Assembly (NCBI GenBank): GCA_933822405.4
Contig: CAKOGP040001001.1
Coordinates: 250,636-314,635 of the forward strand
DNA: 64,000 nucleotides
Direction of reading: 5' to 3'
Origin: Cylindrotheca closterium
Taxonomy: Eukaryota > Bacillariophyta > Bacillariophyceae > Bacillariales > Bacillariaceae
The notes beneath the pieces were generated by a model. It worked only from the letters and a program-made list of their open reading frames with translations, was not told where the DNA came from and did no database searches. The number at the start of each line of letters is the position of its first letter. Position 1 is the stretch's first letter. The position numbers and the translations under genes are program-made. Below, piece after piece: positions 1 to 64,000 of the stretch.

Positions 1-1390
1 TGAGTAAAAACTCACACGTTTGAGTTATAACTCACAGGATCTCCCAACTTCAGGATTCCGTCTATTGATATGATTTGGAATTCGAAGTTTCTTAATGACC
101 CTGCGACCATCAAATGACCCTTTGTTATTTACAGAATTAGGATCAGAAAAGATCAAAAATAAAGTTGTTCTGTGAAAATGATATTGTTTAAAAACTGAAA
201 TATATTTAAGGCAGCGATCGCCCATCGAAAGACATCAGAATTCCCACAGTCGACCCCGCGCGGTACGGATTTTCGTCATTTGCCGGGTGTTCCTGACGGA
301 AGTGATAATAAAATAATTTCCGTTTTAACTAACGATGTACGAAAGAATAAAACCCAATGGAAAATATGGAACGAATTTCAATGTTCGTTGAAGTCTGCAA
401 TACCAGGTAATATATTTCCAGCCTATGTATGTCTTGCCCATCATGGTGACGTTTCTTTTATCATCGGTACTACTTGTTCCCAGAAGGGAGCTTCAATATT
501 CATTGAAGAATGCAAAGGGTTACTGTAGCTCCTGTGGCGGTGTCTGTATCAGTGCTCTCTGTCCTCATCGGGAGTGCTAGTTACGCGGTACCTATGCCAT
601 ATCTACAGTAGCAACAGTGCTCGTGGTAAGCAAGGTCCGAAGGACTTCAATTTTTCGAGTGCAGCAATGGCACCAAAAATCGAGAAACAATAAATGAAGA
701 GGAGTCGTCCCTGGAAAGTAGGGTAGTGCAATAGCGAAGTTCAATACTAATTGAAAACTGCAAACGGTCATTACCATCCTTGCAGCTCCCTATATCACGT
801 TGTCTTCATCATTTTTCTCTATTAACCAGCAGATCCGTACTAGCTACTTCCCTTGTTGTTGACGTGTGTTTGAAAATACAACAAGTGTGATTGAAAATAC
901 CGAGAAACCATAAAGTGCTTCTGGAAAGTTGATCGAGACTCAATGTTAGTTGAAGATTTTCTCCTGATTTGTCTCAATTTGTCTACAGTCTCGCTGATAG
1001 AGAAGAACATGATGGACAGTACCATGTACCGATATATACCATACTTGTGTTAGGTACCGCCTTCCTGTACATATACCGGTACTGTCAAGGATATCTTTGC
1101 CTCTCAAATTTTCTCTGGTTTCAATCTAATCGCACGAGTCAAATATTTCGGACGTCATGTCATGCATGTCGTATGTCTGCTTCTCGTCGCTCGCATCCGA
1201 CGCGCAAAGGCACTGGATGTCGGGATACTACGACACGTCTGTCATCATATAAACCGTAGGCCTCATCATCGTTGCGACTACTCGTATACGTGTGCCTATA
1301 AAACGTTATTTACCCATCCGCGAAACAAGGATAAACTCCGTGAGCTACCAGGTACCATCTTCAAAGCGGCTGGAAACGTCAGTGGTCGTC
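1..1390. other. Intergenic, with a decayed two-copy repeat
   Basis: No convincing gene. Open frames here are short, lack family resemblance and mostly lack an ATG. Two stretches, about 640-770 and 880-960, resemble each other: both have a cgagaaac-a-ataaa segment, then a tggaaagt segment, then a ttcaat(g/a)-tta-ttgaa-type segment. A third partial copy of the last segment lies near 490-516. This suggests an old degenerate direct repeat with a period near 230 bp. A taccggta motif occurs at about 1073. Confidence 0.4.
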
Positions 1391-2185
1391 ATGCCCGATA
1401 TGAAATTTCAATGCAGACATTGTGGGCTTTTGATGTCAATATTCCTGATTTCTTCATCTCTGCATGGATCAATGGCGTTTCTCTGCCCCATAAGTTCACC
1501 GCCCATCAGTATGCGCAAGCTCGGAAAGATATCAGAGTGCCAATCAAGTTCTCTATCCACCAATCCTGTCCATCAATTCTTACCACCAGGCACGACATGG
1601 CCAACATACACCAAATACTGGGCCTTGCCCAGAGATGAGGACAACGATTCACAAAACGAGGCTCTTCAAGACAGCACCAGTATTGAGAACACTAAGCTTC
1701 AGAAAAATACCAAAATTGATGAGCAAACTCAAAACATGCTGGTTTCTCTTCTTCGGAATACGGATTTGTTGGAGGTGCGATTGGATGCCACCTTATGTGC
1801 CATTTTTGGAATGGCACGCTTCTTGCTCTATGACTTGACACTTCCACGAAAAAAAATTCCTGGGATGGAAATTGTGGATGTCGTTGCCGTCCTAAATACC
1901 TTTTCCTCGGCAGCCGTTTTGGCCATATTATGGAGTATTGCAGGAGTTGCCATTGGACTATTTGACACAAGAACAAACAGCAAGGATGACCCCACGTTAT
2001 TGATTCAGTTAATAGGGACCACTGCCTTTTCAGTCCCCCTGTGGGTCTTTGTAGAAAAGGTATGTCACTGGCCAATCTCCGCTGGATTGGAGAGTGCATC
2101 TCTTGTTTATGCAATGCTTCTGTCAAGCTTGGGGGTTCTGGGAACTATGCTGATTGCAAGGACGCTATCTCGATTCCTGCCATGA
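1391..2185 (+). CDS. Putative plastid-targeted membrane protein, function unknown
   Basis: Protein of 264 residues from the ATG at 1391; the ATG at 1400 is a close alternative. The N-terminus has a hydrophobic signal-peptide-like segment (about residues 14-27) ending G-S-M-A|F-L-C-P. The F at predicted +1 matches the diatom ASAFAP-type bipartite plastid presequence, and the next ~60 residues are Ser/Thr/Pro-rich like a transit peptide. The mature part has three predicted membrane segments, in order around V-V-A-V-L-N-T-F, L-L-I-Q-L-I-G-T and S-L-V-Y-A-M-L-L. I do not recognise the family. Seen: presequence and hydrophobic segments. Inferred: a plastid envelope or thylakoid location. The longer upstream frame begins at a non-ATG codon and was not used. 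The neighbouring channel gene converges on it, with about 40 bp between the two stop codons. Confidence 0.7.
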   Translation: MPDMKFQCRHCGLLMSIFLISSSLHGSMAFLCPISSPPISMRKLGKISECQSSSLSTNPVHQFLPPGTTWPTYTKYWALPRDEDNDSQNEALQDSTSIENTKLQKNTKIDEQTQNMLVSLLRNTDLLEVRLDATLCAIFGMARFLLYDLTLPRKKIPGMEIVDVVAVLNTFSSAAVLAILWSIAGVAIGLFDTRTNSKDDPTLLIQLIGTTAFSVPLWVFVEKVCHWPISAGLESASLVYAMLLSSLGVLGTMLIARTLSRFLP

Positions 2186-2224
2186 CAATTTGAGCGATAT
2201 GTATCAATATTATACAGGCTTTAT

Positions 2225-3778
2225 CTATGCATTGCGAGGGGCCGTGAGGGGCGTGGGATTTTCCCAAATATCTTCGTTGCCTTTGACTTCTTTTTCATCG
2301 GCCGACTCTACGTCGGCATAATGTTGGCTCGTTGTGTTTGACTCGATTTCCATGGAACTATTCGGTCCTACTACCTTCCCAGAATGGTATTCAGGATGGC
2401 GAGCTTTGAAGCGACGTACCATATACCATGAAATAAGGATCAACAAAATCGGCAAACCAACTGAAATACCAATTACGCCGCCAGACGTCAATTGATCACC
2501 ATGAAGGACATTAGCGGTTACCATGATGTTGCAAACTACCAAGAAGAAAAGAGGAACCACCACTCTGCAGACACGGTCCACCATCTTTGCCGCCAATGGA
2601 TGGCCTTGAATGTGCAAAGTTCGGACAGCTACGTTCTCAACTGCCGTCAAAATCTGCATCACAAAGGTCACCAGCACAAAGTTTGCCAAGAATGTGTTAT
2701 TGACATGTCTTGGTACGACATCCGTGACCACGAATTGATAGGCAGCAGATGTGAGCACACCGGTAAAGGAGATAGCCATGCGGTCTGCCAAGTCAGTTGG
2801 GCCCATCCAAAAGACTGCCCACGAAATGGCCACAATCAAGCCGAGCGGGATGCAAACCTTGGTAACATAGAACGCTGGATTTCTGTACACATGAATCTCA
2901 GTCACCAGCTCGGAGAAAGGATGGCGATCGCGAGCTTCCATGACAGTTTCAAGATGTTCTTCAATGTGCGTCATGGTTTGTTCTGGGATTTCGAAATCTT
3001 CCGAAAATCCTACCAGGTCTTCTTCGATATGAAATAACATTTGGTTGCTATTCCATGCGAAAGACTCAACTTCGGCTCTCAAGATTTGCTTGTCAAAGGG
3101 AAATCGCTCCATTTCATACTTTGAGGTCAAGGTCACCTTAAACTTTTCCCTGTACTCGACAGTACCATCGCTCTCAATGATGACTTCTTGGTTTTCAGTG
3201 ACCCGTTTCCCTTTTTCGTTTTTGAATGTAATAGCTGGCCACCAGATGGCTTCCAGCTCTTTTTCCGCGTCTCTTTCTAGGTAGATGTGTCGTGCTTTGC
3301 CTGCTTCTTCGCCATCAAACTTGGTATGTGGATCACACCAAATGAGATCCAGATATCCTTCCATATCAAAAGTACTTAGACCTGGATCAAGGTTGAAGAT
3401 ATTGTGTATGTAAAGCCCAATATCCACAATAGTAGGTCCATCCGGATTAGGCGGGGACACGTAAGCGGGATGGTCCAGGTGAATCAAAAGTTCATTGAGA
3501 GGCAAGGAGTGTGGATCGACCTCGGCGAGATAAGTTTGGTTTGCATAATCCACATTGGAGCAAGCTCCAGCTCGCTTGGGTTGCTCGTCATCAGCGTACT
3601 CCGATGGTGAAGAGGATCCCAAGTTCCGAAGATGTTCGGGAATGGGACCGGCTTTAATTGGAGTAGTAGGTGCGTTCTGATGGCAGAGCCCGAAAACTCC
3701 AATGAAGAGGATGGCGATTGAAGGAGCGATGCATTTTATGAGCATAGGGCGGTTCTCTTTCTTGAAGCTCCGTTCCAT
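2225..3778 (-). CDS. Pentameric ligand-gated ion channel, Cys-less type (copy 1)
   Basis: 517 residues from the ATG at 3778 (context accATGG); a longer frame exists but opens with GTG. Order: short cytoplasmic N-terminus, one hydrophobic segment (about 14-32), an extracellular ligand-binding domain (about 95-300), then membrane segments M1 (307-325), M2 (332-354), M3 (362-382) and M4 (404-424). The signature F-P-F-D-K-Q at 226-231, preceded by W-W-P-A and followed by E-S-F-A-W, is the pLGIC core loop. The flanking cysteines of metazoan Cys-loop receptors are absent, as in bacterial ELIC/GLIC-like channels. A further hydrophobic segment follows M4 (about 433-453), which standard pLGICs lack. 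The N-terminal segment may be a signal anchor. Ligand and ion selectivity cannot be read from the sequence. It is a tandem duplicate of the gene at 4310-5797. Confidence 0.9.
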   Translation of the reverse strand: MERSFKKENRPMLIKCIAPSIAILFIGVFGLCHQNAPTTPIKAGPIPEHLRNLGSSSPSEYADDEQPKRAGACSNVDYANQTYLAEVDPHSLPLNELLIHLDHPAYVSPPNPDGPTIVDIGLYIHNIFNLDPGLSTFDMEGYLDLIWCDPHTKFDGEEAGKARHIYLERDAEKELEAIWWPAITFKNEKGKRVTENQEVIIESDGTVEYREKFKVTLTSKYEMERFPFDKQILRAEVESFAWNSNQMLFHIEEDLVGFSEDFEIPEQTMTHIEEHLETVMEARDRHPFSELVTEIHVYRNPAFYVTKVCIPLGLIVAISWAVFWMGPTDLADRMAISFTGVLTSAAYQFVVTDVVPRHVNNTFLANFVLVTFVMQILTAVENVAVRTLHIQGHPLAAKMVDRVCRVVVPLFFLVVCNIMVTANVLHGDQLTSGGVIGISVGLPILLILISWYMVRRFKARHPEYHSGKVVGPNSSMEIESNTTSQHYADVESADEKEVKGNEDIWENPTPLTAPRNA

Positions 3779-4309
3779 GGTTGTTGTGTTCGTTTGTTTG
3801 TTGAGAAAAGGATTCACAATGTGTATTCCTGCTCTTACCAGAACAGCAGTTTCAAGTTGTTCGGGAATGTTTTATGGATGGGTGCGATAGTGATAGATCA
3901 GGTCGCTCCAAATTCTTGATGATATTTTTTTGGGCTTCGTCGCGAAGGGGAGAACTTCAATCATGGAATCGTTCTCGGGGTAAAAAACCTGGAGAACAAA
4001 AGTTTCCCTAATGTTTTGGTGGTGCGGGGCTGGTCAATATTTCACTGTTGAATATCAATGCCATCGTATCGAAATTTTGTGGAGCTAAAAACCCGAACTC
4101 TCGAAGGCACGAAGACGCAACCAAATCATAAAATAGAAAAGACCCGCCCCGCCTATTCCCCAGGTCATACCGGTACCGGTAGAACCAAGCACCCAAGAGA
4201 GTAACAGCGTTGAAAACAAGAATTAATGAGAGTACCAATAGCAATAAGTTTCCAGGTGAGTCTAGTTTGAGTTAGAGGAAAACTATTTTGATTCAATTTG
4301 TAGTTCAGA
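3779..4309. other. Intergenic spacer between the two channel genes
   Basis: About 530 bp holding the 5' flank of channel copy 1. The region just upstream of the ATG (about 3779-3817) closely matches that of copy 2, so the duplication extends into the 5' UTR. A double taccggta motif sits near 4169-4181. A minus-strand open frame at 4008-4244 has no family resemblance and is not called. Confidence 0.6.
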
Positions 4310-5797
4310 CTATTTATCCTCTCCTGACTCTACATCGATATGGTCTTGGCTAGTTTTGTTCAAATCCTTTTCGATGGGATTATCTGTCCCTGTCTTCGCA
4401 GAGCCGTATTCAGGGTGGCTAGCTTTGAAGCGACGAATCATGTACAACACAATTAGTATCAGCAAAACTGGCAAACCGATCGAGACGCAGAGGAGTCCAC
4501 CATACGACAATTTATCATCATGTAGAATCTGAACGCTTGCCATGATGTTGCAAACTGCCAGAAAGAGAAGCGGCACAACAACTCTGCAGACACGGTCTAT
4601 CATCTTTGCTGCCAAAGGGTGGCCTTGAAAGTGCAAATTCCGGACAGCCACGTTCTCAATCGCAGTCAAAATCTGCATCACAAAGGTCACCAGCACAAAG
4701 TTTGCCAAGAACGTATTGGTAATGTGTCTTGGTAGAATGTCGGACACAACAAACTGATATGCAGCAGACGTGAGCACTCCAGTAAAGGAGATCGCCATGC
4801 GGTTTGCCAGATCGGTTGGGTCCATCCAAAAGACTGCCCACGAAATGGCCACAATAAGGCAAAGTGGAATGCAAACCTTGGTAACGTAGTACGCTGGATT
4901 CCTGTGGATATGAATCTCAGTCACTAGCTCGGAGAATGGGTGGCGATCGCGAGCCTCCTTGACAGTTTCAAGATGTTCTTCAATGTGGGTCATGGTTTGT
5001 TCGGGAATTTCGAAGTCTTCCGAAAAGCCTACTAGGTCCTCCTCGATATGAAACTGCATTTGGTCGCTGTTCCATGCGAAGGACTCAACCTCGGCTCTCA
5101 AGACCTGCTTGTCGAAAGGAAACTGTGTCATTTCATATTTGGACGTCAAAGTTACCTTGAACTTTTCTCTGTACTCGACAGTACCATCGCTCTCAATAAC
5201 AACTTCCTGGTTTTCCGTCACTCGCTTCCCCTTTTCGTTTTTGAATGCAATCGCTGGCCACCAAATAGACTCCAATTCTTTTGCCGCGTCTCTTTCTAGA
5301 AAAATGTGCCGATCCTTGCCCTCGGCTTCTGCATCAAACTTGGTATGCGGATCACACCAGATGAGATCAAGATATCCTTCCATTTCAAAAGTACTTAGAC
5401 CTGGATCAAGATCGAATATGCTGTGTATGTAGAGTCCAATATCCACAATGGTAGGTCCATTTGGATTTGGCGGGGACACAAAGAAGGGATGATCCAATTC
5501 AATCATAAGTTCATTGAGAGGCAAGGAGTGTAAATCAACCTGGTCCAGATAGGTTGCGTTTGCGTAATCCACATTGGCACAAGCTCCAGCCCGCTTGGTT
5601 TGTTCGTCGGTATTGTAATCAGATGGCAAAGAGGATCCCAAGTTGCGAAGGTGTTCGGGAATGGGTTGCGGACTTTCAATAGGAGGAGCAGATGGCCCCT
5701 CGTGCTGATATAATACACCAAAGACGAGGAGGGCGATTGCAGGAGTGATGCATTTTATGAGTATGGGACGGTTCTCTTTCTTGAAGCTAACATCCAT
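4310..5797 (-). CDS. Pentameric ligand-gated ion channel, Cys-less type (copy 2)
   Basis: 495 residues from the ATG at 5797; as in copy 1, the upstream extension opens with GTG and is probably UTR. The layout matches copy 1: N-terminal hydrophobic anchor, ligand-binding domain with W-W-P-A and F-P-F-D-K-Q without the Cys-loop cysteines, M1-M4, and an extra C-terminal hydrophobic segment. The C-terminal tail is shorter and differs in sequence. The transmembrane block and the region around the F-P-F-D loop are the best conserved between copies. The N-terminal linker (P-rich in copy 2) and the C-terminal cytoplasmic tail have diverged most, which suggests conserved gating with altered targeting or regulation (inference). 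Confidence 0.9.
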   Translation of the reverse strand: MDVSFKKENRPILIKCITPAIALLVFGVLYQHEGPSAPPIESPQPIPEHLRNLGSSLPSDYNTDEQTKRAGACANVDYANATYLDQVDLHSLPLNELMIELDHPFFVSPPNPNGPTIVDIGLYIHSIFDLDPGLSTFEMEGYLDLIWCDPHTKFDAEAEGKDRHIFLERDAAKELESIWWPAIAFKNEKGKRVTENQEVVIESDGTVEYREKFKVTLTSKYEMTQFPFDKQVLRAEVESFAWNSDQMQFHIEEDLVGFSEDFEIPEQTMTHIEEHLETVKEARDRHPFSELVTEIHIHRNPAYYVTKVCIPLCLIVAISWAVFWMDPTDLANRMAISFTGVLTSAAYQFVVSDILPRHITNTFLANFVLVTFVMQILTAIENVAVRNLHFQGHPLAAKMIDRVCRVVVPLLFLAVCNIMASVQILHDDKLSYGGLLCVSIGLPVLLILIVLYMIRRFKASHPEYGSAKTGTDNPIEKDLNKTSQDHIDVESGEDK

Positions 5798-6705
5798 GGT
5801 CGTGTTCGTTTGTTGGCTGAGAAAGGGATTCACGATATCTATTGTTGCTGTTACCGGTGCTAGCGCAGTTGTTGGAGTTGAGGGATGTGAGTTCGTAAAT
5901 TAAAAGGTTCTCTCAAAGGTTGAGGTTTCGTTTGGGCCTTTTGGTGGAGTGCAAAACATCAAAAATGAGAACTCAAATCACAAAAACCAACAGAGCAATA
6001 GCTGGGAAAAACCTGAAGAACAATCCTCCACAAATTGTTCTGATCGATTTGAAAAAGGGTAGGAAGGATTATATAAAATACATTCGAATACATACAGTAC
6101 CGGTACGTAGTGTACCGGTACCTACAGTAATTTCCGAAACTTTTGACTACTCGTCGCATGAAATAAAATTTCCGAAACTTTTGACTCCTCTAAAATTTCC
6201 GAAACTTTTGACTCGCGATGGAGTCAACGCATTCACAAACAATGCAAAGGAACTTCTCTTGCAAAAGTAGTATTACGACATTTATTGTGTCTTAAAAAAC
6301 CTCAACTAGACTGATATAATTTTATATTTTGCATCATTTTCATTCGATTTCGTTTTCCTGCCATCTGGCTCCTCCCTTCCTTCCGTCTTAAAGGCAATCC
6401 CAATGATTCCCATCGGTTATGATCTCTAGTCTGTCGCTAACTTTGAAGTGTGGTTAGAAAACTTTCAGACGCTGCAAGCGAGGTTCTGGCGATGTTACAG
6501 ATGACAGCAGCCGTGAAGGGTGTCACAATTCTATCGCCCCAGTCGGCCTTCGATCGCCAGACGGACAATTAACGGATGAATAATCAATCCACCCGCCCGC
6601 CCGTCGGATCGAATGAATCGTTGGATTCAACATCATTCATTCGTGAACGAGACACGGGACGAATATTTTACAAACGCAGCACCAAAAGATATCAGCAACA
6701 TCACC
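5798..6705. other. Divergent promoter region between channel copy 2 and the dipeptidase
   Basis: About 900 bp with no supported gene. It contains two taccggta-type motifs (about 6102-6121) and the triple 20-bp repeat listed separately. The last ~90 bp before 6706 include an in-frame ATG at 6613, but the dipeptidase homology starts only after 6706. Confidence 0.6.
6129..6213. repeat. Three direct copies of a 20-bp element
   Basis: The 20-mer aatttccgaaacttttgact occurs exactly at 6129-6148, 6167-6186 and 6194-6213, with start-to-start distances of 38 and 27 bp. It lies in the divergent interval between an ion-channel gene (minus) and the dipeptidase gene (plus), so it could be a cluster of transcription-factor sites, but it could also be a small duplication with no function. 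Confidence 0.75.
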
Positions 6706-8331
6706 ATGAGCGAAGGGTTCCAGCAAAAGTTTTTTGACCATGTCGACAAGAACCAAGCCCTCTATATTGAACGGCTAGCTGAAGCCGTTGGAATTCCCTC
6801 TATTTCGTCTGACTTGGAAAACCATTTGGGCGATGTCAACCAAATGATTGATTGGACCAAGGCACACATTGACCGTCTAGGAGGAAAGACGAATCTCGTG
6901 GTGAATCCACTCAACTCTGACAAGATAACCTATCCACCGATCCTCTTGGGAGAGTTCCACGTGGACCCCAAGAAAAAGACAGTCTGTGTGTATGGACAGT
7001 AAGTCTCTCCCAGCGATGTGATTCGTGAAGTATTTCTCCCTTATTATTATTCCACCCGCGCTCATATATGTTAATCTATCTTCAGCTTGGATGTTCAGCC
7101 AGCCGAAAAAGACGACGGATGGGACACGGAGCCATTCACTCTTGTAGAGAAAGATGGAAAGCTCTATGGTAGAGGAAGTACTGATGACAAGGGGCCCGCT
7201 TTGTCTTGGCTATGGATTGTGGAAGCCCACCAAGCGTTGGGTGTCGACTTGCCACTCAACATCAAAATCATGTACGAAGGTATGGAAGAATATGGATCCG
7301 AAGGTCTTTTTGAAACGATTCGGGATGAAGGCAAGCCGGGACAGTTTTTGGATGATGTCGATTTCTTTTGCATTAGCGACAACTACTGGGTGGGCAAAAC
7401 AAAGCCATGCTTGACATATGGACTGCGAGGATTGGCCTACTTCCAAGTTGGTGTCAAAGGATGTGAACAAGACCTTCATTCTGGTAATCATGGTGGCGGT
7501 ATTCACGAAGCAATGACAGATTTGGTGCGCTTGATGGCCACTCTAGTCGATACCAATGGAAAGATTCTGGTGGACGGTGTTATGGATTCCGTCAAGCCAT
7601 TGACTCCAGAAGAAGAGGCCCTCTACGAGAGTATTGATTTTAATGTCGAAAGCTACAAGGAAGAAAACGGTGTCAAGAATGTCAGTGACAAACTCTTGTA
7701 CGATAACAAGAAGGACCTACTTATGCATCGTTGGAGGTATCCAACACTATCCATCCACGGAATCGAGGGCGCATTCAGCGGCAAGGGTGCCAAAACTGTC
7801 ATTCCTGCTGGAGTCAAGGGCAAGTTTTCGCTTCGACTGGTTCCCGATCAAGATCCAAAGCAAATTGAAAAGTGTGTGAAGGCACATTTGGAAACCGAGT
7901 TTGCCAAGCTCCAATCTCCCAACAAGCTAGAAATTGAATTGATTCATGGGGCTGTGGCTTGGTTGTCGGACCCGAAGCATCCCAACTACCAAGCAGCTGC
8001 AAGAGCGGTTGAGAAGGTGTATGGGTGTGAACCTGACTACACGCGTGAAGGTGGTAGCATTCCCATCACCTCTGCGATTGAAGAGGCTACTGGAATGAAC
8101 GTTCTGTTGCTTCCCATTGGGGCTTGCGATGACATGGCACACAGTCAAAATGAAAAGTACAATATTTCCAACATGATGAATGGTATCAAAGTGCTTGGTG
8201 TCTATCTCCATGAACTAGGAAAGATCCAAGGTCCGAAACCATCGGATTGCAAATGCATTCCGCTGACGCAAGAAGAGCTTATGGTTCCAGGAGCCTTCCT
8301 CCGAGGATTCAAATGCAAGTGTGAGATGTAG
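6706..8331 (+). CDS. CNDP2: Cytosolic non-specific dipeptidase (M20 family, CNDP2-like)
   Basis: Two exons, 6706-6998 and 7086-8331, with an 87-nt GT-AG intron. Splicing restores the canonical G-H-L-D-V-Q-P metal-site motif exactly across the junction. Product 512 residues. The ATG at 6706 (catcaccATGAG) is chosen over the one at 6613 because homology to animal CNDP2 begins here. Di-zinc ligands and catalytic residues are visible: the H of G-H-L-D-V-Q-P, the D of G-R-G-S-T-D-D-K-G-P, the E-E of E-G-M-E-E-Y-G-S-E, the D of C-I-S-D-N-Y-W, and the H of D-M-A-H-S-Q-N-E-K. The lid/dimerisation domain signature M-H-R-W-R-Y-P is present. The enzyme hydrolyses dipeptides in cytosolic peptide and glutathione-derived Cys-Gly turnover (family knowledge). 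Oddity: a C-terminal extension of about 35 residues with a D-C-K-C and terminal F-K-C-K-C-E-M, not part of the usual fold. Confidence 0.95.
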
Positions 8332-8567
8332 ACATCTGAACGTCTAGTTAGTTTTATACCATAGCTTCTATAATTAACGAGGACCAATTCCTAAATCTAT
8401 TCGGATGTAGTCAGTTTTCGACTTCGCATCATTGTTTCGTCAGACCAAATTCTTTGCGATGGGATTGATATCCCAAGCACTTTCTGAGGAGACTTCAACT
8501 ATAATGAAAGGGAGTTGATACTCTGGTATCAACTGTCCGCCGCCAAGGGTGGCACGCTGTAACGCCT

Positions 8568-10940
8568 TTATAGCATTGGCAACGCATCGCTTTCCCATGA
8601 TAGCACACTTTGTGCCATGTCTTCCTCGAGTACAATCTCAGGGATATTAAATGGGGTTGTTCCCCTGACGTGTCTGCCAAGTCTCGGCCTCGATGTTTCG
8701 ATTGGAGCTGCCCCGTGTTCCAAATCCATAATACCAGCAATACCAGCTTCATTCCCTAGACTCCAACTACGGCGACGGCCATTGTCCTCTGCTCTTTCTT
8801 GGTCGTTGTCGTTGTCGTCGTCTTCTTCTTCTTCTTGCTCTTCCTGTTGCGGCGGAACCCAATTGTGTCCATCTGGATGGTAACCATAGAACATGATCAT
8901 TAGACTCTCGTTGAATTGTGCTTGGTAATTATTCAATGGGAGATCGTTGGGTACATTCTTGAAGGGGTTCTCCAATTCTCGGGCCACCTCATGCAGTCCC
9001 ACAAAGCAAAGTACGGTAAACAAATTCAGTAGCAAGCCCATAATGAGGTTGTTGACAAAGGTGAGCATCAAGAGCGGCATGAATGCCACAATGACAAATA
9101 CGAAAAGAGTCGTGATTTGTGCGTGTGGAAAGGGGAATGGAATAAAGGCAATCTTGCGGGCTTGATTGTACCTATCAACAACAGATCCAGTAATGAAACA
9201 TGATCAAAGAAGCAAGAGGAATCATGAATGTGAGTGAGCAAACGTAATTTTTCAATGAGCAGTCCGTCACCACGAGCATCCAAAAAAAAAAATCGACACT
9301 CACCCTGCCATTCCTTCGCTGACATATTGGTATAGACGACTGACAATCGGTGGAGCAATGTTGCCCGTACTCCCTTGCAAGTATTCTCGACTCAAAAATT
9401 CTTGCAACCACAGGGAACATAAGGACACCTTGGCCAACGGCCCGCGTGCCTTTTGCAAGAGTTCAATTTCCGCATCCGATACATTCCCAATCACTCGAAA
9501 GGGCCGTGCTGCATTGTACAAGGTCCGACTGACATCATTTCTAGAAAGGCCCAACATATAGCGTATGCTGCTTGGCAAGCCAATGTTCCAACCGGTAATG
9601 AGACTCGAACTGGATTCCCATTCTTGCCGGACGTCCGCCATGTAGTCATCCGGGTCCACATGGGGCCAAGGTTCATTGGGAAAGAATTCAATTAATGGAG
9701 ACTCGGCCTCTTCCAAGTCATTTCGCAGTGTCGACATGGCCACGGCCGACAAGAGGGATAACAAATGGGCAATTTCTTCAAGAAAAAGTGCATTGGGTGG
9801 GATGGACATGATGGGTGGAGGTTTGGGTGGCTCGTCGTCGTTGTTGTTGTTGTTGTTGTTCCCCCACTCCTCCTCTGGTGGTGGTGCCAATTGAACCCCT
9901 TTTCTCCAGGTCCTTCGTGCGACTGTCGTAAATGTAGTAGTGTTGGCTCCGTATTCATTGTACAATGAGGGTTGCCGCTTATTCTTTTGCGTCTTCTTGT
10001 CAAGACCAAACAATTTATTCTTGCTTCGAGACCTTTGATTGTTGTTGACACCGCCGAAACAATCATCGTAATCATCGTCATCATTGGCCAAGCAGTTGTT
10101 GATATTTTTGCTATTGTTCCGCTGGTTGATCATTTTCGTTCGTTCACTGGTTCCTTTTGGCATGTGATAATTTGAGCGGGGAGAGTATTCCCGCTCTGGC
10201 TTGCTCTTCTTCTTCTTCGTCTTCTTCTTCGTTTTGTGCAGTGGCGGCTCCTCCTCTGGTGGTGGTTCGTCCTGAAAGTTCACCTTTCGTCGAAAGAACC
10301 GACTCCGCAAAGTGGAAGTCACGGAAGCATCCCCATTGATAGTGGCTTGATCGGCCATTTCTTCCAGGTGCAGTTCCAATTCTTCCTTGGTCATGGGTTC
10401 GTCCAGTCGTTCTCGTTCTCGAGACACGGCCATCATGTGCTGGGAGGGTGCCCCCGAAAATACCGAGGCTGCCATGGAAGCCGCGGGCGTACCAATGTTC
10501 TCGGGGTCACTCCAGTTCAAGACAAACGGCGACGCTATCGGCTCATAGGTACCAAAGGCCGGTGGTGCGTATTTTGAATACCTTTCGCTTTGGTAGTGAA
10601 AGGAAGCGACTTCGGTGGCAAAGTCAGTCCATTTGCTGTGCATTAAATGAATCGCCGAAAAGGCTTCCCAATACCGATGATAGGCAAAGTTGGCTCGAAA
10701 CACGAGCAAAAAGGAAAAGGCAGATACCAAGGCTCCGATCGGATACGGGTGATCAAACAGCACAACCTTGTTCGGGTCAGTAGCGTCTGCAACGTAGTTT
10801 TCCGGAACTCCCGAGTAGAAATACAGCAGCAAATATATGCCACACGAGAGAACCGCAAGAGTCAAGGACTTCCAAATTGCAGAACCATGCAGTCGAAATA
10901 GAACTTCAAATCCAAAGGCACCGCCGCCATATGTAATCAT
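8568..10940 (-). CDS. Bestrophin-family anion channel with a long low-complexity insertion
   Basis: Two exons on the minus strand, 10940-9304 and 9171-8568, joined across a 132-nt GT-AG intron (product 746 residues). The N-terminus (about 1-130) is a typical bestrophin/UPF0187 start: membrane segments around S-L-T-L-A-V-L-S-C-G-I-Y and G-A-L-V-S-A-F-S-F-L-L-V, then F-R-A-N-F-A-Y-H-R-Y-W-E-A. The C-terminal half has the conserved exit with L-L-M-L-T-F-V-N-N and N-P-F, followed by an acidic Glu/Asp tail. Between them lies an insertion of roughly 270 residues rich in Lys, Asn, Asp and Pro, with an Asn run coded by gtt/aac triplet repeats near 9838-9860. Plant and algal bestrophins act in thylakoids (VCCN1) or feed bicarbonate, but this protein has no clear plastid presequence, so its location is open. 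Confidence 0.88.
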
Positions 10941-11662
10941 GATGGATGCGATGCGATGATATGTCTTTTTTTTTTAGTTACTGCTCCTCAAATAATGACA
11001 GCTCGAACGGTTATTGTGGTATTTCTTTTATCTCTTTGAAGTTGGGTGGCTTTTGTCGTATTATTAAATGATGGGTGCAATTATAATGCAGGAATCACGA
11101 TACAGTCTCACTATAATAATAGCCAGCTCGAAGGATTACTGTGGTATCTCTTGTATTACTTTGTAGTTGTGTAATCTTTGTCGTCTTGGGTTCAGTAGAG
11201 GAATCAGGAAACAGTCTCAGTAAAGGTTTATAAAATAGCCGACCTATTACGCATCCATCATTGCTTTTTTTTTTAAAAACAGGAAAGTTTCCAAAAATTC
11301 TGAGAGGCTCTGAACATTTGGATGTCGATCGAAGAAGTCAAACCAGATGCCAGCGACGGGTCATAGGAATCGCGTCACGCACCTATCATCATCAAAGCAA
11401 CAATCATCATACGCGCAGGAACGGGATAAGCATAATATATTCAGTTGATATCTTGTATCGTGCTATAGAATAATAATAGTGGAGGAGCAAGATTGATTCT
11501 GTAGGTTTGAAAAGGTGAAAAAAGGCCTGAAGCTGCCGAGAGATATAGGATCAACACATATATTCCAGAAAACCAAAGTGTCATCGTCGTCTGACATTTT
11601 ATCTATAAAAGAATAATAGAACCCAAGACTAACATCATCAAAATATATATTTGTATACAAAG
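10941..11662. other. Divergent intergenic region
   Basis: About 720 bp, AT-rich, between the bestrophin (minus) and the tail-anchored protein gene (plus). A partial internal duplication is visible: ctcgaa-gg-ttattgtggtat near 11002 recurs as ctcgaaggattactgtggtatctct near 11131, each followed by a tttgaagttg/tttgtagttg stretch. No gene seen. Confidence 0.6.
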
Positions 11663-12295
11663 ATGCCAGACCAACATGCAGATATTGAAGAATCTGATTC
11701 TCAGGATATTAGTGAAATTCGACGGAAAGCCTTGGCACTCTTGGAACGATGTGGTGGCAACAGTGATGAAGAAATCGATTACGATGATGAGGATGACGAA
11801 GACGACGAAGAAACTAATGCCAAAGACTCCAAATCGCCGGAAATGAAACATATTCATAGCAGCGAACTGTTGAAGGAAAAAGATGATGGTATTGAAGAAG
11901 GGAAAGGAGGAAGAAGGTCACCGCGACGAAGAAAACGAAATGGTGATGCTAGTTCTGGGGACACTAATGATGATGATGACGATGATGAGGAACGATCCTA
12001 TGGGGACGAAGAATTGGATCCATTGGTCAAGGCAGTCCGAGAATTGTCCTATTCTCTGGAAACGGAAATGGTCGAACGACAAGACTCGACCGTGAGTCGA
12101 CTGACTGATATGAATGGCGGCATCACTGGGAGTATTTGTTGGTGTTGCAAATGTTGTTGTTGTCAACGGTGGAGCCGCCGAACCCAATGCCTTGTGGTCT
12201 GGATCATTGTGATTGTATCTCTTGCCGTGTCCTACTATTTATTTCTGACTCAATATCCACATTTGAAACGAAGACAACATGCTGGTGGGGTATGA
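11663..12295 (+). CDS. Acidic tail-anchored protein with a cysteine cluster
   Basis: 210 residues from the ATG at 11663; an earlier in-frame start at 11651 is possible. The N-terminal 150 residues are highly charged, with Asp/Glu runs at about 35-50 and 103-110 and a basic R-R-S-P-R-R-R-K-R patch at 84-92, which could act as a nuclear-type signal or phosphosite. A cluster C-W-C-C-K-C-C-C-C at 159-167 immediately precedes a single membrane helix (about 177-196), followed by a ~14-residue basic lumenal tail. This is the topology of a tail-anchored protein, and the Cys cluster next to the bilayer is a plausible S-acylation site (inference). I do not recognise the family. Expression and coding status rest on composition, the coherent frame and the terminal helix only. 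Confidence 0.65.
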   Translation: MPDQHADIEESDSQDISEIRRKALALLERCGGNSDEEIDYDDEDDEDDEETNAKDSKSPEMKHIHSSELLKEKDDGIEEGKGGRRSPRRRKRNGDASSGDTNDDDDDDEERSYGDEELDPLVKAVRELSYSLETEMVERQDSTVSRLTDMNGGITGSICWCCKCCCCQRWSRRTQCLVVWIIVIVSLAVSYYLFLTQYPHLKRRQHAGGV

Positions 12296-12732
12296 CGAAG
12301 GGTATGAAGAAGAAGAAAATCACGAGATGCATATGTGGAAAAGACAATAAGGAAGATCTGTCAACTATAGTACGGTGATTCAGATACGTCTACCGGTCCC
12401 CAACATTTGGGTGGCCAAAACCCAACAAGAATATATAGGGGAAGTTGATGCTGATATTTGTCAGTGATGGCGCAAAGAGATGACGCCAACCCGAAACCAA
12501 AAATCCAACGGGGGGAGAAACGAATGGTTGGTGCTTATTATTCAGTCTAATGTCAATGAATCATCTCTGGAGATCATTCCGCCACGGGAGAATGCATGAA
12601 TGAATGAATGATAATCTTCGACTAAAAAGATACTATAGTGAAAACTTGAGAAATAATGTCCAGAAGTATGATCCTGAGAGTGTACTGTAGTGTTTTGTAT
12701 ATATTCTTCAATACTATACAACGAGCCGTTTC
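12296..12732. other. Intergenic, convergent 3' ends
   Basis: The plus-strand gene at 11663-12295 and the minus-strand gene at 12733-13734 converge here. No further gene, repeat array or RNA gene is seen. Confidence 0.6.
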
Positions 12733-13734
12733 TCATGACGACTGGTATTTTCGAGAATATACATAATGCCATTTTCCAAAGGCACCCAACCAATAATGTT
12801 GGGTATTAGCCGTCGGTATTACCAAATCAACCAAAATGACTGCTCCTCCAAAGGGCAGCATGGACACTTGATACCCTGGCATGGTGGCCAATTCGGTCGT
12901 CACCGAGGCAGCCACTCGTGTCGCCATTTCGGCCAGGAACCCCTTGGGCTTTTCCGGATGACCCTGAGGCAAGTGATGCCCTCGTAAGACGCGTTTCAGT
13001 TCCTTCTTGGCATCAAAGGTACTGGCGGGTGGACATGTTTGAAGAGCATATACATATACCAATGGAAGACCGACAAAGTAAATCACTAGCACCATGGAGG
13101 AACTCATTGCTCTTAATACTATACTGGCAAGGACAACCATGACTCCATATCGTAATATCATTTGGTTGTCTTCTGGTGATAACGTGGTGTTGTGGTTGGC
13201 GGATGTTGTATTTGACGATTGGTGGACTCGTCGATGTTGCGTGAATCTATCCGCAGTATTGTTGCTTGTGGTTATTGTCGCAGGACTAATATTGTTGTTG
13301 TCGTTGTCGTTGTTGTTGTTGCTGTTGTCGTTTGGATCATAGGTATCCTTGCAGGACACAAACCTTCGGACGGAGGACGTTGGTTGCCCAGTTTGAGTCA
13401 CCAATACTTGACAAGTCGTGGCAGCCTTGGTCAAGAGACCCACCACCACTTTGTTCTCAAGGCAATAATGAATGTCCACGAATGAATTGTCGGTCAAAGC
13501 CACGTTGCGTCGATACAATCGAAGACCATTCTTGTCTCTCTTGATAGACCAACCATCATTGGGTTTGATTGCTTTAAGATGTGATAATGCGGCATTGGAA
13601 GACACCGTCATGAGTATAGATATAGAAGTAGTACCTAGTAGACAATAGTGACGCGACAATGCGAATGCAAAATGAATACAGTAGGTATTCTCAAAGGGTC
13701 CAGATGCGACTAAGAAAGTACCTGTTCGAACCAT
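12733..13734 (-). CDS. Uncharacterised membrane protein with Asn-rich linker
   Basis: 333 residues from the ATG at 13734; an alternative ATG at 13611 gives 292. The 42 codons upstream of 13734 open with GTG and were dropped. N-terminal part: a globular segment (from about W-S-I-K-R-D-K-N-G-L-R-L-Y-R-R) that resembles the opening of many lipid-binding START/GRAM-like folds only in general character, so no family is claimed. A low-complexity Asn/Asp linker coded by gtt triplets is followed by two close hydrophobic segments (about residues 205-240), then a basic loop and a conserved-looking C-terminus with H-Y-W-L-G-A-F-G-K-W-H-Y-V. The paired hydrophobic segments could form a hairpin. Not recognised. 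Confidence 0.6.
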   Translation of the reverse strand: MVRTGTFLVASGPFENTYCIHFAFALSRHYCLLGTTSISILMTVSSNAALSHLKAIKPNDGWSIKRDKNGLRLYRRNVALTDNSFVDIHYCLENKVVVGLLTKAATTCQVLVTQTGQPTSSVRRFVSCKDTYDPNDNSNNNNDNDNNNISPATITTSNNTADRFTQHRRVHQSSNTTSANHNTTLSPEDNQMILRYGVMVVLASIVLRAMSSSMVLVIYFVGLPLVYVYALQTCPPASTFDAKKELKRVLRGHHLPQGHPEKPKGFLAEMATRVAASVTTELATMPGYQVSMLPFGGAVILVDLVIPTANTQHYWLGAFGKWHYVYSRKYQSS

Positions 13735-14156
13735 TTTTATTGGCAATACCGGTATGACAATAGAAATCAACAACACTGGGGTGCCGTATCTATAGGGCCA
13801 CCTGTTACAAACAGCCTCGCCACATGATATTAGCAGCTCTCAACGAGGGTATAGAAAATGGACGTATCGACCTTGCTGCGGTCATCCTCTGGGTGAGATA
13901 TCGAGATCTTTCAAATGACATACTTTCGTGTCGCCTGTCACTCTGAATCACCAAAAGTAGTGATGATGACGATGACGCTAAATATTGCGTTCGTTGCAAG
14001 GGATATATAGGGAGAAAGACGATATGTTAAACAAGACACCTAAAATCAGTACACTCTTAACACTGTTAACATATAATCATATAAGTTCGAGATCCAAGTC
14101 AAAAGCCATCTTGGTACTCTTCCCTCCTGTAACAATTCCATTCTTTCGGCGACACG
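13735..14156. other. Intergenic
   Basis: About 420 bp with no supported gene. It lies between the start of the minus-strand membrane protein gene and the 3' end of the frameshifted relic. One taccggta motif is at about 13748. Confidence 0.5.
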
Positions 14157-15276
14157 TTACACCTCACATAGGAGTCGAACCTGTTCCGAGTCGGCCAGTA
14201 ACGGTAGGACCGCATGCATTTGATCTTCGGTCCCTCCAGTTCCAAAGAATGCCATATTGGCGAATCTGGGATGGTCGGGACCGTAATAGTAACAGCCCTT
14301 GGCGTTATCAAAAGCGCCTGCAGATTGAAAACCTCCTCCACCCAACTCAAAGGTCCGTAGGAAGCCCACAGGTCTTCTCAGTTTCCATGATTATGCCTTC
14401 AATACCAAAGAATGCCATGTTGGGAAAACTGGGATGATTGGAAGCGTAAAAGTAGCATCCTTTGGTTGTAAAGACTCCCGCAAAGTTGGCGCCGTTGCCC
14501 CAGAGCGATAGGCCCTTAGCGACTGCATATTGTTCACAATGTTGCCTCGTTTCAATTGTGTTGCCAACACTAAATCCGGAATTGCAAACAATTGGTGGCA
14601 AACTAGGAGATGGAGTTACAAATTTTGGCTGTGGTATAGGTGGTGGAGTCGGTGTTGGTGGTCGAGTTGGAGGACGCGAGGCTGCTGTTTTGGTCCAGGA
14701 ATGGGTGCAGGCGATGGTGTAGGGGACGGGCTACGTGAGGAAGTATGGTCGGCGATGCGATTCCCAAACCCAACGTCTGGATACACTTTGAACGCACACT
14801 CGATCGTATCAAGAAGACCACCAAATAAGGTTAGGTCTGCCGAAAGTCGCCCAAAAGGGCAACAGAGACACTGCTCTGTCCATTGCAGACACCTGAAAAT
14901 ACTGAATACGATAGGCCCGCAAGACATTGCACTGCACAAGAAGATGATTCACGACATTGGCTTCGATCAAAGCCTTGATATCTAGTTGAGCGTCCCCTGA
15001 GTTTGGTGCTTTGTACTGGACTTCCCCTTGTTTCTCTTCTTCTTCTCTGATTTTGCTTGTACTTTTGCTTGACCCTTGCCCTTCTTCTTTTGCTCTTCTT
15101 CGAGAATCACTCCTGTCATCTTTCTTCAGTCGACTCGATCGGGACGAGTGCACACCAGGAGCGCCGATGTGCCACTGCTGCGTTCTTTGCGAGTTCAGCT
15201 GTCTTATCCATTTTCTTTTTGTGCCGATCGAATGATCTCTACAATCCTTCTTCTTCCCCCCAGATATGGAAGCCAA
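14157..15276 (-). pseudogene. Frameshifted relic of a Pro-rich protein with Cys/FFG repeats
   Basis: On the minus strand three reading frames in turn show coding character. First comes a charged region (from about 15276). Then a S-P-S-P-T-P-S-P-A-P-I-P linker (about 14700-14760) continues in another frame as P-P-T-P-T-P-P-P-I-P. Then come two related ~45-residue modules, one at about 14600-14390 and one at about 14340-14200. Both modules carry K-G-C-Y-(Y/F)-Y followed by H-P-x-F-x-N-M-A-F-F-G, but they are in different frames, with a stop between them at about 14347. I find no GT-AG pair that would rejoin the frames cleanly. I read this as a decayed gene for a secreted repeat protein. Assembly indels are the alternative explanation. 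Confidence 0.55.
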
Positions 15277-16233
15277 CAGCGGAAAAGTAGCATATCTCTA
15301 AAATCTTCCTTTTCCCGAGGTATGTCCTGAAATGGATCGTACCTCTACGCAGTGCCCTTTGGTGAGCCACTGTTAAATTCTTCGAAAGTAGCGACAACTA
15401 GACACCGCCCCAATCAGCGATGATATGGTATCTCCCGGTCCCGTCATTGGTAACTCGTACGCATGCGCGAACGAAGAAGTGGCAGGGCTACCACTCATAC
15501 GACCGGTTGGTGGTTGTCTGAAACATTATTGGTGGCGTACTTGGAAGTCGTTTCAAAAGTCTTGGACGAATTTGCAGCCATGACATCAACATCATGCAAC
15601 TCTGACATCAAAGGAAATATTTCGGTTCAAGCATATCAACACCCGCCTAGGCCACTTGTCGCATTGATGCGAGTGAAGCGAACGAGGCATTCATTCCACC
15701 ACTTAGGTCCTATAAGCAGACGTCGAATACTAGAACTTCACTTGAGATGGTGAGAGTGCTAATGGGAATAGAGAACCTGAATTCAGAGAACTTGAAAAAG
15801 AGAACATGCGGTACTCGTACTTGTACACCCCATCAGAAAACGTTTTCATGACTTCGACAATAACTCGAGTGAATCTATTCTCTCTCCCATCATTAGTCTC
15901 AGAAAGATGGATATCCCAGTACTTACTTTTGACAATGAGTGAAGTGGAAGAACAGATGAAAAAACGCCAGCTTTCCAATTCGAATGCCACAGAATGACGG
16001 AGTTGTTCTTTGATAAAAAGGGTTTCCGTCGCACTTAGGAAAAGATGGCGAAGAACAGAAGGTAGCGCGTGCGTAGACTTAATCCGAAGCCGTGATTGGG
16101 AAAAGAACACACATCTTCAACTGGTGTCGGTAAACCTATTCTCATTCCGTCCTTGTCTTCTCATTTAGATCACAAAAAACGCTGTCTCCCATCGTATCGG
16201 GAATCTTTGACAGCCATTATTATAAATTTGATC
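15277..16233. other. Intergenic
   Basis: About 950 bp. The open frames at 15463-15753 (plus) and 15730-16110 (minus) show no recognisable composition or motif and are not called. No repeats seen. Confidence 0.5.
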
Positions 16234-16770
16234 ATGGACGACTACAACACAACAGAGCAAAGACGGGGAAGCATGTTTGGTGGAGCACGACGTGGGAGTT
16301 TCTTTGGTGGCTGGGCTGTGGACGATGGAGAAAAGTCACCTGAAGCCACAGCACATCGACGAGCAAGTCTACAAGACAGATACCGCGGCATGGAGCATGC
16401 CACTCAGCGACGGGGGTCTCTCTTTGTGAACCATCACCATCATCATTCTTCTGAAAATCATCCCACTGAGAAACAAGGTCGACGCTCAAGCTTCTTTGGC
16501 AACCTCCACCACCATGAAACCTCAGAGGAAGAAAAAGTAGACGATGGCCATCATCATCGACGATCTTCGATCAGTTTCTTTTCTCACCACAATCACAATC
16601 GCCGTGGATCGGTTGGACCAATGGCCACGCTATCATCTGTAACAGCCAAATCGCGACGAGGGTCCATGGGCTTTTTCAGCGGACTGAACAAAATCCATGC
16701 CATAGAACAACCGAATAACGAAGATTTGGCATACCAAGTCATGGCTGCGTTTGCTGACTTTGATGTATGA
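16234..16770 (+). CDS. Small protein with eight R-R-x-S phosphorylation-type motifs
   Basis: 178 residues from the ATG at 16234. The frame extends upstream but has no earlier ATG. The sequence is built on repeats of R-R-(G/A/S)-S, usually followed by two hydrophobic residues: Q-R-R-G-S-M-F, A-R-R-G-S-F-F, H-R-R-A-S-L, Q-R-R-G-S-L-F, G-R-R-S-S-F-F, H-R-R-S-S-I-S-F-F, N-R-R-G-S-V and S-R-R-G-S-M-G-F-F. Between them are His-rich stretches (five consecutive His near residue 66). R-R-x-S-hydrophobic is the classical consensus for cAMP- and cGMP-dependent protein kinases. The C-terminal ~25 residues (N-N-E-D-L-A-Y-Q-V-M-A-A-F-A-D-F-D-V) are non-repetitive and may be a separate conserved element. 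Function is not known. The role as a multisite kinase target is inference from the motifs. Confidence 0.75.
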   Translation: MDDYNTTEQRRGSMFGGARRGSFFGGWAVDDGEKSPEATAHRRASLQDRYRGMEHATQRRGSLFVNHHHHHSSENHPTEKQGRRSSFFGNLHHHETSEEEKVDDGHHHRRSSISFFSHHNHNRRGSVGPMATLSSVTAKSRRGSMGFFSGLNKIHAIEQPNNEDLAYQVMAAFADFDV

Positions 16771-16951
16771 GTCATTGCAATGACATTCTTTCAATATCAG
16801 AAACCATAGAATATATAAAACTAATTCCACTTGCTGCTTTCCTTTTTTCAGTACTATTCTTCTCGTTGGTTAAAATAACACTACAGTAATTGCATGTTTG
16901 AAACAAACGTGAATCTATAGTTACATATGGCGAAGTACCATCATTTGGCAT

Positions 16952-19900
16952 TTAGTGTGAGCTTTCAATTGCATCTGATTCCTTGGACGAGAAGGTGAAA
17001 GCTTCAAACTCCTGCACCGGGTCAGATGCAAAGAATGGCGTCCTTCGGGTATTACTTCGACGATCCAAGCGTGCCAGCATATCTTCGCTTAACGAAACTG
17101 GCTTCGAGCCCTTCTCAGCTCGATTCGAATCAGGGACAAAAGCCGGCTTTCTTCGTGACGAATGCCGTTCCCACTGCTCTTGAGTGGAGTCAGCGTATTC
17201 ATTCATGGCACAAAACTTGCTATTGCAATTGTTGAAACGAAGAAGTTCGACGTAGTTGATCTTGAACACTTCGAATCGATCATCGTTTTGCTCTCTTCCG
17301 AACTTGGTAGCCCATGTTTCATACTTTTCCTTGAAGAACGAATCCAGCTCATATTGTCGTTCTCGTGACTTGGTCAGGTAGAATGGAACACTATCATCTC
17401 TCTCTTGCTCGGCCTTCAAATGACCAAGATAGTTCTTTTGGAATGATTTGAAGTTGGACTCGTCGTTGGTCTTGTTGTACTGCTCGGTCCACTTCAAAAA
17501 CTCCTTTCGAACATACTCTGGTGCAGATACCATTTGGAAGTATGCCGCTTTGGACGTGGCTCCGAACTCATTGAAGGCAAAAGTCTCGTTGGTAGTCTCT
17601 TCAAAGGCCAGTTGCTCCAAGAAGTTTGTCTTGAATATGAAATATTCCTTTCCATTCTTGCTTCTTCCAAATGCCCGTGTCCACTTGGCATACACAGCCG
17701 AGTATAACTGTTCGAGCTCCATGCTTTCGTCAGTATGCCTGTCTGCAAACTCGTGGAGATCGACAGCCTTTCCGACGCATCGAGGAAGTTTCCGTAGGAA
17801 GTTGATCTTGAAGACCGTATATCGCTTTTCATCCTCCACTTTGACCCGCGACTTGCACCACGACTTGTACTCCCTTCGACACACGGCATCCACGGCATGA
17901 TGAATGTTCGTCTTGTCCGCATTTTCCTCAAGATTCAAACTCTCGCAACTATGATCCATGGAATGAATACCCAGAGTGTACACGTCCGCAAAGGTATCAT
18001 AGTCACCATCATCCTTGTCGTGAGTTTTCAGCCACAACTTGAAAGCTTTTCGTATGAAACTTTTGGAGGTGGCGATATCCACAAATTCTTCCTTCGAGAC
18101 ATCGGCATATTGTGTCAGCTCCAATGCCGTTCCATTGGTCACATTTGCATGGATTTGGTTTGCGCAGTTCTGCTTGAAAACCTCATAACGGCTTCGGTTT
18201 TGATCCGTTTCATACGCCTCGCACCAGCTGTCGTATGCTGTCGTGTAGAATGGTTCCCATGCTCGCTCCACGACAGTCATGTCTGAGTATTCATCTAGAG
18301 CAAACGTTTTGAAGCAGTGAACATTCTTTAGTGTCTCGAGCTGTTCCAAGTAATTGCTTCGAAAGATATCAAGATTTCCCTTCTTTTTGTCGTAGAATTG
18401 CAACCACTTGTTGAATTCTTTTTCAATGAAATCTTTGTTTGATACATTGTTGGCGAATTCCTCTGGAGTCAGATCGGCCTCCTTATTCAATTCCATGTTC
18501 AAGGACAAGCTGCGAGCATAGTTTGCCTTGAAGGCTTTGAATCGCCCCTTAGTGGTAGCCTTCGAATTTTTCGTAGCCCACAAGCGGTACACCTCTTGAA
18601 GTCTGGTTTCCTCTTGTCGTTCTTTGGAAGTCAGATCTGAGTGTTCGTCAAATAGAAAAGATTTGAAACTGTAGGTATCCTTGAGCGTTTCCAATTGTTG
18701 AAGAAAATTTGTTTGGAAGGTTTCAAACTTTCCAGTTTCCTTTCCGTAGAAGCCCAACCACTCTTGGAATTCGTTTCGAATAAATGTTATATTGGATGCC
18801 ATGGTCATGTACTCATCGGAAGTCAGATCAGCATCCTTGGTCATGGACTTGGTGGAATTCTGAGCGAGCGCAATGGCATGATTCACACGGAAGATTTGGA
18901 ACCGCTCCCGGCTTGCCGATTTGCTGTAGGCGTCGCACCACTGCTGGTAGTCCAGCTGACAAATGAGTTCTTGGTCGTACTCGTCTTGAGTTAAATCCGA
19001 ATATTCATCAAACACAAAGGATCGGACACAGTGACCATTTGCGAGGTGCTCCAATTGGAGGAGGTAGTTGGCCTTGAACACCTCATAAGAGCCAGTAGTC
19101 TTGTGATAGTGGTCCGACCATGCCTGAAACTCTTTTTGAATAAAGGTTTCAGTCGAGACGATTGTAGCAAATTCACCCAAGGAAAGATCGGCAAACTGGT
19201 TTAGAACGGGAAGGTCAGGGACGTCAGTGGCATTCAAGTCGATCTTCGCAATCGTTTTTAGGATCTGCTGTTTGAAGTTCATCTTGAAGATGTCGTAGCG
19301 TGCTGGATTCTCTGGCTTGTTGAATTGAAGACACCATGATGTGTAGGCATCCTTGTACTCCCGTTCAATCTTGTAAGATTCGTCGTCGAGATCAGAGAGT
19401 TCATCAAAGATAAACGACTTGACAACGTGCTGATGTTCTGCCCTATGAATCGACGCCAACTGTTGAGCATATGTTCTCTTCCATTCTGGAAAGTTACCCT
19501 TCTCTTTGCCGTAGTCCTTGAGCCACTTGGCATAGCGGTGATTCAGAAAGAGTTCATCGGAAGTCAACCAAGAGAACTGTTCTTCTGTCAAATCAGCATA
19601 TTCAGTCAGTCCCTTCCATGCATTCATATCATTCAGAATTTGTGACTTGTCCTCTGTCGAGTTGGTAGAAGCAGCTGCCTTGCTTTCTTGGACGACTCTA
19701 AAGTTATGCTTAAAGACAGGATACTTGACAGGATCTTGTTGACGGCCATGAGCCTTGCACCAATTTTCGTAGGCCTCCAGAGTGACCATTTCATGCTGAT
19801 ACTCCTTTGGTGTCATATCACCAAATTCATTCAGATGAAAAAACTGAGGATTTTCTCCTTTTTCCTTGGCGCTCCTAACGTCATATTTCAATTGATTGAG

Positions 19901-20359
19901 AAAGTTCTCCTTGAAAGATGGGTATCTCGATTCATCCGCCTCCTTATTGTGAAATTGAAGCCACTTGTTGTATTCGTTGCGAATGAAGACATCCATATCC
20001 TTAGGATCATCAATGAACTCCATGTTGAGGCCATAGACAGTGTCGTCGTCACCTTCCGTTTTCTCAGTAGTCTTCGTGGGCGTGTCCTCGTCAATTGTGG
20101 CGACAGTTGGTTTCGCTTTGGTGCTGAACCCCCCACGACGATCGCGGTGCGAAAAAGATTGCATGTCATTGGTAGTGATAGGTTGAGTGCGAGCCGATAC
20201 GTCTTGTTTGCTCAGTTTGGAAAAAGAAGTTTGACCTTCCACGAGATCGATCGTCAGAGGAGCATTCGAAGTCAAGGTGGGACGCTTCATGGAGAATGCC
20301 TGGACATTGGCAATTCCAATAACAGAAGCTAGCGCCAGTGACAATGTTCTTCCCCTCAT
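16952..20359 (-). CDS. Secreted/plastid-targeted protein of 15 tandem I29-like cathepsin-propeptide modules
   Basis: 1135 residues, single exon, ATG at 20359. Residues 1-21 are a signal peptide with cleavage predicted at V-Q-A|F-S-M-K-R; the F at +1 fits the diatom plastid motif. A disordered region runs to 124. Fifteen modules of 54-75 residues follow, starting at about 125, 195, 270, 336, 405, 470, 525, 589, 643, 707, 767, 827, 886, 948 and 1007. A disordered basic tail covers 1067-1135. Each module has the propeptide-inhibitor pattern: aromatic-x-x-W, then R-x-x-x-F-x-x-N (the ERFNIN core), then (N/D)-E-(F/Y)-(A/G/S)-D-(M/L)-T-x-E. Up to about module 10 two subtypes alternate: odd ones F-I-x-x-E-F-x-x-W-L with D-E-Y-S-D, even ones Y-x-x-W-C with A-D-L-T-x-E-E-F. 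No papain-like catalytic domain follows. I29 domains inhibit C1A proteases (known), so a polyvalent inhibitor or a protease-cleaved polyprotein is inferred. Confidence 0.85.
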   Translation of the reverse strand: MRGRTLSLALASVIGIANVQAFSMKRPTLTSNAPLTIDLVEGQTSFSKLSKQDVSARTQPITTNDMQSFSHRDRRGGFSTKAKPTVATIDEDTPTKTTEKTEGDDDTVYGLNMEFIDDPKDMDVFIRNEYNKWLQFHNKEADESRYPSFKENFLNQLKYDVRSAKEKGENPQFFHLNEFGDMTPKEYQHEMVTLEAYENWCKAHGRQQDPVKYPVFKHNFRVVQESKAAASTNSTEDKSQILNDMNAWKGLTEYADLTEEQFSWLTSDELFLNHRYAKWLKDYGKEKGNFPEWKRTYAQQLASIHRAEHQHVVKSFIFDELSDLDDESYKIEREYKDAYTSWCLQFNKPENPARYDIFKMNFKQQILKTIAKIDLNATDVPDLPVLNQFADLSLGEFATIVSTETFIQKEFQAWSDHYHKTTGSYEVFKANYLLQLEHLANGHCVRSFVFDEYSDLTQDEYDQELICQLDYQQWCDAYSKSASRERFQIFRVNHAIALAQNSTKSMTKDADLTSDEYMTMASNITFIRNEFQEWLGFYGKETGKFETFQTNFLQQLETLKDTYSFKSFLFDEHSDLTSKERQEETRLQEVYRLWATKNSKATTKGRFKAFKANYARSLSLNMELNKEADLTPEEFANNVSNKDFIEKEFNKWLQFYDKKKGNLDIFRSNYLEQLETLKNVHCFKTFALDEYSDMTVVERAWEPFYTTAYDSWCEAYETDQNRSRYEVFKQNCANQIHANVTNGTALELTQYADVSKEEFVDIATSKSFIRKAFKLWLKTHDKDDGDYDTFADVYTLGIHSMDHSCESLNLEENADKTNIHHAVDAVCRREYKSWCKSRVKVEDEKRYTVFKINFLRKLPRCVGKAVDLHEFADRHTDESMELEQLYSAVYAKWTRAFGRSKNGKEYFIFKTNFLEQLAFEETTNETFAFNEFGATSKAAYFQMVSAPEYVRKEFLKWTEQYNKTNDESNFKSFQKNYLGHLKAEQERDDSVPFYLTKSRERQYELDSFFKEKYETWATKFGREQNDDRFEVFKINYVELLRFNNCNSKFCAMNEYADSTQEQWERHSSRRKPAFVPDSNRAEKGSKPVSLSEDMLARLDRRSNTRRTPFFASDPVQEFEAFTFSSKESDAIESSH

Positions 20360-20829
20360 TTTGATCTATGTACAGTGGTATCGTCGTTACGCTGTCTCTA
20401 TTGAGTGAGTGAGTCTCCCAGTATTTTCACCCACTGATGTCATTCATTCATGCATTCGTCGTTCGATTTTGGAAATTCAAATCTTTGAAGGAGGGCTGGC
20501 CCGGCGTGTCGCGCAAACATCGTGCGAGGTCACAACGGCACCACGCACTCTCCGGGTTACGGTCACTTTCAACTTGCCAGAACACAGATGGTCCGTCCAC
20601 CTACCGCCAAACGCACGAAAATGCGGCCGGAAGAGAAAGAACCAGGAGCGGCCTGAAATGGCAGGCTTGCTGGGAATGTCCTCAGCGATGTCGTATAGAT
20701 TGCCTATCAAGGATGACGGAAGCTGACTTGCCGGTGACAGACTCTGCGCAATGCAGAGCTTGGGCTTCGCTGAAAACGAGCCTGCCTAAAGATTCATTTC
20801 ATTCGTGGACGTTCCGTTGAAATGGGTGA

Positions 20830-20970
20830 ACTTCGTCGGACACTTCGTCGGACCGACGAAACTTCGTCGGATCCGACGAAACTTCGTCGGACCCGACGAA
20901 ACTTCGTCGGACCCGACGAAACTTCGTCGGACCCGACGAAACTTCGTCGGACCCGACGAAACTTGGTCGC
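20830..20970. repeat. 20-bp palindromic tandem array (A)
   Basis: From 20861 to 20960 there are five units of 20 bp: acttcgtcgg acccgacgaa, the first with t for c in the centre. Degenerate partial units lie on both flanks (20830-20860 and 20961-20970). Each unit contains ttcgtcgg and its reverse complement ccgacgaa separated by two bases, so every unit is a hairpin and both strands read almost the same. Confidence 0.9.
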
Positions 20971-21226
20971 ATTAGAAACAGGGTAGATTATTTTTAAACC
21001 TCTTGATCGGATTAATCCTAAATCTATTACTCAACTGAGTACAATTCGTGGTTGACGTTTGAATTTCTGAAAGCATGCAACATGTCTGTAGCAGGTGGTA
21101 TTAAAATACCGTTTTTTGCCGTTGTTGCTTGTCATTCTTCTTGGACCAGCTTGCGTGCAACGGTATGCCAACCATAGAATTCATTTAGAATTTTACACGA
21201 TTCTTGCGAGCTCCGAAACCAGTTTC

Positions 21227-21380
21227 GTCCATTTTGTCCATTTCGTCCATTTCGACGAAGAATAGTCGGACTCCGACGAGAATAGTCGGACTCCGACGAG
21301 AATAGTCGGACTCCGACGAGAATAGTCGGACTCGACGAAGGGTCGACTATTTTCGTCCATTTGGACGAAGGTTCAACGGT
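21227..21380. repeat. 20-bp palindromic tandem array (B)
   Basis: From 21261 there are three exact copies of aatagtcgga ctccgacgag and a fourth, truncated one ending near 21336. The core gtcgga-ctccgac is again a palindrome and shares the cgtcgga/tccgacg core with array A, 300 bp away. The array is framed by tttcgtccat repeats (21227-21250) on the left and tttcgtccatttggacgaag (21352-21371) on the right. Confidence 0.85.
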
Positions 21381-21645
21381 TCGGAAGCATTTAAAAAAGG
21401 CACGCACGCCGAGTAGTTTTGAAAAGAAAGACGCGCCAGTCAACCAAACTTGTGTAAAAAATTGAAGACTATGCTATTCCCATCATTTTGTCCGAACGAC
21501 ACCCCCGAAAAGCTGACTTGGCGCGTGTAGGTCCAGTTACAGGCCGCTCCAGTAAATACTGCCCCCGACGGATTCGCATCTCGACCAAACGATCGGATCT
21601 TTTCTTCTACCGAACTAGAAAGACTCATTCAAACACCGTTTGACC

Positions 21646-22816
21646 ATGTTCGCTGTCTCTCGTTCTTCCCTTTTGGCCTCTCGTGCCGCCTTTACTCGCA
21701 GGTAAGAAAGACCAAGGGTTGTAATCGGAGGCAGTATCCTCTAAAGTGGCTCATTCGAAGTATCTTTCAAGATTCGGCACTTGTGTTCTTGGTGCCGAAT
21801 AATAACAATAATAATAATAATACGCTTGTCGGATGGCTGGAACGCATGGTCCATTGACTGTTGCTGATGCCGCATATGGCATCTTCGTTGTCTTGGCATA
21901 TTTTTTCTCACCACTTGCCCTCTTTCATACTACTCGAATCTATCCAATGAATGAACGAACGAACGAATCATAATCATCATTTACATCCGATGTTTACCTT
22001 CGCCAATTTTGCTTCTTCTCCTTCAGTTTCGCTGCCGTCCAAACCGCCGACAAGCACACTTTGGTCCTGGTTCGTCACGGTGAATCCACATGGAACTTGG
22101 AAAACAAGTTCACTGGATGGTATGACTGTCCTCTTTCTGAAAAGGGAAAAGAGGAAGTCGTCGAAGCCGGTCAACTTATCCTGAAGGAGGGAATCAAGGC
22201 CGATATTGCCCACACTTCCATGTTGAAGCGTGCCATTCGTACCTTGTGGGCTGTCCTAGAAGAATCTGATCGTATGTGGATCCCCATCTCCAACGCTTGG
22301 GAACTTAATGAACGTCACTACGGTGCCCTGCAAGGATTGGACAAGCAAGAAACCGTCGACAAGTACGGAAAGGACCAAGTCTTGCAATGGCGTCGTTCTT
22401 ACGACATTCCTCCACCAATCGTCGATACTACCAGTGAACATCACCCTGCCAGTGACGAGCGATATGCCGCATCCACTTTCCCGGAGGAGTTTACTGAATC
22501 TTTGGCCACCACTTTGGACCGTGTCGTCCCTTACTACAACGACAAGATTGTTCCTGAATTGAAGGAGGGAAAGACTGTCTTGATTGCCGCCCACGGAAAC
22601 TCTCTGCGTGCTTTGGTGAAGCATTTGGATGGCATTGATGAGTCAACGATTGCTGAACTCAACATCCCCACCGGAACTCCTTTAGTGTACGAGCTGGACG
22701 AAGACCTCAAGGTCATCCCACAAGCAGGTGCCATCTCACCTCTTCAAGGACGTTACTTGGGTGACCAAGATGCCATCCGTGCCCGTATCGAAGGTGTCAA
22801 GAACCAAACCAAGTAA
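21646..22816 (+). CDS. PGAM: Phosphoglycerate mutase, cofactor-dependent, mitochondrial-type leader
   Basis: Two exons, 21646-21701 and 22027-22816, with a 325-nt GT-AG intron (the longest in the window). Product 281 residues. The family core starts at residue ~30 with [10 protein letters not shown] (catalytic His36) and F-T-G-W-Y-D. It continues with the E of [12 protein letters not shown] and the second catalytic His in [10 protein letters not shown]. This is the dPGM class that interconverts 3- and 2-phosphoglycerate through a phosphohistidine. Exon 1 codes [18 protein letters not shown], an amphipathic Arg/Ser/Ala-rich leader without acidic residues, typical of mitochondrial import and separated from the enzyme by the intron. 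Diatoms run the lower half of glycolysis in mitochondria (established), which fits. Strong codon bias suggests high expression. Confidence 0.95.
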
Positions 22817-23318
22817 ACAGCAAATGCCATGGTGGAATTGGATTTTTTAGAATATCAAACAGAAAAAAGAAACATGATAAACTCGTTCGATTACTCGTTC
22901 ATCGGCGCAAGGTGTTAAAGTGATTTTATTTAAAAGCGGGTCTTCCAAATCCGCCACCTAATACTTCGACTAAAGACATGTTATAATGAATTAGAAACTG
23001 ACGATTGGAATGGGCATAATATGTCGCGACGGATGACTGAGGAGATACCCAACCGATGTTTCGGATTCAAAGTGTACTCTCCTCTGCAGTAATGGAAATT
23101 TACTCAATATCCATGGTAATATGTGTACCTATAATTATACGAGGACAGCTCCGTAAGTTTGCAAAATCATGATGATTCCAGCAACTTCAGCTTTACAACT
23201 AATGATATAACTTGTCCGAAGGGTCCTGACAACAGTGTCAAGTCCAGCTCTGCCTCCCGTTGTGAAGCAATGACCCTATTAGTTGATTCGGATATTTCCT
23301 TCAATATCTTGGCAGAGT
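22817..23318. other. Intergenic, convergent 3' ends
   Basis: Roughly 500 bp between the ends of the phosphoglycerate mutase gene (plus) and the first W-[ST]-[FY]-[ND]-motif gene (minus). No gene seen. Confidence 0.6.
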
Positions 23319-23831
23319 TTATAAATCCAAAGGTGAACCAGTAAAGGCCAGGGTGTCGATTGACTTCTTCAAGGATGCCTTTTGCTGCGAACGGGCACTT
23401 TTGGTAAGCTCCTTTTTGGACAAGGCTAGTCGTGCTCGTTCCATCGGCGACAGTTCGTCTTGCGCAGCTGGTGACTTGGGAACATTGGGAGAAGCAATAT
23501 CACTTGCATGGCTGCTGACCGAGTCTCGACAAGTGGATACGGTACCGGCGGCACTGTTAAGAATACTATCCTTGTCCTCAGCAATTTCTCGCAACTTGGG
23601 ACTGACGAATTCCAGTTGCACTTTTGTCATCTTTTGGACTGGTGATTCTGGCTGTTTCGGATCTAACTTAGATATAGGCTGAAGAGCAAAATCGTCGTCG
23701 TCCTCGTCGTTATCACCAGAAGCGACAAGAACGCCACCCCAAGCACTTGAGAACTGGCCGGACACCCTCCCACCTTTGTTGAAGGTCCACTTCGCATCTA
23801 TGTCTCCTTCATCAACAAGTGTCGTGCTCAT
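23319..23831 (-). CDS. Acidic W-T-F-N-motif protein, tandem family member 1
   Basis: 170 residues from the ATG at 23831. N-terminus: D-A-K-W-T-F-N-K-G, then S-G-Q-F-S-S-A-W-G-G-V-L-V followed by an Asp-rich run. Middle: V-Q-L-E-F-V-S-P-K-L-R-E-I-A-E-D-K. C-terminus: basic and helical, S-P-M-E-R-A-R-L-A-L-S-K-K-E-L-T-K-S-A-R-S-Q-Q-K-A-S-L-K, ending F-T-G-S-P-L-D-L. No signal peptide or membrane segment. The same architecture recurs in the next two genes, so this is a local family. I do not recognise a described domain. Function unknown. Confidence 0.8.
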   Translation of the reverse strand: MSTTLVDEGDIDAKWTFNKGGRVSGQFSSAWGGVLVASGDNDEDDDDFALQPISKLDPKQPESPVQKMTKVQLEFVSPKLREIAEDKDSILNSAAGTVSTCRDSVSSHASDIASPNVPKSPAAQDELSPMERARLALSKKELTKSARSQQKASLKKSIDTLAFTGSPLDL

Positions 23832-24917
23832 GATTGATTTGTTTTGCTTGTTTGTTTTGTGAGTTGTCTTTTGCTCTATGAACTATGTGAAAGTAAAGTG
23901 TACCGTTGTCTGGTTCGAAAAAGTAGCGAAACTTCTATCCTTGGCGAAACGGTATTCAAATCGCGCGGCTATCTGCATTTAACGATAACGCATCCTTCAG
24001 AGTAGAATTTTCGAATTCAATATCTATCTACAGTATCCTTTTTGCAATATATATATATTATATAAATATATTCCACCAGAAAGGTATAATTCTTTGCGGT
24101 ATTATAGTGTTCTAATTTAAAAAAATAGCATTGCAAAAGACACCTCAGGCAACAGAACACAGAACGCCGTTTCGCATCCTCGTAAAGGGGAACGGCATCA
24201 CATCCCAATAAGAAAATGGCACATTGAAATCATATGATGCTCTGTCCGACTTGAGGATGATCCATCTAGACCCGAACAATGGCTGCAGAAGGTTTGGCAA
24301 CAATGGGGCGCGGACGGGTAGTACATGCTGATGATTTTCATCATGCATTCTCCATGTTAGGTCCCATGGTATAGTTCCGCTGAAAGTACATCAGTGCATA
24401 TCAATTTCCATCCTCCGTCGCTCTCAACGTCGGTACCTTTCGAATTTGCAGTGACAGATAATATATTATCTAGCTCAGGAGATAAATGGTAGGACTAATC
24501 GGCTGATTGAAGGCACCATCGTCTAAGCATAAACAATGAGTTTATCATCCAATCGCGGTTACTTTTTTGAGATCATCTTTTCGAATTGGTGAGAATCTAT
24601 TTGGCGGTTCGTTTGTTAACCATGACAGAGAGGCGCTTCCAATCATGATGAGGATGTCAAAGTGGGCGTAAAGATGCGGCATCACCAGGCCAGTATGTAT
24701 TCAGTATTTATTATGCATGGTATTAGCGTGTGCTCTATTGGTTTGCAAACACCCGGACGGACGGTACCAGCAACTTTAGCTGCGACATTGAATAATAGCA
24801 TGCGGAAGGTCATGACACCAGTGTCAAGACGTCCTTCATCGTCGTCTCCCCTTTTGTACAAGTACCCTGGTAATATCCAGTCGTCGTACACAACTCCCCG
24901 TAATTTCTTGTCAATAG
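23832..24917. other. Intergenic, including duplicated flank sequence
   Basis: About 1.1 kb, AT-rich, with a (ta)-rich tract at 24047-24072. The segment near 24615-24655 (gttcgtttgtt...catgacagagaggcgcttccaatcat) resembles 26438-26478, so the duplications that made the gene family carried flanking DNA. No gene seen. Confidence 0.55.
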
Positions 24918-25466
24918 TTACATATCCAGAGTTGAACCGGTAAAGGCCATCATGTCCAAAGAAAGCTTCAAGGATGCCTTTTGCTGTGAACGTGCACTTT
25001 TGGTAAGCTCCCTTTTGGACAAGGCAAGTCTTGCTCGTTCCATGGGAGACATTACGTTTTGCGCAGATGGCGATTTGGGAGCAGGAGGGGGCGAAGTACC
25101 ACTGTCATGGCTGCTTATGGAGTCTCGGCAAGTGGAAGCGGTAACGGGGCTGTTCGCAATCTCTTTGTCTTCGGCAATTTCCGGCAACTTGGGACTGACG
25201 AATTCCAGTTGCAGCTTTGAAATCTTTTTGACTGGTGGTTCTGGTTCTCTCTGATCCACCCTTGGAACGGATTGAAGTACAAACTCCTCTTCATCTTCAC
25301 CAGAGACGCAGACGCCAACCCAATCATCTTCCTCGTCGTCACTACTATCACCAGGAGTGATAAGAACGCCACCCCAATCGCTTGAGAACTGGCTGGACAC
25401 ATTGGCACCTGTGTCGTAGGTCCACTTGGCATCTAGGTCTCCTTCATCAGTAAGTGTTATGTTCAT
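24918..25466 (-). CDS. Acidic W-T-Y-D-motif protein, tandem family member 2
   Basis: 182 residues from the ATG at 25466, chosen because homology with members 1 and 3 begins here. An in-frame ATG at 25517 would add 17 residues. The layout matches member 1: D-A-K-W-T-Y-D-T-G, Q-F-S-S-D-W-G-G-V-L-I, acidic run, L-Q-L-E-F-V-S-P-K-L, a Ser/Pro linker, then P-M-E-R-A-R-L-A-L-S-K-R-E-L-T-K-S-A-R-S-Q-Q-K and a terminal F-T-G-S-T-L-D-M. A short insert (V-G-V-C-V-S-G-E-D-E-E-E) distinguishes it from member 1 and is shared with member 3, so members 2 and 3 are the closer pair. Confidence 0.8.
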   Translation of the reverse strand: MNITLTDEGDLDAKWTYDTGANVSSQFSSDWGGVLITPGDSSDDEEDDWVGVCVSGEDEEEFVLQSVPRVDQREPEPPVKKISKLQLEFVSPKLPEIAEDKEIANSPVTASTCRDSISSHDSGTSPPPAPKSPSAQNVMSPMERARLALSKRELTKSARSQQKASLKLSLDMMAFTGSTLDM

Positions 25467-26570
25467 GATTGATTTAGTTTTTGGTATATCTTCCGTTTTG
25501 TGAGCGATTTCCAGCATGTCGTGTTTTGCTTCTGATCGGGAAAAGTGAACCGTTCCGAACCCGCAACCTTCGGAGATTAGGCATTTAATACACGAAAGTT
25601 CGCTAGGTAGAATTGTCGATCAATACATATGCCTTCTGCAATATATGTTGAACGTGGAAAATTTGAATGTTCGCCCGCTAATTACATCGACTCTCGGCTA
25701 CGATCGAATGTGTGAAGTTTGATATTTCCTTGTCCGCTCCAAACATGGCCCATAAGCGCGGTGTCGAAAGTGAGCACTGAGTGATCTAACAGTTCTGGTA
25801 CTGGTGGGGTACACGGTACGTACCCTAATAACTGATGTATCTTACACGGCACCGCCTATTCCACCAGCTGCAATGCTAACCTCGAAGCCGAGTCCCATTC
25901 CTATTTTTTCAACTGCGAGTCATACAAGCAAAAGCGCCTCCCACGCGCCACCGAGCAGTTCTATACTCTATGGTATTTCAATATTCTGACAACTTTGTAG
26001 GTAATGACGCATTCTTGAAAATCGAAAAGTGCAGGAGATTTCGCAACGATGATGGAGTGATACGGATGGTGGTCATCATCCATCATCCATGCTAGATAGT
26101 TCGGTGGAAAGTCCACTGTATAGCATTTTACAGCACCGACGAGGACCCTCAAGGGAGACGAACGACCTGCACCCATCGCCACTTGTACTGCAAAGCCCGC
26201 GGATGGATTGGCTGGTAGCAAACTGAGTTATTCTTTGTTCTCAAGTTGCCACACGATCATAAGTGTGCAGTGATATATGAGAGACATGTACTATAGAGCT
26301 CTTTAGTCCGAGTTGTATAAGAGAGGATATACCAATTGATGGAAGAACGCATCGATTACTGCGTCTTAATCAGCAACGTTACCGAAAAGTCGTTAGCAAA
26401 AGATCGCCTTTCCGATTCGTAAAAACCAGATGGCCGGTCCGTTTGTTGCTCATGGCAGAAAGGAGCGTCCAATCAGGGCTGCAGGCCTAGTAGTAATGAA
26501 GTAAAAAAATGAACAGCCAGTTTGAAGTTGTCATCCAACATTTTTTAACGATCTTATTTGGCAATTGTTA
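25467..26570. other. Intergenic, including duplicated flank sequence
   Basis: About 1.1 kb. The stretch 25995-26050 (gcattcttgaaaatcgaaaag...) matches 27355-27412 at roughly three bases in four, marking the upstream arm of the duplicated unit. No gene seen. Confidence 0.55.
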
Positions 26571-26999
26571 CTATATATCCAAAGGGGGGCCGGTAAAGGT
26601 CAGCGTGTCCAATTTAAGCTTCAGGGATGTCTTTTGCTGCGAACGGGCACTTTTGGTAAGCTCCTTTTTGGACATGGCTAGTCTTGCTCGTTCCATGGGA
26701 GACATTGCTGCGTCTCCCGCATCAGTTGGCGAGTTGGGAGCAGGGGGAGGCGAACCACCGCTGTCATGGCCGTTGATAGAATCTCGGTAAGTGTAGGTGG
26801 TAAGAACAAACTCTTTTTCTTCCTCATCATCAGAGACGCAGATGGCGCCGTGCCAATCGTCTTTCTCATTGTCGTTATCGTCGCCAGAAGTGACAAGAAT
26901 ACCACCCCAATCGCTTGAGAACTGGCGGGAAACATTATGACCTGGGTCGTAAGTCCACTTAGCTTCCAGGTCTGCTTCATCAGTAAGTGTCATGTTCAT
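26571..26999 (-). CDS. Acidic W-T-Y-D-motif protein, tandem family member 3 (internally shortened)
   Basis: 142 residues from the ATG at 26999. The frame continues upstream, but homology starts here. It keeps E-A-K-W-T-Y-D-P-G, Q-F-S-S-D-W-G-G-I-L-V, the acidic run and the basic C-terminal block, ending F-T-G-P-P-L-D-I. It lacks the ~40 residues that in members 1 and 2 contain L-E-F-V-S-P-K-L, consistent with a clean in-frame deletion. The frame is open throughout, so it is probably still translated. Confidence 0.75.
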   Translation of the reverse strand: MNMTLTDEADLEAKWTYDPGHNVSRQFSSDWGGILVTSGDDNDNEKDDWHGAICVSDDEEEKEFVLTTYTYRDSINGHDSGGSPPPAPNSPTDAGDAAMSPMERARLAMSKKELTKSARSQQKTSLKLKLDTLTFTGPPLDI

Positions 27000-27994
27000 G
27001 ATTGGTTTGATTTGTTTGTCAGTGCTTGTTTTGTGGACTCTCTTTTGTTTTGTGAGTATTGTGTGTGTTTTTTGTTTTGAAAAACACATTGACAAATAAA
27101 ATACTTCTGTGGACGGCCAATAAATATGCCGTTTGATATATAGTGTATATATTGCAGTGGAAGTGGAAACCATGAAAGTTCCCCCGATAATTTCATACAC
27201 CCTCCTGCGATGAGCGAATTCGCTCCGTTTGCTCTAACGAAACCAAACTGTACAGTATTTCATGCATGCGGGAACAGAACCTTACAACACCGCTTATTAT
27301 TATATTTCACCAGTAGTAACGGTAACAGGGTACAAAATCAAGTTTTGGAGGAAATGGCGCATCCTTGACAATCTCGAAAAGTGTAAGAGATTTGGCAACA
27401 ATGGGCTCGTGATGAATTTTCAGCCATGTGCATTACTATGTATGTACTCTGCTTGGTCGAAAAGCAATATGTCAATGTCTACCCTCAACAATAAAAGGAG
27501 ATTTGCGTCTCCTTTGTTCCTTGTTCTTGTGTATCTTTACCGTACTGTACCCTGGTAGTGGTAGGTGCTGTTTTGTGCCTATCGATATTGAATATTGAGA
27601 TTGTCTTTTAAAATAAAAATGGTCGGTTGGGTCGAAATACATAGCAGACTGGCGCGCGCGCGCGCTCGTGCTGACGTGTGTTACTGAAAGTTCATGTGTT
27701 CTGACTCAAATCCGCGACTGAAAAAATTGAAACGTTTTCGGTACAAACACACGTGTACCGGTAACTATTCCAAACTCGAAGCAATCAGATCTTCCGTACA
27801 AGCTGGATAGCATTGATAACAACTTCTAAACCCTTTACTTTAAGAAACCCCCAACAGACTATATTACAACTTTCTATCTTCTTGTATCCTTTTGATACCT
27901 CGAATACACAGTCCACAAACTCCAGAATACAACACAATAAATTTTTAAAATGGTAGAAACACACCCCAGCCACATTCCCGATGATTCATTCGTA
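27000..27994. other. Intergenic, with GC dinucleotide run
   Basis: About 1 kb. It contains a 14-bp alternating gc run at 27652-27665 (potential Z-DNA) and a taccggta motif at about 27757. The minus-strand open frame at 27785-27973 has no family resemblance and is not called. Confidence 0.55.
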
Positions 27995-28954
27995 CTAGAA
28001 TTCAAGGCTGGCTAACGATTCGGCTAACGATTCTCGAATCGAATCCCTTCGCTCCATGCTCTTAACCTTCTGCTTTTTGATCACACCCCGTACCGAAGGT
28101 CGTTTCCGGTGTGCTGCACTTAGGGTCAGCGACTTGGATACATCAATTGGTGCTGGAGGAGGACGTCTCGAGCCTGGTGAGAGGGAATGCGCCTCTTTGG
28201 TCAGAAGGCGAAACTCTTTCTCGCAGTTCTCTCCACAAAGTTCATTATATACCCGCTTGGGAGATGGATAATCATCGTCGTCTGTCTTGGAAGTCTGTGT
28301 TGGAGTTTTTGGAACTGGTGGGTTTGGAATGTACCTTCTTCGTGATGGTGATTCCATCTTCTCTCCTTTTAGGGTTCTTATTTTTCTTGGAGTAATCGGA
28401 GACGGTTCACCAAAGGAGCGTTCACTTGCGTCTTGATCAGCCGTATCATTTAGGCTGATATTCTGGTCTTCTTCTTCAATCATCGAGACAGAATTCTTGG
28501 CAGTTCCAGTAGGAGACAACCAGACGTCGTTTTCGTCATCAGAATCGTCTATCGGCGAACTGGAGACGGCACCAGCATTGAAACTCCATCGCGCTTTAGC
28601 TTCAGTTTTCAAATCTTCTTCATCCTCTTCCGCTTCGTATGGGCGAGCACCACCAATGAAACTTTCGTTTCCATCCTCGAGATTGTCTGGAGACGAACTG
28701 GAAACAGCACCAGCATTGAAACTCCATCGAGCTTCAGCTTTCACATCTCCATCATCATCCTCTTCCGGTTCGTATGGGAGAGCACCAGCATTGAAACTCC
28801 AGCGCGCTTGAACCACTTCGTCATGATCCTCAACACGTACGCCTTTCTGCCAGTTGCCGCCGGTTTTACTCCATCTAGATCTAGGCCGTCGTTCTTCTTT
28901 GCTACTACTTCCCACGGTGTGGGTTGATACATCTTCTTCGTTTGAGTCTCGCAT
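27995..28954 (-). CDS. A-R-W-S-F-N-A-G-A repeat protein, related fourth family member
   Basis: 319 residues from the ATG at 28954; the open frame further upstream begins with GTG. Three copies of A-R-W-S-F-N-A-G-A, each followed by an acidic Asp/Glu stretch, lie at about residues 47-150. They match the single A-K-W-T-(F/Y)-(N/D)-x-G motif of the three genes to the left. The C-terminal half is basic and Ser/Pro-rich (S-P-S-R-R-R-Y-I-P-N-P-P-V-P-K-T-P) and ends with S-M-E-R-R-D-S-I-R-E-S-L-A-E-S-L. No membrane segment or signal peptide. It looks intrinsically disordered with short linear motifs. Function unknown. Confidence 0.75.
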   Translation of the reverse strand: MRDSNEEDVSTHTVGSSSKEERRPRSRWSKTGGNWQKGVRVEDHDEVVQARWSFNAGALPYEPEEDDDGDVKAEARWSFNAGAVSSSSPDNLEDGNESFIGGARPYEAEEDEEDLKTEAKARWSFNAGAVSSSPIDDSDDENDVWLSPTGTAKNSVSMIEEEDQNISLNDTADQDASERSFGEPSPITPRKIRTLKGEKMESPSRRRYIPNPPVPKTPTQTSKTDDDDYPSPKRVYNELCGENCEKEFRLLTKEAHSLSPGSRRPPPAPIDVSKSLTLSAAHRKRPSVRGVIKKQKVKSMERRDSIRESLAESLASLEF

Positions 28955-30956
28955 CGTTCCGTTTGTATTGGAAACCTTTTCTGGCAACCAAAATGGTATT
29001 GTCCTGTTGTTCTGTGTTGAATGTGACACATGACACAAAGCAAGATTGAAAATAGCGCTGCTGGGCGAAAAAAATCGCACTTATGTAAGTTTGGAAGATT
29101 TCTATTACCAACGTAAAGGACGACGTGCTCGACAAGGGCATATGTATTAATAATTCTAAAATAAAACGGAGATCAAACGTGTGGATGGATGTTACCACCC
29201 ACCATACGCATGCATAATATACGGCCGGTAATCTACATTTTCAATTCAATACTGTTGTAGTTTCGTACCGGTACCGTTACCGGTACAACCAATCTTCATC
29301 AATAAAATCTCTAATGAAGGACAACATACAGCACCAAATATTATGGATGCACGAATCAGGTACTGTGCAGTAAGATTCTCGTCCAAGCGCATAAAAATCT
29401 CATGACCTGCAGCCAAGAACAACGAGCTACTACTAGAGTAGTAGTAGATACTGCTATGAGGATATCCTACAGTAGTATTTCGATCTCACATACAGTTTTC
29501 TGCCTCAAAAAGTCTTCGGTGAATTCGTCGCCCTCGTTATTATAGAAGAGTATTCAGCAAGTATAATACCAGGGTACCTATTTACTCGTTCGTACCCACC
29601 GGTACAGTACAGTACGCATTCTTTGGTCAATGATACGGACGAGGACGTACACGTGTATCGTACCGTACATCTCGTCCTCGTTTACGGTGACCGAAGGCAA
29701 CTAAAGTCAAATCAAAAGATGAGAACGAATGCCTTCAATCTCGACGTTGGGATCATGATTTTTCCTGATTCGATGTACTCATTGTCAATTGGATTCTTGT
29801 ATCTATCGAAAGCGCTCGAAGTTCCATTGTTCACTCGAATAAGATTGGGGTTCACGAAATCCACAAGCTGATCCAATAATAGTCCTACAATCGACAACGC
29901 ACGCAACTCCCACCAATACCTCGAGGCTACAAAACAAATGACTGCCGTGTATCTGTTCGCCGCGACAATGGCCACAGGACACGAACTCTTTCACTCTTCT
30001 TTACCAGAGTCATTCTGGTATTCGTGTCGTTTTCTTTCCCGAACACTGCAACGACTGCCTTCCAGGCTAAAATGGAGACCGCAAGTGGGGACTTTTGGGT
30101 TCGGATCGCGAGAGGCCTGCTGGCTGCTGGTCAAGTGTATGTCACTGTCTATCTAATCTTGGGAAACATGATATTCGTCAGGCCACTACAGGTGCCTACA
30201 ACAAGACCCATGGAAAAATGTGCTGCAAACTGTCGAATTCCAATAGAAAGGGAAAATGGACAAGTGTCGATTCATCGGGTTAGCTGTATCTCAAATGAAT
30301 CAATCCCAAAGTTTCACTTTTGCACTGGAGCAATCTGATGGGATTCAAAGCCACGCTGAGGTTTCCAATGATCTACAGCAGACATCCGATAAGAATTCAA
30401 ATGGTGCAAGACTATATCTGAGTGCCAGTCATACAAGGAAGTCTGATTGATCTGATATCAATGAAGTAACTTGGGGTCTGTGCGTGGGGCTTTCCACATC
30501 TGTGTGGGTGTAACTGGACACACGACTGCAGGTAGTACATGCAAAGAGAGAATTAATCACCACAAACTACCACAGGGCATGTTGTGGCGATAGATATAGA
30601 GTCCGCAAGAAGATCCCCGTGCCCAAAGCATAATTAAAACTAGAACTACTGTACTGTAGCACCTCACTCTCGACAGAAGGGAGAGCAACGTTTCCGAGAT
30701 TGGTAATGGGAGGATTGTATCGGGGATTTTACCTACCGTACAGTAAAGCAGGACATTAAATTGCTTCAAGTCGAGTAGGTCGTTTCCGCTCAAAAGCCGA
30801 CGAAAACTGTGAATACCGCGTGGAACAGAATTCTCAACCAAAAAAATCTTCGCGTTACATGCAACAGTAGACGAGCGACAGCAATGTTGTAGTGGATAGT
30901 GTATAGTGGATAGTGGAGAGTGGATAGTGGCAAGGGCGACAAATGTGCATGAAGTA
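28955..30956. other. 2-kb intergenic region
   Basis: No supported gene. It contains taccggtaccgttaccggtac (about 29266-29287) and another accggtac near 29600. The last ~60 bp (30890-30925) are a short tandem of gtggatagtg(t/g)atagtggagag type. Short open frames at 29712-29975 and 30024-30338 lack an ATG start or family resemblance. Confidence 0.5.
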
Positions 30957-30957
30957 A
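30949..30957 (+). promoter_or_regulatory. Two-codon upstream ORF overlapping the ATPase start
   Basis: The sequence atg-aag-taa ends on the A of the main ATG (taATG at 30955-30959). The same arrangement is present at the inverted copy (56710-56718). Overlapping stop-start signals of this kind can lower or couple translation, but no effect can be shown from the sequence. Confidence 0.5.
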
Positions 30958-33900
30958 TGACCGTATCAATACCAGAAGAAGATGAGATTCCCTTGAACGA
31001 CGTCGACGGAGATGGTGTATCAAAAGTGCTTTCACTTGTTCATAGTAATGATGACCTGTTGTCTGTGTTCTCGGACGAAGATGCTTTACTTTCCCTTGCG
31101 CCCAATGCCATTGAAGTCAGCAGCTATGGTGGCAGTCAAAGAAGTGACAGGCATACCGGTACCATTGACATATCCGATCAGTCCATCAAGTCGTCAGAGC
31201 TGAGAGAGCAAACAAGCAAAATCAGATTTGATGGCGATGTATCGTCAAAACATTTCGCTATAAAGCTTGATTTTGATTCGATTGGGTTGGTCGGCAGACA
31301 GAATCAAATATCGACGTTGATATCCTGCTTTGATCGACTCTGTAAAGACAAGGCCTCAAACTCGCCAAACGACGACCGCAACCAAAAGGAAATGGTGTTT
31401 GTTTCGGGGGAAAGTGGATGTGGAAAAACAAGAACTGTGAAGACACTTGAAAGTCGCATGCTGGAGACCAAGACTGGTCTATTTGTCGAGGGAAAGTTTG
31501 ATTTGAACACAGTCGACGAACCATATTCGGGTATTGCCAAAGCAATCGCTGCGATCTGCGAGAAGATCCTTAATGGTGATAAAAGTCATGCGAAGGATAT
31601 TCGGGACAAGATATCGAATGCACTACATGACGAGGAAGTTCAACTGCTAGTCCACCTCGTACCGGCTCTGTCCGATATTATTTCAGCTGATGCAATAGGG
31701 GCCACTGTCGGCGTAGACATTGACGATTTAGAAAGCGGCATAGAGAGGCTAAAACGCACTTTTCGGCTGTTGCTTCGCACTTTCTGTGAACATTTTGCCC
31801 CGATGGTTCTTTTTCTTGACGATTTGCAATGGGCGGATGTTTCATCGATACAAATGATCGATTACCTGATATCCGATACTGAAAATGAAAACTCCCTAAT
31901 GATCATCGGATCGTACAGGTCCGATGAAGTTGACGAAAACAGTTTATTGCACAACAAGATCCTTGCATTGCGAGATAAGAGTGTAACGTATAACTTCCAT
32001 GTAACGGAAGTGGACATTCCTTTGTTTGATATCGATGATATAATGACAACGATCAAGTCCGTGTTTTTATCGGTAAAAGAGGACGACAGCAGAGCACTGG
32101 GGGGACTGTGTCTGAAGCGAACGTTGGGGAATCCATACTTCGTCTTGGAGTTCTTGAAGACGTTATATCATGAGGGACTGGTTAGTTACAACACTGTCAC
32201 TAACATGTGGACTTGGAACCTTACCAATATTGAAGATGCAGCCATGTCGACGGCGAACGTTGTAGTATTGCTCCAGGATCGAATGAAACGGTTGTCGAAG
32301 TATGCACAAATGTTCCTAAGGTGCGCTGCATATCTAGGATCAACCTTCAGGAATACCACGCTAGAACTTATTTGGAAGAGTCACAATATGCCAATGACAG
32401 TAGCTGATAAGCCCGTTTTGCCGTTGCTGATGGGAATGGCAGTGAAAGATAGTTTCATTGAAGAATGCGGATCTGACAAGTATAGATGGGTGCACGACAA
32501 AGTGCAAGAAGCAGCTTTTTCTCTTATCCTAGATGTCAAGGTGTCCCAGTTTGACATTGGACGGATTTTGTTCTATTATCTAGAGCCCAGTCAGCTGGAG
32601 CAAGATCTGTTCGCTGTGGTTGATTTGATCAATAATGGGAACAAAGAGAAAAGTTCAGAGTTTGCGCATGCGAACTTGCAAGCTGCCGAGAAGGCGTTGG
32701 GTCTTTCAGCCTTTTCAGCTGCGGCCAAATATGCAACGCATGGGATCGATCAACTCAACGACAACCGATGGTCACAAAATCGTCCAATGACACTCAGGCT
32801 TTACACGATTGGCGCGGAAATGGAACGCCTGTTGGGGAATGTGACAGCCGCTGAGCGCTATCGCTGTGAAGTTCTTAGCCGGACGGACCTGGACATCATG
32901 GAATCTCTTCCTTTGAAACTGGCAACAGCTAGTAATTTGTCATCGGTCGAGCTAAAGTTTGATGAAGCTGTCGCCTATTGCTTGGACGTGCTGAAAGAGT
33001 TGGGATGCAGAGTGTTCATTTCACGAAAGATTTTGAAAGCACAAGCTGTCATGTCTTTGTTTCGAACGATACGGCGGGTGAAGAAATTACCTAGTGATCA
33101 TTTTGACCATGCCAAGATGATGGAAAACGAGAGACAACTGGGCATTGCGAAATTAATAACAAGGGCTGGAGTCTCGGCTTATCTCTCTGGCGATATCATG
33201 ATATCCGTGATATGTGCCTGCAAGCTAGTTGAAGGCTCTCTTCAACATGGTCTCAATGAGGCCTCTGCATCAAGTCTTTCAGGCCTAGCAACCATGACTA
33301 TTATTGTGCTGCAGGACTTCAAAACAGCCACCAAATTCAACGAAATGGCCCTCAGTCTACTGAAGAAACACCGTCAAATGCACAATGGCGAGACTTTGTT
33401 GAATGCGTACACACATGGTCACGTATGGGTTAAGCCAGTGGATTCTTGTCTTCCTGCTATTTGGGATGGGTACCGATGTTCGATTCGATCTGGTGACAGT
33501 GAGTTTGCAAGTTGGAATCTCTCCTTACACCAGATTCTCCTACCATTCTATTTTGGCAAACCCCTACCCCAAATCCTTGCCAGATGCCCATCTGTGATGC
33601 GTCAATTCGAAGACGGAGCTCAATCGCAACAAATACTGATTCACAAGGTCATATGGCAAACAATGGCAAATCTACATGACTCTTCATGCCGAGAACCATG
33701 GAAATTGGAGGGAGAAATCTTCCATGAAAACGACGATATTGAAAAAGATAACATTCACGCTGGAACGGTGCTTCTAGCTCAAGGCGAACTACTTCTATTT
33801 CATGGCGACTGCCGTACCGCAGCTGACATGGCACTGGAGAATGGGGATGCATATCAAAAGCTGGTACCAGCAAACTTTGCCAACATGTTCGAAGCGTTTC

Positions 33901-34310
33901 ATCGAGCGCTTGCATCATATGCAATGGCTCTTCGAACAAGGAAGAAGAAATACAAGAAAGAGGCGAAACGGGTACGACGGATGCTGACAAAGTGGGTATT
34001 GGCAATAGAAAATCCGGAGTTCAACTACTTCAAAACTGTGCTCGACGCGGAACAGTTTGCGGTGGAGAAGAAACACGACAAAGCAGAAAAGCATTACGAT
34101 GAAGCAATCAAATCAGCAACAATCCGGGGCCACCTACACTATACAGCTTTGTTTCATGAGCGCTACTCCGAGTATCTCTTGGTTGAGCTTTCAAATCTGG
34201 GGAAATCCAACGAGGAACTAAGGAAAGCCATAGACTGCTACAAAGCATGGGGTGCGGATGGCAAAGTCAAAGCACTGGAATCCAAATTGGCTCTTCGAGA
34301 CGGGCAATAG
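30957..34310 (+). CDS. STAND-class ATPase (COG3899/AAA_16) with TPR-like C-terminal half, copy 1
   Basis: 1117 residues from the ATG at 30957; the 17 upstream codons start with GTG. After an acidic N-terminus of ~105 residues comes G-L-V-G-R-Q-N-Q, the AAA_16 entry motif. Walker A G-E-S-G-C-G-K-T is at 151-158, then V-E-G-K-F-D and P-Y-S-G-I-A-K-A-I. Walker B is L-F-L-D-D-L-Q-W-A-D (about 285-294), followed by I-G-S-Y-R-S-D-E-V. These are hallmarks of the predicted ATPases attached to bacterial multidomain kinases and to soluble adenylyl cyclases. The C-terminal ~550 residues are helical repeats resembling TPRs (A-E-K-H-Y-D-E-A-I-K-S-A). No cyclase or kinase domain is attached. Inferred role: nucleotide-regulated signalling scaffold. 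A second intact copy lies inverted at 53363-56710. Confidence 0.85.
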   Translation: MTVSIPEEDEIPLNDVDGDGVSKVLSLVHSNDDLLSVFSDEDALLSLAPNAIEVSSYGGSQRSDRHTGTIDISDQSIKSSELREQTSKIRFDGDVSSKHFAIKLDFDSIGLVGRQNQISTLISCFDRLCKDKASNSPNDDRNQKEMVFVSGESGCGKTRTVKTLESRMLETKTGLFVEGKFDLNTVDEPYSGIAKAIAAICEKILNGDKSHAKDIRDKISNALHDEEVQLLVHLVPALSDIISADAIGATVGVDIDDLESGIERLKRTFRLLLRTFCEHFAPMVLFLDDLQWADVSSIQMIDYLISDTENENSLMIIGSYRSDEVDENSLLHNKILALRDKSVTYNFHVTEVDIPLFDIDDIMTTIKSVFLSVKEDDSRALGGLCLKRTLGNPYFVLEFLKTLYHEGLVSYNTVTNMWTWNLTNIEDAAMSTANVVVLLQDRMKRLSKYAQMFLRCAAYLGSTFRNTTLELIWKSHNMPMTVADKPVLPLLMGMAVKDSFIEECGSDKYRWVHDKVQEAAFSLILDVKVSQFDIGRILFYYLEPSQLEQDLFAVVDLINNGNKEKSSEFAHANLQAAEKALGLSAFSAAAKYATHGIDQLNDNRWSQNRPMTLRLYTIGAEMERLLGNVTAAERYRCEVLSRTDLDIMESLPLKLATASNLSSVELKFDEAVAYCLDVLKELGCRVFISRKILKAQAVMSLFRTIRRVKKLPSDHFDHAKMMENERQLGIAKLITRAGVSAYLSGDIMISVICACKLVEGSLQHGLNEASASSLSGLATMTIIVLQDFKTATKFNEMALSLLKKHRQMHNGETLLNAYTHGHVWVKPVDSCLPAIWDGYRCSIRSGDSEFASWNLSLHQILLPFYFGKPLPQILARCPSVMRQFEDGAQSQQILIHKVIWQTMANLHDSSCREPWKLEGEIFHENDDIEKDNIHAGTVLLAQGELLLFHGDCRTAADMALENGDAYQKLVPANFANMFEAFHRALASYAMALRTRKKKYKKEAKRVRRMLTKWVLAIENPEFNYFKTVLDAEQFAVEKKHDKAEKHYDEAIKSATIRGHLHYTALFHERYSEYLLVELSNLGKSNEELRKAIDCYKAWGADGKVKALESKLALRDGQ

Positions 34311-35571
34311 AGACAACAATTACCTTTTGGGCTGACCCACAGCTGAAATGTGCCCCGCAATAAATCAACAAAAAAGAATCAGACTCAGAAAATGCCCTAT
34401 CGCCGGTACATCAAAGGATGGATTGGGTACCTGCAGTATCGATCGCATTTCAATGAGCGGTATACTGGATAGTGGTCAAAGCAACCGCCACTACAGGCGA
34501 AATGGAGCAACAGAGACGAAAGGCAATAGAGTGGTTCAGTACCTCCATGGAAGCATCCAGATTCGGACTCCGCACATCTTCCACTAAAAAGCCTTGCGAT
34601 GACAACGGGTCGGATTATTGACATGCCACTGATGGTTTAGGGTCAATGTTATGGGCTTTTCATGCTGTCATTGCCGCCAAAAAAATATAAACCGACAACT
34701 AACTGGCATTTAAAAAATATGAACAGGATTCAGCGTCTGTGAATTTCAAAGTGTGTGCCGACTCAAATTATACTTATATCTAGTAATTTGCTAAGATGTA
34801 TTTTTAAGAACGGGTGTTTTACCAGAAGTCAATTTAAAAGTAGGTCCTGGTCATGGTAATCTAATATGACCAAATATTGGGCCCTTAAATTGGAAGTACG
34901 CCAATGGTAGTTGGCTAGTTTCAGAAGCTAAGATGTATGACCAGAGGTTTGACCGCCAAGGTAGATCAGGAAGTACAGTATGTTGCAATCTTGGTAATTT
35001 AGGACTAGACTTTGAGGTTGGGCAATGGGTGGTATCCAAGCTTCATACTAGTCAGTACTCAAAATATGGTTGGTTGGTCGGCTAGAACACTGGGGCGATC
35101 TCTACTTAGTAGAACAAGACGAGTCAACGGGCACCACGCACAACGGCACTGGAAGACTAGGCTAATGTTGCTTTCATGCATGTCAGGTAGTACGAGTAGG
35201 AAAGGAGGGAAAAGGTGCAGGGCCAGAACATAAAATCATCATGGATAACATAGGAAAGCACCTCAAGATGCTTCAAATTTTTAAGAAGGAACCTCATGTA
35301 CAGTAACTATATACAGCAGATGCGGGTCCAATACAGATGCTTTTTGGCCTGGAGACAGGCAGACGTGAACCAACACAGTTATCATAGTTATAAACACCGT
35401 GTTTCTAACTGTTACAACCACTTCTGTAGTGTACGTTTCCGGGAATTGATTTCCCAAGTCAAACGGTTTTTGCGCCAGTCTACATGAGCTGCGAGTTTTG
35501 CGTGGTTTTCTTACGGCGCGACTCGCGGACATCATAAAACTTTCTGGAATCGGTATATAATATATTGTATA
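34311..35571. other. Intergenic with an ATPase 3'-end remnant
   Basis: The segment about 34410-34560 (tacctgcagtatcgatcgcatttcaatgagcg...) resembles the 3' end of the ATPase family, in particular 37198-37240 of the decayed copy. A related segment lies downstream of the inverted copy, near 53215-53265. The remainder (34600-35571) shows no gene. Confidence 0.5.
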
Positions 35572-37348
35572 CAATACAGTCGACGAACCATACTCGGGTA
35601 TTGCCAAAGCAATCGCAGCGATATGTGAGAAGGTCATTAATGGTGACAAACGTCATGCGACGGATATTCGGGACAGGATATCGAATGCAAACTCCCTAAT
35701 GATCATCGGATCGTACCGGTCAGATGAAGTTGATGAAAACAGTTTACTGCACAACAAGATCCTTGCATTGCGAGATAAGAGTTCCACGTATAAATTTCAT
35801 ATAAGGGAAGTGGACATTCCTTTGTTTGATATCGATGAGATAATGTCAACGATCAAGGTCGTCTTTTTATCGGTAAAAGAAGACAAAAGCAGAGCACTGG
35901 GGGGACTGTGTGCCGCGTATCTGGGATCAACTTTCACGAAGTTTCATTGAAGAATGTGGATCCAACAAGTATAGATGGACTCACGACAATGTGCAAGAAG
36001 CCGCCTTTTCTCTTTTGGAACGTTTCAAAGTATCCCGGTTTGATATTGGACGGGTTCTGTTTTATTCATTGGAGTCCAGTCAGCTTGAGCTCGATCTGTG
36101 TTTGCTGTTGTTGATTTGATAAATAATGGGGACACAGAGAAAAGTTCAGAGTTCGGGCTGGCAAACTTGGATGCAGCCAGAAAGGCGCTCGGCCTTTCAG
36201 CATTTCAATCTGCATCTAGAAACTGTTCCCGTGGAATTGATCTCCTTAAGGATACTGACTGGTCAGCGAATCGTCAGCTTAAGCTTCATCTTCATTCAGT
36301 AGGTACAGATTCGGAACTGGTTATCGGGAATGTGGAGACAGCGGAAAGATACATGGAAGAAGTTTTTTCCTCGTGGCCATACGACGATAGAAACGTTTTC
36401 TTTGATGATGGCAAAGGTGACGGCGATAGCTATGACTCTTCGATTTGAAGATGCGGTTGACTACTGCCACAGGGCACTGCAACGGCTCGATCATAAAGGG
36501 ACTTTAAATCGACGTTTGGCACCCTTTAAAGCGATATATAATTTGATGACGATCGTGAAGAAGTTCAGGAGAGTACTTCCACAAGCATATCGGGGTCATC
36601 ACGGACCCGAGACAAAAGGGTATAGTTGCTTTGATTGCATCGTTAAATTATGTTGCGTACAGTGCCGGCGATAGTATGCTAGCTATCCTTGCGGCTGAAG
36701 TATGGCTTGAGCGATTATTCAAGAGAGAGCCTTGCTACAATAGGCGCGGCTGTTATGATCATGAAGCAACATTACAAAACAGTGCCTAGGGTGGAAGGCG
36801 AAGTCCTGGATCCAAGAGTGCACAAACTGTCTGAAATTCAGCACTTCGCTTCGCGGAAGCGTCCTGCTTCTCCTGTTCTCGGACTACAAGGCTGCTGCTC
36901 AGCATGCCATCGAGAATGGGGATTACTATTCCAAGTCCACTCCTGGAGTTGCCACCAATATGGGCGAAACTTTAACGATTGCGTTGTATGCCGAAACACG
37001 CCAGACCAAAAACAAAAAGTTCAAGAAAGCTGCAATCAACGTGCAAAAAAAGAATTGTCGCATGGGAAAAGGCCGGCAATCCCAATGTGAAGCACTTTAT
37101 GCTGGCATTGGACGCTGAATCTGCTGCGCTTAGCAACAAAGTCGAGGTGACCAAGGCTAAATATCAGGAAGCAATCGCCGTCGCATTGAAGGTTGGATAC
37201 CTGCAGTACGAAGCACTTTTCAATGAGCGCTATGCGAATTATTTGCCAGAACATCCATCGTCGGCGGAACGAGGCAATTGAGGCAATTGAGGCATACAGA
37301 CGATGGGGCGCCCATGCAAAGGTTACGGATATGGTGGGTAAATTGTGA
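35572..37348 (+). pseudogene. Decayed copy of the STAND ATPase gene
   Basis: Homology begins abruptly at about 35572 (cagtcgacgaaccatactcggg), inside the ATPase coding sequence, so the start and Walker A region are missing. A deletion joins the block ending gatatcgaatgca to aactccctaatgatc (near 35690), removing the Walker B region. Further deletions follow near 35912 and 35938. The later part carries frameshifts and stops, with only partial frames such as 35699-35950 and 36098-36448. Family resemblance fades out near 37348 (gatatggtgggtaaattgtg). Small shared variants, for example aatacagtcgacgaaccatactcggg and ggtgacaaacgtcatgcgac, match the inverted copy at 53363-56710 better than the adjacent one. 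Confidence 0.85.
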
Positions 37349-37760
37349 AGATAGTGCATTCTACAGGGGTGCGAACATTCTCGAGAATGTGAGCAACAAG
37401 TCACAATCTTGCGAAATCGAATCACACGTTTTTCATTGGTTACAAAAAACTTCATTTTCTTGTTTGCGACACCCAAAAATCATGACATTCTCGATTTTCA
37501 GTGCCTGCCGGATAATTTTACTATGTGTCATTAAGTACGCGTGTACTGTATGCACTATTCAAAGGTCATTTTTGCTCACGCAACGCGAGACTTCCACTTC
37601 TGAACTGACGCACCTTCCAACTAGTACGTATGATACCCCCGAGTATGATGGACATCATAAAAGCGCTCCGGTCATCGCGAGACTTCCAAGCTGACACTTT
37701 CGAATTCACAAAATCGCGAGGGTATTCGAATTCACAAAATTATCAAGATTATTTTCCGCA
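37349..37760. other. Upstream region of the cyclase gene
   Basis: About 400 bp between the decayed ATPase and the cyclase start. It contains ttcgaattcacaaaat twice (about 37699 and 37725, 26 bp apart) within 60 bp of the cyclase ATG, and tcgcgagacttcca twice (about 37581 and 37676). No gene seen. Confidence 0.55.
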
Positions 37761-40700
37761 ATGCACGGCCTCGTATATGAAATCTTCGAAGAGTGGGTGC
37801 TCGAGCAACAGGGAGTCAATGCATGGCACGCAATCAAGGCAAAGGCAGGTTGCGATGTCCAGGATCAAGCCTTCGTCACAAGAACATTTTACAGTTACGA
37901 TTCTTGGGTCGACCTCATCACAGCTGCCGCTGATGTGTTGGATTCATCATTCGATACAATCCTTGAGGCATATGGTCATTTCAATATCAGATACCACTTT
38001 TCACATGGTTACGACGCATTGCTGAAATGTCAAGGGTCAACCTTGCGACAATGGTTGTCGAATCTCAATGCTATGCATGATCATATTCAGAAAAGTTTCC
38101 CAGGTGGAAACTTTTGCCCCCCTGTCTTTTGGTGCGAAGACTCAGACTCAGAAGCCTACGAAGGAAGTATTCTATTACATTACTACAGTCAACGTGGGAA
38201 TCGGTTAGTAGCCTGGGTTGTGGGCATTGTGAAGGTAAGCAATATTTGGATTTTCTAATGCACGATTTTTCAGTACGATCTGACGGAATTGATTTGTAGG
38301 AGCTCGCGTCGTACCACTTTCGGGTCGAGATTGACATGGAAAGGCTATCACTGCAGGACGTGGATGGTTCAAGTTTTACAACCTGGAGGATAGTTGCTAC
38401 TGATCCGACACAAACCTGGAAGCTCTCTCCAAAGGTCTCCCACAACGTTGACGAGGAAGAAGTCAACTTCGATGACGTGCCGTTGCCTGCCAAGTGCCCA
38501 TTTTCGGGACGAAAGCTGAAGAAAAAGACAATCGAAACTAAAGAAATCAAGGAACCGACCGCACAATGTCCTTTTCCACAAAGCCAAGACACCAAGACCT
38601 CCACACTGGAAATTAGTGAAGAATCTGATGCTTCCACGAGCAAGTGTCCATTTCCTCATCACCAAATCATCAAGGCCTCTGCTGACGAGACTGTTGATAC
38701 TGCTGATAGCTCAATGACTAGCTCAGAAGACTTCGCTGGTGTTTCTTACGACAGAATGAAGGACATTTTCCCGTTCCATGTTCTGGTGAACAACGATTTC
38801 CATGTTGTCCAAGTTGGATCGAAGCTTCCAAAGCTTCTTCAGCGAAGGGCAAGTGAAATGATGGGAAGTCATATTAACAAGTTTCTGGAAATCACCAAAC
38901 CGGTTCTTGGAACATCATGGAACTGGAATAATATGAAGAAGCTGGCCGATCAAAACTTCATCCTATCTCCTTTGATCGCTACAAAGCCTCTGGGAAGAAA
39001 GGTTGTCATGTCAGATGAGAGAACCAAATTCAAGGCATCTATGGTCGAAACATCACATGAAAGGGTAATGTTCGTCTTGAGTCCTGAAGTTTCAAACGTC
39101 ACTGAACTGAACAATATGGGCTTGACTCTATCTGATCTTCCATTGCAATCCAATCAACGCGATGCCGTTTTCTTAGGAGAATATGTGACACAAGAAGCTG
39201 ACAAGGCTCACAAGCTTGACAAGCTGAGCAGAAAGCTTGATGAGGAAAAGAATCTATCAAACACGCTATTGCATAGCATCATCCCCCACAAAGTTGCTGA
39301 CGATCTCCGTCGAGGAAAAACAGTTGATCCAGTCTTTCATGAAAACGTGACTCTTTTCTTTTCTGATATCGTCGGCTTCACTAAAATATGTGACCAAGTT
39401 GAGCCTTGGGATGTTATTGATATGATGAATCAACTCTTTTCTATCATGGACTATCTTGCTGCGCATTTCAACTTGTACAAGGTTGAAACGGTTGGCGATG
39501 CGTACATGTGAGAATATTCGAATTGACTTGTACCTTCCTCATTTTTATTGTCCCTCACGCTATTTGCTTTTATGATCATAGGTGCTGCTCAGGACTTCCA
39601 GAACCGGATGAATTTCATGCTGAGAACGTTACGAACTTTGCCCTGGCTGTTATTGAATGCACCAAACACGTCAAGTCACCAGTCGATGGATCACCAGTGA
39701 AGATGCGCATTGGTATTCATACTGGCAGCTGTACCTCTGGAGTTGTCGGCACCATGACCCCCCATTACTGTCTGTTTGGAGATATGGTGAACGTAACGGC
39801 TCGCCATGAGTCTACTGGTATTCCTGGCAAGATTCACTGCTCGAGTGTTTTGTTCAGTCGCCTCCGCACTTTTGCCAAGCTGGACGAACCACTGTACAAC
39901 TTCAAGGCCCGTGGTCTTGTCGATATGAAAGGAAAAGGGCAAAACTACACCTATTTTGTCGAGAGTGGAACTGAATTCAACCGAGGGGCCAACTCCGAGG
40001 CACTTGCAGAACTTTCAAAACAAGCTGAACACATGATCGCTTCGAAGACATGGAAAAAGAGAAAGTACTTTCGCAAGGGAGGATTGGTCGATACTCTTTC
40101 AGTTGCTGAGAACTCCATGAGCTCTCAAAGTGAAAGTTCTGGCAGTGGACCCGAGGAAGAGAGCAGCATTGGCTGTATCGTCGAAACACTTTCTCCACAA
40201 GACGAAGGCAACGGCTCGTTTTGTAGTTGTGATAGCCTCCTTGAAGGTGACATCGACCTTGATGAAGATGACACCGCAGGGTCCGGCCCTACAATCATTG
40301 ATCTATCGGACGAGCAGCGTTTGCACTTCGGCAAAAGTTGGGAGAGTATCAAGTGGGACGAGACCTTGACGTTGGAACAGTCTCTGGAGCGAATCACAGA
40401 TGTGCTTTCATCGTGTTTACAGCAGTGTGTTCACAAGAGCGCCAACAGAATGGAAACTGTCATTGCTGAATTGGAAGAATTTGTAAAGCGAATCGCCTAT
40501 CTCTACAATGCAAACAATCCGTATCATAATTTCGATCAAGCAGCACAGGCATTCACCAGGGCAATATATCTTTGGGATGTTTGGGTGACTTCTCGGATTG
40601 ATCAGAACAAGTCGTTTTACGACAATCCTTGGGACCGTTTTGCTCTTCTCTTTTGTGTTTTGATCCATGGAATTGGTCACGAGGGTGTGGCAAATGCGCA

Positions 40701-42870
40701 GCTTGAAGCGGAGAAGCATGTGTATTTTCAATTGAACCCGGGCAGAGGAGCGTACCAGCAACGATATGCTTTCATTACTGCATTTGAATTACTTGAGGAA
40801 GATTTTGCGGATTTGTACGAGGAGATCATCTTTGGCTGCCCAAGTTTCCGTGGTTCGTTGCGCAAATTGATGGTGGCCACCGACATCGAAACAGAAGAGA
40901 AGCTTCTGGCGATTGTTCAAGAGTATGATGCACTAACTGAGAATGAGTCGATGGACGCGCGTGGAGTCAAAGAGTTGAACGACTCGAAACTCTGTTTAGT
41001 TGTATGCACTGCAATGATTGGCCATTACACACAATCCTACGATGCTTTCATTCAGCGAAATCAACTGCAGTTTGAAGAGATTCTGAAGGCTTTTCGGAAT
41101 GATCGAGCGGAGGATCCACGCGACAGTTGGTTTTACGAACAAAACATGTACTTCAAGAATGCCGTGGTGCCTCTCATCACACGCATGCAAGATGTGTTTC
41201 CGTCCCTTGGCTATGTCCAGAAACTTGTCAAAGCAAACACTATTCTCTGGGGAGACACAGGAAGAGAATGGGTTGCGGCAACCAGGCTTCCAGGGGCCAT
41301 AGTCGGCAGCACTTCGGCGAAGAAGTACTGCGATATGTCTATGGAAAGTCTCATTGCCAATAACGTCGACATCTTGGAGACGCTGCTGAGAGATGTCGCT
41401 GCATCTCATGATTCCACCACTCCATTTGACACAGGTCTTTCAAGGCAGTCGATTGGAGCTACCAATCCTGTTGATGAAATCAAACTGGTGATCGAGATGA
41501 AAAAGGTGAAAAGTGATTCCAATTCAAACCAAGCTACTCCAGAACTCAGCCCAGAAGTTCGCTCTGAGCTTCGTGACTTTGTTGTTCAAATTGCCAATGG
41601 CTATGAGGGAAACCAATTCCACAACTTCATGCATGCAAGTCATGTTACGCACCTTGCAAATCTACTTCTGACCGGAATCCATGCCAAAGAAGGGTCCAAA
41701 GATGCGAGTGGTATTGCTCATGATCCAGTTGCCAAGTTTGCCATTGTTCTCTCTGCTTTGGTCCACGATGTTGGCCACACTGGAATTCCGAACCGTCAGT
41801 TGGCTGATGAAAATCCAGGTCTCGCCGAGAGGTACAACAACATGAGTATTGCCGAGCAAAACTCAATCGACACGGCATGGGCAATTCTAATGTCTGACAC
41901 CTACCGCAATCTTCACAAGTGCCTCTTTGAATCGCTCGAGGAGAAACAGCGACTCCGTCATTTGCTTGTCAATTGCGTCATGGCCACTGATATTTTTGAC
42001 CAGAACCTTCGGGAAACTCGCAAAATTCGATGGGAAAAGGTTTTCCATAAGAACTCGGCTGCCTCGTACGAGGACGACGAATCCAATACGAAAGCGACGA
42101 TTGTGATTGAGCAACTTATGCAAGCATCTGATGTTTCGCACACAATGCAGAAGTGGGAGCTTTACCAAGAGTGGAACGAGAATCTTTTCAACGAGTTGTA
42201 CGATGCCCATCAGGATGGCCGAACACCCAAGGATCCATCGAGCAACTGGTACAATGGCGAGCTGTGGTTCTTTGACAATTGGGTGATTCCGCTTGCTGAA
42301 AACCTTCGAGAATGCGGTGTTTTGGACATTGTCAGCAACCAGCTCATCAAGCAAGCTCACAGTAATCGAAAGCAGTGGGAGCTTGAAGGGAAGCAAATTA
42401 CTGAGGCCTTGACAAAAGCTGCAATAGCAAGACATAAGCAGCGAAGTGCCCCTCGAATACCCTCAGTCACCTCCAGCACCTCGCTTTCCTCGCTTGCCTC
42501 TACGACGTCACATGGATCGGAATTGATATTGACGTCCCGCATTATCTCTGAGGTCGAGACATTGTCCAAGGTCGTTAGGCGGTACGAGCGGAAAATTGAG
42601 ACTGCCTGTGGCAATCTTATCGCGGTGGCCTACAAAGGGCAATTAGGCTCTGAAGAGTTGAAGGGGCAACCCTGGGACAAGATCCACAGCCATTTCAAGC
42701 AGCAGGAATGGTATCGGATGCATTCGGATGATGGCTTTAGCCTCCCCGATGGAAGTGAAGTGCTAGCATTTCGAGACCCATCTGGACGGTCCGGAAGCCG
42801 GATGGTGCAGTGTTTGATGGAAGATCTGTCGGATGAATTGTCCGAAGTCGAGAATATCGTCAACGGCTGA
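37761..42870 (+). CDS. H-NOX / guanylate cyclase / tandem phosphodiesterase fusion
   Basis: Exons 37761-38234, 38300-39507 and 39582-42870 (introns of 65 and 74 nt, GT-AG; the second lies inside the cyclase motif V-G-D-A-Y-M) give 1656 residues. Residues 1-185: H-NOX heme domain opening M-H-G-L-V-Y-E, with proximal-type His106 in N-A-M-H-D-H and the heme-propionate Y141-x-S143-x-R145. Linker 215-300 has three C-P-F motifs (Cys 224, 248, 274). 308-500: HNOBA/PAS-like region and coiled coil. 505-690: class III cyclase with F-F-S-D-I-V-G-F-T and V-G-D-A-Y-M; the E of K-V-E-T and C of Y-C-L-F-G-D indicate GTP as substrate. About 830-1110: a PDE-like HD domain with altered metal residues. About 1215-1500: an intact PDE domain (F-H-N-F-x-H, L-V-H-D-V-G-H-T-G, A-S-D-V-S-H-T). 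The protein is probably soluble. It can both make and degrade a cyclic nucleotide (inference from domains). Confidence 0.93.
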
Positions 42871-43183
42871 TTTTAATTTTGTTGTAGATACAGTTTTGCA
42901 ATTTTATAATATAATAGACTATATTACTTCCTTTGGTTGCTGCCATATGTTGAACGATCAACCATTTGCTCGCACTCTTCAATGTGCGCTGAAGCTGTTT
43001 AGTTGTCGCAGCATCCACCGGTGACAGAAGACGAAAGAGTCGATGGAATGAGGCGATTGAGGCATCTAGGTTGCGGACATGCTGAGTAAACTGCGAAGCT
43101 AGGAGAGACTCAATTGAAAGTGTCACAATGACACTCTTAAAAGTCCATGAAGCTCCATCACATTGGTTCCGCACGGAACGGAT
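42871..43183. other. Short intergenic with possible ATPase tail remnant
   Basis: The segment about 43023-43100 (cgatggaatgaggcgattgaggcat...gtaaactgcgaag) resembles the terminal codons of the decayed ATPase copy (37259-37350, gcggaacgaggcaattgaggcat...gtaaattgtgaag). It may be a further fragment of that family. Nothing else is seen. Confidence 0.35.
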
Positions 43184-44452
43184 TCAGGACGCTTGTAAAG
43201 GTCCAAAATAGTCAGTGATGCGGCGATTCTTGGAGATATCTGGGAAAAAGTCAGTGATGAGGTGGTTCTTGGATAGATCCGGAAAGGGAACCCAACCTCC
43301 TGGCTCCCATTTGCCAAAACCAAGCGGTTCGCTTCCTCGGTTGATAAAAGTCCGGTCGAATTCGACAAGCTGGTCACATATCAGCAAGGCATTGCAGCTG
43401 CCATCATTGCTGTCAAATTTCATTCGACCAATGGCGTAATCCCCCGATGTTACCATGCCACGAATGACATTTTTCCAGAGCTTCGGGCTCTTGTTGCTAT
43501 CTTTGGAATCCACGAAACATATTACAATATCCCAGATTTTCTTCCAGACTTTTGTCTTTCCGTGCCTTTTTTTGCTCGTACAATCGGATCTTGTGAAGTT
43601 CGTGCTGAGAAAGTTCTAGCTCGGAAAGGTCGTCTTCGTCCATGTCTTCATACGACCAGTATTTTTTCCTGTTTTGACAGGGGGATCATTGGAGTAGCTG
43701 GTATCGGAATCGTCATCGACAACGGAATTGGCCTCATCTCGGCAGCAAAAATCACCATCAACCACAAGCCGTAGCAGAAGATCTTCGTCCAGATACCCAT
43801 GTGGACTTCCAATGATTGATACCCCGTTCTAAAATGGCATATCCAAGCTCCTCATGATGAGATAGTGTAGTACCACATCCGTCCTTGGGGTCATCTCCGC
43901 CATTCTCCGAACTAAAGGTGTTGTAAATCATTTGCCTGAGTTCATAAACTGGATCTTGGATGGTATCACTGTGACAAATAAACCAACCGACGCAGTATTC
44001 TTGCTCCTTCTTCTTCTTCTTGTAAGCCTTCCAAGTTCCATTCTTGGCCACAAACTTGGTCGAGTAGCAACCCCGATGGTTCGACATGCAAATGGCAGCC
44101 TGCTCAAAATCCATGGCTTGGCTTGCGGCCGATTCAGCAATCTCAGTGGACAGACCAACGCAAATTTTGCCAGAAGTCACCTGCATAGTTTGATCTGCTT
44201 TCCATTCTCGTCCAAGGTCGGCATGTGATGATGATGCTATATTGGGTATTCCAATCGGCGCCGGAGTTTTTCCATCACCTGTTGATCACGCTCCAGTCTC
44301 TCTCGCTCCCATTCACAATCTAGTTTTCGTGGACGTTTCTCCTGTTGCTCTTCGTAATGCTTCCGCCGTTCTGCTTTGGTCCCCTGCTTCTTCGCTTTTT
44401 GTTTGCGTTGTTGCGACGACGTCCTCTTCATTTTCCTTTTCGTATTCAGCAT
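43184..44452 (-). pseudogene. Frameshifted or mis-spliced gene for an unknown protein
   Basis: On the minus strand a highly charged N-terminus (ATG at 44452, M-L-N-T-K-R-K-M-K-R) can be joined at 44279 through a 98-nt GT-AG intron to V-T-S-G-K-I-C-V-G-L at 44180. This continues openly to about 43800 with N-H-R-G-C-Y-S-T-K-F and Y-C-V-G-W-F-I-C-H. From there coding character moves to other frames: G-S-P-H-G-Y-L-D-E-D-L-L-L-R-L near 43785, then K-K-Y-W-S-Y-E-D-M-D-E-D-D near 43660, then the frame 43513-43184. One switch lies in a run of six T (43652-43657). No intron pair explains all shifts, so this is either a recent pseudogene or a locus with sequencing indels. The family is not recognised. 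Confidence 0.5.
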
Positions 44453-44631
44453 TTTTATTTTGAATGACCAACATTGTTAGCTCGCGCGATAAAAACGCGC
44501 AGTCGTGTGAATCTTTTCAACAAAATCTCATCTCATTCTTATACTTTATATTTGCCCGCATGCAACATACATATATATTCTCCATTGAATACACATAATA
44601 TTCCAACGAAAAGGAGAGGATACAACCTGGC

Positions 44632-45945
44632 ATGGGCAGGAAAACGGCTCCCAGTTCCAGCAATGGAAGCAACAAAGAACCATCCAACAAATCTTCAAAT
44701 TTCATCAGCATGATCATCAACCTCGTTACGGCTTTCTACACGTCGGGATTTGTCTTCTTTCGTATCATGGAGATCGGCTCCTTGATCGTAGCTTTCCCGA
44801 TGCACGTCTTGACCTCCTTTGTGGCCTGTATCTTCATGATGAAAGTCGCCAAGGTACCCTGGAGTCTTCTTGCCATTCTCAGCATGGCAGCCTTGGTCTG
44901 GATTACCGATGACTACATTTTGGAACCCATTCCCTCATCACAACAACACATGGTTGTGGTGATTACTGGTGCCAACAGTGGAGTGGGGTTTGAAACAGCC
45001 AAGGCCTTGGCTCAGAATGAAAACCCCGTGACTGTCATTATGGGATGCCGGTCCGTCACCAAATGCCAGGCGGCGGCCGAGACTATACGAGCCACAACGA
45101 CTTCATCTTCTCGCGATACCAATGTGATTCCATTGCAGTTGGACTTGTCCAACTTTGAATCAGTCCATCGATTTGTGGACTCAGTCAAAGTAGCAACATT
45201 TGGTGTACCAGTGGATGTCTTGCTGAACAATGCTGGTTACGTTCCTCTTTGGAAGGAAGCTTCCAATGAATATGGATTGGACCCCTCTTTTACATCAATG
45301 CACTTGTCTCATCATCTTTTGGCCGAGCTGTTGGTGGAACAAAATCCCCGCCTCCGTTTGGTGACCACTAGTTCGATTACTCATCACATTTGCGGCTTTG
45401 CTGCCGTGTTACCCAATAAGGCTCTGGGCAAAATTGTTGGATTGATCAATGATCCTGGTTGCATCAACAGTGACTATCTAGCAACGAATATTTACAGCCC
45501 CATAAATTACCGCAGGTACGTTGTGGCCAAGATGGCCAATATGTTGCACGCCAGTGAATTTTCTATTAAGCATCCGGAGTCTACGTCTGTAGCAATTGAT
45601 TTGGGATGGGTGGGAACCTCGATTCAACCTTGGATGACGGGACAAGTTTCATTTACATCTTTGGGGTGGATGCGATCAGCCAGTATTGGTATTTATCCGA
45701 TATTGCAAGCCGTTTTGCGGCCTTCTGTTGACCTTCCTACTGATGAAACGAGCATTAGCAGAAATTGGTCCCAACAAGGAGGAGTGACCATTGATACCTT
45801 GGGCAACATTAGGGAACCTTTTTCGTATCCCTGGTGGCGGGGAGATGCCAGTTCAGAAAAGATGAAACAGGTGGCTAAGGAACTATGGACGAAATCCACC
45901 GAGATTTTACAACAACAAGGTGGTTGTACAGTATGCCAGAAATAA
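44632..45945 (+). CDS. Membrane-anchored short-chain dehydrogenase/reductase, copy 1
   Basis: 437 residues, ATG at 44632. Residues ~23-95 hold two or three hydrophobic segments, so the enzyme is anchored at its N-terminus. The SDR domain begins at V-V-V-I-T-G-A-N-S-G-V-G (T-G-x-x-x-G-x-G dinucleotide loop at 112-119), then N-N-A-G, a catalytic Ser in T-T-S-S and the catalytic Y-x-x-x-K as Y-V-V-A-K-M-A-N. The overall arrangement (G-C-R-S after the second strand, L-D-L-S) resembles retinol dehydrogenase/protochlorophyllide-reductase-like SDRs, so NADP(H) and a hydrophobic substrate are likely but not proven. The C-terminus ends in Q-Q-Q-G-G-C-T-V-C. A second copy lies at 46913-48211. Confidence 0.9.
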   Translation: MGRKTAPSSSNGSNKEPSNKSSNFISMIINLVTAFYTSGFVFFRIMEIGSLIVAFPMHVLTSFVACIFMMKVAKVPWSLLAILSMAALVWITDDYILEPIPSSQQHMVVVITGANSGVGFETAKALAQNENPVTVIMGCRSVTKCQAAAETIRATTTSSSRDTNVIPLQLDLSNFESVHRFVDSVKVATFGVPVDVLLNNAGYVPLWKEASNEYGLDPSFTSMHLSHHLLAELLVEQNPRLRLVTTSSITHHICGFAAVLPNKALGKIVGLINDPGCINSDYLATNIYSPINYRRYVVAKMANMLHASEFSIKHPESTSVAIDLGWVGTSIQPWMTGQVSFTSLGWMRSASIGIYPILQAVLRPSVDLPTDETSISRNWSQQGGVTIDTLGNIREPFSYPWWRGDASSEKMKQVAKELWTKSTEILQQQGGCTVCQK

Positions 45946-46036
45946 TAGCCTAATAATCCTAAGTAGGAGAATGCTACGCCTTACCTTGAACTGTCTGCTT
46001 TTGTTAGCTTGGGTTTCAAACTTTTAAGGTCTTGCT

Positions 46037-46549
46037 TCAAGCCTCATCGTTTGCGTTTGCGTTTGAGACACGACCGTCCTCTGCATTGATTCTATCCTGA
46101 GGCCCGTTTCTGAAATAAAAATCGAACATTCCCCAGCGCCGCATGAGCTCCTGTGCTTGAACCGCACGGTGTAGACTTTCATTTGCGTTTGAGATTACTC
46201 TCCGACGAGTCATGTAGTGACACTTTGCTCTGTCCCCCCGAATGAAGATGGGATGTTGGCAACCACCTTTGTTTGGACCCTCGGTGATGCTTTCAAAACC
46301 CCAAAGATTTAAATTGCGCTGAAACGACTTGTATTTCGTTGCATTAAAATACTCTGGAAGGATTTCATTGGTAAACTTTTCCTTATTCTTCACCTTGAAC
46401 GCATTGTTAGTGCCAGGAATCCACGATATTATCGCATCGTTTCCGTTCGTTTCTGCTTCCGTCAAGAGTTCGTGAAGTCTCCACGGAAATTGAACTGTTG
46501 GCCGATCGCTTTGGGCTTCATTGCTGCTGCTGGCGCTGGTCGTCCACAT
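46037..46549 (-). CDS. Solo heat-shock-factor-type DNA-binding protein
   Basis: 170 residues from the ATG at 46549. The HSF winged-helix domain covers most of it (about 20-115): F-P-W-R-L-H-E-L-L, I-S-W-I-P-G-T-N-N-A-F-K-V, F-T-N-E-I-L-P-E-Y-F and the recognition helix Y-K-S-F-Q-R-N-L-N-L-W-G-F. The C-terminal ~55 residues carry H-P-I-F-I-R-G and no clear HR-A/B coiled coil, so trimerisation is uncertain. HSF-type factors are strongly expanded in diatoms and most have no known target. It sits between, and opposite in strand to, the two SDR copies. Confidence 0.9.
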   Translation of the reverse strand: MWTTSASSSNEAQSDRPTVQFPWRLHELLTEAETNGNDAIISWIPGTNNAFKVKNKEKFTNEILPEYFNATKYKSFQRNLNLWGFESITEGPNKGGCQHPIFIRGDRAKCHYMTRRRVISNANESLHRAVQAQELMRRWGMFDFYFRNGPQDRINAEDGRVSNANANDEA

Positions 46550-46912
46550 TTTGCCTTCGAGACGCTACCGTCTCTGCATTATTCACTCTCTACCGGTAGA
46601 TGTATCCTCATCTGCGATACCGGAATGCTCGCATCACTGCTGCGCTTGCAGGCACGTTTGTTTTTATTTATATAAAAGCGTCAATAATGACGAGTTTTCG
46701 ATGGTTTGCAAAAAAATTGATGGTGGAATAGAGATTTTTTAGCTATTTTGAATTTTGTTTTTAAAAAAAGTGGAACGAAGAGCAAACGCGTTTTCCCCCA
46801 CCGCTCTCAATCACACAGTAAATCACAAATTATACACGTTCAGGAACCCTTGTGGGTTCACTAGACATACAGTACCTATTAAAAGAAGAGTATAGACAAT
46901 ATATATTGCAGT
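46550..46912. other. Divergent intergenic region, HSF gene / SDR copy 2
   Basis: About 360 bp, with a taccggta motif near 46590 and an A/T-rich segment before the SDR start. No gene seen. Confidence 0.6.
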
Positions 46913-48211
46913 ATGGGGAAGAAAACAGCTCCAAGTTCCAGCAATGGAAGCAACAAAGAACCATCCAACAACAAGTCTTCTTCATCAAGTCTCATCAGCA
47001 TGATCATCAACCTCGTTACTGTTGTCTACACGTCGGGATTTGTCAGCTTTCGCATCGTGGAGATTGCTTCCTTAACAGCATTATTCCCGATGCAAGTATT
47101 GACCTCCTTTGTGGCCTGTATCTTCATGATGAAAGTCGCCAAGGTACCCTGGAGTCTTCTTGCCATTCTCAGCATGGCAGCCTTGGTCTGGATTACCGAT
47201 GACTACATTTTGGAACCCATTCCCTCATCACAACAACACATGGTTGTGGTGATTACTGGTGCCAACAGTGGAGTGGGGTTTGAAACAGCCAAGGCCTTGG
47301 CTCAGAATGAAAACCCCGTGACTGTCATTATGGGATGCCGGTCCGTCACCAAATGCCAGGCGGCAGCCGAGACTATACGAGCCACAACGACTTCATCTTC
47401 TCGCGATACCAATGTGATTCCATTGCAGTTGGACTTGTCCAGCTTTGAATCAGTCCATCGATTTGTGGACTCAGTCAAAGTAGCGACCTTTGGTTTACCA
47501 GTGGATGTCTTGTTCAACAATGCTGGTTACGTTCCTTTTGAAAAAGTGGAAACTCCCAACGAATATGGATTGGACCCCTCTTTTACATCGATGCACTTGT
47601 CTCATCATCTTTTGGCCGAGCTGTTGGTGAAACAAAATCCTCGCCTCCGTTTGGTGGCGACGAGTTCGGGGACCCATCACACTTGTGCGATGAATACACT
47701 TTTGCCCAAACAGTTGCACAACGTTGTTGGATTGACCAATGCTCCCGGTTGCATTGACCGTAGCTATTTGGCGACCAATATTTACAGTGCTACCAATGAC
47801 GACAAGTATATTGTGGCCAAGATGGCCAACGTACTCCATGTGAGTGAATTTCCCCGCCGACACCCTTCCTCAACATCGATTGCAATTGATTTGGGATGGG
47901 TGGGAACCTCGATTCAACCTTGGATGTCGGGACAAATCACGCCGACATCATTGGGGTGGATGCGATCGGCCAGGGTCGGTATTTATCCCATGTTGCAAGC
48001 CATTTTGCAGCCTTTCCCTCAAGAAAATAGAAATTGGTCCCAACAAGGAGGAGTGACCATTGATACCTTGGGCAACATAAGGGAGCCCTTTTCGTATCCT
48101 TGGTGGCGGGGAGATGCCAGTCCTGAAACGATGAAAGTTGTCAGCAAGGAACTATGGACGAAATCTACCGAGATTCTACAACAGCAAGGTGGTTGTACCG
48201 TGTGCCAATAG
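46913..48211 (+). CDS. Membrane-anchored short-chain dehydrogenase/reductase, copy 2
   Basis: 432 residues, ATG at 46913. It has the same domains and catalytic residues as copy 1: hydrophobic N-terminus, T-G-A-N-S-G-V-G, N-N-A-G, and Y-x-x-x-K as Y-I-V-A-K-M-A-N. The N-terminal tail contains an extra K-S-S-S-S-S run. A stretch of about 390 bp (47101-47490) differs from copy 1 (44811-45200) at only two or three positions, while sequence on both sides, especially around the substrate-binding half, has diverged clearly. The active-site surroundings differ (T-S-S-G-T-H-H-T-C against T-S-S-I-T-H-H-I-C), so substrate preference may have shifted. Confidence 0.9.
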   Translation: MGKKTAPSSSNGSNKEPSNNKSSSSSLISMIINLVTVVYTSGFVSFRIVEIASLTALFPMQVLTSFVACIFMMKVAKVPWSLLAILSMAALVWITDDYILEPIPSSQQHMVVVITGANSGVGFETAKALAQNENPVTVIMGCRSVTKCQAAAETIRATTTSSSRDTNVIPLQLDLSSFESVHRFVDSVKVATFGLPVDVLFNNAGYVPFEKVETPNEYGLDPSFTSMHLSHHLLAELLVKQNPRLRLVATSSGTHHTCAMNTLLPKQLHNVVGLTNAPGCIDRSYLATNIYSATNDDKYIVAKMANVLHVSEFPRRHPSSTSIAIDLGWVGTSIQPWMSGQITPTSLGWMRSARVGIYPMLQAILQPFPQENRNWSQQGGVTIDTLGNIREPFSYPWWRGDASPETMKVVSKELWTKSTEILQQQGGCTVCQ

Positions 48212-48556
48212 TAACAATAACAAGACTAGGGCTAAGGCTAAGGCCAATTGATGAAGTCAAGACGTGATTCATTAGTTCGCGCTACGTACTATCCTTCCTC
48301 TGCTAGATTCCGCACTTGACAGTGTTCGTACCAACTCAAATCTTAATATTAATAACTGCCTTTATGTATTATATGGTTGATGATTTATTCTAGTATTGTA
48401 TACAGTACGTATAGCACACACCCAGTGGCTTTTTTACTCTTTGTTTGCTGACATTCATTTCCATTGATATTTAAAAAATTGCGTTCCATTCCTGCATCAG
48501 TAGTTGAGGCACAATGAATCGTATATATATATATATTCTTGTTCGTGCTTCCTTTG
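48212..48556. other. Intergenic, convergent 3' ends
   Basis: Short interval after SDR copy 2 with a (ta)n stretch at about 48525-48536. No gene seen. Confidence 0.55.
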
Positions 48557-49276
48557 CTACTGGAGGTCGTTCGAAGTATCGGACCGATGCCGAATGGGCA
48601 GGACCGCTGGACGATCCTTGGGTCGCTGCCGGTTCAGTGCTCGTTGGCCTCTTGCAAAGGGCATGTCCTGAATGTGCATCATTTTCTTGGAAAGCTTTTT
48701 GGTTCTTCGTTTGTTGTTGTTGTTGTTGTTGTTGTCTTTGTCGTTGTCGTTAGTTGGACCACATGCGGCATCCACAGTCTTTGGGCTGAACAACAAATCG
48801 CCTTCATCCAAAAAGCAGCCCCGGGAATCCACCGATTCCTTGGACAAGAGACGGGTGGGACGTTTGACTGGTTCTTCATCGGAATTGGGACTGTCAAAGC
48901 CAGGATGTTCGTCATCCTCATCCACTGTGCGCATTGCGTTCTTGTTGTAAGGAAACAGGGAAGAACCAGTAGACTCTTGGGACGCAATTCGTCTTGGTTT
49001 GCGAACGGGAGAACTAAATTCAACTTCTTGGTTGGTCCCTGCTTCAAAGCCGGGATGTTCTTCCGCTAGATCATCCTGATAGGACATTAGCGAGCGCGTG
49101 GAGAAGCCTTCCACGGTCAAGGCAGAAACGTGGCTGGCATGACGTTGAAGGCTTGGTCGAGAGATTTCAATGAAAAAGCTATCCTTCCGGCATAGAAACC
49201 CTCGGACCAATGCTTGGATTTGTGTGGCGGATGATTCCGGCCGTTGACGGAGAGTTCCTCTAAGTTGTTGGTCCAT
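48557..49276 (-). CDS. IQ-motif protein, probably calmodulin-binding
   Basis: 239 residues from the ATG at 49276. An IQ motif, A-T-Q-I-Q-A-L-V-R-G-F-L-C-R-K at about 17-31, gives the family-level prediction of calmodulin binding. The rest is disordered. It has two E-H-P-G-F-(E/D) repeats within acidic stretches (about 72 and 121), phosphosite-like R-R-I-A-S and R-L-L-S-K-E-S, an Asn run from a gtt/aac triplet repeat (48715-48740), and a basic K-R-R-T-K-K-L-S-K-K segment near the C-terminus. No enzymatic domain. Confidence 0.75.
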   Translation of the reverse strand: MDQQLRGTLRQRPESSATQIQALVRGFLCRKDSFFIEISRPSLQRHASHVSALTVEGFSTRSLMSYQDDLAEEHPGFEAGTNQEVEFSSPVRKPRRIASQESTGSSLFPYNKNAMRTVDEDDEHPGFDSPNSDEEPVKRPTRLLSKESVDSRGCFLDEGDLLFSPKTVDAACGPTNDNDKDNNNNNNNKRRTKKLSKKMMHIQDMPFARGQRALNRQRPKDRPAVLPIRHRSDTSNDLQ

Positions 49277-50661
49277 TGTTGCTTTGTTGCTTCGTTGCTT
49301 TGTTTCCTTTGTTTCCTTGTAGTACTATCTTTGTTTGCTGGATGCAGGAGGCGGTCAATTTTATGATACACTGGTATTATTGAGGTATGGGATTCGGAGA
49401 TGATTGCTTTGTATGTGGCAAGAACTATTTTGCTCAAACCTCCCACAATATTGTCGGCGATCGAAATGCTCTGCTATCGATGGTGTTGAAACGACATTCA
49501 AGTCACCCGTAATGTTCGAAACTTTTAACAGCCGCGGAATGCACCCTGTCAAATTTCAAGACTAATTATTTATGGAATTCATTGGATACAAATGGCCGTA
49601 ATCCAAACACATAAGTGTTTGATCGGAAACGGTCGTAGTTGAGAACCACATTTATAGTGCCAATCAGGTGATGTTAAGCAAAATAAAACACAGAACGCGG
49701 CCAAAAATACTTAACTGTTATAAGTGACTAGCTTACCTAAGTTCGACATATTTATGCTTATAGCGTAAGTGTTTTTCATACATATATATGACCCGGCAAG
49801 GCTCTTACGAAAACAGAAAAAAAGTGTCATTGGACCGATCAACTTTTGCATTCACACTTACGTCAACATTTATATGTAGAAATGCTACTGAGAACCTCCC
49901 GAACCATAGATGTTAGCGCGCGCTTTATACAGAATTTTGAAAAACTTACTCGTGGTACCTGGTACACATGTAACATGTTCCGATAAATATATGACACAGT
50001 AACATACCGTATATATATGAAGCTGTTTTATTAATACAACTAGTAGTGTCATTCGTGCTCCGTACTAGGTCTTTTTGCATGAACAGATAAGTTCGCTTCT
50101 AAAAGAGTCGCAAAGGGAAAGAGGGCAATGACGACTAGAGAAAGCTGCAACATGCATGTTGTAGTACTACCGGTAGGTGTTATTTTATACCAACCACAAG
50201 TGCTGTCATCTGTACAGTGCGCATGAGAACGAACCTTGTGAAGCCTAACATATAAATAGTACTGTATGTCTCGATATAGTATGTATAATTTACAGCATAG
50301 TATCCTTGCGTTTGTTTCTGTCGAATCGGCAGATCAGAAGGAGATACTGGCTGTTACAAGAATAAATGTCATTGTCACTTGTGCTCCACGAAGGTGTTTG
50401 GCCGACACTGTTCAAGTCGGATGGGTCAAATTGGGTAACACTTCCATCAATCAATTGCATAGTGTACCGTATGCATATGCATCTACTGTATGCATCTACT
50501 GTATGCATCTATGCATCTATGCATATATCTAGTTATCTAGCTAGCCATGACAAGTACAGGCTTGAAAAAGAACACCAGGGAAACTGGTCATAGGTGAATA
50601 TTATTTTAATCTGGAGCTATTGTAACTGTTTACACCTATTGTTGGAAAATCCAAAGCATGA
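49277..50661. other. 1.4-kb intergenic region
   Basis: No gene supported. It contains a degenerate tatgcatc microsatellite at about 50468-50528 (tgcatctactgtatgcatctactgtatgcatc...) and a taccggta motif near 50170. (ta)n-type stretches occur near 49780 and 50010. Confidence 0.55.
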
Positions 50662-51474
50662 TCACAGACTTAGTCGTCTGGTCCTCAATGGTTTTGGGGA
50701 TGAAACTTTTTGTTCATAGTACTCACAAATCACTTCTTTGCCTTCTCCGTGAATGGTTTCTTCTTCGTATTCGTCAAAGTCTTCCTCGTTTTCGTTATTT
50801 AAAGCAGCACATCCATGAAAAAGAGTTTCCAAATTCAATGGAGGATCGGTTTCATGTTCCGATACAAGTAGCTCGTCTTGATGATTTTCAAAGCTCTCTT
50901 GCAACCTCGCTAGTTGGTGGAGTTTTCGTGCATTGATTTGGAGTGCCAGAGCTGCGTCTAATTGCAGAGTAGAAGCCTCCTGTTCCATGGTTTCGGCAGA
51001 TAGAGCTGTCATTGCTGCCGTTGAGTGAGTAGCAGCACTTTCGGATGCGCCTGATGAGTATTTCTTTTCTTTTCTTTGTTTTCTCTTGGTATTTTTGCTC
51101 TTCTTCTTGTCACTCTTGGACTTGCTCCTTTTCTTCTTCTTCTTGTCGAGAGACTTGTTGATACACTTGATGGTCTCCTTGTGCTCGGTTTCAGTAACGG
51201 GGCAGCTGTGTCTAGTTTTGGCTTTCTTGTTCCTTTTCTTGATGGAATGGCTTGTGATCGGTTCCTCACCGTTCAGCGCCCACCAACTAAAGCGGGTCTT
51301 GGAAGGTTTCGGTGAAGACTCCATCGATGATTCAACAGATTTCCATGATGTCTTGAGGAATGCTGTTGCAACGGTATCCTCGTCACTGTTCTGCTCGTAG
51401 TCGACAAGAACTTCGGATGAAGATGCCTTCCTTGTGATGGGATCAACATTATTTTCATACTCTGAGTACATCAT
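50662..51474 (-). CDS. Lysine-rich charged protein, function unknown
   Basis: 270 residues from the ATG at 51474. The N-terminal ~80 residues contain F-S-W-W-A-L-N-G-E-E-P and several Ser/Thr-Pro sites. A strongly basic block (about 80-140, K-K-K-K-K-R-S-K-S-K-S-D-K-K-K-S-K) looks like a nuclear localisation or nucleic-acid-binding tract. A helical segment follows (L-D-A-A-L-A-L-Q-I-N-A-R-K-L-H-Q-L-A-R-L), then an acidic tail ending T-R-R-L-S-L, an R-R-x-S site. No recognised domain. Confidence 0.65.
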   Translation of the reverse strand: MMYSEYENNVDPITRKASSSEVLVDYEQNSDEDTVATAFLKTSWKSVESSMESSPKPSKTRFSWWALNGEEPITSHSIKKRNKKAKTRHSCPVTETEHKETIKCINKSLDKKKKKRSKSKSDKKKSKNTKRKQRKEKKYSSGASESAATHSTAAMTALSAETMEQEASTLQLDAALALQINARKLHQLARLQESFENHQDELLVSEHETDPPLNLETLFHGCAALNNENEEDFDEYEEETIHGEGKEVICEYYEQKVSSPKPLRTRRLSL

Positions 51475-51831
51475 TTTGTAATGTGTCGTGTTTGTCTTCT
51501 CTAGTTCGCTGTTTTATGAACATCCTTTCGGGAGTCATGTCAGTTTGTCGTGCCACTTGCAACCTTTGCGCCTCTGTCAAAAGGAGTCATGTGCTTCATT
51601 TTATCTGATTTTATATTGTATGTGTTTTGTGACAGTGCCCTTTTCGATTTCTCCGTTACTCCGCATCGACTGAGTCGAATCGACGGAATCGACTGACGAG
51701 CGAGCAAGACGCCGAAGGAGTCTGTGCTTTACTGGTGACAGTCGTCTATACTCCATATCTACGATACCTCAATCGCATCTATAATATAAGCTTCCTTGTG
51801 TACTACAACACAGTGGAAATGGGGTTCGTTC
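51475..51831. other. Intergenic
   Basis: Short upstream region of the Lys-rich gene. No gene or repeat of note. Confidence 0.5.
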
Positions 51832-52206
51832 ATGAGTGTCATAAACGGGCTCGTCAGCTTATTGTTCTGCGGCTGGAGCCGCTTCAATGGCTCTTTATTT
51901 CGCGTTGCATTCGTCAACAAGGCATCAACAGTAGGAGCAGTCTGTAGTAGTACTCCTCTAATAGTAAGCAATGATAGCTTCATTTTCACACCTATTCTTC
52001 ATCGCCACTGGAACAGTTCCAGCATCAATCGGAAACTATTGACAAAACTTTCGACATCTGGGCGGTTGCAAAAAGAACCTCCTCCATCCGAGATTCATGG
52101 TGCCGATAATATTAGTCATTTGGCATTGAGCCTTCTTGATATCATGAGATGGCCAGCAATGCACAATGAGTTGGGCAAGGCATTGGCTTTCCGCATGAAA
52201 GTCTAG
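51832..52206 (+). CDS. Possible small protein (low support)
   Basis: An open frame of 124 codons from an ATG at 51832. The N-terminus (S-V-I-N-G-L-V-S-L-L-F-C-G-W) is hydrophobic and the C-terminus (L-A-L-S-L-L-D-I-M-R-W) is amphipathic. There is no family resemblance, repeat or second exon to back it. It could equally be chance or a remnant, and is listed only because it is the longest ATG-initiated frame in this 900-bp gap. Confidence 0.25.
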   Translation: MSVINGLVSLLFCGWSRFNGSLFRVAFVNKASTVGAVCSSTPLIVSNDSFIFTPILHRHWNSSSINRKLLTKLSTSGRLQKEPPPSEIHGADNISHLALSLLDIMRWPAMHNELGKALAFRMKV

Positions 52207-52375
52207 AACGAAACACTGCTATCTCCCCCGTGAAAATATGTTGCAGTGACAACATGTACCAATCTTAGGCGACAATCAGTTACCAGGGATCACAGGTTCA
52301 TTTGTACGAGTACGGTATATTCATTGTACATCATACATTGATTTGAAAGGTCTCCGGCCGCGTCAAGTGATGGCG

Positions 52376-52835
52376 TCAGGGACTTGTACCTTTGGGCTTT
52401 GGACTTCCCAGCCACTTGATATTGCTTTGCTTCTTTGATTTCGATGGACGCTTGGAGGACGACGATGCTGCTTTGTCACTAGTTTTCTTGCTCTTTCTCT
52501 TCTTGCTCTTCGTTTTGGATGATTTATTGGATATGGTGTCGAGTCCAGGGAGGAAATAATGAAGCCCAGAAAACAATTTCCGAATCCCAGAAATCTATGG
52601 ATTCTGCTTCAGATTTCGCACTCTTTCTCCTTTTCTTCTTGGACGACGATTTGGAAGATCGCAAGGACTTGTTGGATTGGCGGATATTGGGAGAGAGTGG
52701 TTCAAGAGATGACCATGATTTCGATTATCGTTTCACCGTCACTCTCGTCCTCCTCCTCTACAACCAATGGCGTGTAGTGGGATTCCTGCAACTGTTGGTA
52801 ACCGATGTTTCATTATGCAAACAAAACTAGAAGGG
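52376..52835 (-). pseudogene. Broken Lys/Ser-rich gene
   Basis: On the minus strand three consecutive frames look coding: L-Q-E-S-H-Y-T-P-L-V-V-E-E-E-D-E-S-D-G near 52795-52725; then S-W-S-S-L-E-P-L-S-P-N-I-R-Q with S-S-K-K-K-R-R-K-S near 52715-52570; then, shifted again, S-K-K-R-K-S-K-K-T-S-D-K-A-A near 52515-52440, ending K-P-K-G-T-S-P at 52376. No GT-AG intron reconciles them. In composition it resembles the Lys-rich protein at 50662-51474, but no alignable segment is evident. Confidence 0.4.
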
Positions 52836-53362
52836 TAATTTGCCACAGCACAACGAGACTCAGTATATCAACTGCGACAGATGATCTACAGCACTTCCTG
52901 ACCTGACATAAACGGTGAAGTGACTTTGCTAACAACAACATTCGAACAGAGCAACATCACAAGGAACTCAGTTATCAGTTCAGTCGGTACATATTTGGAA
53001 TCCTGCTCGCATTAAATGTAAAATGCCAATTAGCCGTTGGTTTATATGGTCTTGACGACAATGATAGCAAGAAGATCCCAAAACATTGGCCCAAAACCAA
53101 ACGCAGCGGCATTTCAACAATCTGACCCACAAAATGGTCATAGCAAGACTTTTTACTGGAAGTTGTCCGGAGTCCGAACCTGCAGTTTTCCATGGAGGGA
53201 CTGGACCACTCGATTGGCTATATATCGCTCATTGAAATGCGATCGATACTGCAGCAATCCATCCTTTGCTGCACTGGCAATAGCCTCGTGGTATTCTCTG
53301 GCTATTTTTTATTTGCGCGGCACAAATCAGCTTTGAGTCAGCCATAAGGGTATTTGTACTCT
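52836..53362. other. Intergenic with ATPase 3'-end remnant
   Basis: Just beyond the stop of the inverted ATPase copy, 53215-53265 (tatatatcgctcattgaaatgcgatcgatactgcag, read on plus) is the counterpart of 34430-34470 downstream of copy 1. The duplicated block therefore extended past the stop codon. Confidence 0.5.
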
Positions 53363-56300
53363 CTATTGCCGGTCTCGAAGAGCCAATTCGGATTCCAGTG
53401 CTTCGACTTTGCCATCCGCACCCCATTCCTTGTAACAGTCTATAGCTTCTCTTAGTTGCTCGTCGGATTTCCATCGATTTGAGAGCTCTACAAAGAGATA
53501 CTCGGAGTAGCGCTCATGAAACAGACCTGTATGATAGAGGTGGCCTCGGAGTGTTGCTGATTTGATTGCTTCATCGTAATGCTTTTCTGCTTCATCGTAT
53601 TTCTTCTCTACCGCAAACTGTTCCGCGTCGAGCGCAGTTTTGAAGTAGTCGAACTCAGGATTTTCCACTGCCAACACCCACTTTGTCAGCATCCTCCGTA
53701 CCCGTCTCGCCTCTTTCTTGTATTTCTTCTTCCTTGTTCGAAGAGCCATTGCGTACAATGAAAGCGCTCGATGAAACGTTTCGAACATGTTGGCAAAGTT
53801 TGCTGGTACCAGCTTTTGGAATGCATCCCCATTCTTTAGTGCCATGTCAGCTGCTGTGCGGCAGTTGCCATGAAATAGAAGTAGTTCTCCTTGGGCTAGA
53901 AGCACCGTTCCAGCGTAAAGGTTATTTTTTTCAATATTGTCGGTGTCACGAAAAATTTCTCCCTCCAATTTCCATGGTTCTCGGCATGCAGAGTCATGCA
54001 GATTTGCCATAGTTTGCCATATGATCTTGTGGACCAATATTTGTTGTGATTGAGCTCCTTCTTCTAATTGACGCATCACGCCTGGGCACCTTGCAAGGAT
54101 TTGCGGTAGGGGGTTGCCAAAGTAGAACGGTATGAGAACCTGGTGTAGGAGGAGATTCCAACTTGCAAACTCACTGTCGCCTGCTCGAATTGAACATTGG
54201 TACGCATCCCACAGGGCAGGAAGACAAGATTCCAGTGGCTTCACCCATACGTGTCCATGTGTGTATGCTTTAAACATAGTCTCGCCATTGCGCATTTGAC
54301 GGTGTTTCTGTAGAAGACTGAGGGCCATTTCGTTGAACTTTGTGGCCGTTTTGAAGTCCTGTAGGGCAACAATGGCCATGGTTGCCAAGCCAGAAAGACT
54401 TGATGCGGATGCCTCGTTGAGACCATGTTGAAGAGAGCCTTCGACAAGCTTACTGGCACATAGCACGGTCAGCATGATATCACCAGAGAGGTAAGCCGAG
54501 ACTGCCACTCTTTCTAACAATTTCGCAATGCCCAGTTCTCTCTCGTTTTCCATCATTTTGGCATGGTCAAAATGATCACTAGGTAATTTCTTCACCCGTC
54601 GTATCGTTCGAAACAAAGACATGATAGCTTTTGCTTTCAAAATCTTTCGTGAAATGAACACTCTGCATCCCAAGTCTTTCAACACGTCCAAACCGTAGGA
54701 AACGGCTTCATCAAACTTCAGCTCGACCGATGACAAAGTACTAGCTCTAGCCAGTTTCAAAGGAAGAGATTCCATGATGTCCAGGTCCGTCCGGCTAAGA
54801 ACTTCGCAACAGTACCGCTCCGCCGCTACCACATTCCCCAATAGACGTTCCATTTCCGCGCCGATCGTGTACAGCCGGAGTGTCAGGGGACGATTTTGTG
54901 ACCATCGGTTGTCGCCGAGTTGATCGATCCCATGCGTTGCATATTTGGCCGCGGCTGCAAATGCTGAAAGACCCAACGCTTTCTCGGCAGCTTGCAAGTT
55001 CGCATGCGCAAACTCTGAACTTTTCTCTTTGTTCCCATTATTGATCAAATCAACCACAGCGAACAGATCTTGCTCCAGCTGACTGGGCTCTAGATAATAG
55101 AACAAAATCCGTCCAATGTCAAACTGGGACACCTTGACATCTAGGATAAGAGAAAACGCTGCTTCTTGCACTTTGTCGTGCACCCATCTATACTTGTCGG
55201 ATCCGCATTCTTCAATGAAACTGTCTTTCACTGCCATACCCATCAGCATCGGCAAAATGGGCTTATCAGCTACTGCCATTGGCATATCATGGCTCTTCCA
55301 AATAAGTTCTAGCGTGGTATTCCTGAAGGTTGATCCTAGATATGCAGCGCACCTTAGGAACATTTGTGCATACTTCGACAATCGTTTCATTCGATCCTGG
55401 AGCAATACTACAACGTTCGCCGTCGACATGGTGGCATCTTCAATATCGGTAAGATTCCAAGTCCACATGTTAGTGACACTGCGATACTCAATCAGGTTTT
55501 CGTGATACAGAGTCTTCAAGAACTCCAAAACGAAGTATGGATTCCCTAACGTTCGCTTCAGACACAATTCCCCCAGTGCTCTGCTGTCGTCTTCTTTTCC
55601 CGACGAGAACATTGCCTTGATCGTTGTCATTACATCATCGATACCAAATACAGGGACGTCCACTTCCGTCACACGAAATGTATACGTGGCACTCTTATCT
55701 TGCAATGTAAGGATCTTGTTGTGCAATAAACTATTTTCATCAACTTCATCTGACCGGTACGATCCGATGATCATTAGGGAGTTTTCATTTTCCGTGTCGG
55801 ATATTAGGTAGTCGACCATTTGTAGCGATGAAACATCCGCCCACTGTAAGTCGTCTAGGAAAAGCACCATTGGGGAAAAATGTTCACAGAAAGTGCGAAA
55901 CAACAGACGAAATGTGAGTTTCAGCCTGTCAATACCGCTTTCTAAATCGTCAATGCCTAAGCCGACAGAGACCTCTTTCGCATCAGCAGAGATGATATCG
56001 GAAAGCGCCGGTACGAGGTGGACTAACAGCTGAACTTCTTCGTCATGTAGTGCATTCGATATCCTGTCCCGAATATTCGTCGCATGACGTTTGTCACCAT
56101 CAATGACCTTCTCACATATCGCTGCGATTGCTTTGGCAATACCCGAGTATGGTTCGTCGACTGTATTCAGATCAAACTTTCCCTCGACAAATAGACCAGT
56201 CTTGGTCTCCAGCATGCGACTTTCAAGTGTCTTCACAGTTCTTGTTTTTCCACATCCACTTTCCCCCGAAACAAACACCATTTCCTTTTGGTTGCGGTCG

Positions 56301-56710
56301 TCGTTTGGCGAGTTTGAGGCCTTGTCTTTACAGAGTCGATCAAAGCAGGATATCAACGTCGATATTTGATTCTGTCTGCCGACCAACCCAATCGAATCAA
56401 AATCAAGCTTTACAGTGAAGTGTTTAGACGATACACCGCCATCAAATCTGATTTTGCTTGTTTGCTCTCTCAGCTCTGACGACTTGATGGACTGATCGGA
56501 TATGTCAATGGTATGCCTGTCACTTCTTTGACTACCACCACTGCCCATGACCACAACGGCATTGGGCGCAAGGGAAAGTAAAGCATCGTCGTCTGAAAAC
56601 ACAGACAACAGGTCATCATTATCAGGAACGAGGGAAAGCACTTTGGACACCCCATCTCTGTCGACGTCGTTCCAAGGAATCTCACGTTCTTCTGGTATTG
56701 GTACGGTCAT
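53363..56710 (-). CDS. STAND-class ATPase (COG3899/AAA_16) with TPR-like C-terminal half, copy 2 (inverted)
   Basis: 1115 residues from the ATG at 56710. It has the same architecture as copy 1: acidic N-terminus, G-L-V-G-R-Q-N-Q, Walker A G-E-S-G-C-G-K-T, Walker B L-F-L-D-D-L-Q-W-A-D, I-G-S-Y-R-S-D-E-V and a helical-repeat half with A-E-K-H-Y-D-E-A-I-K-S-A. All nucleotide-binding residues are intact. About 240 bp spanning Walker A (around 56170-56410) is nearly identical to copy 1, while the N-terminal 100 residues and parts of the repeat region carry many substitutions. The frame is fully open over 3.3 kb, which argues that both copies are under selection. Confidence 0.85.
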   Translation of the reverse strand: MTVPIPEEREIPWNDVDRDGVSKVLSLVPDNDDLLSVFSDDDALLSLAPNAVVVMGSGGSQRSDRHTIDISDQSIKSSELREQTSKIRFDGGVSSKHFTVKLDFDSIGLVGRQNQISTLISCFDRLCKDKASNSPNDDRNQKEMVFVSGESGCGKTRTVKTLESRMLETKTGLFVEGKFDLNTVDEPYSGIAKAIAAICEKVIDGDKRHATNIRDRISNALHDEEVQLLVHLVPALSDIISADAKEVSVGLGIDDLESGIDRLKLTFRLLFRTFCEHFSPMVLFLDDLQWADVSSLQMVDYLISDTENENSLMIIGSYRSDEVDENSLLHNKILTLQDKSATYTFRVTEVDVPVFGIDDVMTTIKAMFSSGKEDDSRALGELCLKRTLGNPYFVLEFLKTLYHENLIEYRSVTNMWTWNLTDIEDATMSTANVVVLLQDRMKRLSKYAQMFLRCAAYLGSTFRNTTLELIWKSHDMPMAVADKPILPMLMGMAVKDSFIEECGSDKYRWVHDKVQEAAFSLILDVKVSQFDIGRILFYYLEPSQLEQDLFAVVDLINNGNKEKSSEFAHANLQAAEKALGLSAFAAAAKYATHGIDQLGDNRWSQNRPLTLRLYTIGAEMERLLGNVVAAERYCCEVLSRTDLDIMESLPLKLARASTLSSVELKFDEAVSYGLDVLKDLGCRVFISRKILKAKAIMSLFRTIRRVKKLPSDHFDHAKMMENERELGIAKLLERVAVSAYLSGDIMLTVLCASKLVEGSLQHGLNEASASSLSGLATMAIVALQDFKTATKFNEMALSLLQKHRQMRNGETMFKAYTHGHVWVKPLESCLPALWDAYQCSIRAGDSEFASWNLLLHQVLIPFYFGNPLPQILARCPGVMRQLEEGAQSQQILVHKIIWQTMANLHDSACREPWKLEGEIFRDTDNIEKNNLYAGTVLLAQGELLLFHGNCRTAADMALKNGDAFQKLVPANFANMFETFHRALSLYAMALRTRKKKYKKEARRVRRMLTKWVLAVENPEFDYFKTALDAEQFAVEKKYDEAEKHYDEAIKSATLRGHLYHTGLFHERYSEYLFVELSNRWKSDEQLREAIDCYKEWGADGKVEALESELALRDRQ

Positions 56711-56718
56711 TACTTCAT
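56710..56718 (-). promoter_or_regulatory. Two-codon upstream ORF overlapping the ATPase start (inverted copy)
   Basis: Read on the minus strand: gcATGAAGTAATGACC, identical to the start region of copy 1. Resemblance between the two loci begins almost exactly at this element and is lost upstream of it. Confidence 0.5.
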
Positions 56719-58274
56719 GCAACTTTTCTTATAATCTTGCCCTCTATTCTTCTTCCATCACAGACACGCGACAGCAGTGACAACATCCCAAAATGTACGA
56801 ATATTTTTTGAAAAAGGGCTCCTCCTGCAGTATATATACAGTATGTACCGAATACTGCATACGGAATTAGAAGTTTCTGTGCGCGTCAGCGCACTTTGTA
56901 CGAAAATTAGGAGTAAGTGCGAATGAAATAGTGAATAAATGATGCATTGATTTTGATGGCAACATCAATCTGGCGATGCTTACTGTGCTCAAATAAGCTC
57001 AAATCTGGATGAACCTGTTGAAATAATCCTACCCAACGCTTCTACGGGCTGGTGGAACATGGTGAGGCAAAAAGAAGTGGCGAAATATGCCTTGGGGTTA
57101 CGAAAATGGCATTTTTGTAGTTTCCGATAATCGAGGGTGTTCCAGTTTTGTTTATCTACTGTCTTTGTAATTGCCTCTAGTCACCCGGAGTGCATATAAC
57201 ATTTTACTTTCATAAATTCATATAGATTGTGAGTGAAGTTTATTGGTTGAAAATTATTTCAGACTTCTCCGCAATCCATTCTTTAGCCGATCACGAAAAC
57301 TGCAAAATCGACATTTTGCTCAAATAAGCTCAATATGGCCCAATATGACTTGAAATATGATCTAGTGGAGAATATTATTCGATTTTCCATCAAAGCTATA
57401 GGGCGGTCACAATCCACCATCGATGTGCCATTCATTGCCAATGGTTTCGAAAATCCGCATGCTTATTGTGTTTGATGAAAAGCCGTCGAATGAGTCGATT
57501 ATTCGGACAAAGGAAGAACAGAAATATTCCTTGAAGAGATTGACATACTACCGGAACCGAAAAATTGGGATGTTTGTTTTTCTTCAAACCTACTAGGACC
57601 CTTCCGGTACACGTACTTGTATAGTGCCAATATAGTATCTAGATTTGAGATTGGCAGATGGGGTCACCGAATTATTGTGAGTTGATGACGAATGCTGACA
57701 GTTATTGGATGACTATCATTCTATTTTTCATCACACGCCTACCGTATACCATTTTAGCTTGCCATGTCAGGAGCTGTAGCTTCTTGGTCTGCAACACCGC
57801 TATATGTCATCAAGACTCGTCTACTGACGAGCGAGTCAAGACAATCTTTCTCGTTCCCTCCAAAATGAGTCCAGCAGCGTGATCAGCAGCACCAATGCCA
57901 AATCGTCCAACAAGAGGGTCCGAAGGTCATGTTTAGTGGAATTAACGAACGATGTTTGTAAGCTATTCTTCGATTTGGAACCACCTTGGCCATACACGAT
58001 GCTTTAAAAGCCTTTGTGTCGTCGGCTGGGTGGCTATCACCACATATGTTGTCATGACAATTTTAGCAACTTTTGTAACGTCGAGTCGTCTTTTTGGTTT
58101 CGTAATACAATAGTATCATAATGCTAAGCCATCTCTTCCCCTTGGGCATGTTTCCTCCAACCGAATCACACAGTAGATAGAATTCACGAATGACTGTATT
58201 GAGGATTTTATATTGATGTATACTTTTTATTTTTCTCATCTCGATGATTGTAGGAAATATGATCTAGCGTCTGT
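56719..58274. other. 1.5-kb intergenic region with a degenerate repeat
   Basis: The phrase gctcaaataagctcaa occurs near 56987 and again near 57318, each in a setting of tgatggcaac/tcgacattt sequence, suggesting an old duplication about 330 bp apart. Open frames such as 57658-57882 show no family resemblance. Confidence 0.5.
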
Positions 58275-58748
58275 CTATGGGCGCTTGCGGGGCTGCTGAA
58301 TCGGCTGCTGCTTGACTGCAAGCTTCACAAACCTCTTGCCAACACGTGGCTTGGTGACCTTATTGTTTGCTTGTTGTTCTCTAGTAGTAGTCCTATCGCG
58401 ATGATTCCGAGGAGTGCCTGGCGATGGAAGCTCTTGACTACGAATGAGACCAATTTTTGCTTCCAAACGCTTCTTCAACCCTTCGCGAACAAGCATAGTT
58501 GCTTCTTCCGTCCGCTCCAACATATCCAAGTTTGCCATGAGGTTCTGCGCAACAGACGGTGTTGTTGGTCAGGAGGTGAGGCCCACCATAAAGGAAAGTA
58601 CTAGAAAGCATTCAGTCAATCTAATAGTACTTACGACAAACACTTCAACAGCTTCGAGTTCAGCTGCCTCCTGTGCTGTAGGAGGAAAAGCTTCTTCCAA
58701 CGTTTCGTCGGAAAACGTTCTCAGAAAATCGGTGTCAGATTCTTGCAT
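58275..58748 (-). CDS. Small two-exon protein, function unknown
   Basis: Exons 58748-58635 and 58544-58275 joined across a 90-nt intron (gtaagt...gcag), giving 127 residues. Splicing preserves frame and produces a continuous helical segment E-A-V-E-V-F-V-N-L-M-A-N-L-D-M-L-E-R-T-E. N-terminal half acidic; middle helical and possibly coiled coil (A-T-M-L-V-R-E-G-L-K-K-R-L-E-A-K-I-G-L-I); C-terminus basic and Gln/Pro-rich, ending R-K-R-P. An acceptor-like tttacag directly precedes the ATG, so an additional upstream exon is possible. Family not recognised. Confidence 0.6.
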
Positions 58749-59548
58749 CTGTAAAGTGGGGATTCCTACAATGTAGATATGAACGCGAACTGAAGCGTGA
58801 GTGGTTGCTGACTGACAATATGCTAAAAGAGAATAAAAGTCACTTCTTTCGTACCATTATTGTAAATGACTGCATTGAAGTCTTCTCCTGTAAGAGGATG
58901 GAAAGGATGGGCAAGAGGTGATAGCAGCATGTTCGATTCGGTTGATACGAGTAGTTCTGATTTTTGTGACGACAAGAAGTCAGAAACGGTGTCAAAAAAG
59001 ACGTTCGTGTCAAATCCAAAAATCCAAAGCAAATGTGAGACTATTTCAGTCCGCAAAATTTGTAAACTTCCGAACTCAAACCTCGCACATGATACAAAGT
59101 ACTGGTACGGGTGAATTGATTTTAAGATGCAGTTTATTATGAGTATTCGTGAGATATCCATAGTGTGAGCTCTCAAGAAATAGATAGATCCTGAAGGATG
59201 AATCGGTGTATGGTGGTGAGTGTGTGGGAAATTGTCAGTCTTTGGAACAAAAGAATAATATCTGAATCAAGTGCTTGCGTGCCATGAATGGTATCCACAC
59301 GTAATGTGTAGTAGAATCATCTCCATAGGTAAAGACGTTTGGCTGCGCACAACGTGCCGTTCCGTTGAAGGGGTCCACGATCGACCTCCTTCTTGTACTG
59401 GATGGATCATCATTAATCTTGCTACAGGCTAGCAGTATTATTGATACTGTACTACTAGCCATGGAGCAAGAACCTAATGTGATTTTCAATTCGAATCAGT
59501 CAGTCGTCATTGGGCATGTATAGCATGGTATACTATACCCACAGCCGT
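58749..59548. other. Intergenic; possible small exons
   Basis: Two minus-strand open frames have some coding look. One near 59161-58823 includes F-D-T-V-S-D-F-L-S-S-Q-K-S-E and L-L-S-P-L-A-H-P-F-H-P-L-T-G. One at 59462-59235 has a hydrophobic start and a segment T-A-R-C-A-Q-P-N-V-F-T-Y-G-D-D. I cannot link either to a complete gene or to the exons at 58275-58748, so neither is called. Confidence 0.35.
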
Positions 59549-60334
59549 TCAGATCGCCATCCAGTACAGGAACCAACACACCAACAGACCAATTAGAATA
59601 TAGTCTTCCCACACCGGATTATTGCTGGGCGGAGAGGTGGTAGTCACAACAGCAGCAGCAGCAGCAGCCTTTGGAGTAGCAGTGTTGGAAATTGTTTCAC
59701 TGGCATTGGTGATATCCGCCGAAGCATTGGCAATAGTCTTCGTAATCCCCGCCGAAACATTGGAAATACCTGCAGATACATTTGTCCTTGCCTCCGAAAC
59801 CACTTCTGCCACCTTGGCCGGTACCGAAGCCCTTGCCTCCGACACCACTTCTGCAATCTTGGCTTGAACAGCCGCCATATTAACCATATCCTTGGCATTA
59901 TCGAACATGACCTTGGGCGAGGACGGCAATGTCGTCGTGACTGGTACGAAATCCTTGACCATGGCCTTGGTTTCCGCAACCGCTTCCATGGCACTTTCTT
60001 CGACTGCGGCAAAGGTAGTATTGACCATGGCCACAGCCGCCGTGTTATTGCCATTGAAGGCTTCCTTGGCCGCTTGAGCGCCTTGGAGCGCCAGGTCCTT
60101 GGTGGATTCCATGACATTGGCCCAATCCATCAAGGGCTGGATGAAGAAACCCTTTTGGTCCAAGTGCACCAGGCAGGTATCCACTCCCACCAATATTGCC
60201 GCAATAATGAGCACAAAGGCAAGAATGGATAGAGTACTACCTTGTTTTTCTTCCTTGATCAAAGTTGGCTTGTCCAAAATACTATCTTTGGTTTTCTTCT
60301 TTTCGACCCACCCCTTGGTATCAAATCCATTCAT
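59549..60334 (-). CDS. Two-helix membrane protein with Ala/Val-rich repeats
   Basis: 261 residues from the ATG at 60334; a non-ATG codon precedes it in frame. A basic N-terminus is followed by a membrane helix (about 35-58, L-S-I-L-A-F-V-L-I-I-A-A-I-L-V-G-V). Then comes a ~180-residue helical, Ala-rich region with imperfect repeats: twice A-K-(I/V)-A-E-V-V-S-E-A-R, and N-V-S-A-G-I followed by S-A-G-I-T. A second membrane helix (I-L-I-G-L-L-V-C-W-F-L-Y-W) is at the very C-terminus. The repeats are amphipathic and could form a long helix between two membranes or along one. Family not recognised. Confidence 0.65.
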   Translation of the reverse strand: MNGFDTKGWVEKKKTKDSILDKPTLIKEEKQGSTLSILAFVLIIAAILVGVDTCLVHLDQKGFFIQPLMDWANVMESTKDLALQGAQAAKEAFNGNNTAAVAMVNTTFAAVEESAMEAVAETKAMVKDFVPVTTTLPSSPKVMFDNAKDMVNMAAVQAKIAEVVSEARASVPAKVAEVVSEARTNVSAGISNVSAGITKTIANASADITNASETISNTATPKAAAAAAVVTTTSPPSNNPVWEDYILIGLLVCWFLYWMAI

Positions 60335-60473
60335 ATCCAACTAGTAGGACAAGATAAGAGCGAAGGGTGTGTGAGTATTATAATTCGTAGACACAAACGA
60401 TACAGCAAGATACAATGTATACCGTTGTCACAAAACAAAACAAAACAAAACAAAACACAAAACACAAAAACAA

Positions 60474-61367
60474 TCAACGCACCAATTTCCCCATATTCCT
60501 ATCCCCAAGTATCGGTCGCACACTTTGCACCAATTGATCCACCGGTACCCCCATCGGCCATCCCACCAAAATGTCCTTTTTGGCATCAAATCCCATGGCC
60601 TTGGTCAGAGGAACATTCGGTTTGTGTGTTTGGCACAAGCGATCCACCAATCCCACAAATTGCAGCTGCTTCAACGAAGCTTCCGTCACACACGTCTTGA
60701 CCTGTGCTAAAACGTCCTTGACCTTCAAGTCTTGAGGACGATTTTGTTCGAGTTGCAACAATTCAAATCGTCTGGTAGTAGGATCCACTAGCAAAATGAC
60801 CAGCGTAATGGTTTCCGCAAATTCACCATCTTCACCACCACTGCCCAATCGTTTGGCTTTGGCACGGATTCGTTTCTTTTTGGGAGTAGGAGAGATTCGT
60901 CGTTTGGATTTTGGTTTCAATTCACCATCACTGTCATAGTCGTCTTCATTGACTTCTGTGACGGTTCCCAATTCTTGATGAAATTCTTCACTGGACGAAG
61001 ACGAATAGTCATTATCGTCATTATTGCCTTTGCTGACAGGCCTTCTCACTTGTTGCGGAGGGTCATACGGTGGTTCCTCACTCGCACTGCTACCCACACT
61101 CTTGGATGAATCGCCAACGGACTTTTGCTTGCCGTTGCTTCGTACCAAGCCTTTGAGTTTGGACCCAAAGCCCTTTTTCTTCTTGTAACTGCTTCCATTT
61201 ATGGGAGCACTGGCAATGGATCGAGGCGACCCATTGTTTGGTTGTTGCTGCTGTTGCTCGTAGATGGTGCCAGAATACGCTGGATAACTAGCGGCACTAC
61301 TGGGACTGGGGGCCGAGTTCTCACTTTGAGAAACGTCCGATCGTGACTTTTTTTTAAAGATCCCCAT
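60474..61367 (-). CDS. Hypothetical protein with basic/disordered N-terminus and folded C-terminal domain
   Basis: 297 residues from the ATG at 61367. The first ~180 residues are disordered: a Gln run, K-K-K-K-G-F-G-S-K-L-K-G-L, Asp/Ser-rich stretches and a basic K-K-K-R-I-R-A-K-A-K-R nuclear-signal-like tract. The last ~115 residues look folded, with alternating strands and helices (T-I-T-L-V-I-L-L-V-D-P-T-T-R-R-F-E-L-L, then D-V-L-A-Q-V-K, then L-V-D-R-L-C, then D-I-L-V-G-W-P-M-G-V). I regard it as a diatom-type conserved protein of unknown function. G2 is present but the context does not make N-myristoylation certain. Confidence 0.7.
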   Translation of the reverse strand: MGIFKKKSRSDVSQSENSAPSPSSAASYPAYSGTIYEQQQQQPNNGSPRSIASAPINGSSYKKKKGFGSKLKGLVRSNGKQKSVGDSSKSVGSSASEEPPYDPPQQVRRPVSKGNNDDNDYSSSSSEEFHQELGTVTEVNEDDYDSDGELKPKSKRRISPTPKKKRIRAKAKRLGSGGEDGEFAETITLVILLVDPTTRRFELLQLEQNRPQDLKVKDVLAQVKTCVTEASLKQLQFVGLVDRLCQTHKPNVPLTKAMGFDAKKDILVGWPMGVPVDQLVQSVRPILGDRNMGKLVR

Positions 61368-62301
61368 GCTGCTGAAAATGATCGGAAGATTGATTGATTC
61401 AATCAGTTGGATCTTCTGCTGTGGTTGATCACTCTTTGTCTTGTATGACTACTATTATCCTTGTTGTCTACTGCTACTACTACTCCTTCTGATGTAGACA
61501 GTCAGTTAACAATCCATGAGACTGGCCTAACGATGATGATGATGATAGTAACCTAACGTAAAAGTGGAAAGCGTTTCCACAATGGGTCACAATTTCGTGT
61601 TTTGTTTTGTTGGTTCCGGATGCAGGTGTGTGGGGTGTGGGCATGATCGGACATCGTGTGAGATTTTCCATTGAATTATGCACATAATGTGTAGAAATCT
61701 ACGGTGAGCCTACCAGAGATCCGACCAGAGATCCAACGCTTGGTTTCATAAGAGTGGTCTAACTAGTCAAACGAAATCGAAATCTAGTCGTTGAAATCGT
61801 TGCGCAAGTTAAAATCCGATCCCTTGGTGGGCAAGCAGATTCGTATTTTTTTAAATGAAGTTGGGTAAACATGCATATCTAGGACTACAGTACCTACATT
61901 GTTAGTCAATCGAAATTTGGTCTCTAAACTTGGGATGTTTTGGAAAATACAATACAGTACATCGACAGAATAAGATACCGGTATGAAGTATTTTGTTCAT
62001 TTTCCTGATCCTGCCTCCTTTCCCAAACACGGAGGAAATGCTACAGTCTACAGGACAAGGTGCAGTACCTACAGCAATTCTCGACACACTCCAAAAGCCC
62101 GCACCTTCGACTGACGTTTTCCTTTTTGTACAGCACGTGCGGTACTTTGTACGTATCAATTTTCGCGCTTGTAGTTGCGCGAGAGCCTGGCCGCATTGAA
62201 AACCCATCATTTTCATTCAAAAAGCAAGGCCTGCTGCACAGTCTTACTTGTACTAACACACACAGACAGTCTATCACAGGTAAAACCCAATCCACTCACA
62301 A
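61368..62301. other. Divergent intergenic region before SAM synthetase
   Basis: About 930 bp with a short gatgat microsatellite near 61532-61547 and an ataccggtat motif at 61976. It contains the promoter of the S-adenosylmethionine synthetase gene. No gene seen. Confidence 0.6.
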
Positions 62302-63741
62302 ATGTCAGATCCCAAACGCATGAAAATGACAGTCTCCAAAGTTTCCGCCGAAGAACGTAACTTCCTTTTCTCCAGTGAGTCTGTGAATGAGGGTCACCCC
62401 GATAAGCTTGCGGATCAAGTGTCCGATGCCGTTTTGGATGCGTGCCTGAAGGCTGACCCTTTCTCCAAGGTCGCTTGTGAGACCGCCACCAAGGACAACA
62501 TGGTCATGGTCTTTGGTGAAATCACCACTTCCGGAAAGGTCGACTATGAGGCCATCGTCCGTGAACAAGTTCGTGAGATTGGATTCGACTCCTTTGTCGA
62601 TGATCTTGGATCCGTCGTTTCCAAGGGATTGAACTGCGACGACTGCGAAGTCCTCATCCGAATCAACAAGCAATCCCCTGATATTGCCGGAGGAGTCCAC
62701 GTTGGTAAGAGCGAACTTGACGTTGGTGCCGGTGATCAAGGTATCATGTTTGGATATGCTTCGGATGAAACCGAAAACTGCATGCCTTTGACCCACATGA
62801 TGGCCACTCAACTCGGAAAGCGCCTCACTGATGTCCGTAAGGATGGTTCTCTCTGGTGGTTGCGCCCCGATGGAAAGACACAAGTCACCATTGAGTACAC
62901 CCAGCATTCGGACGGTTCTGTCACCCCCATCAAGATCCACACCATTGTCATTTCCACTCAACACGCCGAACCACTCAAGGCCAAGCGTACCGAGGAACAA
63001 CCAGGAACCGACAACCGTGGCAAGTACACTGGAGACGAGATGATTGCTCCCTCCATGGAAGAAATGAACGAACTCATCCACGAGCACGTCATCGTCGACA
63101 CTCTCAAGTCCATCAAGCTCAAGTCCGGGGAATCTGCCCTCAGCATTTACAGCCGCGACACTTGCAACCTCCACATTAATCCCTCTGGAAAGTTCATCAT
63201 TGGTGGACCCCAAGGAGATGCTGGTCTTACCGGACGTAAGATTATCATTGATACTTACGGTGGGTGGGGTGCCCACGGAGGAGGTGCCTTTTCCGGAAAG
63301 GACCCCACCAAGGTCGATCGATCTGCCGCCTACGCCTGTCGTTGGATGGCCAAGTCCGTCGTCAAGGCTGGACTTTGCAAGCGTGCTCTGGTCCAATTGT
63401 CCTATGCCATTGGTGTCGCCAAGCCATTGAGTTTGTTCGTCGAGACCTACGGAACTGAGAAGGAAGGACTCACCGCCAAGCTCATCACCGACATTGTCAA
63501 GATCAACTTTGATGCCCGTCCAGGAGCCCTGGCCCGTGATTTGACTCTTCGCGAACCCAAGTACAACAAGACTGCTGCCTACTGCCATTTCGGACGTGAA
63601 CCATTCGTGGAGAACGGTATGAAATTCTTCTCTTGGGAAGACCCTGTCGACCTCAACAAGTACGCATCCATGACTGGTGCTGAAGTTGAATCGGAAGTTT
63701 CTGCCAAGAAGGAAGAAATCTTGACCAAGTGGGTTGACTAA
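62302..63741 (+). CDS. MAT: S-adenosylmethionine synthetase
   Basis: 479 residues, single exon, ATG at 62302. The enzyme makes S-adenosylmethionine from methionine and ATP, releasing phosphate and diphosphate, and supplies cytosolic methylation. Family motifs: [15 protein letters not shown] (G-H-P-D-K at 31-35), [12 protein letters not shown], and the phosphate loop [19 protein letters not shown]. It is longer than the usual ~390-400 residues because of an N-terminal extension and internal insertions, one near the [13 protein letters not shown] segment, as in other stramenopile-type enzymes. Strong codon preference (C-ending codons) indicates high expression; it also leaves a 490-codon frame open on the opposite strand, which is not a gene. 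Confidence 0.97.
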
Positions 63742-64000
63742 ACTACCTACACATTTTGAAGAAAAACAAACAAACAAACAATCGATCTAGTATTATTATA
63801 TCACACCGCATTTCGTGTATGCGGCTACCAAGCAATAATCACATTAAAGTATATAAAAAGTTGCACTAATAGAAGCCAAATCAATCAATGTTGTCATCGA
63901 GTGGTCCAAAAGTTCATCACGTCATTTTTTCCCAAAATCAAAACACGTTGGTCATTTTTTCAAAAAAAGTACGTGTTCGCGTCGTCATCGCATGTGCCAA
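63742..64000. other. 3' flank of SAM synthetase to window end
   Basis: AT-rich 3' UTR and flank with an aaacaaacaaac stretch (63764-63780) and two copies of gtcattttttc (about 63920 and 63951). No gene seen. Confidence 0.5.

Follow-up and report, generated by a model that had tools for sequence, protein, structure and literature searches.

The window analysed here, i.e. a 64,000-nucleotide stretch of the Cylindrotheca closterium genome, contains a gene predicted to join a gas-sensor-type H-NOX domain, a guanylate cyclase and two phosphodiesterase (PDE) domains, the first of which (PDE1) has lost its metal site, on a single polypeptide chain. In the reading that we favour, and which is probably correct, the cyclase acts as a homodimer driven by an NO-type H-NOX, the second phosphodiesterase (PDE2) keeps cGMP within bounds, and PDE1 has a regulatory or scaffolding role.

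The gene was resolved into the following parts.
37761..42870, plus strand: whole gene of 3 exons, 1656 aa (joined exons, identical to deposited P0001)
37761-38234, plus strand: exon 1 (in-frame join)
38235-38299, plus strand: intron 1, GT-AG, between exons 1 and 2
38300-39507, plus strand: exon 2 (in-frame join)
39508-39581, plus strand: intron 2, GT-AG, between exons 2 and 3
39582-42870, plus strand: exon 3 (in-frame join)

The first-pass annotation had read the three exons as one polypeptide, and this was borne out: they splice in frame into 1656 residues with 0 internal stops, and every residue is identical to the deposited C. closterium gene model P0001, which the depositor derived from the same DNA and which is hence no independent proof of the mRNA. 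All four Pfam families proposed for a profile check were matched far beyond chance (HNOB 4e-32, HNOBA 5.4e-30, Guanylate_cyc 4.4e-57, PDEase_I 4.1e-39), in the order H-NOX, HNOBA, class III guanylate cyclase and two PDEase_I domains, the last profile matching two stretches of the protein.

As the deposited model derives from the same DNA and its transcript is a predicted one, it could be argued that the fusion is an artefact, with the H-NOX exon belonging to another mRNA. However, among the matches listed in a scan of the same genome (150 of 227 candidates scored), 14 of 15 H-NOX loci run on into HNOBA, cyclase and PDE. Moreover, both intron positions recur in the paralogue L009 (aa 158/159 and 561/562), a single 550-residue exon of L018 holds both H-NOX and HNOBA, and relatives from transcript sets carry all four families. 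The recurrence at 14 of the listed loci, the shared introns and the transcript-set relatives rule out an artefact for all practical purposes.

A set of 46 proteins was compiled; it includes the window protein itself as well as cluster representatives and fragmentary sequences, and four members (P0028, P0044-P0046) are without H-NOX. All four families were found in 32 of the 46, the window protein included, and three of these come from transcript sets (P0020, P0029 and P0018, the latter with a cut N-terminus). Ten of the 46 are without a Pfam-listed PDE, and a profile built here finds a degenerate PDE in 4 of these. Judged by sequence, the architecture is a family, not a one-off, and the earlier claim that a single chain unites a gas-sensor-type domain with a guanylate-type cyclase and with PDE domains is well supported, the combination being recurrent in diatoms.

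The sensor region comprises the following features.
37764..38341, plus strand: H-NOX domain, aa 2-172, spanning intron 1 (38235-38299) (Pfam HNOB 4e-32; AlphaFold model of exon 1)
38076..38078, plus strand: His106, predicted proximal heme ligand (aligned to beta-1 His105)
38181..38195, plus strand: Y141-x-S143-x-R145 heme-propionate motif (aligned to beta-1 Y135/S137/R139)
38214..38216, plus strand: Trp152, at the position of beta-1 Ile145 (alignment)
38492..38659, plus strand: linker with 3 Cys-Pro-Phe motifs (sequence)
38492-38509, plus strand: KCPFSG motif of the linker (sequence)
38564-38581, plus strand: QCPFPQ motif of the linker (sequence)
38642-38659, plus strand: KCPFPH motif of the linker (sequence)

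The HNOB profile and the fold, together with the proximal His and the Y-x-S-x-R motif, place the predicted domain among the H-NOX proteins. The AlphaFold model of exon 1 (pLDDT 91.8) gave a TMq of 0.90 to sGC beta-1 (8hbe_B), 0.87 to the Nostoc H-NOX and 0.73-0.77 to that of T. tengcongensis. His106 and Y141-x-S143-x-R145, as well as the cyclase motifs KVET (E554) and YCLFGD (C624), lie where the first-pass annotation had put them and align with human sGC beta-1. The heme His is present in 38 of the 42 homologues having a residue at that position, four relatives being without it.

The position of Trp152 and beta-1 Ile145 is in the distal pocket and, we assume, is equivalent to the distal-Tyr position. 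The sensor might respond to CO, O2 or redox instead of NO, which we regard as a less likely, minority reading. The residues at the distal position, Trp152 in the window protein, vary among homologues, as such a sensor might lead one to expect, and at least one CP[FVL] motif is present in 38 of the 42 homologues with a linker. These motifs presumably resemble heme-regulatory (Cys-Pro) motifs and might provide an additional switch based on heme or thiols. On the other hand, the alignment has Tyr at the distal position in 0 of 38 His-bearing homologues, both fold and sequence are nearer to NO-type than to O2-binding H-NOX domains, and the same genome contains NO-synthase matches (contig C478).

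Two domains follow the linker.
38744..39307, plus strand: HNOBA (PAS-like plus coiled coil), aa 307-494 (Pfam HNOBA 5.4e-30)
39338..39963, plus strand: class III guanylate cyclase, aa 505-688, spanning intron 2 (39508-39581) (Pfam 4.4e-57)

In the alignment, the cyclase residues D514, E554, D558, C624, N631 and R635 are all present, so that both metal Asp, the guanine and the transition-state residues are found on a single chain, and the KVET and YCLFGD motifs align to the same cyclase motifs of human sGC beta-1. The predicted cyclase thus carries the complete catalytic residue set for a homodimer. As expected of an sGC, H-NOX, HNOBA and cyclase follow in order, and no membrane-helix-like stretch was detected by 19-residue hydropathy (a general scale, not a dedicated predictor), the peak being 1.36 versus 2.6-2.9 in four receptor-type relatives. 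Of the features defining receptor-type GC/PDE proteins, the window protein has the cyclase and PDE, and the N-terminal transmembrane segments are absent by hydropathy.

The chain ends in two PDE domains.
40450..41232, plus strand: PDE1, pseudo-phosphodiesterase, aa 851-1111 (residue alignment, structure model, dN/dS)
41548..42369, plus strand: PDE2, metal-competent phosphodiesterase, aa 1217-1490 (Pfam best stretch 1240-1471; residue alignment)

The two phosphodiesterase domains claimed earlier hold as folds; as enzymes they do not, the complete metal site (H1241, H1245, H1289, D1290, H1293, D1411; HHHDHD) being found only in PDE2. The model of PDE1 retains the PDE fold, and its ligand string reads HQHGHM, with Gln880 replacing a His, Gly924 the bridging Asp, and the last Asp lost. 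That both domains are active, as the recognition of both by the PDEase_I profile might suggest, is very improbable, since PDE1 is without two metal ligands and the last Asp, and at least one ligand is missing from it in 23 of 23 two-PDE proteins.

The nucleotide-binding Gln (Gln1081) is retained in PDE1 and kept in 21 of the 23. PDE1 is a maintained pseudo-phosphodiesterase, because it is under purifying selection: dN/dS was 0.19 for PDE1 and 0.16 for PDE2, and the PDE1 values were 0.17-0.19 in three comparisons and 0.10 in L020/L021 (where PDE2 is saturated). Decaying junk is thereby ruled out, though the L014/L016 pair gave 0.27, clearly above the 0.16 of PDE2 (the cyclase row of this pair is unreliable, its exon limits differing). 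Over longer distances PDE1 diverges faster than PDE2 (76 vs 84% to P0003; 39 vs 63% to P0007; mean majority fraction 0.55 vs 0.70), and the search for PDE1 relatives, whose word filter suits slow-changing domains, reached 6 proteins, query included.

It is quite possible, at somewhat below even chance, that PDE1 is purely structural, i.e. a spacer or dimerisation surface, pairing for instance with PDE2, and has no ligand of its own. The retained fold with lost metals agrees with this, as do a joint model of PDE1 and PDE2 with a pTM of 0.83, the poorly kept clamp aromatic (F in 18 and Y in 6 of 36) and the absence of the pocket Gln from 5 single-PDE relatives, 3 of them Seminavis (C in P0013, P0022, P0033 and P0036; R in P0038). 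However, among two-PDE proteins the Gln column (34/36, top 8% of PDE1 columns) and the D+11 neighbour (35/36, top 6%) are conserved beyond what a scaffold needs, for which a structural reason is conceivable. A bolder and rather doubtful proposal is that PDE1 is an enzyme turned receptor, whose Gln pocket holds cGMP, reads the product level and sets PDE2 or cyclase activity, and that the paralogues L020 and L021, which are without the heme His and without the PDE2 metal site, serve as partner subunits of an alpha-like kind, so that an sGC subunit without heme would have been invented independently a second time. If the receptor reading of PDE1 were true, one chain would combine the sensing of the gas with the synthesis, sensing and hydrolysis of the product.

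PDE2 has Glu1454 at the 'invariant' Gln position, and Glu occupies it in 81 of 81 single-PDE relatives without H-NOX (among the best 120 of 651 relatives ranked by PDE2 likeness). That Glu1454 makes PDE2 guanine-specific is disfavoured by the human PDE9 mutant Q453E, which shifts the opposite way: as given in the accessible part of PMC3069055, it is still active, its KM for cGMP rises from 0.113 to 2.8 uM and its selectivity ratio drops from 337 to 29, so both cGMP affinity and selectivity fall. The analogy hints that PDE2 may bind cGMP less strongly and limit the signal, and not shut it off tightly; built-in signal termination through PDE2 alone seems plausible.

The two PDEs are, by their sequences, of different ancestries. 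A quick tree separated them by a branch whose SH-aLRT was 99, which rules out an internal tandem duplication; it carried a long-branch warning (human PDE4B versus the PDE1 side), supported PDE2 as one group at only 60 and left out P0045. PDE2 groups with the PDE of receptor-type (membrane) GC/PDE proteins, and the Glu signature is common to both. Ten single-PDE H-NOX proteins within the same 33-domain group as PDE1 also have incomplete metal sites, and parsimony requires 3 changes in total, 1 at the base of that group. On this parsimony reading the metal loss came before the second PDE, which speaks against PDE1 having died after PDE2 had joined.

We propose that the product of this single gene is a gas receptor of the sGC-beta-like type, able to be its own homodimer. 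A gas, most likely NO, would bind the H-NOX heme, and the gas-bound H-NOX would, as it does in animal sGC, act through HNOBA and the coiled coil to switch on the cyclase. PDE2 would cleave the newly made cGMP next to it, bounding signal strength, reach and duration. PDE1 would be the family's older PDE, kept after metal loss as a regulatory or dimerisation module and possibly binding cGMP without cleaving it, and PDE2, from the receptor-type cyclase-PDE lineage, would have been fused on later, restoring hydrolysis. Synthesis and hydrolysis of one messenger would thus be placed under one gas sensor, and a catalytic domain would have died, been kept and later been supplemented by a new copy that came from a different lineage. 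The accessible parts of PMC4726125, PMC8027222 and PMC5485032 implicate cGMP in the recognition of mates by diatoms. No description of the way in which NO is read by diatoms was found in the openly licensed full-text literature, and a family present at 14 loci of one genome, among the matches listed, is an obvious candidate for their NO receptor.

The H-NOX-HNOBA-cyclase-pseudo-PDE-PDE architecture was not found described in the openly licensed full-text literature, and its parts resemble known systems. Like sGC beta-1 (human 6jt0, Manduca 6pas), the protein has H-NOX, HNOBA/coiled coil and cyclase in this order, and the heme and guanine residues of the two match. Unlike beta-1, which has Gly for the first metal Asp of the cyclase, it bears both on one chain, and it has Cys-Pro motifs between H-NOX and HNOBA and two PDE domains after the cyclase. 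The Seminavis robusta membrane-type GC/PDE, as described in the accessible text of PMC4726125 and PMC8027222, also combines cyclase and PDE on one chain, and has an extracellular part besides its two transmembrane segments; the window protein, in contrast, has H-NOX in place of that part, no membrane-like segment, and a pseudo-PDE between cyclase and PDE. Chlamydomonas CYG12 is likewise an algal sGC-type protein with an additional C-terminal domain, but has 991 residues versus 1656 here, and the part of PMC2576301 that is accessible describes no PDE for it. Finally, human PDE9 Q453E (PMC3069055, accessible part; PDB 3qi3) shares the Glu at the invariant-Gln position; there it was engineered, whereas in diatom PDEs, i.e. 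in all 81 single-PDE relatives without H-NOX among the best 120 of 651, it is natural.

The gene is built of three exons:

37761-38234, plus strand, exon 1, followed by a GT-AG intron
38300-39507, plus strand, exon 2, followed by a GT-AG intron
39582-42870, plus strand, exon 3; the joined exons encode 1656 residues

The product is identical to P0001, deposited from Cylindrotheca closterium under the names 'unnamed protein product' and 'guanylate cyclase'. As P0001 is the depositor's model of the same DNA (a 47.6-Mb assembly of 572 contigs, with the window on contig C101), this identity reflects agreement between two readers of the sequence and is not an observation of mRNA. The profile search proposed in the first-pass annotation matched all four families (HNOB, HNOBA, Guanylate_cyc and two PDEase_I stretches), which bears out its reading of the joined exons as H-NOX, HNOBA, cyclase and two PDE folds. 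Comparison with related genes supports a single mRNA for all three exons: P0002 (locus L009) shares both intron sites, at residues 158/159 and 561/562, a single exon of L018 codes for residues 1-550 of P0010, covering H-NOX and HNOBA, and all four families occur together in P0020 (Ditylum), P0029 and the N-terminally cut P0018, proteins from MMETSP, a transcriptome project.

Elsewhere in the window, adjoining minus-strand reading frames (2225-3871 and 4310-5899) carry Neur_chan_LBD and Neur_chan_memb and resemble genes of pentameric ligand-gated channels, here in a diatom. Long AAA_16 ATPase frames lie on opposite strands either side of the region (30900-34310, plus; 53363-56728, minus).

The C. 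closterium genome contains 15 H-NOX matches, and in 14 of these loci (the window and L009-L021) HNOBA, cyclase and PDE matches follow on the same strand. Two PDE domains are present in 13 of the 14 (one in L015), and the heme His in 12 (absent from L020 and L021). The fifteenth locus, L022, has an H-NOX frame of 495 codons without cyclase or PDE (G000:C340:210000-219900, frame 3269-4756, minus); its divergent neighbour (5064-9899, plus) carries HNOBA, HisKA and HATPase_c, which suggests a split, bacterial-like sensor and kinase in a diatom. L009 and L010 (G000:C101:455500-471200) are tandem copies with 0 differences in 268 codons of PDE1 and 109 codons of the PDE1-PDE2 linker, while synonymous sites differ by about 3% in the cyclase and PDE2 and by 11% in the tail, a mosaic attributable to gene conversion or to an assembly effect. 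Searching with residues 1-500 of the window protein gave 46 homologues, the window's own protein included; 32 have all four Pfam families, and in four more (P0013, P0022, P0033, P0036) our own PDE profile detected a degenerate PDE.

The heme residues named in the first-pass annotation, His106 and Y141-x-S143-x-R145, do align with His105 and Y135/S137/R139 of soluble guanylate cyclase (sGC) beta-1. The product of exon 1, modelled with AlphaFold (pLDDT 91.8), fits sGC beta-1 (8hbe_B, TMq 0.90) and Nostoc H-NOX (2o09, 0.87), and fits T. tengcongensis H-NOX more poorly (0.73-0.77). His occupies the proximal position in 38 of the 42 homologues with a residue there. The site equivalent to beta-1 Ile145, at which a Tyr is associated with O2 binding, holds Trp152 in the window protein, and the 38 His-bearing proteins have there M (11), W (9), L (8), F (8), V (1) or C (1), Tyr occurring in none. 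Sequence and model thus favour, without proving, an NO-type sensor. Three NO_synthase matches, all on contig C478 of the same genome, look like two genes. The linker between H-NOX and HNOBA contains three Cys-Pro-Phe motifs; at least one CP[FVL] is found in 38/42 homologues with a linker and CP[FV] in 13/14 loci of this genome. This motif resembles a heme-regulatory motif.

The cyclase retains D514, E554, D558, C624, N631 and R635 on one chain, E554 and C624 being the guanylate-type residues noted previously, whereas human sGC beta-1 has Gly in place of the first Asp. A homodimer with complete cyclase sites is therefore possible. In L020 and L021 (G000:C330:246092 and 253811), P0029, P0031, P0034 and P0035 the architecture is the same, the heme His is replaced by F or I, and PDE2 has likewise lost its last metal Asp, with the cyclase residues kept. 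May these be heme-less partner subunits?

PDE residues, with roles as in PDE4 (a general-acid His, four metal ligands, of which two are His and two Asp, and the next His), were counted in 23 two-PDE and 17 single-PDE homologues and in 81 relatives without H-NOX. All six residues are present in PDE2 of the window protein, where Glu1454 occupies the position of the nucleotide-binding Gln. In PDE1 a metal His is replaced by Gln880 and the bridging Asp by Gly924, and the last Asp is missing, but Gln1081 is kept. Among two-PDE proteins, PDE1 is complete in 0/23 and has the last Asp in 0/23 and Gln in 21/23; PDE2 is complete in 18/23, with Glu in 19/23, the five incomplete domains belonging to P0024 and to the four proteins that lack the heme His. 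Six of the 17 single-PDE H-NOX proteins are complete with Gln (P0016, P0019, P0020 from Ditylum, P0025, P0027, P0032); 11 are incomplete, three of them, from Seminavis, also lacking Gln. Judged by these residues, PDE1 is a conserved pseudo-PDE standing between cyclase and PDE2. The earlier interpretation as gas sensor, cyclase and PDE therefore holds in outline, but not in implying two working PDEs, since PDE1 lacks metal ligands.

In a quick tree of 77 PDE domains, whose root rests on a long branch, a branch (SH-aLRT 99) separates the 23 PDE1 and 16 single-PDE domains of the H-NOX proteins from PDE2 and the receptor-type PDEs. On the PDE1 side, all domains of a 33-member group (support 95) are incomplete and the other six are complete. 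The four homologues without heme His (P0029, P0031, P0034, P0035) cluster. Across the whole tree, loss of completeness requires three changes, which fits one loss at the base of the 33-domain group, one in P0024 and one among the four heme-less proteins. Most simply, the PDE native to this family would first have lost its metals, and hydrolysis would have been restored later by fusion of a PDE of the receptor type. P0048, a predicted metagenome protein of 2537 aa with six globin stretches, guanylate cyclase and three PDEase_I stretches, may be a further cyclase-PDE headed by a heme domain, or may be a fused gene model.

By analogy with sGC, gas on H-NOX would turn on the cyclase, and PDE2 would remove cGMP at its site of synthesis. 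The Gln-to-Glu mutant of human PDE9 is reported to retain activity, its KM for cGMP rising from 0.113 to 2.8 uM and its kcat falling by half (PMC3069055). Glu at the so-called invariant Gln is a weakening mutation there, whereas it is natural in single-PDE diatom cyclases without H-NOX (81/81 among the matches listed, 80/81 being complete). If the mutant effect carries over, PDE2 would act as a limiter in the micromolar cGMP range and not as a tight sink; the pocket of the diatom enzyme may have adapted to offset Glu1454.

The H-NOX/HNOBA/cyclase/PDE string is already visible in databases as precomputed Pfam matches; the openly licensed literature searched yielded no description of an H-NOX, cyclase and PDE architecture or of the pseudo-PDE. 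Excerpts of earlier studies describe diatom GC/PDE fusions as membrane proteins responding to sex pheromone (PMC4726125, PMC8027222), a 'soluble guanylate cyclase' of Pseudo-nitzschia multistriata up 6.3-fold with sexual cues (PMC5485032) and, in C. closterium, one cyclase and one PDE gene, loci unspecified there, among strongly changed genes picked for RT-qPCR (PMC7058042). Set beside these systems, the window protein combines, by its predicted domains, a gas receptor of the sGC type with the cyclase-PDE plan of diatoms, and a conserved pseudo-PDE lies between the two.
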